Position numbers and translations under genes: made by a program. The notes under the pieces were generated by a model that saw only the letters and a list, made by a program, of their open reading frames with translations, was not told the DNA's origin and did not search any database. A stretch of 64,000 bases of DNA from Symbiodinium natans. Lineage: Eukaryota; Sar; Dinophyceae; Suessiales; Symbiodiniaceae. Shown here in pieces: positions 1-64,000 of this stretch (within the stretch, counting starts at the first letter, position 1; every line of letters starts with the position of its first letter). The stretch covers positions 482,555 to 546,554 of the forward strand of contig CAJNDS010002035.1 of assembly GCA_905221605.1 (NCBI GenBank), in the 5' to 3' direction.

Positions 1-902
1 GCTCTTGGGCCGTTTTGTTTGTGGGTTTAGGGGGCCTTTTGGCTTTCTGGGTTTTTGTTAGGCCTTTTTTATTTTTTATCGTTTATGGGGTTTAGGGGAG
101 GTTCAGGGCCTTGGGTGGTGAGGGAGAAGGCTTTGCCTCCTGACTAGCGGTTTCAGGGAGTTTGAACTAAGTTGCTATGGTGAGGAAACCGCATGGTTTG
201 CTATACATGCGTATTGCCGGTAGTTTTAGGTTCGCCACTAAGGAAGCCTAACAGCAAGCGACACTTCTTCATGAACAAGTTCGCCTTAGGTTGTCCGGGC
301 TCAGGGCAGCAAGGCCCCAAGACCTACACCAACCTTGAATGAACATGTAGGGTTGTAGGGCCTATAACTTAACCCCAACGCCTAACCCTAAACCCTACTG
401 TACAAACCGGCCTAAACCCTAAGCCCTAAACCCTTAAACCCTACCTTGGCCGTAGGCTGCCGGTCGCGGAGGCAGCAGCGCTGCAGTCTCAGGCCACGCA
501 GGAGCCCTGGGTTAAGCCACATGGGGGTTGGGGGTTTGGGATTTGGGCTTTAGGGTTTATACAAACTGTAGAGGGTTCATGTCCGGGGTGTTGGGCCAAA
601 GTTTTGGGCGAAAGTGTTATCCTGGTCTTGAGAGTTTTGGCTTTATGGTTTAGGGTCTAGACACAAACCCCCAAACCCTGTAACCCCAAGCAGTCCTGAT
701 AAGTGGTACACTTTTCCGCTGTTTCGGGCTTAGCGTTTAGGGCTTAGGGTTTAGGGCTTAGGGTTTGGGGCTCAGGGATTAGTGTTGGAGAAAGCTAGCC
801 TATCACTCGATCCTGTCTCATCCAATTGCCCAGTCCTGCACACACCGTGGCTCCATTTTGTACCGGGCTTTGCGAACTAGGAGCCTGAATCATTAGATTA
901 GA

Positions 903-1099
903 GTTTTGGGGGGTTATCATAGTATAATTTTGAAGTCACCATACGGAATTTTTAGTATAATTAATTACAAAGGGGCCATGAGGGAATATTACTAGTACAA
1001 ATATAAAGGGACCACAAGGGAGTATAATTCGCCCCAAACCCTAAACCCTAAACCCCAAACCCTAAACCCTAAACCCTAAACCGTAATTATTCCGACCCC
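903..1099 (-). mobile_element. MITE-like element (family V) interrupted by a telomere-like array
   Basis: Read on the minus strand, the element starts with GGGGTCGGAATAATTA, as do the plus-strand copies at 1730 and 6479. Its body then carries a block with GTGGTCCCTTTATAT, close to ATGGTCCCTTTATAA in the 1730 copy. Between these two conserved parts lies a CCCTAAA array (about 1033-1082) that the other copies lack. Telomere-like repeats were therefore apparently gained inside an existing short repeat. Confidence 0.5.
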
Positions 1100-1540
1100 A
1101 TGTTGGCAGCATCTGGGCGCTAGGAGCTCGGGTCTTTTCCATCTCCCGCGCTGCTCCTGCGTGAGCGCCAGGCCTGATGCACCTTCTCAGGGGGCTTATG
1201 ATTTATGGGCATCTTAGGGATATGTATATACATATGTGTATATATATATGTGTGTGTGTGTGTGTTTTTGTGTTTTTTGGGGTACTATGATTCCTAAGAA
1301 ACAGTTAAAATTATGACTCTTGCCAGGGTTCCAAGTTCAGCACAGGTATTCCTGGGTGCTTGTCAAGGACCTTGAGTAGTGCAAGTTCGCATAGTTGAAT
1401 TATATAGCAAGCAGCATCGTGTCCTTCTTTGTGGGCTTGTGGTGGCTTCACTGAAGTTCCTTCTCGAGAACCCAGTCATGCTCATGGGCTTAAGGGGTTG
1501 ACGATCGCCTCAAGAGGTGAACTGGGTTTTGGAGTCCTAT

Positions 1541-1630
1541 ACTTGAATACTTTTCTTGGTTCTGGGTTCCCGTTATAGCTACTTATACCGAAGAAGTACA
1601 TACTTTTTTCAGGGTCTAACCCAAAATAGG
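1541..1630 (+). repeat. Short dispersed repeat, family C copy 1
   Basis: This stretch shares the string TTGGTTCTGGGTTCCC, a following TACTT block, a TATACTTTTT-like block and a closing CCAAAATAGG/CCAAAGTAGG with 36371-36465. The two copies lie 35 kb apart and are similar across about 90 bp. No coding content is apparent. Confidence 0.5.
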
Positions 1631-1729
1631 ATGAACATCGGATTCCCTGCCAGGGCGGAGTTTGGCTTAGCGCCTTCCCTCGCTGGCCGATCCTCGGACG
1701 CAGGGTGGGCTTTAACATAGGGGTCGGAA

Positions 1730-1790
1730 TAATTACTAGTAGTGTTCCCCTATGGTCCCTTTATAACTATCCCCCCCCAAAAAAATAATC
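1730..1790 (+). mobile_element. MITE-like element, family V copy 2
   Basis: It begins GGGGTCGGAATAATTACT and contains ATGGTCCCTTTATAA. It shares its left end with 6479-6590 and, inverted, with 903-1099. The right end is lost in a C tract. Confidence 0.45.
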
Positions 1791-3057
1791 TAAAAACTAA
1801 GGCCCCTATACAAACCCAAACCCTAAACTCTAAACCCTTAACCCTAAACCCTAAACCCTGTGCTAATTATGGTTCATGATCCCTGCTTCATGCGAGCGGA
1901 CATATGGAGCCTGAAGCCCTAAGCCCTGAGCCCTAAACTTTGTCATCGTGGGGCAACATTGTACATTTTTAAGGGTATTCAAACAACCCCAAACCCCAAG
2001 CAATAGACCCTAAACCCCAAACCCGAAACCCTAACCCCTAAACCCCAAACCCTAAACCCTAAACCCCAAACCCTAAACCCCAAACCCTAAACCCCAAACC
2101 CTAAACCCCAAACCCTCGAACTCAACTTTCCCAAGGCCGCCAGCGGCCTTTGCCCGACTGAGCGGCATGGTGGAGCCGGGCATCAAAGTCATGGTCAGGC
2201 ACTCAGAGAGTATTCTGCAGGGTTTAGGGTTTAGGTTTAGGGTTTAGGGTTTAGAGTTTAGAGTTTAGGGTTTGGGGGGGGGGGGGGGGGGGGGGGGGGT
2301 TCCGGGTTTCGGGTTTAGGGAGTTTAGGGTTTGGAGTTTAGGCACTCAGAGAGTATTCTACGAGATGGCCCTTATTCCCCTTTTTTAGGGGAGTTTAAGG
2401 AGTTTTGGGTTTAGGGAGTTTTGGGGTTTAGAGTTTAGTATAACGTCGGCCTTTGTTCCCTGATTTTTTCCTTTTGAACCCCCTTTAATCCAAGAATGGT
2501 GCCCTTTAGATTCTTAGGTTACACTTGGGTCTAGTAAATGCACCCTACCGGTACCTAGCGACGATGTCGGAGAGCACATGTCAGCGAGTGCTGGTGCCAG
2601 GATGCCAGTGGTGCGCTGACAGATGACATCCGGCTGGCATCGAACTCAGATGTGGACAGCATTCTCTAAGCCCCCTAATAACCGCATAAGTACAACCTAT
2701 TCTTGGTATGGGAATGAGGTACCCTATAAAATCCCTTAAAGGACCCAATGAACTCCCTTCGGGGGGGGGGGTATCTAGGGTACCTGAGGCGGTCATCGTA
2801 CTCGCAAGCTGCAAACCCTGACTGAGGTGGTGGGTGGTAGCCATCTCACATCCGAGGCCGCAACGCTCTACTGGGTAGTTCTCCAGTGGGTTTCGGGTTT
2901 AGGGTTTAGGGTTTAGGGTTTAGGGTTGGCTAAGGGTGCCGTATTCTGTAGGGGACCCCAAAAAAAATCAGGACACTGTTTTACAGAACTGCCATATGCC
3001 AGTGGCGGGAGGCCACGAATCTGGAGCCCGGCAGTCTAAAAACGCCTTGACTCTTGC

Positions 3058-3109
3058 CCTAAACCCTAAACCCTAAACCCTAAACCCTAAACCCTAAACC
3101 CTAAACCCT
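3058..3109 (-). repeat. Interstitial telomere-like array, CCCTAAA x7
   Basis: About seven near-perfect CCCTAAA units sit in unique sequence. Orientation is opposite to the 3952-4034 array. Confidence 0.9.
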
Positions 3110-3951
3110 GAGCCCGCTGGACACCTAAACTGCTGAACCCCTACTGCCCAACCCCCTCCCGGCCATCGGAACTGCTTCTTGCTGGCATACCAGGAGTGGT
3201 TAAAGCTTCACGGCAATGCTGGAGGCTGGCAGGGCCTCCAAGGGGTGGTTTAAGGCTTGTAGGGCTTTCAAGGAAGGCTCAAGTGGTACAGACTCTTGGT
3301 TTTTGGATGTATTTGGGGCTTAGGACTAATGACTTGAGGGGCTTGGGGCGCGGCGCATAAGGAAAACCCCAAACTTTAGAAACCCGAAGCCCCCATATAG
3401 AGACCCTTTTTGGAGACCCCTTTATCAAAGCCCCCTTTAATAGAAATCCCTAAACCCTGAGCCGAACACCCAAACCCTGCACCCTACACCCCAAAGCCTA
3501 AACCCTAAATGAGTGACCGTTGATTCGCTTTAGTAGGGGACGGACATCAGCTTATGGTTTGGTGGCTCTTGATCTGCAGAACGATAGGGGGCACGCGTTT
3601 TCGATAACCCCAACATGATGAGAAAATGCCCGCGCAGCTGTAGCATGAAATTCGCGGAAGAGCGTCTTAACCTGCAGCACGATATGACACGTAGGAAACG
3701 ATAGCCCTCATATACATGTCCTTCAGCTTAACAAGTAATATTGACCGCTGCTCAAGTCCTAAACCCTAAACCCTAAACCCTATAAACCCTAAACCCTAAA
3801 CCCTATAAACCCTAAACCCTATAAACCCTAAACCCCTAAATTGCCAGGGGGCCTGGGGTCTCGGAGCCTGGCGCTCCGGAGCTCTGGGGCCGCGGGGGCT
3901 CGGAGGGCCCTGGAGGAGCCATTTTTTTTTTGCGGGGGGGGGGGGGGGGGG

Positions 3952-4034
3952 GTTTAGGGTTTAGGGTTTAGGGTTTAGGGTTTAGGGTTTAGGGTTTAGG
4001 GTTTAGGGTTTAGGGTTTAGGGTTTAGGGTTTAG
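3952..4034 (+). repeat. Interstitial telomere-like array, TTTAGGG x11, preceded by a G tract
   Basis: About eleven perfect TTTAGGG units follow directly after a run of G. G homopolymers next to telomere-like units recur in this window (2272, 7398, 22490). Confidence 0.9.
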
Positions 4035-4065
4035 GCGTACCACCATGGCATCATACTGAGTCTGA

Positions 4066-4211
4066 GTGTAGTTTCATGGGCCCTGAATATGGTCCCTAAC
4101 CTCCATTGGAGGGTTCTGATGTATGGGCCGTTAATTTGTATAGGGTATATAAGAGGTATACAAGGGGCCCCCTTTTAAGGGCCCAAAATAAGGGACCATG
4201 TAACTACCCTT
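4066..4211. mobile_element. MITE-like inverted-repeat element, family L copy 1
   Basis: The left end TAGTTTCATGGGCCCT is inverted at the right end as AGGGACCATGTAACTACC. The same ends bound the element at 61379-61571, and a related sequence lies near 17150-17230. The element is about 146 bp with no coding capacity, so it would be a non-autonomous terminal-inverted-repeat element. Confidence 0.6.
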
Positions 4212-4305
4212 AGAATCATACTGTAGCAGTTTGCGTCGGAGGCCTCCCGGCTCACTTTCGGCCGTCCTCCCCATGCTTCTTTAGGGTTTAGGGTTTAGGG
4301 TTCAG

Positions 4306-4342
4306 GAGATGCAAGCAAGTCGCATGAAAGCAGACCTGGTGA
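4306..4342 (+). CDS. PPR motif fragment, upstream exon (partial)
   Basis: The frame gives EMQASRMKADLV and the first base of a Ser codon. This is the second-helix end and loop of a pentatricopeptide repeat, in which an acidic residue followed by Val/Thr-Tyr leads into the next motif. The exon is preceded by TTTAGGGTTCAG, so the apparent 3' splice site is formed directly by a telomere-like repeat. It is followed by a GT donor at 4343, and splicing to 4436 continues the motif in frame. PPR proteins bind single-stranded RNA, usually in organelles. Only a fraction of a protein is visible, so the gene may be a remnant. Confidence 0.6.
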
Positions 4343-4435
4343 GTGCAGCACTCAGTTCATGGTGGCTCTGAACTCCTTTTCTGTCTGCCGGCAGCCGAAT
4401 CCCACAAGTTTACTTTGCAACTTTGAATGACTAAG
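4343..4435 (+). other. 93-bp GT-AG intron in a PPR coding sequence
   Basis: The intron starts GTGCAG and ends CTAAG. Removing it joins codon base A to GT and yields DLVSYNTVLDAFAK, a near-consensus PPR junction and first helix. The intron itself contains stops and no telomere-like repeat. In-frame reconstruction of a known motif is good evidence that the intron was real. Confidence 0.65.
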
Positions 4436-4497
4436 GTTACAACACGGTCCTGGACGCGTTTGCCAAAGAAGCCAACGCAACAGGTGCCCAAGAGGCG
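4436..4497 (+). CDS. PPR motif fragment, downstream exon (partial)
   Basis: The frame reads (S)YNTVLDAFAKEANATGAQEA, a PPR first helix (YNTVLDAFAK) running into the start of the second helix. The expected continuation, a leucine-rich helix and a Pro-Asn/Asp loop, does not follow; the frame reaches TGA shortly after. The exon probably ends near 4497, or the gene is broken here. The next related piece is at 4971. Confidence 0.6.
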
Positions 4498-4767
4498 CCT
4501 GGGTGCAAGTGCTTGGTCTGAAGTCCGAGCAGCGATGCCCTAAACCCTAAACCCTAAACCCTAAACCTTAAACCCGTAACCCTAAACCCTGAACCCTTAA
4601 CTCTGACTCCCCGGGCTGCTTTTGCGCCCATGCTAGTTAGAGCCCGTGCGGATGTCTGCGGAGTTCCGCTTTTGTTGCCGTGCAGATGAGGTGCCATGAA
4701 CCCCGAGCATACCCATAACCTCTGAGCCTCAAGCCCTCAGCACTGTTGTTTTTCCCAAGTTCTTAGA

Positions 4768-4869
4768 TTGGGATGTTCCCCCTTATACCAACAGCCCTTA
4801 ATTGGGATTAGAATAGGGGGCATTTTACTCCGTATTAAGGGACTGCTAGTATAAGGGGGGACATCCCAA
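4768..4869. mobile_element. MITE-like element, family A copy 1
   Basis: It starts TTGGGATGTTCCCCCTTATA and ends with the inverted GGGGGGACATCCCAA. The inner parts also pair (AGGGATTAGAATAGGGGG-like against its complement). The family has seven recognisable copies in this window. CTTAGA occurs on both flanks and could be a remnant of a target-site duplication. Confidence 0.7.
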
Positions 4870-4970
4870 CCCTTAGACCCTAAAGCCTCAACGCAAGAGT
4901 TTGTGTCCTAAACCCTAAGCCCTAAACCCGAAACCCTACACCCTAAACCCTAAACACACCGTGCCGCCAG

Positions 4971-5012
4971 GTCATGGATGAGATGGTGCAGACTAGCGTG
5001 AGGCAGATCCTG
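4971..5012 (+). CDS. Possible PPR helix fragment
   Basis: After GCCGCCAG, a plausible 3' splice site, the frame reads VMDEMVQTSVRQ, resembling a PPR second helix (A..VMDEM...VRP). It lies about 470 bp downstream of the exon ending near 4497 on the same strand. A TTTAGGG array begins at about 5018. The match is short, so this is only a suggestion that the PPR gene at 4306 continues. Confidence 0.3.
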
Positions 5013-5403
5013 GCTCTTGGGTTTAGGGTTTAGGGTTTAGGGTCGTAGAGCCCGCCCTCAAGCTCCTCCTTAGGGGTCGCTACATGAAGATAAGATGGCC
5101 CTTGGATTGAGGGTACGCCCCACAAAGGGGCTGTAGAATTTCGTGAAATACAGTCCAAAAGACCTTAAACCCTGAACCCTTCACCCTAAACCCAGAGAGA
5201 AGTCCGGAGAGAAAAGCCTGCGCTGCAAACCCGCATTGTGCTGCAGAGGCCTGGTGTCATCAGCGGAAGCCCCAGCAATTTTTTTCCGAGCCATGTTGTC
5301 TCGAAAACAAGGGAATTCTAACTTAGACCCCCCCAACTAGTAGGATTCCCTTGCAACTAACAGATACCCCAAGAAGGTACCCCAAGTTCCAAAACCACCA
5401 TAT

Positions 5404-6160
5404 ATGCACATATTATATATATATATATACAAATGCCTCTACTGCACGACGGCTAGAAAGCTCGTGAAAAAGTTTCACTTAGCAGCAGCAATGCCACCAA
5501 AACACAACTTACTGAGAGCAATGGAGGGATCTAGAATGTGTGGTAGGTCTTGGCGGGATAAACGATGGTTTACACGAGAAATACAACCATTTCCTGGCAA
5601 GAGAAAAAGTTCTTCGGACCGGGTCGATCCAAAACCAGCTTTTCACCAGGCAAAAGAATGTTTTGGGTGACAAAGCACCATCGTTGTTGGAGGAAACAAT
5701 GCTGGCATTTTCAAGAATTAACATGGGTTTCTGTAACTCTGAAACTGGTTCAATCATTTTTGATCCGAGAAAGAGATGGTACTTCTCTTGGAAACTAACA
5801 TTTTCCCTAATAAGAAGATGGTTTTCTCATCCAACGCCATTGTTGCTCTCGGGACCGGGTCGAGCCAAAACCATCTTTATACTGTTTCTCATAAGAGCCA
5901 TCTGTTTTCCAAATGCCTCCTTTTTTCCGGAAAAGTTGTTTGTTTTTGGTTGTCTCGCAAAAGGGTGTACGACCTTGTGTCCAAGGAAAGACGGCATTCC
6001 TCATGAAACCTTTTTTTCCCACGTGCTTTCTTATCCGAAACCATTTTTCCCTCGTGAAAAGTTTTTTGTTTTCTGTAGACGGGCCGGTCCGACTTGTTAT
6101 CATTTGGGGCTAGGTTTTCCTTTCAAATTTGGGCCCAGTTATTTTCATTGAACCAACAAG
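5404..6160. other. AT-rich island with internal direct repeat and overlapping open frames
   Basis: Composition shifts to AT-rich and no telomere-like units occur. Several frames stay open on both strands, the longest at 5540-6151 on plus (203 codons). Their products are rich in Phe, Lys and Arg and match no family I know. A segment around CGGACCGGGTCGATCCAAAA (5615-5640) recurs at about 5850-5877, so the open frames may reflect an old tandem duplication rather than a gene. An AT dinucleotide tract lies at 5413-5430. Confidence 0.4.
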
Positions 6161-6478
6161 ATGTATCGTATCTAAACTTTAAGATGGTCTCATCAATGAA
6201 CAGCGCTCACAGGAGTAGACTCTTACGTTGATATACTTTATTATGGCGGTTATATTCTACTTAATGCATCACATGCTACACACACATATACATATATATA
6301 TATATATGTATATACATATGTATTTGTATATGTATATGTATATATATATATATCCATAGCTGTGTTTCACGTTTTTGGGGGAGGCGTGGGGACTGGAAGG
6401 GGAGTTTTGGCTTGAGGTGCAATTGCTTTTCCTAGGGATGTCTCGCATGGACAAGCCAGGGCGTCGCCACCAGATATC

Positions 6479-6590
6479 GGGGTCGGAATAAGTAGTTACG
6501 AATGGTATTCCCTTTTTATGGGTCCCTTCGTAACTCCACTGTAAGATAACTCCCAAAACCCTTTCCCAGTTATTAAGGCCCCTACATCAC
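6479..6590 (+). mobile_element. MITE-like element, family V copy 3
   Basis: It begins GGGGTCGGAATAAGTAGTTA and contains TGGGTCCCTTCGTAACTC. It is diverged from the copies at 1730 and 903-1099. A TATATACATATG microsatellite (about 6285-6355) lies just upstream. Confidence 0.4.
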
Positions 6591-6599
6591 TTGTAGTGC

Positions 6600-8576
6600 G
6601 CCAGCTCTGGCTGTAGGCTACACCATCCTCATCGAGGCCCACGCGCGCGCAGGCGAGCCGCGATACAGCAGGGTGGGCTTTTGGTTAGGGTTTAGGGTTT
6701 AGGGTTTAGGGTGTAGGGTTTGGTTTTTGTTTTGTAGGGTTTAGGGTTTGGGGTTTAGGATTTAGGGCTCATGATTCTCACAACCCACCCTTTCGGCTAC
6801 TATTTGCCCAAGAACTCCCCCAAAAATATTAGGGAGATTCATCCTTACACAAACAATCCAGGGATTGTTTGCTGCTATTTTTTGTGCGGGTTCTTAAAGC
6901 AAGAGTAGTACATGGCCTCTTTAAGGGATGATGGAGGGGTATTCAAGGCCATCCTGGTAGATCCAGGAGCGATTCTTACGCGCGCAGCGGAGCTGTGGAA
7001 GATGGTCCATAAGGTCAGGCGGACATGCGTCGTACTTCCAAGCAGCTCAGACACCTGAAGCTACAAACCCCTCAAGGCCGAATTTGAACGAAAACCCATA
7101 ACTCTTAACCCTAAACCTGTAACCCTTCACCCTAAACCCTAAATTGCACTGCAAGAGGCATTTACGTTTCCTTTATCATTGGGTGTAATAGGGTCACATT
7201 CAAGAATATAACGTCAGAGGGCTTTTGGTGGGCCTTCCTCGACCAGGTCTAGGCACTCGATGCTTCTGCTTGAACCTCAACCCTAGAAGCCCCAAGCCCT
7301 CGAATTCTTAATCGCGTTTAAGGCCAACAGGGCTTATGGAAGCAGGCGCCTGCAAAACCTGATCGTTTTTTCGGAGGTTTCGGGGTAGGGTAGGGGGTTG
7401 GGGGGGGGGGGGGGGGGTAAGAATGTTCCGGCCGACCTTAGCCCTGAACCGAAACAGAACATGTCATATGTTGTACTAAAAGAGGCAAAATTCTGTAAAT
7501 GCCAGTGTTTCGGGCATGGTCGTCATGAATGGGCATTGCCAAACCCCCCAAGATACAAAGAAAGACAGACAGAACGAACCATGGCATAGAAAGAAAGAAA
7601 AAAGAAGGAACGAAGGACACAATAAAATAACGACATAAAGAAACCATGCACAGAAAGAAATACATGATATGAATGACAGCATAAAGACAAACAGAACGAC
7701 ATGACTTGAAAAAGCCATTCAGGAAGAAGGAGCCAACAACAGAAAGACCCGAAGACAGACCATAATGCATATATAATGATGAAGGTACAGAGTAAAGCAC
7801 TGTTATTCACAGTGTTTTTTGCCTTTGTGAGCGTCTTTGTACTACACCCCAAACACAAACTCACGCCCAAGCATTCCAAACTCTTTCGATACCCCTATGC
7901 TTTGGTTTAGAGGTGCCAGCTGCCAACGGCATAAGATTTCATAGAGGCTCTTGCAGCCACTTCTCGAAGAGGAAGCAGTGCGTTGTTGTATGTCACAAAT
8001 GTGAGATTTTTGCATGTTCGGATCAGTAGCGCCATGTGCTGTCGTATTTCCCTAGTGACAGTCTTCGAGGTTCCCGCGCTTTCCTGCCCAGAACCCACGC
8101 GAAAACAATGTGCGCAGCGGCGCGTGTCCAGTTTTTTTGGGCGCCTGCGACCTTATAGGATATCAGGGGGGTATTGTAGAGATTTTTAGGCTTTACGAGC
8201 CTCTTGGGGCTTATACAGGGGCTTTATGGGGCTTGTAGGGCTTGTAAGGTTTATGGGTTTAGCGTTGCGACCCTATAGAGGCGACAAGAAGAGTGAAGTG
8301 CCTTTGCGCGTTGCAATTCTGGAGCCAGAGTGGCTGCGGTTAGGGATTAGGGATTAGGGATTAGGGTTTAGGGTTTCAGAGGTTTAGGGTTTAGGGTTCG
8401 CTCCGACGAAAGTACTCTCGACCGTCAGCCCATGACCGCGGTCAGGGTGCCATGCCCCTAAGCCCTTAAACCAACACTGAAAACCCCAAGAACCCGAACA
8501 CCCTAAACGCCCTAAACGCCCTTAAAGCCTCCTTAAAGCATCCCTAAAGCCTCAATCCCAAACCCCCTGCAACACT
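6600..8576. other. Non-coding stretch, purine-rich tract and telomere-like units
   Basis: No supported gene. It contains TTTAGGG units at about 6684-6765, a G tract at about 7398-7418, a GAAAGA-rich purine stretch at about 7555-7720 whose complement gives a spurious hydrophobic frame, and TTAGGGA variant units near 8341-8365. Confidence 0.6.
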
Positions 8577-8700
8577 TAACCCTAAACCCTAAACCCTAAA
8601 CCCTAAACCCTAAACCCTAAACCCTAAACCCTAAACCCTAAACCCTTAACCCTAACCCTAAACCCTAAACCCTAAACCCTAAACCCTAAACCCTAAACCC
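8577..8700 (-). repeat. Interstitial telomere-like array, CCCTAAA, long
   Basis: About seventeen CCCTAAA units with a few one-base length variants (CCCTAA, CCCTTAA). It is one of the longest arrays in the window. Confidence 0.9.
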
Positions 8701-9471
8701 CGCTGTTCCCAACGTATCGGACAGGAAACAGGGATGCTGCTGAAGAGGCCCAGGGCTCATTTCGTGCGGAACCTCCGGAAGTTGGGTATTTGCACCTGCA
8801 AAAGGGGGTTGTAGGGTGTAGAAGATGGATTTATGGGTTTAGGATTTAGGGTTTAGGATTTAGGGTTTAGGATTTAGGGTATTTGGGGTTAGGGTTTTGG
8901 GTTTAGGGTTTCCATTGGCAATAGGATTGTCGTTGCACAGTGGCCATGGAGTTGGGCAATCAATCGCGCAGCTTTTTTGCAGCAGGGGGCGACGAACATA
9001 TGGACCCCGGCGAGCATCTAGCAATACTAGCTGAGCCCACTTCACACACGGTAACCCTAAACCGTAAACCGTAAACCCTAAACCTTAAACCCTAAACCCT
9101 AAACCCTAGACCCTAGACCCTAAACCCTATCGAACGAAGTGAGACGAGCTGTTTGCGCCATGGGGGCCATTAGCTGCCAAGAGGTAGTTAGCAGCAATAT
9201 GCAGCAATTCAGACTGAGACCTCTACCTCTAACCATATGGGCCATTTCCCAAAATAGGGGTACCCCTTTTTTACCCCTAATAGAAGAGACTCCCCTTAAA
9301 GGGACCTCGAGAAAGGGTACCACTGTTTTCGGAAACCTTCATATTTAGCCCAACCCCGCTGCGGTGCTCACTGTTGCGAGCCATGATTTGTTTCAGCAGC
9401 AGCTGTTGCATGATGGTTCCGCCCTCAGCTTGCTCTAGCCGGACAGCTTCAGGCAAATCAATAGTTCTCTA

Positions 9472-9553
9472 AATTAGGGTCCCTTGGTCCCAAAAATTGT
9501 ACGGCACCCTGAACAGAAGGACGGCAAAAGGGGCCCGAACTTAGAGAACTCCC
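9472..9553. mobile_element. MITE-like element, family B copy 1
   Basis: The left end TAGTTCTCTAAATTAGGGTC is inverted on the right as GGGCCCGAACTTAGAGAACT. The same left end occurs at 19789 and 25112. Confidence 0.6.
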
Positions 9554-9719
9554 CAAACGAAGTACCCTAGTGCCACATGTGGTATGCGATGCCTTGAAAA
9601 TTGTAAAGGACCACGCCGCAAGGCAATCAGCTTTTGAAACCCTAAGCCTGAGTCCGGACCCTTCAAAGTTGGTCGAAATTGGGCTTATTGGAATTGAGCC
9701 CTTTCGTAAAAAAGGACCC

Positions 9720-9960
9720 TGACCCTAAACCAAACCCCAACCCACTGCCCTTCACCCCTTCCCCCCTTCCCACTTCCCCCTTCTCCTTCCCCCTTCCGCC
9801 CCTTGCCCCTTGCCCCTTGCCCCTTGCCCCTTGCCCCTCCCGCACCCACCCACCCACCCACCCGCCCCCGCACCCAAAACAATTCCCTCTAAAACCCTTT
9901 CCCCCTCAGCCCTGAAGCCGGGACCCTGAACCCTAAACCCTAAACCCTAAACCCTAAACC
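9720..9960. repeat. Pyrimidine-rich simple sequence with CCCCTTG repeats
   Basis: A C/T-rich strand contains CCCCTTG units (about 9800-9838), then CCCA units (9844-9860), then CCCTAAA units. The Pro-rich and Gly-rich frames here are by-products of the repeat. Confidence 0.7.
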
Positions 9961-10083
9961 CTAAACCCCAAACCCAAACGTCATTCTCACGTCCTCCCCG
10001 AAATGTTCAAGAGGCCGCTGGCGATGGTGGCCACCCCCGGGTTGTGGAGACCGAGGCAGAGCTACTTGCAAAGTGTTTCCAGC

Positions 10084-10290
10084 AGTTTCGGGTTTTCAGG
10101 GCTTAGGGCTTAGGGTTTAGGGTTTAGCGTTCGGGCTTAGGGCGTAGGTCTTAGGGCTTCGGGCTTAGGGCTTAGGGCTTGGGCTTAGGGCTTAGGGTTT
10201 AGGGCTTAGGGCTTATATAGGGTTTAGGGCCCTAGGGCTTAGGGTTTAGGGTTTAGGGCTTAGGGCTTAGGGCTTAGGGCTTGGGGCATC
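10084..10290 (+). repeat. Mixed TTTAGGG / CTTAGGG variant array
   Basis: Units alternate between TTTAGGG and the variant CTTAGGG, with the variant dominant. Mixed phase and unit lengths suggest local duplication rather than direct telomerase addition. Confidence 0.8.
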
Positions 10291-10299
10291 TCATTGTTG

Positions 10300-10860
10300 A
10301 TATAGTGATGGTTTGTCACCTTTCTTTGGGTTGGCGCCATGATTCCCACTATTCTTCCTGGTTACATTTTTGGTCATCTATGCTGTGATATTTGTGTTTT
10401 TTGTGCTTGATGGTGTTTTTGTGGTTGAGCATTGTTTTTTGGGAATTGGTGTGTTTAGTGAGTATTGTCATTTGCATTGTTCTCCGTTTGTTGCTCTTTT
10501 TGTTTACGTTTTTTTTTTCGAGCTTAAAGGATTACATGCATTTGAAGTTGTATTTGTTTTAGAAGGCTTGATTACTACACATGGTGTGACGCATAGTATT
10601 ATTTGTGCTGATGTTGCGAATAGGTTCTGAGGCAAACCATAAAAATTTCCTCTGCCATCATAGTCGTCCTTATCCTCCTCCTCCTCCTCCTCCTCCTCCT
10701 CCTCCTCCTCCTCCTCCTCGTCCTCGTCAACATCCTCATCGTCATCGGGATCGTCGTACTCATCATCACGGTCATTAATTACCACCACTGTAACCACTGT
10801 CGTTATCACCGTTTGTTTGTTAGCTTGCACCCCGCCCCCTTCCCACTATGCCGATGCAGG
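10300..10860. other. T-rich stretch with a TCC trinucleotide tract
   Basis: A 260-bp T/G-rich stretch leaves plus frame 10370-10630 open with a hydrophobic, Phe/Val-rich product. A (TCC)n tract at about 10672-10718 makes a poly-Glu frame on the minus strand. Both look like composition effects and match no family I recognise. Confidence 0.4.
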
Positions 10861-13280
10861 ACTCCTTCCTTAAGACATTTCTTTTTGTATGGTCCTTGTC
10901 AACCACTTCTACAGCATAGGGACGCCAACCTAAGTCCTAAGCAAAGCCCTATGCATTGAAATCCTTATGCCCAAGCCCTGAATGTCCCTGAATCTTGAAT
11001 CCGAATCGCTCAACCCGAACCCCTCTTTGCCTTATAAGTTCGTCTTCGTTTAGGGCTGAAAATGTCACTGTCGACGTCGGGCTTACAGGCTTCCAGCTTT
11101 CCAGAATTTTCAGAGTTTAGGCACTTAGGGCTGATACGTTTCCAGCCTCTGGGACGTAGCATGCCTCACGTTGTGCCCTTGATGCTTCCTCTGCGCATGC
11201 TGCGAGAGTCGGAAAGCCCTCTGCTCCCAACAAGCCTTTGCTCCAGGAAGTCTCGGCAAAGGAGCCTGACTTGATGCCGATACAAGAAGGAGCGCTGGGT
11301 TTAGGGGTTTAGGGGTTTAGGGGTTTAGGGTTTAGGGTTTAGGGTTTAGGGTTTAGGGTTTAGGGTTTAGGGTTTAGGGTTTAGGGGTTGCTGTACATGC
11401 CCTGAAACAACCGCGGCAATTGCATAAGGTGTGGCAGTTCCTGAACCCACTTCGAAGAATCGTTCCTGGTCGTTCACTTGGGCTCGAAGTCCCCCAATGC
11501 AGGCTTGAAGGTAGGCACTTGGGACTCGGGACATTTCAGATTTTCCCTCCTTGGGCTTCAGATGACCATACTCGGGAAGACTAGGACACGCAGTCGGCCC
11601 TTACTCCCTTGTTTTAGGGGCTTAGGCAAGCGCCTATAAATCGAAAAGGGGGACCCTTGTTATTCCTAGGCGACTCTTGGGTCTAAACCCTAAACCCTAA
11701 ACCCTCAAACCCTCAAACCCTCAAACCCTCAAACCCTCAAACCCTCAAACCCTAAACCCTAAACCCTAAACCCGAAGTTCTTTTTCAGAGGGTTCTAACG
11801 GGCCATGCCAGGCTTGAATTTTAAGGGGAACCTTGCGAACCCGACGTCTGATGAGCCTAAGGTTTAGGGGTTTATCCCCTACACCCTACACCCTAAACCC
11901 TAAACTCTAAACCCTAAACCCTAAACTCAGGGCCTAGGCCGCCCCCCTACGTTCGGGGGCGGCGCTTAAGCTTTGACCTCGATGGTGCAAGCCGACCCAG
12001 ATCGCTCGCCCGCCTCCACAGCATGGGGTCGGTAGCGCCCACGATGATACCCCAAACCCTGACGTGGCGCTGGGCATGGGGCTGCCCCCAGGACGCCAGT
12101 CCAGGGGGTCCCGGACCCCTCGCCGCAGCGTGCGGGCCGCTGGGACAGCCTGCTCGACCCTAACCCCCTCAGCCTCCTGGGCCCCTGAATCCCTTGATCC
12201 CCTGCACCCGCCTTTGTGCTGGTTGCCCAGGCCCTCTGGGCCTTTCTGAACCTGAACTGGGCTGACGACCACCGCGACGGAATGAAAAAGTTTTAGGAAG
12301 TAAGCCGTTGGCTTGAGTTTAGGCTTAAACCCTAAAAGGAATAGGTTTGGGTGGCTTTGCCGCCTCGGACGGCGTGGGGTGGGAGAAAAATGTTAGATGG
12401 CCTTCCACAATCGGGCCAAAGCTGCTCTTCGCGCCTCACGAAGCTTTCGAGCTTGTTCTAAAACCTAACCTTCACAGCATCTACGCCCTATCACAGCAAA
12501 CCCTAAAACCCTAAAACCCTAAACCCTAAGCCCTAAACCCTAAGCCCTAAACCCACTCCTGGCCAGGAGCTCTTGGCCTGCACCCCCTGATGTTCAAGAG
12601 GTGGGGGGGGGGGTTCCGAAAGCCTCAGAGAGGGCAGAGGGGGGGGGGGGGGTTCCTTCAGAGTACGAACCCTAAAGAAGGTTGTAACCATAGTTGCCCT
12701 ACTTCTAACCCCACTTATAAGTGTGTTGGGGGATTGGGGTTTCGTTCCTTGTCTATTTGCAAAACATAGGGGCTTTAGGGTTGGTTTGGGGTTGAGTTAT
12801 TTGTTTTGAGAGGGAGTGGGGGGTTGTCAGGGGAGCACCCTAACCGCAAGAGACTCCCCCCTACACCCTAAAACTCCCATGCATCTTGGGTTTAGGGTGC
12901 GAATCAGTTGAGGGTTCAGAGGTGTTTTAGACCCTAAACCCTAGAAAGTTACTCCAGACCCTAAACCGTAGATAACCCCAGCCCCAAACCCTAAACCCTG
13001 AACCCTGGGTTGAATCAGGTTTTGGTGAACCCGGATTCGGGTTCAGGCGTTTTTGTTGAGGGCTTATAGGGTTTGTGGCCCAGCTAGTATGTTATGGGTT
13101 TGTAGTGGCTAGGGTTTAGGGTTGAGGGTTGAGGGTTGAGGGTTTAGGGTTTAGGGTTTAGGGTTTTGGGTTTTGGGTTTAGGGTTTAGGGTGGGTGCTT
13201 GAGGTTCGGTAGCATCTTGAGTCCAAGCCTTGCTTTCGTACTTCCAAAGGATGATTCACTATCGGTGAGGTTCTTCAAGC
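10860..13280. other. Non-coding stretch with telomere-like arrays and 8-mer variant array
   Basis: Contains TTTAGGG arrays at 11298-11387, an octamer (CCCTCAAA) array of about six units near 11700-11750, and CCCTAAA units near 11750-11770, 11880-11925 and 12500-12550. G tracts lie at 12601 and 12640. A GC-rich piece at 12060-12250 is open in several frames without a recognisable product. Confidence 0.5.
11298..11387 (+). repeat. Interstitial telomere-like array TTTAGGG with TTTAGGGG units
   Basis: Three octamer TTTAGGGG units lead into about eight perfect TTTAGGG heptamers. Confidence 0.88.
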
Positions 13281-13281
13281 G

Positions 13282-13377
13282 TGGGATGTTCCACCTTGTA
13301 CTAGCAGTCCTGAATAGGGATTATAGTAGGGGTGCTCTAGTCCCTATTAAAAAAAAGTAGAAGGGGGAAGATCCCAA
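13282..13377. mobile_element. MITE-like element, family A copy 2
   Basis: Starts TGGGATGTTCCACCTTGTAC, contains AATAGGGATTATAGTAGGGG and a TAGTCCCTATTAA stretch, and ends GGGGGAAGATCCCAA. Its length matches the copies at 4768 and 61946. Confidence 0.65.
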
Positions 13378-14316
13378 CCCAAACCCCAAAACCTAGTTCT
13401 TCTCCGCGGGCCTTGCCTTTTAGGTCCTGCTTTGGCGATGGCGGGTCCACACAGGCCCCATCCGAGATTCCTGGCCTGCAGTGGCAGCAAAGGGCTAATG
13501 TTCGGGTCCTTTTCATAAACACCCCTTCCCCCCAATCTTGTTTTGGTCCCCGGGGTTTGGAGGGGTGGAAAAAAAGAGGGGGTGTCAATAATGTGGATTC
13601 TGGGGGTCTGGGGTCCAGTTTCTCGCAGCTCTGGAGCTGCAGCAATCTCAGAAGACAAGCACTCTCAAACGAGATCTGCTTCTCTGAAGACTGAGCCTCG
13701 GAGCTCTTTCAAGCCAGCTCAGCTGAAAAGTCTTCTCTGCAATGGAACTCGTACGCAATGTTCAGTAAAGTTTTCAATTCCTGGCCGGAAAATTTTACAA
13801 TTACCACCCCATTATTATTATCACCGGACCCCCCTATATAGACTTGTTTACATACATCGGCCCGAAAACCTCCCGTAATGGAAAGTAGTCTTTGGCTGGG
13901 GCCCTCTGGCCCAGCGAATATTCCTATTACCACCCCATTTATAAATGGGGCTTTAGAATTTCAGTGGGATTTAGGGATTGTGGTTGGAATCTAGGCCTCT
14001 CGAACACCAAACCCCGATCATCGGTGAGCACTGTCTGTCATGGAAAGGCCAACTGCTGCAGGCGTCGGTCTTCAAACTTCTACCTCCAAAAAGGGACCCA
14101 AGCAAGCCAACCACAGATCCCCCACCCTCGTCCCAAGCCCTTCAAACAACCCTAAAAACCCTAAACCACAAACCCTAAACCCTAAACCCCAAGCCCTAAA
14201 CCCTAAACCTTAAACCCCAAACCCAGCCTCCACCGGCCACCTCTGAGGCGCATCGTTGCCGCCGCTCGTGGCAGCAGTTATGTGATGCCTTGTGATGAAT
14301 TTTGAGGTTTAGGGTC

Positions 14317-14367
14317 TAGGGTTTAGGGTTTAGGGTTTAGGGTTTAGGGTTTAGGGTTTAGGGTTTG
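14317..14367 (+). repeat. Interstitial telomere-like array TTTAGGG x7
   Basis: Seven near-perfect units. The unique sequence that follows (14368-14860) is GC-balanced and open in several frames, but I recognise no product. Confidence 0.85.
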
Positions 14368-15238
14368 TTTACACGTCACCATAGAGCGTGCTGAGAGGCA
14401 GCCATATACTTCTAAAGTTCTATGTTCTTTAGTTGTATAGCTATATATCTACATGTATGTGGAGTTGCATGCGATAATGTTTTTGAACAGGCCAGCAGCA
14501 GGTCCCTGTTCTTCGTTCAGGGGGCTGATCAGGTTTCCGGCTGAGGTTCGCTGCTGCCCTGTGTTACGCGTTGGCAGCTCTTGGTATCGGCATCTTCAGA
14601 ACAGATCCCTTCTGGGAATATACTGGAAGCTGCACAATGCATCCGATTTTCCTCGATCTGCTTGCCTCTCCTTAGGATGAGCAGAACGAGAGCTCATCTG
14701 AGCACTGCGACGTGGTCCTCGATGCAGCTCGACCTTATCCAGTTTCCCACGGCGCGCGCGCAACCAGAGATCGGAAAGCTTGAGGGTTTGGAGCATCCTC
14801 GGGTCCTCACCGATGAGTCCCACAGAACTCGGATGTTTTACATCATTTCGTGGGTTTAGGAGGAGCTGGGAATAATCTTTCAGAGGATTTTCAGGGCCAT
14901 CCTCTCATCCTGTAGGACCATTCCCTACTAAGAACCAGCCAGTCTTGCCAAGGAAGGGAGACGACACCTGGAGCCAAGCGTGCCCCAGGACGCCGGACAT
15001 GCAAGCGTCAGAACACCCCAAACGCTCAACCCCCTAAGCCTCAAACCCTAAGCTCTAAACCCTAAACCCTAAACTCCTCAAACCCGAGGGTTTACCTGCT
15101 TCCCGGAATTCCCCAAGGTACCCTATATATATATATATATACACACACCCCTAAAGAACCCTTAAAAACGGGATAACGACCGGATTATACAGTACAGGGG
15201 TACACCTAATTCCCTGAATTCCCTAAGGGGCCGTTTAC

Positions 15239-15350
15239 CTACGATTTGCTTTAAAAAACACATTCTTCCTTGGCAGGGCAAAATCTAGGGATCTTGTTTG
15301 TTTTCTCTTTTTTGCCGGGGGGGGGGGGGGGGGACCCTAAGCAAATTGTA
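15239..15350. mobile_element. MITE-like element, family D copy (diverged)
   Basis: The left end ACGATTTGCTTTAA and the inverted right end CCCTAAGCAAATTGTA enclose a G tract. They resemble the ends of the elements at 18283 and 49089. Confidence 0.45.
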
Positions 15351-17920
15351 CTTGCCCAACATATCGCCGTTTTTGTTCCGTGCCAGTCGCAGAGTCAGAG
15401 CTGGAGCCAAACAGTGCCAAGCAGCCTTTCGGTTAGGGTTTAGGACCGTTTAGGACCGTAGGGTTTAGGGTTTAGGTGTTTAGGGTTTAGGGTTTAGGGC
15501 CACTAGGGTGTAGGGTTTAGGGGTTGGGGTATAGGGTTTAGGGTTTAGGGTTTAGGGCCGTTTAGGCTTTAGGGTTTGGGGTTGGCAACTGCAGCAGTAA
15601 GGAAGTGAGACCAAGGTTCTCCAGCAAAAATTCAGTGGCCAGCCTATCAACGCGCCGGTGTGCGGCCTGGTTATCTACGCTGATTTTTCGAGGTTATCTT
15701 AAACGAGTTTTTAGGCATGGGCCTGCACAAATTGCAAACGTGAAAGCGCAGGAAGCACCACTGTCAGCGATGAATCTGTGTGACACAAAATCTCATCTTT
15801 CGTCTCAGTAAGGTGCAAGCCCTAGATTTTCCACACGCCGGTACTGTTCAGTTGCAGCCGGTCTTCTCCGGCGACAAGTACGGAGAAGCTCTGATTAAGT
15901 GCATTTTCTGCTTTGGAGCCTTTAGGGCTTCGGGCTCAGGGTTTGGGGGTTGAGAGGTTAGACTCCTAAACGTGGCAAGGAGATTGAAGAAGAGACCTGC
16001 GGGTGGGCAAACGGGCTGGGTGGAACATAAAACTCAACCAGGCGTTTTTTTTTGTAAGTATCCAAAGCGAGACCCCAATATTTCGGGAGCGGAGCATTTC
16101 CCAAAGTGGCACCCCATATGTACCACAAATACAGATCCTTTTGCACTCAACCCCAAAGCAAAAGGAAAAGAACAACATCCCTACATTCCCCTGATAAGGA
16201 AGATATTTTTTTCCTAAGCAAATGGTAGAAACATGTACCCTGATTTTCGGCAAGTTGAATGTTGACCCTGCCTCCATCCCTGCGACAGGAGCGGTTTCCT
16301 GGAATGGCGAGGCAAGCTCGCCACAATCTGAGGGTATAGGGTTTAGGGGTTATAGGGTTTGGGTTTGAGGTTTAGGGCTTAGGGTATAGGGTGTAGGGTT
16401 TAGGGTTTAGGGTTTAGGGCTTTCTGTCCCGTCAAGATCCCCAGTGGTGTAGGGAGCTCACCGCGAGATCTACTGGCTCTTCGTAGGAATGCAGGAGCTA
16501 GGTACCTTTTTTCTCCCTACATATCCCTGTATAAGGCATAAGTTATATAGTATAGGGGGTACCTCCCTACTAAGAACCCATCCCTAAACCCTAAACCCCA
16601 AAGCCATTGATGTCGAGAGCTCACCACGAAGAATCTCAACCCAAACCCTAAAGCCTTTATCTTAAGTGGGTCCAAGGAGGGGAAGTGACTGAGGCTTCCC
16701 TCAAACTCGGGGAGACCCTGAGTCCTGAAACCGCTATGTAACGCCGAAGCCCTGAAAGCCTCAACCCCCTGAAGCCTGGAAACCGTTTAGGGTTTAGGGA
16801 ATTAAGGGTTTAGGGTTTAGGGTTTAGGACCCCTTAGGCAACCTAAGGCAACCTACGCCCCCCCCCCCCCCCCCCAACAAAAAAAAAAAAAAAATCAAAA
16901 CCAACATGTCCTGTGCAGGCAAGCGCGTATGGCTGTTGCTCCGGTTGCCGACATCGCCGCTCAGCTTCTGAAGATGGTTGGGGGCGGGTTTAGGGTTTAG
17001 GGTTATAGGGTTCTTAAGGGGGGGGTTCAAGGAGAGTACGTCACCCAAGGTTCCCTCATACTCCCCACTACTCCTTCGAAGGCTCCCTAAGCTTCTTTAG
17101 GTTTTCTAGGTCACTACCCCATGAGCCCCCCTCCCTTCAGAACCTTGTAAGTGGGGGTCGTTCTATGGGCCCTTGAAGGTGGTCCCTGACCTCCGTGGAA
17201 GGGTTATCCCTAGATTGCCCTTCTAAGGACGAAGACATGGTGTTTTTTGAGGAGTAACCCTAAACCCCTACAATAACCCTAAACCCAGCAACCCCAAACC
17301 CTCTAACCCTCTAACCCTAAACCCTGAAAGAAGCCCGAAAAACCTCATTGTTGGTCGAAGTTTCGGGCCTGCAACGGTCGAGTTTGCAAGAATGCCAGAG
17401 CCTTAGAAGCCCTAATTAACTTGAAGCTTTGCAGGCCTCGGACCCTAAGCTTCCAAAATCCTGAAACCCTAGACCTCCGAAATCCTCAGACCCTAAACCT
17501 CCGAAATCCTGAGACCCTAAACCCCAAACCCTGAACCCTGTAAACCCGAAACCCCCAAGAAAACGCTTTCTTGGCGTTCAGTCGGTCTTTGCCGCCTCGC
17601 CGTCGGAGATGCTCAGCAGGCACTCGAGGCCTCCCTGGGAGCTTCGGCCGTTGGCTGATGCTTTGCGTTCGGGGTTACTCACAGCCCTCAACCCGGAGCA
17701 GTCAACCCCAAAGCCCTAAACCCTAAACCCGCAACCCTAAGCTCCTCAACCCTCAACTCGCAACCCGCAACCCTCAACCCTAAGCTCCTCAACCCTCAAC
17801 CCTCCACCCTCAACCCTCCACCACAGCCCTAGAGTTTAGGGCTTGGGGCAGAGGGTTGCAAACCCTCCGAGGACTCCCTGTGGCCCCTTTTGGCCCTTTT
17901 TCGGGTTCCGGCTTCCTTTC
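15351..17920. other. Non-coding stretch: telomere-like units and unassigned short frames
   Basis: TTTAGGG units occur at 15434-15580 and 16335-16420, and CCCTAAA-type units at 17260-17330 and 17500-17560. A degenerate AACCCTCAACC run lies at 17700-17830. A sequence ending GTACCTCCCTACTAAGAACC (16497-16570) is partly shared with 14920, 46394 and 48145, probably another short repeat family. No gene is supported. Confidence 0.5.
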
Positions 17921-17984
17921 TTGATATGTTAAACTCCCCCAAAATTAGTCACGCGGCTTAGTATCTGTATAATATTAATATCAA

Positions 17985-17989
17985 TATGC

Positions 17990-18020
<31 letters not shown>

Positions 18021-18215
18021 CACACATCTGTGTATGTCTGTGTGTATGTTTGCATGCATGCATGCATGCATGCATGCATGCATGCATGGATCTATGGATG
18101 CATGGATGTATGGATGTATGGATGTTTGGATGTATGGATGTATGGATGGATGTATGTATGTATGTATGTACGTATGTATGGATATATATATATATATATA
18201 TATGTATATACATAC
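17985..18215. repeat. Compound microsatellite: TA, TGCA, GGAT and GTAT units
   Basis: A (TA)n core changes into TGCATGCA, then GGATGTAT/GGATGGAT, then TATGTATG and back to (TA)n. Open frames with Met-Tyr-Val-Cys patterns are by-products. Confidence 0.9.
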
Positions 18216-18282
18216 ATACCATGTGCATGCAACATGTTGACTACAGGGAAGCCCAGCCTCTGCCTCTGGAGCTGTCTGGAGC

Positions 18283-18410
18283 GACTATTTGCTTAAGGAG
18301 CCCCCCCCCCCCCCCCCCCGCAAGCCAAAAAACACAACAACAATCCCTATACTGCCCTTATAAGGAAGAACATGTTTTTGACTGTTTGGGGGGTCTTAAG
18401 CAGATAGTAG
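18283..18410. mobile_element. MITE-like element, family D copy with C tract
   Basis: The left end GACTATTTGCTTAAGGAG is inverted on the right as CTTAAGCAGATAGTAG. The middle has a C tract and CCCTTATAAGG, as in the copy at 49089. TGGAG appears on both flanks. Confidence 0.6.
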
Positions 18411-18896
18411 TGGAGATCGGCGTAGAAAAGCTTGACAGGTTCATCGACGAGGAGGCCGAGGAGGGTTTTCAAGAAGTGGAGCTCCTTGCCCGCATCTATA
18501 AAGAAGGGTTTAGGGTTAGGGTACAGGGTCCTTGGGAGAGTTTTCCTGATTGGGTTCAAGAGGATTCTATTGAGGAATCTTCTTTCAGAGGGTTTTTCAG
18601 GGGCCATCCTAGTTAGAACAGGCTCAGATGCGCATGATCGCACATGGGGAGGAGGGATGGGGCATCGTCCGCAGGTCTCACACCTACACTGTGGATGCTG
18701 GCGCCTCAGTTTCGGCGCTCGGAGCTGCAGACCAAGAGTTGGCCCATCTAACCCCCATAAGCCCTGGAAACCAAAAACCTAAGGTCACGGTTGGTGAGGC
18801 GGGAGCCCCAGAAGTCTGCGCGGGGATGCCACGTGCCACGTGCCAACCGCTTCTGCTGAGTAGCGGCTGTTGTGCATGAAGAGGCATCGAGAGGCA

Positions 18897-18950
18897 TCGA
18901 GAGAGAGAGAGAGAGCGCGAGCGAGCGAAAGAGAGAGAGAGAGAGAGATC
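18897..18950. repeat. GA-rich simple sequence
   Basis: GAGA/GCGA dinucleotide-type tract. The flanking unique DNA (18411-19360) is open in several frames, but none resembles a known protein. Confidence 0.8.
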
Positions 18951-19367
18951 TTGTTTTATCAGGACGGGCGAAAAGTATCTGTGGGAGGAATGAGGCTGCG
19001 GTTGTTGATAGAGGGGGCCACACAGCCCTCAAACCCTTTCAGTCTTGGGTAGGATTTCTCTAGCATGGGAAGAAGGCCTGATTTATGGGCGGGGTGCGCC
19101 GACCATGATAGGGAAGAGAAGAAGGAAAGAGGAAGCTTCCCGCGTGCCCCCGAAAGCAACGCAAACCGCACGTTTACCTGTGTCCTTACAGCCGCGATGC
19201 ATCCTAAAACCCTCAGACCCAAAATCACAAGCGCCTGAGCCGGAGAAGGACCTGCTGGGTCTTGGCTTGCTCCTGGATGTTGGCGACGAGCCGGCGTCCG
19301 TCGTGCATGTGCGGCCAGGCGTGTGACTTCGAACCTCTTGGGTTGCGATGCGGCTTGCAGCGCTTCT

Positions 19368-19516
19368 ATTCAACCCTAAGCGAAGACCCTAAACCTGAAG
19401 CCGTTCAACCCTAAGTAAGGACCCTAAAGCTGAAGCCCTTCAACCCTAAGCAAAGACCCTAAACCTGCAGCCCATCAACCCTAAGCAAGGACCCTAAACC
19501 TGAAGCCCTTCAGGCA
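19368..19516. repeat. 35-bp tandem repeat built from CCCTAA-like pieces, four copies
   Basis: The unit begins CAACCCTAAG, contains GACCCTAAACCTGAAG and ends CCCTT. Four copies differ by a few bases. The period is a multiple of 7, and each unit contains two CCCTAA cores, so it probably arose by amplification of a degenerate telomere-like segment. Confidence 0.7.
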
Positions 19517-19788
19517 GCCTGCTTCACCGATGGAATCTCAGGCCAGGATCGCAGCTCACCCATTCTTCTTTCAATAGGGATGTCGGGGTTCGGGGGTTCC
19601 GAACTGTAGGGTTTCAGCTTGTGGCTCTCCAGCTGTTGCATGCCTGGAGCGCTCTGGTTCGGGTGTGGGCTGAGGTGCGCACAGGAACAAGTGGCCGTGG
19701 CCCCAGCAGATGAATGTGAAGTTGCTTCTGTAGCTGCAGAGAGCTTTGGCTATGCAGAGATGCGGGAGCGAAGTAAGTGGGTAGTTCT

Positions 19789-19887
19789 CTAAATTAGGGC
19801 CCCTGCTATTGGGTTATAGTGACTTATAGTGCTGCGCTCTTGAAATGAGGACCCTGAAATAACCCTTGTTTGGAGAACTAACTACCC
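19789..19887. mobile_element. MITE-like element, family B copy 2
   Basis: Ends GGGTAGTTCTCTAAATTAGG and the inverted GGAGAACTAACTACCC are clear. The length is about 99 bp. AAGT flanks both sides. Confidence 0.65.
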
Positions 19888-20185
19888 AAGTGCATCTGCA
19901 CAGCAGAGACTTCGAACACAGCTTCGTTGTTAGACAAGCTGACAGAAGCAAGATGCTCGGCAAAGCATTTTTCATCACAAAGTGTGCCAACACTTGCCAT
20001 CACCGGCTGTTGCCGGAACTGGACCCTAAACCCTAAACCCTAAACCCTAAACCCTAAACCCTAAACCCTCTTTCAAGGTCAGAAGAGGCGATCTTCTGCT
20101 TGCAGTCGATGGCGAGACGAAGCCGTGGGCTTAGTTAGCCGACATGGCTTCATCTCGGCGGTAGCTGTAGAACTCTGTGTGAGAG

Positions 20186-20246
20186 AGGGTTTAGGGTTTA
20201 GGGTTTAGGGTTTAGGGTTTAGGGTTTAGGGTTTAGGGTTTAGGGT
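20186..20246 (+). repeat. Interstitial telomere-like array TTTAGGG x8
   Basis: Eight near-perfect units. A CCCTAAA array of opposite orientation lies only 120 bp upstream (20025-20069). Confidence 0.88.
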
Positions 20247-20249
20247 AGG

Positions 20250-22600
20250 ATGGACACTCGATGCTTACAGCCTACACCCTCCAGAGATGTGTGCACCGCA
20301 ACAAGCCCAAATGTCAGGAGGCCAACAGAGCTCCGGCTTCCTTCTTTGGGATTTTACGCAAATAGGAGACCCCATCCCCCCCCAGCATAGATCCTCCAAC
20401 TACTAGGATCACCTTATGATCAGGAACATGATAAGGAACCCCAATAAGGTAGCCGTAATATCGTAAGCCCCCACTTGGGATAATATTGCGACTATAATAG
20501 TCAGGCTACCCGAAGACGGTGCCTAATCATGCACAGTGAGCCAAATCCTCTGTCCCAGTTTCGCCATACTTGCATAAACCGTGCACCCTACCGTATTTAA
20601 AGCAACTCAAAAGAAGCCCCTTGCTTGAAGGTTCACGGGGGGTTAAGGAGTCGGCGATCAGCCATGTCAACAAGGTAGCCCATGTCCCTAAAGTACTTGA
20701 ATTACTTGACAACCTTGCTGAAAAAACCGTAAAGGTCCTAGGTCCTACTTTTGACCCTATGAGCCGCCCCAAGCCCTAAAACCTTAGGGTTTAGGGTTTA
20801 GGGTTCAGGGTTTGGTACCACCACCCTAAACTCCATCATCCCCCCAAACCTCTAAACCTTAAACCCTCTGAACCCTCGAAACCCCTTAAGCCGCTTGAAG
20901 CCCCTTGGACCACCAAAACCACCGAAAGCCGAAATAATCCCTGAGCCCTAAACACTGAGCCCTTCGAACTTACCCTAAACCCGAAACCCTAAACCCTAAA
21001 CCCTAAACCCTAAACCCCCAAAAAAACCCTTGGTTCAGGCCCCCACTGGAGCTTGTAGCGGACCTGAACAACCGGGCCCCAGGGCTGCTGAGGCGCAAAG
21101 CCGGGTTAGGGTTTAGGGTTTAGGGTTTAGGGTTTAGGGTTTATAGGGTGTATAGGGTTTATAGGGTTTATAGGGTTTATAGGGTTTATAGGGTTTATAG
21201 GGTTTAGGGTTTAGGGTTTAGATTTTGGGGTTTAGGGTTTAGGGTTTAGGGTTTCGGGTTTGGGGTCTAACTTGGTTAAGGGGTTTTAGGGGCTTTAGGG
21301 GGTTGGAGGCTTAGGGGATTTGGTTTGGCAGGTTGTAGGGGTTAAAGAGTCTATTTGGCTTTTGGGGGCTTAAGGGGGCCTGAGGGGGTTTAAGGGGCTA
21401 TAAGGGGCCTTAATTAAGGAGTTTTGAGGGTTAGGAGGTTGTAGGGGTTTAGGGGTCTATTCCGGCTGTTGGTGGCTTTGGTGGTCAAGGAGGTTGGGTT
21501 TTTTTTTGGCGTTTGGTGGAGGTCTGCGGAGCTTTACGGGCTAAAAAAAAAGCGGGCTTAAGGGACTTAAGGGGTGTTAGGGGTCTTAGGCAGCTTAGGG
21601 CTTAATGGGGTTTAAGGGGGATGCAGGGGCTTAGATATGTTTAGACTTCGCCAGTTTTTTTGGGGCCCATGTACGGCTGAGGCTGGAGAGTGGCGAAGGG
21701 TATGGCTTAGGGCTTCTGGGGAATTTTGAGCCCTTGGCAGGCTGACCTTCGCATTTGCGCAACGCTGCGGGCCTAGTCTGAGAAGCGCCTGAGGGTCCAG
21801 GGTTTAGGGTTTAGGGTTCAGGGTTTAGGGTTTAGGGTCTAGGGTTCAGGGTTTAGGGTTTAGGGTTCAGGGTGAAGAGCGTCTGCTGTTGGAACCATGG
21901 GCCCTTTGTTTGTGGTTCCTACCCTGCTTATGGCTTATGGGGGGATCCGAAGAATGGGCCATTAAAAAAGACATACATATATATATATATATGTAAATAT
22001 GTACATAGCTATATACATATATATATATATATATGCATACATATATATATATAATGGTTCTATAATTATAACAAGGGGCGCAAGTTAAGGGCCCGTACTT
22101 GGAACTCTAGATCAGGTGCAGACCAGCTGCCCACGGAGGGGCCGCCAAGGCCGCCAAGTTACGAGGCCTGGGTTGGGTCGTTCACAGCGCCCCCGTGCGG
22201 TTTAGGGTTTAGGGTTTAGGGTTTAGGGTTTCTTGGGACTACAGGGGTTTACATGGTTTGGGCTCTACGGCTAAGGCTTTAGGGCGCAAGCAAGGGCTTC
22301 AGGAGTGTATGGTTCTTAAAGGGCTTGGGGGCTCACAACTAGGGCTTTAAACCCTAAACTTCAAGGAATTAAGGCTTCGTGCTTGGGAGGCTTACAGGAT
22401 GAGGGCCAAAGATCCGAGCCCGGGTCCTTTGTGTTTGGGAACGACCGTATAACCCTATAGGGGGCTTTAGGGTTTAGGGTTTAGGGCTTGAGGGGGGGGG
22501 GGGGGGGGGGGAAACCTATTCCGGCGAGGTCGCTACGAAGAATCACACCACTGAGTTTAGTCCCCGGAGCAAAGTGGGGCTCTCTTAAGGGGGTCAAGGA
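20250..22600. other. Non-coding stretch with variant telomere-like arrays
   Basis: Includes a (TTTATAGGG) nonamer variant array near 21140-21205 within TTTAGGG units, CCCTAAA units near 20985-21020, TTCAGGG/TTTAGGG units at 21800-21870, an AT microsatellite at 21975-22055 and a G tract at 22492-22511. A 69-codon frame at 20570-20779 lies inside an apparently repeated AT-richer stretch and has no recognisable product. Confidence 0.5.
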
Positions 22601-22604
22601 TGCC

Positions 22605-22740
22605 AATGGTGGGTGGGTAGTAACTTGGTGGTACCCAGTGGTTCCCTTTCGGGGTTCAGAGTTCCCTTATCAAGTAACCAACCCCAAAAAGTTTGCCAAC
22701 AAGGGGTAGACGTATTGAAATACTGGGCTACAGGTTTGCC
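22605..22740. mobile_element. MITE-like element, family P copy 1
   Basis: The core GGTTCAGAGTTCCCTTATCA, followed by AAGTAACCAACCCCAAAAAG, matches the copy at 57791-57889 and the two halves flanking the 50.69-53.11 kb element. It abuts a half copy of family A at 22748. Confidence 0.5.
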
Positions 22741-22747
22741 CAAGCTA

Positions 22748-22802
22748 ACCCCCTATTATAATCCCTATTAAGGACTCTTAGCATAAGGGGGGAACATCCC
22801 AA
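22748..22802. mobile_element. Family A MITE, right half (copy 3)
   Basis: ACCCCCTATTATAATCCC leads to GGGGGGAACATCCCAA. The left half is missing. Confidence 0.55.
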
Positions 22803-22942
22803 GCTCAGGGTCCTAAAACCCTAAGCCCTGAACCCTACTCCCCAAGCTGTCGAAGTGCCCAGAGGGGCACAAATTGGCCCCAGGCCGATTCCGTCATGGT
22901 GCGCATCGAGTGCTGCAACTTGGCGATCAACTGTTGAGAGCA

Positions 22943-23030
22943 GGGATGTTCCCCCTTATACTAACAGCTCCTTAGGGCTGATAATTGGGGGGGGGGGGGG
23001 GGTACTATAATCCCGATTAAGGATATCTAC
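22943..23030. mobile_element. Family A MITE, truncated (copy 4)
   Basis: GGGATGTTCCCCCTTATACT starts the element. A G tract replaces part of the centre and the closing inverted end is missing. Confidence 0.5.
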
Positions 23031-23274
23031 CTTTTTCCCTCCCCACCCTTCTAACCCCTTCTAGCCCTTGTATCTGCGGCCCCCTTTTATTACATCCCTT
23101 ATCATCCCTTAGTATCCCTTACGACCCTTATAATCCCTTACAATTCCTTGCGACCCTTAGAATCCCGTACAACCCTTAAACCCCTGCAGGCCCCAAGCCC
23201 GATGGAAGAGTCTGAACCCGAACCCAAACCCGATCCCCTCCCCTCTCCCCCCCCAAACATCACCAAACAACGTG

Positions 23275-23366
23275 GGTTTAGGGTTTAGGGTTTGGTTTAG
23301 GGTTTAGGGTTTAGGGTTTAGGGTTTAGGGTTTAGGGTTTAGGGTTTAGGGTTTAGGGTTTAGGGC
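23275..23366 (+). repeat. Interstitial telomere-like array TTTAGGG x13
   Basis: A long array with one partial unit. A second TTTAGGG/TTAGGG mixed array follows at 23485-23575. Confidence 0.88.
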
Positions 23367-23577
23367 TCAGGGCTTAGGGTTTAGGCCTTAGGAACCCCGC
23401 ATGCAAGCCGAGGTCCGGATTCGCCCGACGACGATAGCTACATGGGGCCCATGGAACCCACCGCCCACAGGATGATACTCTGACCTTGGGTTTAGGGTTT
23501 AGGGTTAGGGTTTAGGGTTTAGGGTTAGGGTTTAGGGTTTAGGGTTTAGAGTTTAGGGTGTAGGGTTTAGGGTTTCA

Positions 23578-23632
23578 GGAGGTACTAGAATCCCTATTTA
23601 AGGGCTGTGAGTATCAGGGGGAAACATCCCAA
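23578..23632. mobile_element. Family A MITE, right half (copy 5)
   Basis: GGTACTAGAATCCCTATTTA leads to GGGGGAAACATCCCAA. It abuts a telomere-like array, so the left half may have been replaced by it. Confidence 0.5.
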
Positions 23633-24239
23633 CTCTGAACGTATGACTAGGAGCCGAGGGAAGCGGTTCCAAGTTGAGGGTTTAGGGTGAATAGCCCCTA
23701 CAGAATTCTCATTGGCCTCTATCGTAGGGGTTTTAGGGGTCTATGTGCTTGGGGACGAGGGACTTTTTCTGCAGACTGTCCAGACACCGACTGTGAGACA
23801 CGTCCTGTGGCCGGTCGAACTTTTTAGTTTCACCCAGGCGACCTCCCAGATTTGGTGGGTTGATCCAAATCATGGACCCTTTCTGGACACCCTAAACTCT
23901 AAGGCCTTGAAATCGAGGGCCCATCATTTTGATCAACCCGCCCTTCTTTTGCGAAGCCGTCTTCGCCGGCTTGCAAAGAGGTCGCACTAGCTTACACCCG
24001 CACGTGCTCTCATGCATGCTTGCGCCAGAGGTTCCAACAACTTTCTCAACCCTAAACCCTAAACCCTAAACCCTAAACCCTAAACCCTAAACCCTAAACC
24101 CTCTACAAAATCCGAGCCCCATGCCCCAAAGCGGCCTTAAGATGCCTTAAGTCTGTCTGTATGAGTTAAGACTCTAAGCGGTGAGGTGCCGCCAACTTAG
24201 GGCTTGGTATCTCAGAGTGCCCAGTTCTTATGGAAGCTG

Positions 24240-24330
24240 TGCTGCAACACATATATAGATAGCTATATATATATATGTATATATATATATGTATATATAT
24301 ATATATGTATATATACATACTGGACACGCG
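24240..24330. repeat. TATATG/TATATA microsatellite
   Basis: Alternating TA tracts with interspersed G. A CCCTAAA array lies upstream at 24049-24102. Confidence 0.85.
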
Positions 24331-24645
24331 CACATGCCGAAGAGCGCTTGGAACGTGCTTACACTTCCCAAGTTTTCGCAACGAAGCCTGGGTTGATTTA
24401 GCTCCAATGGTCTTCAAGGACGGGCAGAGAGCCCGCCAGCTGGGGGGGCTGTTTCAATAGGGTTTAGGGCGGTTTAGGGTTTAGGGTTTAGGGTTTAGGG
24501 TTTAGGCCTAGACTGCTAACAAGTGGGTTCCATTCTTTGAAAGTCCCCAAACCATCTTTACAACAACCCCCCATGCTGTGCCAAGCCGTGAACGCCTTGG
24601 CAGTGAAAGAGCTTGCAGTTGTCCGAATTTCGGGTTTAGGGCCAG

Positions 24646-24767
24646 GGTTTAGGGTTTAGGGTTTAGGGTTTAGGGTTTAGGGTTTAGGGTTTAGGGTTTA
24701 GGGTTTAGGGTTTAGGGTTTAGGGTTTAGGGTTTAGGGTTTAGGGTTTAGGGTTTAGGGTTTAGGGC
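24646..24767 (+). repeat. Interstitial telomere-like array TTTAGGG x17
   Basis: A perfect heptamer array with no interruption. It ends 65 bp before a PPR coding fragment. Confidence 0.92.
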
Positions 24768-24831
24768 TCAGTCAGGTCTAAGATCTTCTCCGAATGCCGA
24801 ATCTAGAGTGAGAGATCCTCCGCGCTCGAGC

Positions 24832-24882
24832 GCGGAGGCCTTTGCGGCGCTGCGCGCGCAGGGACTCCAACCCAACGAGGCG
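24832..24882 (+). CDS. PPR motif fragment: second helix and loop
   Basis: The frame reads AEAFAALRAQGLQPNEA, a textbook PPR second helix (A..F..L...G) ending in the Leu-Gln-Pro-Asn loop. Coding composition is GC-rich. The fragment lies between a 17-unit TTTAGGG array and a TTTGGGG-type array (24940-25110). It is the first of seven plus-strand PPR fragments up to 29.3 kb and probably an exon of the same gene. Exact splice sites are not resolved. Confidence 0.55.
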
Positions 24883-24939
24883 CGGGGACCCAGGGCTCCG
24901 AAGGGCTCATGTAGGTTGGGTTACGTTGAGGGACTAGGG

Positions 24940-25110
24940 TTTGTAATTTGGGGTTTGGGTTTGGGGTTTAGGGTTTGAAGTTTATGCTTTGGAGTTTGGG
25001 GTTTGGGGTTTAGGGTTTGAGGTTTATGGTTTGGAGTTTGGGGTTTGGGGTTTGGGGTTTGGGGTTTAGGGTTTGAGGTTTATGGTTTGGAGTTTGGGGT
25101 TTGGGGTTTG
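24940..25110 (+). repeat. TTTGGGG/TTTAGGG variant array
   Basis: Units of GGTTTGGGGTTT type with GAGGTTTATG spacers, arranged as two or three copies of a roughly 60-bp higher-order block. Confidence 0.75.
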
Positions 25111-25111
25111 G

Positions 25112-25204
25112 GGGTAGTTCTCTAAATTAGGGTCACTTTGGAGGGGATCTCCTTTGCAAGGTGCCGTACTCTATAGGGACCCACAAGGGACCCTGAATTG
25201 CCCG
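25112..25204. mobile_element. MITE-like element, family B copy 3
   Basis: GGGTAGTTCTCTAAATTAGGGT starts the element. The right end, GACCCTGAATTGCCC, is a diverged inverse. Confidence 0.5.
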
Positions 25205-25710
25205 GACCATGGTTTGAGGTTTCTTGGGTTTTGGGGGGTTTCTTGGTTTGCGGGGGTTCCTCCATAGCTTCAGGTCGGGTGGCCGGGTCCCTCTTTTGTG
25301 GTTGTCTGCTGTAGTGAGCTTGTTGGTACTAAAGACGGCCCAAAGTCTTCAACTCTAAAAAAAAAGTTAGGTTACTAGAGCCCTTCGGGGCAGAATAAGT
25401 AGGTCACTGGAAGTACAGGGAGAAGTCAAAACCAGAGTTTCGCAGGTGACCTACACGGCGTTGCTGCGCTGGGCCCTCAAAGCACGGAAGCTCCACCGGT
25501 ATTTGCAGGTTTATAGGCCGGGCGTTGAAATTGTCTATGGGGTTCACAGAGGGTTTATAGGGCTTGCAGACTTTCAAGGGCTTGAGCTTTGTAGGGCTTA
25601 CAGGGTTTATGGGGCTCACAGGCTTTTACGGGTTTGAGGTTTGCGGCCTAGTGCAGGGCCTAACATCACATCAACACTGGCCCGCACAGCCCATGCAAAA
25701 AGCCTGGGTT

Positions 25711-25757
25711 AACCCCTTAAGCACAGTTTGTAGTTGGTTAATAAGTACCATGAACCT
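25711..25757 (-). repeat. Short dispersed repeat, family M
   Basis: AAGCACAGTTTG and AATAAGTACCATGAACC occur inverted at 62321-62366 (GGTTCATGGTACTTAT, AACTGTGCTT) and in diverged form at 61747-61816. Confidence 0.5.
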
Positions 25758-26099
25758 TCGTTCCTTTGGGAAAAGAGGCGCCCGCCTGGCGGCCAAAGAC
25801 ATGGCGGGCGCCCGTGAGCTTGCGGCAACGGGGCGGCTTAACGAGGTGACCCGTACGCGGACGGGATTCTTTGGGTTTGGGATTTGGGGTTTGGGGTTTG
25901 GGGTTTGGGGTTTGGGGTGTGGGTGTAGGGTGTAGGGTTCAGGGTTTCGGTTTTAGGGTTTAGGGTTCAGGTTTAGGGTTTAGGGTTTAGGGAGTCAATT
26001 TGGAAGCACACTTATCAATAAGGACCTGCATGGTGACCGGGCGTGGGTATTGTCAAAGCCCTGCCTTTATCTGCGAACCTTCAAGTCAAGTAGGGTTCA

Positions 26100-26275
26100 C
26101 ATATCTACGGTCCTCAGCTCCGAAGCGCCTGAGGTCCTAAGCTCCGAAGCTCCAAAGGTCCTAAGCTCCTAAGGTCCCAAGCTCCCAAGCTCCCAAGCTC
26201 CTAAGCTCCTAAGCTCCGAAGCTCCTAAGCTCCCAAGCTCCTAAGCTCCCAAGCTCGTACGTCCTCTATAGGTCT
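26100..26275. repeat. AAGCTCCT octamer-type tandem repeat
   Basis: Degenerate AAGCTCC(T/C/G) units are repeated about fifteen times. The same motif is present, shorter, near 33560-33600 in the duplicated block. Confidence 0.75.
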
Positions 26276-26310
26276 TAAGGTCCTAAGGTCCTAGAGTCCT
26301 TTGGTCCCGT

Positions 26311-26349
26311 CTGGAGGTGGGCTTCACACTTCTCATCAACGCGCACGCC
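26311..26349 (+). CDS. PPR motif fragment: first helix
   Basis: The frame reads LEVGFTLLINAHA, matching the FT.LI.A.. first helix of a PPR motif. Like the fragments at 27009, 27750 and 28835, it stops being PPR-like at the Ala-(His/Tyr)-Ala position. That suggests a conserved intron site between the two helices. A diverged duplicate lies at 33616-33654. Confidence 0.5.
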
Positions 26350-26643
26350 ATGCTTGGGCCTCAGAGCTAAGCCCCAAAACCCTAAACCTCAAAGCCCCAA
26401 TACCTCAGAAAACCCTAAACCCATAAACCTTTAAACCCTTAAAACCCTAAACCCTAAATAAACCCTAGAACCCTAACCCTAAACCCTAGACCCCTCAACC
26501 GAGCTTCTGGGTGCTTTGTCAGGGCGCCCTCTCACACACTAAACACGATTTTTTTATGGTTGTTCATATAAAACCCAAGAGGACATTTAAAATAATATCT
26601 TGATTAAGGTTCTAAGGGGAGTTTTGTTATAGGGGGCCCTCTC

Positions 26644-26727
26644 AGGACCCTAAACCCTAAACCCTAAACCCTAAACCCTAAACCCTAAACCCTAAACCCT
26701 AAACCCTAAACCCTAAACCCTAAACCT
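26644..26727 (-). repeat. Interstitial telomere-like array CCCTAAA x12, in an apparent intron
   Basis: A perfect array ending about 28 bp upstream of the 3' splice-like CTCTCAG that precedes the next PPR fragment. Confidence 0.9.
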
Positions 26728-26754
26728 GGGTGCTTTGTAAGGGGGCCCTCTCAG

Positions 26755-26820
26755 GTCCGGAGATGTCCGGGGCGCGGAGGAGGCCTTTGAGCTGCTCAGC
26801 AAGCAGCCGCGCCCTCGACG
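26755..26820 (+). CDS. PPR motif fragment: second helix
   Basis: After CCCTCTCAG the frame reads (x)SGDVRGAEEAFELLSKQPRP, a PPR second helix (G...GAEEAFELL). It would follow the first-helix fragment at 26311. A duplicate at 33854-33918 keeps the acceptor-like CTCTCAG and most codons, and the two copies diverge right after the Pro-Arg codons. This agrees with an exon end there. Confidence 0.6.
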
Positions 26821-26894
26821 ATGGAGGAGGTTTCAGGGGCTGGGAAGGTCCTAAGCTTAGCAGCCTTAAGCAAGGCGGGAGTCGGGAATCCGCA

Positions 26895-26949
26895 AACCCT
26901 AAACCCTAAACCCTAAACCCTAAACCCTAAACCCTAAACCCTAAACCCT
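26895..26949 (-). repeat. Interstitial telomere-like array CCCTAAA x8, in an apparent intron
   Basis: A perfect array between the PPR fragments at 26755 and 27009. Confidence 0.9.
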
Positions 26950-27008
26950 GCACTGTGTCGGGGGGGAGAGGGGGGAGGGTTCTCTAAAGTTGGGGGGCCC
27001 CAAGGTGG

Positions 27009-27056
27009 AAGCCGAACCTGGCTTCCTACACGGCCCTGATGAAAGCCTATGCAAAG
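27009..27056 (+). CDS. PPR motif fragment: loop and first helix
   Basis: The frame reads KPNLASYTALMKAYAK, a canonical Pro-Asn-xxx-(T/S)Y-xxL(I/M)xAYAK motif start. It fits directly after the second-helix fragment at 26755. A decayed copy of its 3' half is at 34033-34050. Confidence 0.6.
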
Positions 27057-27749
27057 GCCGGCGGGTTGTTGTCTGGGTATCAAGGTTTCGGGTTTAGGGT
27101 TCGGGGTTTAGGGTTTGGGGTGTAGGGTTTGGGGTTTAGGGTTTGGGGTTTAGGGTTTAGGGCTAGGGTTTAGGCTTTCAGCCAGAAACAAACCCAAAGA
27201 GCGGCAGCATTCTTTCAGAAGTGCTGGAGGGCATCGGGTTCGCGGATTAGTGCCAGCAGCATCGGAAATAATCCCGTGATCCGATAGGCGAGGGACGCGC
27301 AGCGCGCCGACGAAGTGCTGGCGCAGATTCAAAGTCTAAGCCGGTGGCTCAGCACGCCGGACGGCAAGAAGTTGATGCGGTGTCCACGTCTGTAGAGGTT
27401 CGACCAGCATGGGCTCTTGGCTGCGCGCATGGCTTCAGAATACCATTAAAAGTAAGACCTTCCGCGACAGCCAGATGCTTCCCCACTCTGGGTTCTGCAG
27501 TCGTCGCACCTTGAGGGCAAGAGGGAGAACCAGTCATTGAAGGCCTGGATTCTCTGTAGGCTCGTGTATAGGGCGGGCAGGCTGCGGCAAAGGGCCACAA
27601 AAGGCATCCAAACCATGCAAAACACACCCCGGACCGTCAGCAAACACAAACGACGTGAAGACACGGATGCTTTGATGCGGCACATTTGCAACCCTGAGGC
27701 CGCAAGCTTAAACTTAAAAACCCAAAACCTCAAACCCTAAACCCCACAG

Positions 27750-27823
27750 ATTTCCTTGAGCGCAACCCAGGTCTGCAGCCAAACGCGGCGACCTACGCCA
27801 CCCTCATTTCGGCACACGCCAAG
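27750..27823 (+). CDS. PPR motif fragment: helix end, loop and next first helix
   Basis: After CCCTAAACCCCACAG, a 3' splice-like site whose pyrimidine tract is made of telomere-like units, the frame reads (x)FLERNPGLQPNAATYATLISAHAK. That is the end of a PPR second helix, the Leu-Gln-Pro-Asn loop and a complete first helix. AAG is followed by GTGGCG, a possible GT donor; an unspliced frame would stop after Ala-Pro-Glu. Confidence 0.65.
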
Positions 27824-27850
27824 GTGGCGCCCGAGTGACGAGAGTGGCTT

Positions 27851-27918
27851 GGGGTTTAGGGTTTAGGGTTTAGGGTTTAGGGTTTAGGGTTTAGGGTTTA
27901 GGGTTTAGGGTTTAGGGT
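27851..27918 (+). repeat. Interstitial telomere-like array TTTAGGG x9, in an apparent intron
   Basis: A perfect array starting 28 bp after the PPR fragment at 27750. Confidence 0.9.
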
Positions 27919-28834
27919 GGCTATGGTGGCTACGTAGTTCATGTTGATTCCATTCTGCCCTGTTAAGTAGCGAAGCTGTCCATCACCAACCGCAGAAGCG
28001 GGGGCCTCTCTCCAATTCTGCTGGGCTACCAGAGGCAATAGAAACTGGGGATCCAGGTGTCTAAGAGGCTCTTGAACATACTCTCTGTTGCCCGACTTTT
28101 TTCTTCATCATGTTTCCAAGATGCAGCTTGAACAGGTCCAGACTTCCAAGAACACTGGAGGTCTTGACCCTAGACCCTAGACCCTAGACCCTAAACCCTA
28201 AACCCTAGGGTTTGGGGCAGAACCCCCTCAAAGATGAGAGGCACAGCAGCTTCCGCGAGCACTGGAGCTCTTCCAGCTACAGGGGGAGCAGCTCAGCGGG
28301 GATGAGGAAGTGAAGCTTTAGGGTTTAGGATTTAGGGTTTAGGGTTTAGGGTTTATAGGTCTGCTTCTTAAACCCTAGACCCTTGAGCTTCCAAACCCTA
28401 AGCCCTTGAGCTTTTGAACCCTAAGCCCTTCAGCTTCTAAACCCCTTTGCTCTTCCAGTAAGAATCTCAAAAACCTAAAACTACATGGTTCGGAACCCTT
28501 TCAATCTTGTACAGCTACAGCTAGGAGCCTGAATCATAGGCATGCTTCGTGTTGCTTATCCGGGTTTAAGGTTCAGGGTTCAGGGTTCAGGGTTTAGGGT
28601 TTGAGCTTAGAATATGTCAGGTTCTCTTGCGGGGTTTCAGGCGATCTTGCAACAGGATAGGTCTGGTGCACCGGAGAACGCATGTGGGTTTGCAGCAAAA
28701 ATCCCGGTCGACTTCTGTTCTGCGATATGAAATTATATGATCATATAGATCATATAGAATGTCGGATACCTCAATTTGCGGGTAAACTCCGGGTCGAGAG
28801 TTGTGCCACCCGCATGCTTCGGGGTGCTGCCTGC

Positions 28835-28885
28835 CTCAGGCCCACGCTGTCCAGCGGCACGGCGCTCATGTCCGCTTACGCCAGG
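28835..28885 (+). CDS. PPR motif fragment: loop and first helix
   Basis: The frame reads LRPTLSSGTALMSAYAR, a PPR loop and first helix. As in the other fragments, similarity ends at the AYA(R/K) position, here CCAGG followed by CCGGC. Confidence 0.5.
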
Positions 28886-29219
28886 CCGGCTTCTTTCTCC
28901 GCGCCAGCTCGGGTTTAGGGTTTAGGGTTTACGGTTCAGAGTTTGTAGGGTATAGGCTTCCGGGTTTGGGTTTAGGGTTTAGGGATGTTCGTAGGGTATT
29001 AAGGTCGAGAGTCCATGTCGTAGACGTCTCGTGATGGAACCTGCACACGCACGGGCAGCATGGAGCTGGCTGGCAGCAAGACTCAGGTAGGTAGTAGACC
29101 ATAGCATACATCATCAGCCCGAAGCCCAAAAGCCTAAACCCTATATACCCTAAACCCTCAACCCTCAACCCTCAACCCTCAACCCTAGCCATAAACCCTA
29201 AACCCTAAGCAGCAGGCAA

Positions 29220-29288
29220 AGGGACCAGTCGGGCGCACAGCGGGTGCTCTCCGAAATGGTCTCTGCCTCGATCAGGCCGGAGCTTCAC
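29220..29288 (+). CDS. PPR motif fragment: second helix and loop
   Basis: The frame reads DQSGAQRVLSEMVSASIRPEL, a PPR second helix (GAQRVLSEM) and Ile-Arg-Pro loop. It is the complement of the first helix at 28835. It is the last PPR fragment I recognise in this series. Confidence 0.55.
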
Positions 29289-29384
29289 TCCGCGAGTGGT
29301 GTTTGGTGTTTATTCGGTTGTTTATCGGTTTTTGTCGGGTTTCTTACAGTGCGGCTCACAGTGTCCTTCTAGGGTAATTCATAG

Positions 29385-29445
29385 AGACAGGAGAGGGAGG
29401 GAGAGGGAGGGAGAGAGAGAGAAGGAGAGAGAGACAGACCGAGAA
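29385..29445. repeat. GAGA-rich simple sequence
   Basis: GGGAGGGAGA and GAGAGA units. The overlapping 130-codon plus frame (29296-29688) shows no recognisable domain. Confidence 0.75.
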
Positions 29446-30760
29446 GCAAGCTTCCGGCCTCCGCGACTCTTTGAGCTGAATCTATTTGAGGAAGAGGCTT
29501 CAGCGACCTTCGAACCCCCAGAAGCTTCAGTGGCGTTGCTGATCAAGATTTCTAGGATTCGAAATCTCGCTAGCTTGAGGACTCGAGCTTGTGCGAGTCT
29601 TGTCCGCTTGTCTTGCAACTTTAGCCGCGACCGCTTAAGTAGCAAACACAGGGGTCACCCTTGTGTACAACCCTTACTAGGGAGATAATTACCCCAAATA
29701 TGGTTGAAGAAGAGGAAGAGAGTCAGAAGGAAGTGACAGTGACAGGGCCAGCTTGAGCAAGACTAAGCAAGTCGACCACCAGCTTGTATTTTATTCGCAA
29801 CCTGCATATCTTACAGGGCAGTTTGCACTGAGACCATAGGCCCCAACCCTTAACACTCTCTCGAGGGTGGGGGAGGGGGAGTGTGACGGGGGTCCTGAGT
29901 CCTGAGGACCAATCTGCAAGGTTTTGAACCTTCAGAAGTAGGTACTACTGGGACCCAGGTATGGTTTGGCCCGAAGCTCTAAAACCCCACTACGGTAAAC
30001 CCTTCACCCCCTACTACCCTAAACCCTAACCCCGAACCCCAGATGGCTTGAGTGGCTCGCAGGCCGGATGCCTTATGCATCAGGCAGCTGAAGTGGGCCC
30101 AAGGTGCGCCACCACCCCAGGGATTATCGGGCTTAGGGTATTAGAGAGTTTAGGGTGTAGAGTTTCAGGTTTAGGGCTTGTAGGGTTTAGGTTTCTCAGG
30201 GTTTGGGGTTCAGTCATTTGGGCTTGAAGGGCTTGAGGGCTTGTAGGGAGTTCGAGGTTTAGTTGCGGGTTTAGCTAGTGCTGGCTTTCCCCTGCAACTT
30301 GCACCTTGAAGCCTGCTCAGTCGAAGCTAGGCGTTGCCACCTTTCCTTGAACAGCCTCATCTCCCTGTGCCCCCGTACGCACCTGTTCTCGATTGTCTTA
30401 TCTCCCGAACGTTCTCACTGACTCTGCTTGTTCTGGATCGGAATGAAGTGCCATGACGTGCCTTATGTGCCCAGAATGATGTGCAACCCTTGAAGGGGCC
30501 ATAGAGAAACGATAAAGAGCCCGATTCCCGATAAAGAGCCAGGAGGCCCTGCGGCTCGCGCTGAACAGCGGCGCAGGGCGGAGCACGCTGGCGATGGAAA
30601 AGCGCGCAGCGGGCTTGCCGACAGATCTCGAGCAGCTTGCTTTCGGACAGACGTGGGTGCATGCGGGAGGCTGCGGGAGCGAAGCAGGAGTGAGAAGTGA
30701 GAGTTGTCCACAAGTCCCCAGAGTAATCCTTGATGTGCCTCGCGATTTCTTCTGCTCCAC

Positions 30761-31588
30761 ATGCCCACTTCGTTTGTCGCTCACCAGTGGCTCAGCAGCA
30801 GTAGCAACGGCCGCAAGCCACCCCCCCCAGCTTCATCTGTGCAGCAGATCGTGCAGCTGCCGCCGGCCTTTGTTGGCGAGCAGGCTGTTTATGGCCCTGA
30901 CTACCGTGGAGGGCTGGCGCCCCCACCCGAGTGGTGGGCACGCGTCGCACATCCATTGGCGCCCTGGCCCCCACAGCCGGTTCGCGTGCAAGCAGTGGCT
31001 GTGCATCCCTGCCAACAGTGGCACTCCATCATGGGCTTGAGTTATCAACCCATGCCCATGCCCCAGCCAACAGTGCCATGGTGTTGTGCGCCACAAATGC
31101 CTCACATGCCCATTGCACACGCCATGCCCCACCAGACAGAGCCGTGGTGCGGAGCTCCACAGATGCCCCCGCAGATGGCACAAATGGTGACGTTTCTGCC
31201 ACCTGCACAAGTGCCTCCCCCACATCAGCCCCCACAACTGGCCCCTCAACTCCCCCAGCATGTGGCACTTCAAGCGTCCGCGCCACTCCCCACGACAGCA
31301 CCCACAGCACCCGCATTGGCCACAGAAAAGCCCGCCAAGCCCGCCAAGCCCACGAAGCCCGCAAAGCCGTCGTGGGCGGACCTGTCGGAAAACCCGGCGG
31401 CTCCTCCGAAGTCATGGCTTCCTGGCGAGGCTGAAGAGCTCCCAACGCTTCTCCCCAAGCCCAACACGGGCAAGGGGAAAGGCAAGGGCAAGAAGTCCAG
31501 CAAGGGCAAGGGCAAGAACGGCAACAAAGGTAATGGCAAGGGTCAGGGCAGTCAGGGCAAATCCTGGCAGAATTGGAGCTGGTACTGA
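30761..31588 (+). CDS. Proline-rich protein with Gly-Lys tail, copy 1 (275 aa)
   Basis: I recognise no known family. The protein starts MPTSFVAHQW, then has a conserved block QQIVQLPPAFVGEQAVYG and PPPEWW, and a Pro/Met/His-rich middle with two PWC..PQMP repeats. A Lys-Pro repeat (KPAKPAKPTKP), SWADLSENP, WLPGEAEELPTLLPKPN, a Gly-Lys repeat tract and the ending KSWQNWSWY follow. There is no signal peptide or membrane helix, and most of the chain is probably disordered. The basic GK tract could bind nucleic acid (inference). The start is chosen because the same ATGCCCACTTCG context lies upstream of other copies; only here is it in frame with the rest. No intron is apparent. Confidence 0.7.
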   Translation: MPTSFVAHQWLSSSSNGRKPPPPASSVQQIVQLPPAFVGEQAVYGPDYRGGLAPPPEWWARVAHPLAPWPPQPVRVQAVAVHPCQQWHSIMGLSYQPMPMPQPTVPWCCAPQMPHMPIAHAMPHQTEPWCGAPQMPPQMAQMVTFLPPAQVPPPHQPPQLAPQLPQHVALQASAPLPTTAPTAPALATEKPAKPAKPTKPAKPSWADLSENPAAPPKSWLPGEAEELPTLLPKPNTGKGKGKGKKSSKGKGKNGNKGNGKGQGSQGKSWQNWSWY

Positions 31589-32520
31589 AGGCGGGGCGCC
31601 ACGGCACAGCAATTCGCAGCATGTTGCGCGTGGTGTTGTGTCCATGCAACGTCACGGAAGTTCATGCATGGAAACATGGGGAAGCTTCCAACATGGCCAG
31701 GTGTACAGGACAGTCGGTGATGACTGTCAAATTGGATCGACGAAGGCGCGCGCGCCTCAGCTGCACCAGTGCCGTCGCATAGCACTTGCCTGCATCCGTT
31801 CGCCCGCAAGGACAACACGCTCCTGACCAAGTCAGTGCTCCAGCTCTGTCGCGTTAGACGCCAGAAGGCTTACAAGGGGTGATAAAGCCTTCCCCCTGTT
31901 CAATGGTTTCATGTTTCAGCACCTCGCCAAGCGACTGCCATCGTACTGAGTGCGGTTTTGCTGCCATCCGGGAGAATGTTTGATTGGCCCTCCCAGCTTT
32001 TCAAGACTGCGTAATGTTTTTTTTGCACGGCATCGTGGCGGATGATGCAGCAAGACAGAGTTCACATGAGACTCTTAGACATCACAGTGGCATCACCGTG
32101 GCACTCCTATGACGCTCATGCTGTGAACGTTTCTGCATGCTTTCAGGTCACCTAAGCCCACAGCCCTAAACCTTAAATCGGAAAAAACCCTCGGATGAGG
32201 ATTGCCGTGACGCCCTGTTGACAGTCGAATAGTTATTATTCGTATAGTCCTTATCGGCCTTACTAGCGGCGCGCCCTTGAAACCCCTAAAGCCTCCTCAC
32301 CGAACAGCAGCGCAGGGCAGGGCCCGCTGGCGATGAACAAAAAAGCGCAGCGTGCCTTGCCACAGTTCCGTCCTCTCGTATTTAGCGCTAAACTTCTCGC
32401 AGCGGGCTTGCCGACAGATCCCGAGAAAGCTTTCGAACATGCGAGAGTGAAGCAGGAGTGAGAGTTGTCTGCAAGTCACCAGAGTAATCCTTGATGTGCC
32501 TCGCGAATCCTTCTGCTCCA

Positions 32521-33110
32521 CATGCCCACTTCGTTTGTCGCGCACCATGGTGGCTCAGCAGATTAAAAAAGCCTGCTGGCCAACAAAGGCCGGCGGCAGC
32601 TGTACGATCTGCTGGGCATCAGCCATGATGCTGGTGGTTTGCGGCTGTAGCACAGCCGCAAAACACCAACATCATGGCTGACGCCCAGCAGATCGTACAG
32701 CTGCCGCCGGCCTTTCTTGGCGAGCAGGCTGTTTATGGCCCCCGCCAAGCCCGCGGACCTGTCGGAAGACCCGGCGGCTCTTGCGAGGCTGAGCAGCTCC
32801 CAACGCTTCTCCCAAAGCCCAACACGGGAGAGGGGAATTGGCAAGGGCAAAGGCAAGGGGAAAGGGAAGGGCAAGAACGCCGTTCTTGCCCCTTTCTGTT
32901 TGCCATTTGCCTGTAAGAAAGGATTCGGCAAGGGCCAGGGCGGCCCATGGAGCTGGGAGTGAAGGCGATGTTGCACGTGGTGTTATGTCCATGCGACGTC
33001 ACGAAAGTTCATGGAAACACGGGAGCTTCCAACATGGCGGCCAGGTATACAGGTCAGTCGGTGATGACTGTCATACTACGATGGATCGACGAAGGCGCGT
33101 GCCTCAGCTG
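32521..33110 (+). pseudogene. Proline/GK-rich gene, copy 2, decayed and containing a fold-back palindrome
   Basis: Conserved upstream sequence and ATGCCCACTTCG are present, but the start of the coding region is replaced by a large palindrome (32570-32730). The Pro/Met middle (WCC...PAQVPPP) is deleted, so GEQAVYG runs straight into the Lys-Pro region. The GK tail is disrupted by a second small palindrome (about 32870-32893), and the protein end is WSWE instead of WSWY. Downstream flanking sequence is still recognisable. Surely not encoding the family protein. Confidence 0.75.
32570..32730. repeat. Large fold-back palindrome: two 79-nt arms, 3-nt loop
   Basis: Arm 32570-32648 (starting AGCCTGCTGGCC) is nearly the exact reverse complement of arm 32652-32730 (ending GCGAGCAGGCT). 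The right arm is the normal 5' coding sequence of the gene family (GCCCAGCAGATCGTACAGCT); the left arm is its inverted copy. Only a handful of mismatches are visible. Confidence 0.9.
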
Positions 33111-33317
33111 CACCTTATAACCTGAGAATCTTAGAGCCTCAACACTTACAATCTTGTTTCGTTTATAACCTTACAACCTTACACCCTTCTAGCCTTAGAA
33201 CCTTATAGCCGTATGGCCTTATGGCCTTAGAGAACCTTATAGAACTTTAGAACCTTAAAACCTTACAGCAACCGCTTGATACCTCTGGGAAGAGAGGCGC
33301 CCCCCTGGCGGCCTTCG

Positions 33318-33399
33318 GGTTTAGGGTTTAGGGTTTATAGGGTTTAGGGTTTAGGGTTTAGGGTTTAGGGTTTAGGGTTTAGGGTTTAGGGTTTAGGGT
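33318..33399 (+). repeat. Interstitial telomere-like array TTTAGGG x11
   Basis: A near-perfect array. The corresponding place in the 25.8-kb copy holds a TTTGGGG-type array instead. Confidence 0.88.
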
Positions 33400-33615
33400 G
33401 CCAAGTTACTTACAAGTAAGGTTACCTGCATGGTGACCCGACGTGTCTGTGAACCCTCAAGTCGGGTTCTGTGTCTTAAGGTCCTGAGGTAACCCTAAAC
33501 CCTAAACCCTAAACCCTAAACCCTAAAAAGGTACCATGAACCTCCAAGTCGGGTCCTGAGGCCCTAAGCTCCTAAGGTCCTAAACTTCAAAGGTCCTAAG
33601 GTCCCAGGGTCCCGT

Positions 33616-33918
33616 CTGGAGGTGGGCTTCACACTTCTCATCAACATGCATGCCATGCTTAGTTCTCAGCCCTATACCCTAGACCTCAAAACCCTAAATC
33701 CTAAAGCTTAAAACCCTCAAACCCTAAACCTTAAAACCCTGAACCCTAAAACGCCTAAGAACCCTAAACCGAGCTTATGGACCCTAAACCCTATAGTTAT
33801 AGACCCCTCAACCGAGCTTCTCCGGGTGCTTTGTACGGGGGGCCCCCTCTCAGGTCCGGTGATGTCCCGGGCACGGAGGAGGCCCTGGAGCTGCTCAGCA
33901 AGCAGCCGCGCCCTCGAC
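33616..33918 (+). pseudogene. Duplicated PPR fragments (first helix, second helix)
   Basis: 33616-33654 reads LEVGFTLLINMHA, and 33854-33918 reads SGDVPGTEEALELLSKQP, matching the pieces at 26311 and 26755. Acceptor-like CTCTCAG is kept before the second piece. The substitutions GDVRGAEEAF to GDVPGTEEAL place a Pro inside the helix. The third piece (34033-34050) keeps only MKAYAK. I read this block as a pseudogene segment. Confidence 0.5.
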
Positions 33919-34435
33919 TAGGCCCCACCCCCTCAACCCTAAACCCTAAACCCTCCCAAAACCCTAAACCCTAAACCCTAAACCCCTAACAAAAAAACAC
34001 GGGATCCTACAAACAGGGTTTTTCGAGCCCGGATGAAAGCCTATGCAAAGGCCGGGCGGGTTGTTGTCTGGGCGGTTTGGGGTTCGGGGTTGAGGGTTCA
34101 GGGTTGTGGGTTTAGGGTTTAGGGTTTCAGCCAGAAAAAACCTAAAGACCGGCAGCATTCTTTCAGAAGGATGAACAGGAAATGGATGCGGCGTCCACGT
34201 AGGCTCTGTAGAGGTTCGACCAGCATGAGCCCTTGGCTGCACTTCGGTCGCGCAGAGCTTCCGCATACGATGACTAATAGGCACCCCCTTGGGATATTTT
34301 TTCTGTTCCCTTGCTGGGTTTAAGAGGACTAAATATTGAGGAATATTTTGTCAGAGGGCTTTAAGGTTCATCCTAGATTAAGTTGAAGGCTTCATTCACC
34401 CTCTTAACTGCGAATCCCAGATGCTTCCCGCACTA

Positions 34436-34898
34436 GACAGCGCCGTGGTGCACTCCGCAGATGCCCCCGCAGATGGCACAAATGGTGACGTTTCTGCCAC
34501 CTGCACAAGTGCCTCCCCCACATCAGCCCCCACAACTGGCCCCTCAAATTCCCCAGCACGTGGCGCTTCAAGCGTCCGTGCCACCGCCCCCCACGACAGC
34601 ACCCACAGCACCCGCATTGGCCACAGAAAAGCCCGCCAAGCCCGCAAAGCCCACGAAGCCCGCAAAGCCCACAAAGCCGTCGTGGGCGGACCTGTCGGAA
34701 AACCCGATGGCTCCTCCCAGTTCGTGGCTTCCTGGCGAGGCTGAAGAGCTCCCAACGCTTCTCCCCAAGCCTAACACGGGCAAGGGGAAAGGCAAAGGCA
34801 AAGGCAAGGGGAAAGGCAAGGGCAAGAACGGCAACAAAGGAAATGGCAAGGGCCAGGGCGGTCAGGGCAAATCCTGGCGCAATTGGAGCTGGTACTGA
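34436..34898 (+). pseudogene. Proline/GK-rich gene, copy 3, 5'-truncated
   Basis: Homology to the family starts abruptly at 34436 within the second PWC..PQMP repeat; everything upstream is unrelated. From the first in-frame ATG at 34461 the frame stays open for 145 codons through the Lys-Pro repeat, SWADLSENP, GEAEELP, a long GK tract and KSWRNWSWY. The 3' part is under no obvious decay, so a short protein is conceivable, but the promoter side and conserved N-terminus are missing. Confidence 0.65.
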
Positions 34899-35957
34899 AG
34901 GCGGGGCGCCACGGCACAGCAATTCGCAGCATGTTGCGCGTGGTGTTGTGTCCATGCGACGTCACGGAAGTTCGGAAGTTCATGGAAACATGGAAGCTTC
35001 CAACACGCCCAGGAATACAGGAGAATCGGTGATGACTGTCAAAGTTTCAAAGTAAGATGGATCGACGAAGGCACGGGCCTCAGCTGCACCTGTGCCGTCG
35101 CATCGCGCTTGCCTGCATCTGTTCGGCCGCAAGGACAATAGGCTCATGACCAAGTGAGTGCTCCAGCCGCTGCAGCTGCGCGGCCCGAAGCTCGAATGAG
35201 CACTGTCGCGTTAGAGGCTGCTCAGCAAGGCTTACAAGGGGTGACAAAGCCTTCCCCCTGTTGAATGGTTTAATGTTTCAGCACCTCGCCAAGCGACTCC
35301 CATCGTACTGGGTGCAGTTTTGCTGCCTGCAGCCGAGGGAATGTGTGATGTGGCCCTGCCAGCATCTAAGACTGAAGGACATATTGTTATTGTTTCCACG
35401 GCATCGTGGCGGATGGTGCAGCAAGACAAAGTTCACACCAGACTTTTACGTCACAGTGGCACTCCTACGACGCTCATGCTGCGAAAGTTGCTGCATGCTT
35501 TCAGTATACACTCACTACACTACACCCTAAGCCGGTGAAACACGGAATCCAGAACCAGCCTCGGATGAGGATTGAAGCTGAGCCTCCTCACCCTGCATGT
35601 CTCTCTTTCACCTGAACGCTCTAACCCTATAGACCCTTTGCCAGCAGGGTTGCTGCAGACGCGGCATGTGCCATGGCTTCCTTTGCATCTTGGATCCTTC
35701 TGCTTCATCCGGCCTCAAGAGTAGGAAGTAGGATTTCGGGCGCTGTAGGGTTCAAGGATTCTTATTGAACTGTGTAAATTCCGGGTTTCTTCACTCCCCC
35801 ACCCTACTGAGAAGCAGCACGCTCTTTCTTGGGCTCTGAGGGTTTAGAAGCAGCACGCTCATCCCTGGGGTCTGAGGTTTAGAAACTTTCCAGGGTTTTC
35901 AAGCGGAACGGTAGATCTACGGGACCCCCCTCTTCCTGCTTTGATTCGCGATGCGCA

Positions 35958-36044
35958 ATGGCCGATGTAGCTGCCTTGCCGCTTGCTGCTGGGCCACTCC
36001 GACACAAGTCTTCTTTTGCAGCACTATCACTAGCATGGGCACAG
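35958..36044 (+). CDS. Possible first exon of a small gene (MADVAALPLAAGPL...), unit 1
   Basis: ATG starts MADVAALPLAAGPLRHKS. The same start and about 25 codons are conserved at 39967 (unit 2) and 46502 (unit 3), after which the copies diverge. Conservation from an ATG over one stretch suggests a coding first exon. A second conserved piece with a shared stop lies at 36254. I do not recognise the protein. Confidence 0.35.
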
Positions 36045-36253
36045 CCTTATAAAAACCCTGAGAGCCCAAAGCTCTGCACATCTCTGAGCATACGCATACC
36101 CCGAGCAGCCCTTAGAGACCGTTGTGCCACAAGCACGAGGTCCCCAAGTTCCCGTAGACACCGTATCGGTTGGAAGCCCTCGCGCCCTGTATACCCTCGA
36201 ACCCCTAATCGTCCTCACCCTAAGCCCTCGAACTCCGAAACGACTTCGTAGCC

Positions 36254-36358
36254 GAAGGTATCCTTCTGGGCACATCACTCGGCTGCCTTGCGGGCTTCGT
36301 GCAGTTCTTTGTTGGGAAGACAGATGCCAAGGTCGCGAAGGGCAGGGTACAAGGTTGA
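36254..36358 (+). CDS. Possible last exon: short membrane-like segment, unit 1
   Basis: The frame reads EGILLGTSLGCLAGFVQFF, then VGKTDAKVAKGRVQG and TGA. The unit 3 copy (46836-46940) has the same frame, the same stop and mostly conservative changes. An ACTTCG(T/C)AG acceptor-like sequence precedes both. The Gly-spaced hydrophobic run could be a single membrane helix. Pairing with the exon at 35958 is inference. Confidence 0.35.
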   Translation, partial: EGILLGTSLGCLAGFVQFFVGKTDAKVAKGRVQG

Positions 36359-36370
36359 GGATTTACTAGC

Positions 36371-36465
36371 TGGTAATAGTTTTTGGTTCTGGGTTCCCAC
36401 TACTGCTACTTCTACTCGTACCTACAAAGTGTATACTTTTTCTCCAGGGCCTACTCCAAAGTAGG
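36371..36465 (+). repeat. Short dispersed repeat, family C copy 2
   Basis: Shares TTGGTTCTGGGTTCCC and CCAAAGTAGG-type ends with 1541-1630. Confidence 0.5.
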
Positions 36466-38156
36466 GCTATAGGGTTTCGGGTTTTTGGGGTTTGCAGGTT
36501 TTTTTGTCAGGAATTCATGTTAGGGGCCTCTGTTACTTGCTTCACAATTCCCTCCAACATTGCGAGATGTTCGCGCACGTCCTAGAATGTCTGGAGCAGG
36601 AGCTCTTCTCAGCAAGTTCCGGCTGCCCAGCACCTCCGGCCCCCTCCCCAACCCCCTTAAAAAGCCGTAACAAACCGATTTTCGGAATGCGAAGAATCTT
36701 CGGGCGAGTCCCCCTCCGCGAGAATCAATTTAGGCGTTGGATGTTGGAGCTCTATGCTCACGAAGCCCCCTAAACCCTCCAAACTCCTTGAACTCTCTCC
36801 ACGGGACCCTGGAGACTCCTGCAATCCCCCAACCCCGCAAGAGCTGCGAAGCTGCCCTGAAAAACAAAACCCTAGAACCATCTACAACCCCAAACCATCA
36901 CCCCCAACCCTTGGGCCTTAAGCACTATCTATCCTGTTGAGCCCCTACCGACCTTGTCTAAGCTCTACCCCGCCCGCCCCTGCGATAATCAAGTCAAGAC
37001 TAGGCTACGCAAGTTGACCTCTCACCAGCTTGTAGAAAAGATGCAACCTGCATATCTTAAAGGGCAGTTGTACTGAGACCACAGGCCCCAAGCTCCCTTA
37101 TCAGCAGGAACCAAACGTGCCTTCTGCAGAGAAGGGGTGGGGAGCGTGAGGGAGGGCGTCCTGAGAACCAACATGCCACCATAGACATGACAGGTTCGGA
37201 GGTTCTGAACCCCCCCCCCAAGTCAGTTTGGCCTCAACCCCGAAAAAAACCTTACGGTAAACCCTAAACCCTAAACCCTAAACCCTAAATCCTCTAAACC
37301 CCAGTTGGCCTCCCGCAGGCCGGATGCCTTCTGCATCAAGCCGCTGGAGTTGGCCCCAGGCGCGCGCGACACCCCCCAGCCTTGATCCAACTGACCCCCG
37401 GTTTAGGGACTGTAGGGTTTAGGTTTCAGGGTTTAGGGCTCAGGTTTCGTGAGGGGCTAGGGGCTTCTGGGCTTGTGAAGAGTCAGGGGTTTAGTTGCTG
37501 GTTCCTAACCCACCCTAGACCCTAAACCCTAAACCCTCTACCCTCTACCCTCTAAACCCTAAACCCTAAACCCTATAAACCGTATAACTAAAGCCTCGCC
37601 TTCGCAACTTGCACCTTCGGGTTGAAGCCTTCTCAGAAAAAGCCAGGCGTCGCCGCCTTTCCTTGAACAGCCTCACCTACCTGTGCCCCGCACGCACCTG
37701 AGATCGACTTCTCCAAAACTTGAAAGATCACACCCGCACCCTATAACCCTACAGTACTTGTACAACTATCCTGTGAACCTTCAAGTAGAGGGTCCTCAGT
37801 GACTCTGCTTGTTCTGCCGAACAAATTCGGGAAGTGCCTTATGTCCCCATGAATGATGTGTACCCCTTGAAGGCTTGAAGGGGCCGCACAGAAACCGTGG
37901 CTTCTAAATCCCAGAATGCCGATAAAGAGCCAGGAGGCCCCGCGGCTCGCGCGCCCTGGGCGGAGCACACGTTGGCGATGGAAAAGCGAGCCGGGCCCTC
38001 TCTTTCATTGGTTCTGGGGTTGAGGGGGTCGTAGCCTAGGATAACTAAAGTTCGGAGAATTTGGGCTGCACAGTGGCTGAGCAGACATGGGTGTATCCGG
38101 GAGTGAAGCAAAAGTGAAGCTGTCCCTGATGTGCCTCACGAATCCTTCTGCTCCAC

Positions 38157-38887
38157 ATGCCCACTGTGTTTGTCGCGCAGCAGTGGCGCAGCAGCTATCA
38201 GTTCAAGCGGCCACAAGCCACCAGCATCATGGCTGATGTGCAGCAGATCGTACAGCTGCCGCCGGCCTTTGTTGGCGAGCAAGCTGTCTACGGCCTTCAG
38301 TACCGTGGAGGGCTGGCGCCCCCACCCGAGTGGTGGGCACACATCGCTCATCCGCTGGCGCCTGGCCCCCACAGCGCGTTCGCATACAAGCGGTGCCTGT
38401 GCATCCCTGCCACCTGTGGCAGTCCATCCCACTGCTGGCAAGGATACACAGGCACCGCTTGTACGCGAACGGGTTATGGGGGCCAGGGCCCCACCAGACA
38501 GAGCCGTGGTGCGGCGCTCCACAGATGATGGCACAAATGGTGACGTATCTGCCACCTGCACAAGTGCCTCCCACACATCAGCCCCCACAACTTGCCCCTC
38601 AACTCCCCCAGCATGTGGCGCTTCAAGCCTCCGTGCCACCGTCCCCTGCTGTGACAGCGCCCACGCCCGCATCCTCCAGAGAAGAAGCCCACGGGCGACC
38701 TGTCGGAAAACCCGGTGGCTCCTCCGAGTTCGTGGCTTCCTGGCGAGGCTGAAGAGCTCCCAACGCTGGCAAGGGCAAGAACTCCTGCAAAGGCAAGGGC
38801 AAGAACTCCAAGAACTCCAGCAGAGGAAATGGCAAGGGCCAGGGTGGTCAGGGCCAGGGCAAATCCTGGCACGATTGGAGCTGGTAG
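38157..38887 (+). pseudogene. Proline/GK-rich gene, copy 4, frameshifted with fold-back
   Basis: The N-terminus is intact (MPTVFVAQQW, then VQQIVQLPPAFVGEQAVYG and PPPEWWAHIAHPLAP). A 2-base loss at about 38361 and a fold-back duplication (38361-38487) then replace the first PWC..PQMP repeat. The family frame resumes near QTEPWCGAPQM, but the Lys-Pro repeat is mostly deleted and the GK tract is degenerate (GKGKNSCKGKGKNS). The final WSWY is cut to WSW by a stop, followed by a second stop. Confidence 0.75.
38361..38487. repeat. Fold-back palindrome: two 52-nt arms, 23-nt spacer
   Basis: Arm 38361-38412 (CCTGGCCCCCACAGCGCGTT...) pairs with 38436-38487 (...CGAACGGGTTATGGGGGCC). About 44 of 52 positions match. 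The left arm is the normal gene sequence; the right arm is an inverted copy. Confidence 0.85.
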
Positions 38888-39353
38888 TGAGGGCGGGGCG
38901 CCACATCACGGCAATTCGCAGCATGTTGCGCGTGGTGTCCATGCGACGTCACGCAAGTTCCTGGAAACATGGAAGCTTCCAACATGGAAAGGTATACAGG
39001 ACAGGTGATGACTGTCATAGTACGATGGATCGACGAAGGCAGCCGAAGGCACGTGCCTCAGTTGCACCTGTGGTGGTGCACTTGTATGCATCTGTTGGGC
39101 CATAAGGATGCGAGGCTCATGAGCAACTCCTCATTCTGTGAAAGTTGCTGCGCGCTTTCAGGACACCATAAGCTCCCAACCGTATAGACCCTAACCCGGA
39201 GAAAAATGGAATCTAGAACCAACCCCCTCAGGTAAGCATTGCCGTGCAACAGGCCTCCTCGCCTTGCAGTTGTCTTCTTGAACTCTGCAAACCCCTTTAA
39301 CAGCCCTAAAGCGGAGAGATCTGAAATCCAGAGTCCAGAGCTGTGAGGGGTCG

Positions 39354-39445
39354 TTTAGGGTTTAGGGTTTAGGGTTTAGGGTTTAGGGTTTAGGGTTTAG
39401 GGTTTAGGGTTTAGGGTTTAGGGTTTAGGGTTTAGGGTTTAGGGC
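39354..39445 (+). repeat. Interstitial telomere-like array TTTAGGG x13
   Basis: A perfect array in the 3' flank of gene copy 4. The matching flanks of copies 5-7 lack it, so it was gained or lost after duplication. Confidence 0.9.
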
Positions 39446-39966
39446 TCCGAACCCTGAAGGCCCGATCGCAGTCATGTGCTATTCCTCGTGTCCAGCTTGT
39501 TCGTAGTCGAATGGCTACTCGAATGGTCCTTGTTGGCCTTGCTCGTGAGCCTTGAGAAGCCCGCTAAAGTCTCCTCGCCGTGCATTTTCTCTTGACTCCG
39601 TCATGTTGAAGGGTGCATCGCCCTGAAACCCTAAACACCCTATAAAACGTAAACACCCTATAAACCCTATACACCCCACAGACCCTAGTCACAAACCCCT
39701 AAAACCCTTGCCAGAAGGGTTGCCGCAGTCGTGGTAATCATGGGCTGGCTATCGCTGCCACCAGCTCACCTTATTAGGAACCAAGGGTTCCTATGGACTA
39801 GAAAACAAGTTGGGGTGCCTCGTTCCCCCCCAGTCCCTACTGAGAAGCAGCACGCGCTCATCCCCGGGCTCTGAGGGCTGGGAAGCTTTCTAATTCGCTG
39901 TGTAGGGTTTTCGGGTGCCTGGCTCGCAGCAGACCTGCGGGGCTCCCGCGTGGCTCCTTTGATGCT

Positions 39967-40155
39967 ATGACCGACGTGGCTGCCTTGCCGCTTGCTGCTG
40001 GGCCACTCCGCCGCAACAAGTCTTGGCTTTTTGCAGCGTTCGCATGGGCACGTTTTCGCGGCTTCGTCCTGCTCAATCCTTATAACTTAACCTTTGGAAG
40101 ATTTTCTTGCGTCTTGACGGTTGGAACTGACTCTCCAAAAGCAGAAGCTTTCTGA
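39967..40155 (+). pseudogene. MADVAALPLAAGPL fragment, unit 2
   Basis: The frame here starts MTDVAALPLAAGPLRRNKS, close to 35958 and 46502 for about 30 codons, then diverges. The second exon-like piece found in units 1 and 3 is missing here, so this copy is probably broken. Confidence 0.35.
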
Positions 40156-41055
40156 CATCTCCGACCAGATTTTATGGACCCTAGATTTTAAAGGGTAGTT
40201 GCGCTGAGACCAAGGCCCGCAACCCTTAACGCTCTCTCCGGGGACGGGTGGCCGGGGGGGAGGGTGATGGGGGGGGGGGGGGGATCCTGAGAGCCAAACA
40301 TGCCTGAGGGTTTAGGGTTTAGGGTTTAGCGTTTAGCGTTTAGCGTTTAGCGTTTAGGGTTTAGGGCTTAGGGTTCCAGAACCCCTCAGAAGTGTAGGTA
40401 GCCAGCTATACGGTTTTGGCCCGAAACCCTGAAACCACATGTTTGAAAGTCAAATAGAACCTAAACACCAGATGGCTTAGTGGCTTGCAGGCCGGAAGCC
40501 TCGCGCATCAAGCCGTTGGAGTTGGCTTCAACTGCCTCAAGCTTTTGGGTTTAGGGAGTTTAGGGTCCGGGGATTGTAGGTTTAGGGTTTAGGTGTTTGG
40601 GGTTCAGTTTTCGGTCAGTTGGGGCTTGAGGGGCTAGGCGCCACCTTTCCTTGAATCATCTCCCCGTACGCGCCTGTTGTCGACTGTCTTATCCCTGACG
40701 AAGTCGAACCTTCAAGTCAAGTAGAACGTTCTCACTAGTACTCTGCTTGTTCTGAATCGGAAGGAGGCACCGTATGCCCCCCAGGATGATGTGCAGCCCT
40801 TGAAGGGGCCATAGAGAAGCACGCTGGCGATGGAAAAGCGCGCAGCGTGCCTTGCCACAGTTCTGTCCTCTTGCACTTAACTCCCCGCAGCGGGCTTGCC
40901 GACACATCCCGAGCATGGGAGCTTTGGGATCGACATGGCATCATCGTCTGCCACTCATCGAGTGATCCTTGATGCCCCTTACCTTCTCCATCACGTTGTT
41001 GCTCACCAGTGGCTCAGCAGCAGTATAGCAACGGCCGCAAGCCTCCAGCTTCGTC

Positions 41056-41823
41056 ATGGCTGCCCAGCAGATCGTGCAGCTGCCGCCGGCCTTTGTCGGC
41101 GAGCAGGCTGTTTATGGCCCTGACTACCGTGGAGGGCTGGCGCCTCCACCCGAGTGGTGGGCACACATCGCCCACCCGTTGGCGCCATGGCCCCCACAGC
41201 CCGTTCGCGTGCAAGCAGTGGCTGTGCATCCCTGCCAACAGTGGCACTCCATCATGGGCTTGAGTTATCAACCCATGCCCATGCCCCAGCCAACAGTGCC
41301 ATGGTGTTGTGCGCCACAAATGCCTCACATGCCCATTGCACACACCATGCCCCACCAGACAGAGCCGTGGTGCGGGACTCCACAGATGCCCCCACAGCTG
41401 GCACAAATGGTGACGTTTCTGCCACCTGCACAAGTGCCTCCCCCACATCAGCCCCCACAACTGGCCCCTCAACTTCCCCAGCACGTGGCGCTTCAAGCGT
41501 CCGTGCCACCGCCCCCCACGACAGCACCCACAGCACCCGCATTGGCCACAGAAAAGCCCGCCAAGCCCGCAAAGCCCACGAAGCCCGCAAAGCCCACAAA
41601 GCCGTCGTGGGCGGACCTGTCGGAAAACCCGATGGCTCCTCCCAGTTCGTGGCTTCCTGGCGAGGCTGAAGAGCTCCCAACGCTTCTCCCCAAGCCCAAC
41701 ACGGGCAAGGGGAAAGGCAAAGGCAAAGGCAAGGGCAAAGGCAAGGGCAAGAGCTCCAGTAAAGGAAATGGCAAGGGTCAGGGCGGTCAGGGCAAATCCT
41801 GGCGCAATTGGAGCTGGTACTGA
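41056..41823 (+). CDS. Proline-rich protein with Gly-Lys tail, copy 5 (255 aa)
   Basis: An intact family member. Residues 4-35 hold QQIVQLPPAFVGEQAVYG and PPPEWW. Residues about 50-160 are Pro/Met/His/Gln-rich with two PWC..PQMP repeats (near 83 and 104). A KPAKPTKP tract lies at about 167-183, SWADLSENP at about 184, WLPGEAEELP at about 199, then about eight Gly-Lys pairs and KSWRNWSWY at the end. The start is the ATG of MAAQQIV, because the ATGCCCACTTCG start of copy 1 is lost upstream. Function unknown; an RNA- or DNA-binding role for the GK tract is only a guess. No intron and no targeting signal seen. Confidence 0.7.
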   Translation: MAAQQIVQLPPAFVGEQAVYGPDYRGGLAPPPEWWAHIAHPLAPWPPQPVRVQAVAVHPCQQWHSIMGLSYQPMPMPQPTVPWCCAPQMPHMPIAHTMPHQTEPWCGTPQMPPQLAQMVTFLPPAQVPPPHQPPQLAPQLPQHVALQASVPPPPTTAPTAPALATEKPAKPAKPTKPAKPTKPSWADLSENPMAPPSSWLPGEAEELPTLLPKPNTGKGKGKGKGKGKGKGKSSSKGNGKGQGGQGKSWRNWSWY

Positions 41824-42835
41824 AGGCGGGGCGCCACGGCGCAGCAATTCGCAGCATGTTGCGCGTGGTGTTGTGTCTATGCAACGTCACGGAAGTTCAT
41901 GCATGGAAACATGGAAGCTTCCAACATGGCCAGGTGTACAGGACAGTCGGTGATGACTGTCAAAGTAAGATGGATCGACGAAGGCGCGCGCCTCAGCTGC
42001 ACCAGTGCCGTCGCATCGCACTTGCCTGCATCCGTTCGGCCGCAAGGACAACACGCTCCTGACCAAGTCAGTGCTCCAGCTCTGTCGCGTTAGAGGCTAT
42101 AAGGCTTACAAGGGGTGACAAAGCCTTCCCCCTGTTCAATGGTTTCATGTTTCAGCACCTCGCCAAGCGACTGCCATCGTACTGAGTGCGGTTTTGCTGC
42201 CATCCGGGAGAATGTTTTGATTGGCCCTTCCAGCATTTCAAGACTGCGTAATGTTTTTTTGCACGGCATCGTGGCGGATGATGCAGCAAGACGAGTTCAC
42301 ATGAGACTCTTAGACATCACAGTGGCATCGCCGTGGCACTCCTATGACTCTCATGCTGTGAAAGTTTCTGCATGCTTTCAGGTCACCTAAGCCAACAGCC
42401 CTAAACCTTAAACCGGAAAAAGCCCTCGGATTAGGATTGCCGTGACGCCCTGTGGACAGTCGAGAAATTATTCGTATAGTCCTTATCGGCCTTACTAGCG
42501 GCGCGCCCTTGAAACCCCTAAAGCCTCCTCACCGAACTGCAGCGCAGGGCAGGGCCCGCTGGCGATGAAAAAAAAGCGCAGCGTGCCTGGCCACAGTTCC
42601 GTCCTCTCGTATTTAGCGCTAAACTTCTCGCAGCGGGCTTGCCGACAGATCCCGAGAAAGCTTTCGAAAGCTGATAGACATGCGAGAGTGAAGCAGGAGT
42701 GAGAGTTGTCTGCAAGTCACCAGAGTAATCCTTGATGTGCCTCGCGAATCCTTCTGCTCCACATGCCCACTTCGTTTGTCGCGCACCAGTGGCTCAGCAG
42801 CAGTATAGCAACGGCCGCAAGCCTCCAGCTTCGTC

Positions 42836-43602
42836 ATGGCTGCCCAGCAGATCGTGCAGCTGCCGCCGGCCTTTGTCGGCGAGCAGGCTGTTTATGGCCC
42901 TGACTACCGTGGAGGGCTGGCGCCTCCACCCGAGTGGTGGGCACACATCGCCCACCCGTTGGCGCCATGGCCCCCACAGCCCGTTCGCGTGCAAGCAGTG
43001 GCTGTGCATCCCTGCCAACAGTGGCACTCCATCATGGGCTTGAGTTATCAACCCATGCCCATGCCCAGCCAACAGTGCCATGGTGTTGTGCGCCACAAAT
43101 GCCTCACATGCCCATTGCACACACCATGCCCCACCAGACAGAGCCGTGGTGCGGGACTCCACAGATGCCCCCACAGCTGGCACAAATGGTGACGTTTCTG
43201 CCACCTGCACAAGTGCCTCCCCCACATCAGCCCCCACAACTGGCCCCTCAACTTCCCCAGCACGTGGTGCTTCAAGCGTCCGTGCCACCGCCCCCCACGA
43301 CAGCACCCACAGCACCCGCATTGGCCACAGAAAAGCCCGCCAAGCCCGCAAAGCCCACGAAGCCCGCAAAGCCCACAAAGCCGTCGTGGGCGGACCTGTC
43401 GGAAAACCCGATGGCTCCTCCCAGTTCGTGGCTTCCTGGCGAGGCTGAAGAGCTCCCAACGCTTCTCCCCAAGCCCAACACGGGCAAGGGGAAAGGCAAA
43501 GGCAAAGGCAAGGGGAAAGGCAAGGGCAAGAGCTCCAGCAAAGGAAATGGCAAGGGTCAGGGCGGTCAGGGCAAATCCTGGCGCAATTGGAGCTGGTACT
43601 GA
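42836..43602 (+). pseudogene. Proline/GK-rich gene, copy 6, one-base frameshift
   Basis: Nearly identical to copies 5 and 7, but one C is lost in the CCCATGCCCCAGCC stretch (about 43064-43067). The MAAQQIV frame runs out of register after YQPMPMP and would stop near 43192. The family frame continues open in the other register to the normal WSWY end and TGA. Otherwise undamaged, so the loss is recent, or a sequencing error in a C run. An ATGCCCACTTCG lies upstream at 42763, out of frame with the family reading. Confidence 0.7.
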
Positions 43603-44621
43603 AGGCGGGGCGCCACGGCGCAGCAATTCGCAGCATGTTGCGCGTGGTGTTGTGTCTATATGCAACGTCACGGAAGTTCATGCATGGAAACATGGAAGCT
43701 TCCAACATGGCCAGGTGTACAGGACAGTCGGTGATGACTGTCAAAGTAAGATGGATCGACGAAGGCGCGCGCCTCAGCTGCACCAGTGCCGTCGCATCGC
43801 ACTTGCCTGCATCCGTTCGGCCGCAAGGACAACACGCTCCTGACCAAGTCAGTGCTCCAGCTCTGTCGCGTTAGAGGCTATAAGGCTTACAAGGGGTGAC
43901 AAAGCCTTCCCCCTGTTCAATGGTTTCATGTTTCAGCACCTCGCCAAGCGACTGCCATCGTACTGAGTGCGGTTTTGCTGCCATCCGGGAGAATGTTTGA
44001 TTGGCCCTTCCAGCATTTCAAGACTGCGTAATGTTTTTTGCACGGCATCGTGGCGGATGATGCAGCAAGACGAGTTCACATGAGACTCTTAGACATCACA
44101 GTGGCATCACCGTGGCACTCCTATGACGCTCATGCTGTGAAAGTTTCTGCATGCTTTCAGGTCACCTAAGCCAGCAGCCCTAAACCTTAAACCGGAAAAA
44201 ACCCTCGGATGAGGATTGCCGTGACGCCCTGTTGACAGTCGAGAAATTATTCGTATAGTCCTTATCGGCCTTACTAGCGGCGCGCCCTTGAAACCCCTAA
44301 GGCCTCCTCACCGAACTGCAGCGCAGGGCAGGGCCCGCTGGCGATGAAAAAAAGCGCAGCGTGCCTGGCCACAGTTCCGTCCTCTCGTATTTAGCGCTAA
44401 ACTTCTCGCAGCGGGCTTGCCGACAGATCCCGAGAAAGCTTTCGAAAGCTGATAGACTGATAGACATGCGAGAGTGCAGCAGGAGTGAGAGTTGCCTGCA
44501 AGTCACCAGAGTAATCCTTGATGTGCCTCGCGAATCCTTCTGCTCCACATGCCCACTTCGTTTGTCGCGCACCAGTGGCTCAGCAGCAGTATAGCAACGG
44601 CCGCAAGCAACCAGCTTCCTC

Positions 44622-45392
44622 ATGGCTGCTGACCAGCAGATTGTACAGCTGCCGCCGGCCTTTGTTGGCGAGCAGGCTGTTTATGGCCCTGACTACCGTG
44701 GAGGGCTGGCGCCTCCACCCGAGTGGTGGGCACACATCGCCCACCCGTTGGCGCCATGGCCCCCACAGCCCGTTCGCGTGCAAGCAGTGGCTGTGCATCC
44801 CTGCCAACAGTGGCACTCCATCATGGGCTTGAGTTATCAACCCATGCCCATGCCCCAGCCAACAGTGCCATGGTGTTGTGCGCCACAAATGCCTCACATG
44901 CCCATTGCACACACCATGCCCCACCAGACAGAGCCGTGGTGCGGGACTCCACAGATGCCCCCACAGCTGGCACAAATGGTGACGTTTCTGCCACCTGCAC
45001 AAGTGCCTCCCCCACATCAGCCCCCACAACTGGCCCCTCAACTTCCCCAGCACGTGGCGCTTCAAGCGTCCGTGCCACCGCCCCCCACGACAGCACCCAC
45101 AGCACCCGCATTGGCCACAGAAAAGCCCGCCAAGCCCGCAAAGCCCACGAAGCCCGCAAAGCCCACAAAGCCGTCGTGGGCGGACCTGTCGGAAAACCCG
45201 ATGGCTCCTCCCAGTTCGTGGCTTCCTGGCGAGGCTGAAGAGCTCCCAACGCTTCTCCCCAAGCCCAACACGGGCAAGGGGAAAGGCAAAGGCAAAGGCA
45301 AGGGGAAAGGCAAGGGCAAGAGCTCCAGCAAAGGAAATGGCAAGGGCCAGGGCGGTCAGGGCAAATCCTGGCGCAATTGGAGCTGGTACTGA
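44622..45392 (+). CDS. Proline-rich protein with Gly-Lys tail, copy 7 (256 aa)
   Basis: Intact and almost identical to copy 5; the N-terminus is MAADQQIVQLPP, one residue longer. All landmarks are present: PPPEWW, two PWC..PQMP repeats, the Lys-Pro tract, GEAEELPTLLPKP, the Gly-Lys tract and the ending KSWRNWSWY. The upstream ATGCCCACTTCG (44549) is out of frame because of a two-base difference (AGTATAGC against AGTAGC in copy 1), so it would act as a short upstream frame. The 3' flank diverges from copies 5 and 6 after about 45460. Family function unknown. Confidence 0.7.
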   Translation: MAADQQIVQLPPAFVGEQAVYGPDYRGGLAPPPEWWAHIAHPLAPWPPQPVRVQAVAVHPCQQWHSIMGLSYQPMPMPQPTVPWCCAPQMPHMPIAHTMPHQTEPWCGTPQMPPQLAQMVTFLPPAQVPPPHQPPQLAPQLPQHVALQASVPPPPTTAPTAPALATEKPAKPAKPTKPAKPTKPSWADLSENPMAPPSSWLPGEAEELPTLLPKPNTGKGKGKGKGKGKGKGKSSSKGNGKGQGGQGKSWRNWSWY

Positions 45393-46363
45393 AGGCGGGG
45401 CGCCACGGCGCAGCAATTCGCAGCATGTTGCGCGTGGTGTTGTGTCTATGCAACGTCACGGAAGCTCGGAAGTCTATGGCAAACATGGAAGCTTCCAACA
45501 CGGCCAGGAATACAGGACCCTCGGTGATGATCGGCATAATTGAATGGATCGACGAAGGCGCGTGCCTCAACTGCACCTGTGCCGTCGCACGCACTTGCCT
45601 GCATCTGTTCGGCCCTAAGGATGACAGGCTCCAGGCCAGTTCTCCAGCCGCTGCAGCTGCGCGCCCCAAAGCTCGCTGCTCAGTAAGGCTTACAAGGGGT
45701 GACAAAGCCTTCCCCCTGTTCAATGGTTTCATGTTTCAGCACCTCGCCAAGCGACTGCCATCGTACTGAGTCCAGTTTTGCTGCCATCCGGGAGAATGTT
45801 TGATTGGCCTTTCCAGCATGTCAGGACATTATAAGATATTTCAAGACTGCGTAATGTTTTTTTGCACGGCGTCGTGGCGAATGATGCAGCAAGACGAAGT
45901 TCACAGGAGACTCTTATACATCACCGTGGCATCACCGTGGCACTCCTATGATGCTCGTGCTGTGAAAGTTTCTGCATGCTTTCAGAACGCTAGCCGGAAC
46001 TAAGCCGGAGAAACACGGAATCCAGAACCAACCTCGGATGAGGATTGCCATCAAGCCGAGCCTTCTCACCATGCATGTTTCTCCTTCATTTGAAGTTAGA
46101 ATCGCTCTAAACACCACAAACACCCTAGAAACCCTTCGTGCCTATAAACCCTGTATAAACCTTTGCCAGCAGGGTTGCTGCAGACGCGGCATGTGCCATG
46201 GGTCTTCGCATCTGGGATCCTTCCGCTTCATCCGACCGGCCTTGAGAGTAGGAAGTAGGACTTCGGGAACTAGGGTTCAAGGGTTCCTATAAACATGCAT
46301 AAAGTGTAGGGTTTAGGGATGTTTAGGGTTTAGGGGTTGAGGGTTTAGGGTTTAGCGTATCTC

Positions 46364-46365
<2 letters not shown>

Positions 46366-46395
<30 letters not shown>
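46366..46395. repeat. C homopolymer tract, about 30 bases
   Basis: An uninterrupted C run just after degenerate TTTAGGG units, the minus-strand equivalent of the G tracts seen elsewhere. Confidence 0.9.
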
Positions 46396-46397
<2 letters not shown>

Positions 46398-46501
46398 GTC
46401 CCTACTAAGAAACAGCACGCTCATCCCTGAAGGGCTTTTAAGCGCCTGGCGCGTAGCAGATCTACGGGACCCCTGCGACCTGCTTTGATTCACGATGCGC
46501 C

Positions 46502-46636
46502 ATGGCCGACGTCGCTGCCTTGCCGCTTGCTGCTGGGCTACTTCGACGCAAGTCCTTGGCTTTTGCAGCACTTGCACGAGCACAGCCTTACATTACACCC
46601 CTAACCCTGAGATCCCAGGCCTTTGCACATGTATGA
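46502..46636 (+). CDS. Possible first exon of a small gene (MADVAALPLAAG...), unit 3
   Basis: ATG starts MADVAALPLAAGLLRRKSLAF, conserved with 35958. Read unspliced, it stops after 44 codons. A shared GTAGACACCGTATCGGTTGG block follows in both units between this and the second piece, suggesting a conserved intron or decayed spacer. Confidence 0.35.
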   Translation: MADVAALPLAAGLLRRKSLAFAALARAQPYITPLTLRSQAFAHV

Positions 46637-46835
46637 GCAAAAGATACGAGAGTAGCCCTTATAACTATAGCCCGTAGCGCCACAAGCACTAAGTTCTCAC
46701 ATTCCTGTAGACACCGTATCGGTTGGAAGCCCTCGGGCTCCTGTATAACCTAAACCCTTGACCCCGAATCGAACTCCTACACCCGAAGCCATGGAACTCC
46801 GAAACCCCAGAAGCCCCGACTTCGCAGCCCGAAGG

Positions 46836-46940
46836 AAGGGTATCCTTCTGGGCACATCACTCGGCTGCCTCGCGGGCTTCGTGCGGTTCTTCGTGGGGAA
46901 GACAGATGCCAAGGTCGCGAACGGCAGGGTAGAAGGTTGA
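46836..46940 (+). CDS. Possible last exon: short membrane-like segment, unit 3
   Basis: The frame reads KGILLGTSLGCLAGFVRFF, then VGKTDAKVANGRVEG and TGA, the same frame and stop as 36254-36358. The differences (E/K, Q/R, K/N, Q/E) leave the hydrophobic segment unchanged. Confidence 0.35.
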   Translation, partial: KGILLGTSLGCLAGFVRFFVGKTDAKVANGRVEG

Positions 46941-47499
46941 GGACTTACGACGTCGAGTCTTAATGCCCCGGGTTCATGTTAGGGGCCTCTGTCGCGTACG
47001 TCCTACAAAGGGGGCTACTTTAGCTGCCCGCCTCCCAAGCCCCCTTAATCCCCCTTAAAAAGCCGCAACAAACCGATTCCGAATGGGAAGAATCTTCGAG
47101 CGAGTCGAGCCCACCTCTCCCGGAGAATCAACTTAGGCGTTGGCTCTAGGTTCACGAAGCCCCAACCACCTAGACCCTCCAAACTCCTTGAACTCTCGCG
47201 CTGAAGCTTGCAAACTCCTGAAATCCCCAAAAGTTGCGAAACTGCCCACCCGAAAACCCTAAACCATCACCCCCAGCCCTGGGGCCTTAGGCACTTTCTA
47301 TCCGTTGAGACCCTATCAACCTTGCAAGCTCTAACCCGCCCACCCCCTCTCAATTGCAGCACCCCCCTCCCCCCAACAAAGATAACAACAATAAGAAGAA
47401 GAAGCAAACCACTGCAGGGGACATGCTCCCTGACTTCTGTACAAACCCTGTAAAGCCAAAAACCCCAGACCCTCAACACACACATCTGTATAACGATAT

Positions 47500-47800
47500 A
47501 CGTATACATGCATATACCTAAATATGCAGATGTGTGTATGTAGATATATATATATATAGATATTGTTCAGTTATTGTTCATTTGCTTACATATGTATATA
47601 TGTATGTTTACCCTAAACCCTGAACCCTAAGCCCTAAACCCTGCATATCTATATTATATACATACATATACTTGTTTCACATGCACATACACATACACAT
47701 ACATATACATATACACATACACACACACACACATATATATATATATATGTATCCATACATACGTACAGACAGACATGCATACATACATTCATGCGTTTAC
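47500..47800. repeat. CA/TA microsatellites around a short CCCTAAA tract
   Basis: TATATA, ATACAC and CACACA tracts at 47510-47610 and 47655-47790 enclose a few CCCTAAA units (47612-47643). Confidence 0.8.
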
Positions 47801-48540
47801 ATCTGTTCAGAGAGTTTTGCCTGCAGACCGCGGCTTCCTCGGCGCCGCTGGCGGCGCCGCTGCGCCGCGGAAGAGCCTTGGGCTCCGCGGAGAGGGAGGC
47901 TTGGGGGTGTATAGAGGGCTTAAGGGGGGTTTTAGGGTTTGGGGTTTTTAGGGTTTAGGGTTTAGGGTCTAGGGGTTAGGGTTTAGGGTTTAGGGTGTTC
48001 CGAGGCGAAAACTACTCCGTCTTAGGAGCCCCCTTATAGGTCTAAGTACGTACTGAAGGAATGATTGGGTACCCCAGAGAATCCCTGTAAAGGGTGCATA
48101 TTATCTATATATGTATAGGGGGATAGAAGGTGCCAAATTCCCTCATCCCTACTGAGAACCAGCACAGTCATTCCGAAGGAGTTTTTAGCTGCCAGATATA
48201 TAGTCTTTAAAGGGGATATAGAGAGAGAGGGGAATAGAAGGCACAAACTTCCCTCTACTAAGAACCAGAAGAGTAATGCCGAAGGGCGATCGCGGCCCCG
48301 AGCCTGGACGCGGCGTGTCGCGACGCCTCCTCGGAGAGGCACCCGGCCTTTCTCGCGCGGCTTTTGTTTAGGGTTCTTACAGGGCTTTTTGACCATAGGG
48401 GCTTGTAATAGGGTTGTTGAGCCTGTCTTTTTGTGTGGGGCTTTAGATAGGGGTACTATAGATAGGGATTGCGCAGGTTTTCTATAGGCTTTTGGGGTCT
48501 CCATGAGTTGTTTGTGAGTCAGCGCATGCTGGCTCTGTGA

Positions 48541-48745
48541 TCTGAGAACGAAAGAAAGAAATAATGAGAGGAAGAAAGAAAGAAAGAGCGAAAGAGAGAA
48601 CGAGAGAAAGAAAGAAAGAGAGAAAGAGGGAAAGCAGGAAAGAAGGGAAAAAGGAAAGAAGGAAAGAAAGGAAGAAGGGAAGAAGGAAAGAAACAAAAAG
48701 AAATAAAGAAAAAAAGAAATAGAGGGGAGAAGCAAAAGGGGGAGA
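48541..48745. repeat. 200-bp polypurine tract (GAAA/GGAA)
   Basis: Almost pure A/G on the plus strand. Large minus-strand frames rich in Phe, Leu and Ser are by-products. Such a tract could form triplex or H-DNA. Confidence 0.85.
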
Positions 48746-49088
48746 GCGACAGAGAGAGTTTGTAACAGGATCTGAAAAGACCATTTGTTGGGAAAATCTC
48801 CGGAAATTGTTTTGACTAATTACACCCCTTTGTTCATAACGACCCGGCTCAGAATAGAAGATCAGGCTTTAGACGGCCTGACGGAATGGATGTGTTTGGT
48901 CCAAATCCCGGTCAGCACCCGGTCATAAAGTTCATTTCAACACATTACTGTAGTGGAGTTCATAAAGTTTCCAGCCGTCGGGTCTGAAGCGTTTACGGCA
49001 AGGTATCAAGCCCTGAACGTGTTTCCAACTTGCAGCTCGGGCCGACGTACTCGGACATCTGCACTGCCAATCATATGTCGCACGGACA

Positions 49089-49208
49089 CTACTAATTGCT
49101 TAAGAACCCCCCCCCCCCCAAAAAAAAAAAAAAAAAAAAAAAGCAAAACCCCCTTATAAGGGATTATTATTTTGTTTCATTCTTTTGGGGTTCTTAAGCA
49201 AATACTAG
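49089..49208. mobile_element. MITE-like element, family D copy
   Basis: The left end CTACTAATTGCTTAAGAACC and the inverted right end GGGGTTCTTAAGCAAATACTAG-type end (49187-49208) are clear. The centre holds C and A tracts and CCCTTATAAGGG. GGACA flanks both sides. Confidence 0.65.
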
Positions 49209-50062
49209 GACAGTGTGAGGACGAGAACTGGTCACCGATCGGATCGGGCCTTCTTGGGTGCAAGGATCCCGAGCATCCGAAAGCTTGCGAGGAGGATGGG
49301 TATTTTGCATCGAGGTCCTTAAGGAAAAAAACCGTATTATAACCCATCTATGAAAAGGAAGCTATATATTTTTCGCAATTAATATGAATATTCATATTAT
49401 GACCTACTAGTCAGATAGTAGTATTAATTAATATGAACATTTAACATCGTAAGAGTATACCACCCTGAAGCCCTGAACCCTAAACCCTAAACCCTTAAAC
49501 CCCGCACACTGCAGGCGGCAGGGACTTCACCGACATGCCGGCAGTGGAAGTGGCAGATCGTGAGACAGGCACGGGGGAGTGAGCGCCCAGCTTGGACCGT
49601 TAGGGTTTTAGGGTTTAGGGTTTAGGGTTTAGGGTTTAGGGTTTCCCAGCTTCAATTAACTAGCAACTGCTGTGTGCAAAGAGCCTGCAATTTGCATGTT
49701 GCGGAGAGGTTACCGAGTCTGGTCCAACTGTGACCGGAAGCCCGACTATAAGTTCCCCAGCATCAAGGGATTAAGACTCGTACCCTTAAGGTTGTACCCC
49801 TAAAGGTTTCCCTTAGTACACTCTTCTCTTAACATGGCCCTCAGATAACCTTGGGGATCTGAAAAAGAAAAGAGGGTTCCCAAACCCAAGCGTAATCACC
49901 TTAGAGGTCCGAGGTTTAGAGGCTTAGGGTTTAGGGTTTAGGGTTTAGAGTTTAGGGTTTAGGGTTTAGGGTGTAGAGGCCCCTGTCAGCAGCAGGTTCT
50001 TCATGAGAAGGCCTTCCTCGATCTGCTGTCCAGATTTCTGGCAGAGGTCGGGACTTTCTGGA

Positions 50063-50128
50063 TTTAGGGTTTAGGGTTTAGGGTTTAGGGTTTAGGGTTT
50101 AGGGTTTAGGGTTTAGGGTTTAGGGTCT
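50063..50128 (+). repeat. Interstitial telomere-like array TTTAGGG x9
   Basis: A perfect array. The unique DNA after it (50140-50590) is GC-balanced, with an open plus frame 50323-50583 of 86 codons that I cannot assign. Confidence 0.88.
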
Positions 50129-50629
50129 AGGGCCCAAGAGCCTGAAGTGTGGCGCGAGCATGTCAGGCCCGCCTGGGTCGACTTCAGACGACCCCAAAGT
50201 ATGGGTCGGCCAAGGACCGGAAGCTTGTGTTTTGAGGGGTTCAGGGCTTCAGGGCCTGAGGATTTGAGGGGTCTCAGGCTCAGAAGGTTTCACTGGGGAA
50301 TCTCGAGGGATTTTCGAGGGTTTTGGCTTGGGTGAGTCTAGAAGTGGGTTCGGAACTCATGAAAGTGCTGAGGACTGCGATGGGGCTCCACGCCAGTCTG
50401 CATGTCCACCTGCATGTCCACAATGGTAAGCAAGGAGATTGGACCTCGCAAGACGCACGCCAACTCACGTCCTTCTCGCACTGCGAAGGAGCACTTCGCA
50501 GCAACTTTGATTCAGGACCCGAGAAGGAAGGTGTCGTGCGGGGCGTCACAGGTGGCTACAACAAGGCTTGCATCTGCTATTAGCTGAACACACGCCCCTC
50601 TCTGCTCACCGGTGCATTGGGTCGACATG

Positions 50630-50688
50630 ACATACGTGACCGGCCGGTGGTGCCCTTTTTCCCTGTTTTTTTTGGTTCAAGGCTCCCT
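50630..50688 (+). mobile_element. Family P MITE, left half (host of the 2.4-kb insertion)
   Basis: CCGGTGGTGCCCTTTTTCCC and GGTTCAAGGCTCCCT align with CAGCTGGTGCCCTTTTACCC and CGTTCTAGGTGCCCT in the intact copy at 57791. The matching right half starts at 53114. Confidence 0.6.
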
Positions 50689-50769
50689 GGGCCTGGCGGG
50701 ACAGGGTTTTTTTTTTATAAAAGGTGTGGCTCGGGCCTCCTTTTTTTAAAAGGTGTGGCTCGTCCCCCC

Positions 50770-50995
50770 CCCCCCCCCCCACTGGTCCCCTTGGTCCTCT
50801 GGTCCCCTGGTCCCGTGGTCCCCTTGGTCCCGTCGTCTGGTCCCGTGGTCCTCTGCTCCCCTGGTCCCGTTGTTCCCTTGGTCCCGCAGTCCTCTGGTCC
50901 CGTGGTCCCGTGGTCCCCTTGGTCCTGTCGTCTCGTGGTCCCGTGGTCCTCTGGTTCTGCGGTCCTCTCGTCCTGTGGTCTCGCGATCCCTGATC
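50770..50995. repeat. GGTCCC(G/C)T minisatellite
   Basis: Tandem TGGTCCC, TGGTCCT and GTGGTCCC units of about 8-10 bp. Overlapping Pro/Trp/Ser frames are by-products. Confidence 0.85.
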
Positions 50996-51081
50996 TTAAT
51001 TTATGATATCATACATCATATAATGTAAAATATATAGTTTGCAATGTGTGATATAATATATATAACATTTATGTATTATGA

Positions 51082-51121
<40 letters not shown>

Positions 51122-51144
51122 CATACAGTACATAGCATATAGTA

Positions 51145-51925
51145 TACATTGGGGGGGCTGCGCCCCCCCCCCCCCCCCCCAATCCCCCGCTTTTGAAGCC
51201 GTGCAAGCTTGTTCCAAAGCATATGAACCTTTCATGCAAGCATTGAGTTTGCAAATGGGGGGGGCTGCCCGCCCCCCCAACCCCCCCGCTTCTTTAAGCC
51301 GTGCAAGCTTGCTTCAAAGCATATGAATCTTGAAACCTACATGCAAGCATTGAGTTTGCAAATGGGGGGGGGCTGCGCCCCCCCCAACCCCCCCGCTTTT
51401 TTAAGCCGTGCAAGCTTGGCCGTGCAAGCTTGTTTCAAAGCATATGAATCTTTTTGAAACCCATCATGCAAGCATTGAGTTTGCAAATGGGGGGGGCTGC
51501 GCCCCCCCCTCCCTTTTTTAAGCCGTGCAAGCTTGCTTCAAAGCATATGAATCTTGCAACCTACATGCAAGCATTGAGTTTGCAAATGGGGGGGGGCTGC
51601 GCCCCCCCCAACCCCCCCGCTTTTTTAAGCCGTGCAAGCTTGGCCGTGCAAGCTTGTTTCAAAGCATATGAATCTTTTTGAAACCCATCATGCAAGCATT
51701 GAGTTTGCAAATGGGGGGGGCTGCGCCCCCCCCTCCCTTTTTTAAGCCGTGCAAGCTTGCTTCAAAGCATATGAATCTTGCAACCTACATGCAAGCATTG
51801 AGTTTGCAAATGGGGGGGGGCTGCGCCCCCCCCAACCCCCCCCCCCCCTTGTTTAAGCGTGCAAGCTTGCTTCAAGCATATGAATCTTGAAACCCATCAT
51901 GCAAGCATGAGTTGCAAATGGGGGG
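51145..51925. repeat. Satellite with ~110-bp unit, 224-bp higher-order unit and G/C hairpins
   Basis: Each unit has GCCGTGCAAGCTTG, CAAAGCATATGAATCTT, CATGCAAGCATTGAGTTTGC and then a hairpin GGGGGGGCTGCGCCCCCCC. Two consecutive 224-bp blocks (51454 and 51678 onward) are nearly identical, showing recent amplification of a dimer. Confidence 0.85.
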
Positions 51926-52019
51926 GGGGGGGGGGGGAGGGGGGGGGCGATATATATATTATATATAAATGTATAGGGGGGGGGGGGGGGGGAGGGGCTT
52001 GCATATATATATATAATAT

Positions 52020-52215
52020 AAATATACATTGTATAATTACAATACATTATATACATATATACATATATACATATATAATATATACATATATACATATATA
52101 CATATATACATATATACATATATACATATATACATATATACATATATACATATATACATATATACATATATACACATATGCACATATACACATATACACA
52201 TATACACATATACAC

Positions 52216-52257
<42 letters not shown>

Positions 52258-52262
52258 TGTAT
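52020..52262. repeat. ATATAC and GATA microsatellites
   Basis: About 170 bp of TACATATA units followed by about eleven GATA units. Confidence 0.9.
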
Positions 52263-52399
52263 TATATATATATAATACTAAATAGCATATTGTCATATAC
52301 ACTTTACAAAATAATAACTATAAATACATAACCATAATATATATATATATATATATATATAGATATGTTTATATAACAGCATATGATTTATATCCAACC

Positions 52400-53045
52400 T
52401 CTGAACACACAGACATGCTGCTATTTACAGTATTTGCAGTGTCTGACAACGCAGAAATGCTGCCATTTACGGTATCTGAAGCCTCTGAAAACACAGAAAT
52501 GGTGCTATTTAATGCCCTTGGTTGCAGCGTCTGAAAACCCAGAAATGCTGCTATATACATTTATGTCAGAAATGCTGCTACATACAGTATTTGCAGCCAA
52601 CGCAACGCAGAAATTCTGCTACGCAGAAATGCTGCCATTTCCAGTATTGGAAGCCGCTGACAACACAGAAATGCTGCTATTTACAGTCTTGGAAGCTTCT
52701 GACAACGCAGAAATGCTGCTATTTACAGTATGTGAAGCCTCTGACAACGCAGAAATGCTGCCATTTGAAGTATCTGAAGCCTCTGACAACGCAGAAATGC
52801 TGCTATTTATGGTATTGGTGCAGAATTTGCAGCCTCTGACAACGCAGAAATGCTGCTATTTACAGTATCTGCAGCCTCTGACAACGCAGAAATGCTGCTA
52901 TTTACAGTATTTGAAGCTTCTGACAACGCAGAAATGCTGCCATTTGAAGTATCTGAAGCCTCTGACAACGCAGAAATGCTGCTATTTACAGTATTTGCAG
53001 CCTCTCTAAACGCAGAAATGCTGCTATTTACAGTATTTGCGAAGC
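52400..53045. repeat. 45-bp minisatellite, about 14 copies
   Basis: The unit carries GACAACGCAGAAATGCTGCT, ATTTACAGTAT and TTGCAGCCTCT. Because 45 is a multiple of three and units lack stops, frames are open on both strands (for example SDNAEMLLFTVFEA). I do not take this as a gene. Confidence 0.85.
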
Positions 53046-53113
53046 CAAGCTGAGCCACACCTTTTAAAAAAAAGCGTCCGAGCCACACCTTTAAAAAAAA
53101 AAACCCTCCCGCC

Positions 53114-53170
53114 AGGCTCCCTCATATAGTGCCCAACCCAACAAAGGGTACCCTTACGAAGTTCCTGGGA
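53114..53170 (+). mobile_element. Family P MITE, right half
   Basis: AGGCTCCCTCATATAGTGCC, then AACAAAGGGTACCCTTA, continues the family P copy begun at 50630, matching AACCCCAAAAAGGGTACCCTTA at 57841. Confidence 0.6.
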
Positions 53171-53558
53171 CGCCACGCAGAATTAATGAAGCCCCATCTG
53201 TGTTTGTGGTTCTTCGCGGACAGAACCCTACGTAGCAGATTGGTATAGGGACGAGAGATCCCACCACGCCTGAGTGTGAAGCAGTCCCGTACCCCCGAAA
53301 CCAGCACTGAGTCTCAAGCCCAGCGCATCGATGCGCAAATTACGTGTCCCGAACCCCAAACTGTCCTCGCCATAAACTCGGCCCTTTGCTTGGGGAAGGA
53401 CGAGCTGGCCTGTTTCGCCGGCCGCCATGGCCCTTTGAAGATCGAGGCCTTTTGGGCGCCAGTGCATGTGTTGAGTGGGTAGTTGATATTACCCTGAAGT
53501 TATCTCGAAATGAACTTGCTTGCACATGACCATAAGGTCTACGGGCGGATGGAGAAAC

Positions 53559-53569
53559 TTGGGCTCAAG
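53559..53569 (+). promoter_or_regulatory. Spliced-leader-like relict upstream of the SOD-like gene
   Basis: TTGGGCTCAAG resembles the 3' end of the dinoflagellate spliced leader (TTTTGGCTCAAG), with one extra G. It lies 56 bp before the ATG and at the very start of the duplicated homology. A relict leader in genomic DNA would point to a gene derived from a trans-spliced mRNA. Confidence 0.35.
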
Positions 53570-53624
53570 CCTCCCAGCCTACACCCGCAGACCCCTGCAA
53601 CCGGTGCTTTTGTCTTCTCCGGCC

Positions 53625-63380: not shown

Positions 63381-63923
63381 GGTTTCGGTCTTCGGGGTTT
63401 TAAGGCTTTTGTTTGGGCTTAAGGTTTCATTGCGCTTAAGGCTTTAAAGGGCTTTAGGATGCTTTGGGGTTGGTGGGGCTTTTGGGGCCGTTAGGGTAGG
63501 GGGGATTTCACAGCGGTTTAGGGTTTGGCGTCTATATGGTTTAGGGTCTAGGGCACCGGGTTCAAGGACCATTTAGGGTGTAGGTCTGAGTGTTTACGGT
63601 ACGAGATTCGGCCTGTGAGCCCAGGAAGTGATGGAGGTGTTGAGGAAGTAAGTCTGCACCGTTCCTGGTCGCGAGGTCCTTGCGTGTAAGGCCGCAGTCG
63701 ACGGTGAGCTCCATTGAGCATCCGGCTGAGCTGTCGGGTGAGCTCGCTTTCTGGCTGGTGTTACATTACCCGCTTTGTCCTAAGGCCACCCGAAACTCTA
63801 CAACCACTAAGCGACAATGAATGAAGAAAAAGCAAACAAGATTGAAGGGTTTTTCCCCAAGATGTAGGGGCGAATGCACAGGAAAGCTTGTTTGCCTTCA
63901 GGTGTCGTTTTGGCTATGGAGGC

Positions 63924-64000
63924 CCTAAACCCTAAACCCTAAACCCTAAACCCTAAACCCTAAACCCTAAACCCTAAACCCTAAACCCTAAACCCTAAAC
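63924..64000 (-). repeat. CCCTAAA array running out of the window
   Basis: About eleven perfect CCCTAAA units reach the last base. Orientation is that of a left chromosome end, so this is not a right-hand telomere of this molecule as written. Confidence 0.9.

What the first reader, a model, noticed from the sequence alone, without database searches (positions are those of the whole stretch)
24832..29288. A PPR gene whose apparent introns are filled with telomere repeats
Seven plus-strand PPR pieces follow one another in motif order, e.g. second helix at 26755, then loop and first helix at 27009, then helix end, loop and first helix at 27750. They are separated by TTTAGGG/CCCTAAA arrays in both orientations. 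Four pieces stop at the same spot of the motif, the Ala-(Tyr/His)-Ala-(Lys/Arg) turn, as expected of a repeated exon structure. Acceptor-like sites can be formed by the arrays themselves (CCCTAAACCCCACAG). The TTTAGGG strand carries GT and AG in every unit (GTTTAG), so arrays could expand in introns without harming splicing. That last idea is inference.
Basis: partly seen in the sequence, partly recalled or inferred. Interest (0 to 1): 0.85.

Follow-up and report, generated by a model that had tools for sequence, protein, structure and literature searches.

The report
Exons bracketed by oriented telomere repeats
In this single-celled alga (a dinoflagellate) many introns carry short telomere-type repeats that point one way just after an exon and the other way just before the next one, which suggests that the splicing machinery sorts these repeats or makes use of them.

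Summary
Window 24.8-29.3 kb encodes a PPR gene cut into exons of about 35-85 nt. Joined at dinoflagellate-type splice sites (GC/GT/GA donors, AG|G acceptors), they give 35-residue PPR repeats (Pfam PPR_2 E 4.7e-25; five shuffle-derived controls match nothing). Seven of nine modelled introns hold TTTAGGG or CCCTAAA arrays. The genome carries the dinoflagellate spliced leader and over two million exact (TTTAGGG)3 sites.

Beyond the finding, the arrays are oriented. In introns up to 1200 nt, arrays nearest the donor are 20 TTTAGGG to 7 CCCTAAA; nearest the acceptor, 5 to 23. Genome-wide, CCCTAAA...TTTAGGG at exon-like spacing (110-140 nt) outnumbers the reverse order 257,542 to 75,755; at 400-430 nt the two are equal, and at 15-45 nt the bias reverses. 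Exons are thus bracketed by outward-pointing telomere repeats.

Likely mechanism (inferred): TTTAG|GG mimics this organism's acceptor and is tolerated only on the 5' side; CCCTAAA contains no splice dinucleotide. No transcripts were available.

The parts
24835..24879 (+). PPR exon (EAFAALRAQGLQPNE); left border uncertain; donor AACGAG|gcgcgg
   Evidence: spliced alignment
25446..25521 (+). PPR exon (VTYTALLRWALKA...); acceptor cgcag|GTGACC; right border uncertain (25467 or 25521 by cost setting)
25778..25845 (+). weak PPR exon ending in ..LNE; donor AACGAG|gtgacc (a further weak exon at 25639-25701)
   Evidence: mildest cost only
26317..26351 (+). PPR exon (VGFTLLINAHA)
   Evidence: mildest cost; also kept in the copy at 33622-33656
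26755..26808 (+). PPR exon (SGDVRGAEEAFELLSKQ)
27005..27056 (+). PPR exon (WKPNLASYTALMKAYAK), donor GCAAAG|gccggc
27288..27339 (+). PPR exon (ARDAQRADEVLAQIQSL), acceptor gatag|GCGAGG
27771..27823 (+). PPR exon (LQPNAATYATLISAHAK), acceptor cccag|GTCTG, donor GCCAAG|gtggcg
28241..28290 (+). PPR exon (AQQLPRALELFQLQGE); right border uncertain
28840..28884 (+). PPR exon (PTLSSGTALMSAYA), donor GCCAG|gccggc
29216..29298 (+). PPR exon (QRDQSGAQRVLSEMVSASIRPELHSAS); right border uncertain
25952..25992 (+). TTTAGGG array in the 5' part of intron 25846-26316
26648..26724 (-). CCCTAAA array (11 units) near the 3' end of intron 26352-26754; one or two units at this spot in the copy
26897..26945 (-). 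CCCTAAA array (7 units) in intron 26809-27004, 59 nt from the acceptor
27149..27162 (+). TTTAGGG array with TTTGGGG variants from about 27093, 5' part of intron 27057-27287
27855..27917 (+). TTTAGGG array (9 units), 31 nt after the donor of intron 27824-28240
28189..28202 (-). CCCTAAA array, 38 nt before the acceptor of the same intron
28331..28351 (+). TTTAGGG array near the 5' end of intron 28291-28839
28914..28984 (+). two TTTAGGG arrays near the 5' end of intron 28885-29215
33572..34240 (+). decayed partial copy of 26266-27424: two exons kept, most of the third lost, first intron 197 nt

Best explanation
A dinoflagellate PPR gene with micro-exons lies in a region dense with interstitial telomere arrays. 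The arrays sit in its introns and are oriented: TTTAGGG (sense strand) on the donor side, CCCTAAA on the acceptor side. Shown by computation: the spliced PPR protein, the arrays, the orientation rule in three array-rich genes, and the matching genome-wide spacing asymmetry. Inferred: arrays arise in introns (telomerase-type insertion or slippage growth) and are then filtered by splicing. AG|G is the acceptor consensus here, so each TTTAG|GG unit is a decoy acceptor and survives mainly on the donor side. CCCTAAA contains none of GT, GC, GA or AG and offers pyrimidines and a CTAAAC branch-point-like core, so it is harmless or helpful before an acceptor, but perhaps a liability just after a donor, where it might act as a premature branch point.
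For: PPR gene. Intron type: 223 of 252 modelled acceptors AG|G, donors GC 143, GT 75, GA 34 (the scoring favoured AG|G by 3 units and GT over GC and GA). Polarity in 244 introns up to 1200 nt, 43 of them with arrays: 5' half 21 TTTAGGG and 8 CCCTAAA, 3' half 8 and 25, Fisher p 2.8e-4; adjacent opposite pairs 8 in the order TTTAGGG-CCCTAAA and 1 reversed. It also holds in introns with one orientation only: 14, 6, 6, 15, p 0.013. Whole genome: order CCCTAAA-TTTAGGG against the reverse, 3,488 vs 8,523 at 15-45 nt, 257,542 vs 75,755 at 110-140, 136,865 vs 138,014 at 400-430. Stretches bracketed CCCTAAA..TTTAGGG have higher coding potential: 30 vs 51 others p 7.5e-5; without the known genes 15 vs 25, p 0.010. 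TTTAG acceptor in 1 of 252 introns.
Against: No transcript data. Introns come from alignment models, and nearly all arrays come from three genes, so arrays within a gene are not independent. In one-orientation introns split by length neither class alone is significant (p 0.14 below 330 nt, 0.10 above). 5 TTTAGGG arrays do lie nearest an acceptor within 150 nt, the closest 31 nt away, and 7 CCCTAAA arrays nearest a donor. The scarcity of CCCTAAA near donors is explained only by a guess; branch-point-like CTRAH words show no clear peak in 181 array-free introns. Break healing predicts similar order.
Confidence: 0.55

Rival explanations
1. Break healing: a double-strand break in a short intron is healed by telomerase on one or both ends and rejoined with filler DNA, which leaves TTTAGGG after the left stump and CCCTAAA before the right stump. 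Polarity then records repair, not splicing.
For: The same order would result. In the 8 introns with TTTAGGG first and CCCTAAA last, the two stumps sum to a median of 87.5 nt, close to the 85.5 nt median intron of five mostly array-free gene sets. Telomerase-linked insertion at breaks is described for vertebrates (PMC2246262, PMC8537989; start of abstracts seen).
Against: Polarity also appears in introns with one orientation only (14, 6, 6, 15; p 0.013), and in the three array-rich genes both orientations do not occur together more than by chance (12 both, 17 and 15 single, 12 none; p 0.42). The reverse order is equally common at 400-430 nt. Filler length can rescue the model.
Confidence: 0.22
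2. RNA hairpin: UUUAGGG near the donor pairs with CCCUAAA near the acceptor and brings the splice sites together, as suggested for inverted repeats of Amoebophrya introners (PMC7789003, passages).
For: Arms are complementary and in the right order in 8 of 9 two-orientation introns up to 1200 nt.
Against: 34 of 43 array-bearing introns up to 1200 nt have one orientation only, and joint occurrence is not enriched in the array-rich genes (p 0.42).
Confidence: 0.08
3. The PPR stretch is a relic: exons survive by chance in a decaying gene and the arrays merely accumulate in dead sequence.
For: Some exons are weak and several borders uncertain; a decayed copy lies 7 kb downstream; no transcripts.
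Against: Spliced product is far above shuffles and reaches 87.9 bits for PPR_2; two joined repeats keep the 35-residue length. The polarity is also seen in two chaperonin genes, so the rule does not depend on this gene.
Confidence: 0.1
4. Ordinary interstitial telomere repeats scattered without regard to genes; the pattern in introns is chance.
For: Arrays are also dense outside the gene, and 7 of 12 gene sets have none in their introns, so density is regional.
Against: 3.4-fold order asymmetry at exon-like spacing on hundreds of thousands of counts, absent at 400-430 nt.
Confidence: 0.03
5. A mobile element with telomere-repeat ends, or an introner family, spread these arrays.
For: Introners are reported for dinoflagellates (PMC11453091, passages).
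Against: 50 array-bearing introns share nothing recognisable beyond telomere-like units: 183 cross matches, mostly 16-50 nt, which I read as variant telomere or low-complexity units. 29 bracketed stretches gave 3 matches, one being the known duplicate.
Confidence: 0.02

Closest known systems
Interstitial telomeric sequences (vertebrate TTAGGG, plant telo boxes)
   Same: Short telomere-type arrays at internal sites, both orientations, some within genes.
   Different: Here they occur at about 1.7 arrays per kb in the window (110 in 64 kb) and are oriented relative to exons genome-wide. Papers PMC6410037, PMC7215372, PMC3022908: start of abstracts seen.
Dinoflagellate (Symbiodinium) spliceosomal introns
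   Same: GC and GA donors besides GT, G after the AG acceptor, many short exons (PMC4083563 passages).
   Different: GC share is higher here (143 of 252) than the 'nearly equal to GT' reported for S. minutum; oriented telomere arrays in introns are not mentioned in the passages seen.
Introner elements of Amoebophrya and other dinoflagellates
   Same: Introns with repeated sequence; inverted arms in some introns (PMC7789003 passages).
   Different: No shared intron family beyond telomere-type units; arms mostly single.
PPR protein genes of this genome
   Same: Spliced product matches PPR_2, PPR_3, PPR_long, PPR and PPR_1 above their cut-offs.
   Different: Of the 20 best-listed PPR matches in the genome, 19 lie in uninterrupted frames of 202-643 residues (the other is the window itself; some rows share a frame); this gene is split into micro-exons.

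Membership tests
PPR protein | tandem 35-residue two-helix repeats recognised by PPR profiles | tested here: met
   PPR_2 4.7e-25, 87.9 bits against a cut-off of 30, on the spliced protein; shuffle controls none; exon choice used a PPR profile, so the E-value is inflated
PPR protein | expressed, spliced product | not testable with these tools
   no transcripts held
Dinoflagellate nuclear intron | GC/GA donors as well as GT, AG|G acceptor | tested here: met
   252 models: GC 143, GT 75, GA 34; AG|G 223; the scoring favoured AG|G
Dinoflagellate nuclear genome | spliced-leader sequence | tested here: met
   205 exact matches, 0 in the reversed control; motif recalled
Interstitial telomeric sequence | tandem telomere units at non-terminal sites | tested here: met
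   that TTTAGGG is the telomere unit of dinoflagellates is from PMC11453091 passages
Interstitial telomeric sequence | footprint of insertion at a break (empty relative site) | tested here: inconclusive
   one duplicated intron shows an 11-unit against a one- or two-unit array; no orthologue available
Introner element | introns sharing a common repeated sequence | tested here: not met
   only telomere-type or low-complexity matches among 50 introns
Introner element | terminal inverted repeats within the same intron | tested here: inconclusive
   8 of 43 array-bearing introns up to 1200 nt start with TTTAGGG and end with CCCTAAA arrays
Introner element | direct repeats at exon-intron borders | not tested
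   not examined

The most novel reading that the evidence does not exclude
The telomere repeat has been co-opted genome-wide as an oriented exon-bracketing splice signal: UUUAGGG after donors acts as a G-rich enhancer, CCCUAAA before acceptors as branch point plus pyrimidine run, supplementing the weak signals of dinoflagellate introns. Array gain at these spots would then be favoured, which links telomere-repeat synthesis to intron growth.
Probability: 0.2. Interest if true: 0.92.

Novelty: new variant of a known kind. Interest (0 to 1): 0.74.

Why it matters
Interstitial telomere repeats are usually treated as repair scars or chromatin features. Here their order predicts where exons lie, over a 760 Mb genome and without gene models. 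That ties repeat gain to splicing, offers a simple cue for finding exons in genomes that are hard to annotate, and makes the open question of how dinoflagellate introns are recognised and why they grow testable with existing RNA data.

Tried and rejected
Rejected: the array-made acceptor at 27748 (breaks the 35-residue register). Introner family. A dispersed repeat as source of the CCCTAAA..TTTAGGG spacing (29 stretches, 3 matches). Obligatory paired arms. Seeding by a G-rich 5' and C-rich 3' intron composition: beyond the first 10 nt, array-free introns show no clear asymmetry.

Led nowhere: Rfam scan of the window (none); Pfam on five other long window frames (none at E<=0.01); seven literature searches (listings with starts of abstracts). 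In those listings and in the passages read I saw no description of this polarity; the library holds open-access PMC papers only. Structure prediction was not used.

Dropped before counting: locus L051 (C797, score 111.7, 13 doubtful introns). The first C428 alignment was in the wrong orientation and was replaced. Of the 13 PPR-model introns (mildest cost) I kept 9, leaving out four that touch weak or outlying exons, and moved one donor from 27833 to 27824 (the choice). 8 of 252 introns are longer than 1200 nt and are left out of the main polarity count. An earlier count on 7 gene sets gave the same picture, and with introns up to 10,000 nt as well.
Full report
What is there. The window is G000:C1749:482555-546554 of a 759,417,921-base assembly in 2,543 contigs. 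That genome carries 205 exact copies of the dinoflagellate spliced-leader motif, with none for the reversed control, so the source is a dinoflagellate. Size and GC resemble the published Symbiodinium natans assembly (761.6 Mb, 51.79% GC, 2,855 scaffolds; PMC8045281 passages), but the species was not established. Exact (TTTAGGG)3 occurs 1,185,204 times on one strand and 1,184,385 on the other, against 41 and 33 for the reversed motif.

The PPR gene. Single pieces are weak Pfam matches. A spliced alignment that allows GT, GC or GA donors and AG acceptors scores 187.0 on 24000-30500, against at most 56.8 in 40 dinucleotide shuffles, and the excess survives stiffer intron costs. Two repeats assembled across introns are 35 residues long. 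The joined protein reaches 87.9 bits for PPR_2 (cut-off 30), while the five best of 40 shuffle-derived proteins match no family. It matches solved PPR structures by sequence (best E 2.7e-58, a designed PPR) and aligns over most of its length to uninterrupted PPR frames elsewhere in the genome. Exons were chosen with a PPR consensus, so those E-values are inflated; the shuffles are the fair control. Introns recur at two motif positions: before helix A (NE|V, twice, once from a weak exon) and at the A-Y/H-A-x turn (26351, 27056, 27823, 28884); others fall in the loop (26808, 27339, 28290).

Are such introns normal here? For a yardstick independent of PPR, I aligned chaperonin genes to a profile of 67 archaeal thermosomes, and ValRS and CarB genes to E. 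coli proteins. With the PPR gene this gives 252 introns in 12 gene sets: donors GC 143, GT 75, GA 34; acceptors AG|G 223. The scoring favoured AG|G, and GT over GC and GA. The mix agrees in kind with published Symbiodinium introns, though GC is commoner here than reported there (PMC4083563 passages). Array content differs between genes: PPR 7 of 9 introns, chaperonin on C2276 20 of 24, chaperonin on C210 17 of 23, L047 2 of 23, ValRS on C428 2 of 35, and none in the other seven sets. The two CarB sets have median introns of 69 and 87 nt; the three array-rich genes 337-475 nt.

The orientation rule. In 244 introns up to 1200 nt (43 with arrays of two or more exact units), the 5' half holds 21 TTTAGGG and 8 CCCTAAA arrays and the 3' half 8 and 25 (Fisher p 2.8e-4). 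Nearest the donor it is 20 to 7, nearest the acceptor 5 to 23. TTTAGGG arrays begin 6-106 nt after the donor in 21 of 29 cases; CCCTAAA arrays end 17-139 nt before the acceptor in 26 of 33. Introns with one orientation only show it too (14, 6, 6, 15; p 0.013), though not significantly when split by length (p 0.14 and 0.10). Both orientations together are not enriched in the array-rich genes (12 both, 17, 15, 12 none; p 0.42), so each side follows its own rule. Nearly all these arrays come from three genes.

Genome-wide check without gene models. If the rule is general, exons should be bracketed CCCTAAA-exon-TTTAGGG on either strand, because this arrangement equals its own reverse complement. 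I counted two exact units, a gap, and two exact units of the other orientation, in this order and the reverse: gap 15-45, 3,488 and 8,523; gap 110-140, 257,542 and 75,755; gap 400-430, 136,865 and 138,014. Of the three spacings tried, the excess exists only at the exon-like one. Longer arrays are counted several times, in both orders. In the DNA held, 18 of 48 adjacent CCCTAAA/TTTAGGG gaps are 100-150 nt, against 1 of 48 in the reverse order; this set includes the array-rich genes. The bracketed stretches have higher coding potential (30 against 51 others, p 7.5e-5; without the known genes 15 against 25, p 0.010) and are not a repeat family (29 stretches, 3 matches).

Turnover. A partial copy at 33572-34240 keeps two exons and their flanking splice sites, but its first intron is 197 nt instead of 403, with one or two units where the gene has (CCCTAAA)11; the gene's intron also has a duplicated 3' part (26432-26534 and 26651-26753, 83% alike). 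An older, degenerate C-rich stretch near the donor is shared by both. The copy has lost most of the third exon, so it is a decayed fragment. Arrays thus change length inside introns while neighbouring exons persist.

Mechanism. Shown: arrays in introns, polarity, genome-wide spacing. Inferred: TTTAG|GG copies this organism's AG|G acceptor and so is tolerated away from the acceptor, whereas CCCTAAA has no splice dinucleotide and resembles a branch point with pyrimidines. One of 252 modelled acceptors ends in TTTAG, which fits avoidance. The scarcity of CCCTAAA near donors is less well explained; premature branch-point use is a guess, and array-free introns gave no clear branch-point signal. Break healing is the main rival: stump lengths in eight introns that start with TTTAGGG and end with CCCTAAA arrays have a median sum of 87.5 nt, against a median of 85.5 nt for introns of five mostly array-free sets.

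Known or new. Interstitial telomere repeats, dinoflagellate introns and introners are all known. I saw no description of orientation relative to splice sites in seven searches (listings and starts of abstracts) or in passages of PMC7789003, PMC11453091, PMC8045281, PMC7245778, PMC4083563 and PMC4201569. That is a statement about an open-access library only.

Noticed in passing
window 2342-6656 (+): Further PPR exons upstream on the same strand (..ILREMQASRMKADLVSYNTVLDAFAKE..VMDEMVQTSVRPGVISYTILIEAHARAG; PPR_2 E 6.6e-16 on the spliced model). Whether they belong to the same gene, with an 18 kb gap, or to a second PPR gene is open.
   Followed up: partly
window 30700-45800: Several diverged tandem copies of a stretch coding a Pro/Met-rich, GKGKGK-tailed protein (frames at 30734, 41029, 42904, 44595 and others); Pfam found nothing in two of them.
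   Followed up: partly
window 53514-54632 and 55264-56403 (+): Two near-identical single-frame genes in tandem, a Cys-rich protein with a likely signal start; Pfam found nothing in the second.
   Followed up: partly
other contigs of G000: Genes differ sharply in array content: none in the introns of CarB on C127 and C1759, dense in chaperonin genes on C2276 and C210. The cause of this gene- or region-level contrast is unknown.
   Followed up: partly
window 26130-26260: A run of AGCTCC/TAAGCTCC-type units inside intron 25846-26316; similar units stand before the copy at 33.55 kb.
   Followed up: no
genome-wide: Opposite-orientation arrays 15-45 nt apart are rare in both orders (3,488 and 8,523) compared with 75,755-257,542 at 110-140 nt, perhaps because close inverted arrays are unstable.
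   Followed up: no
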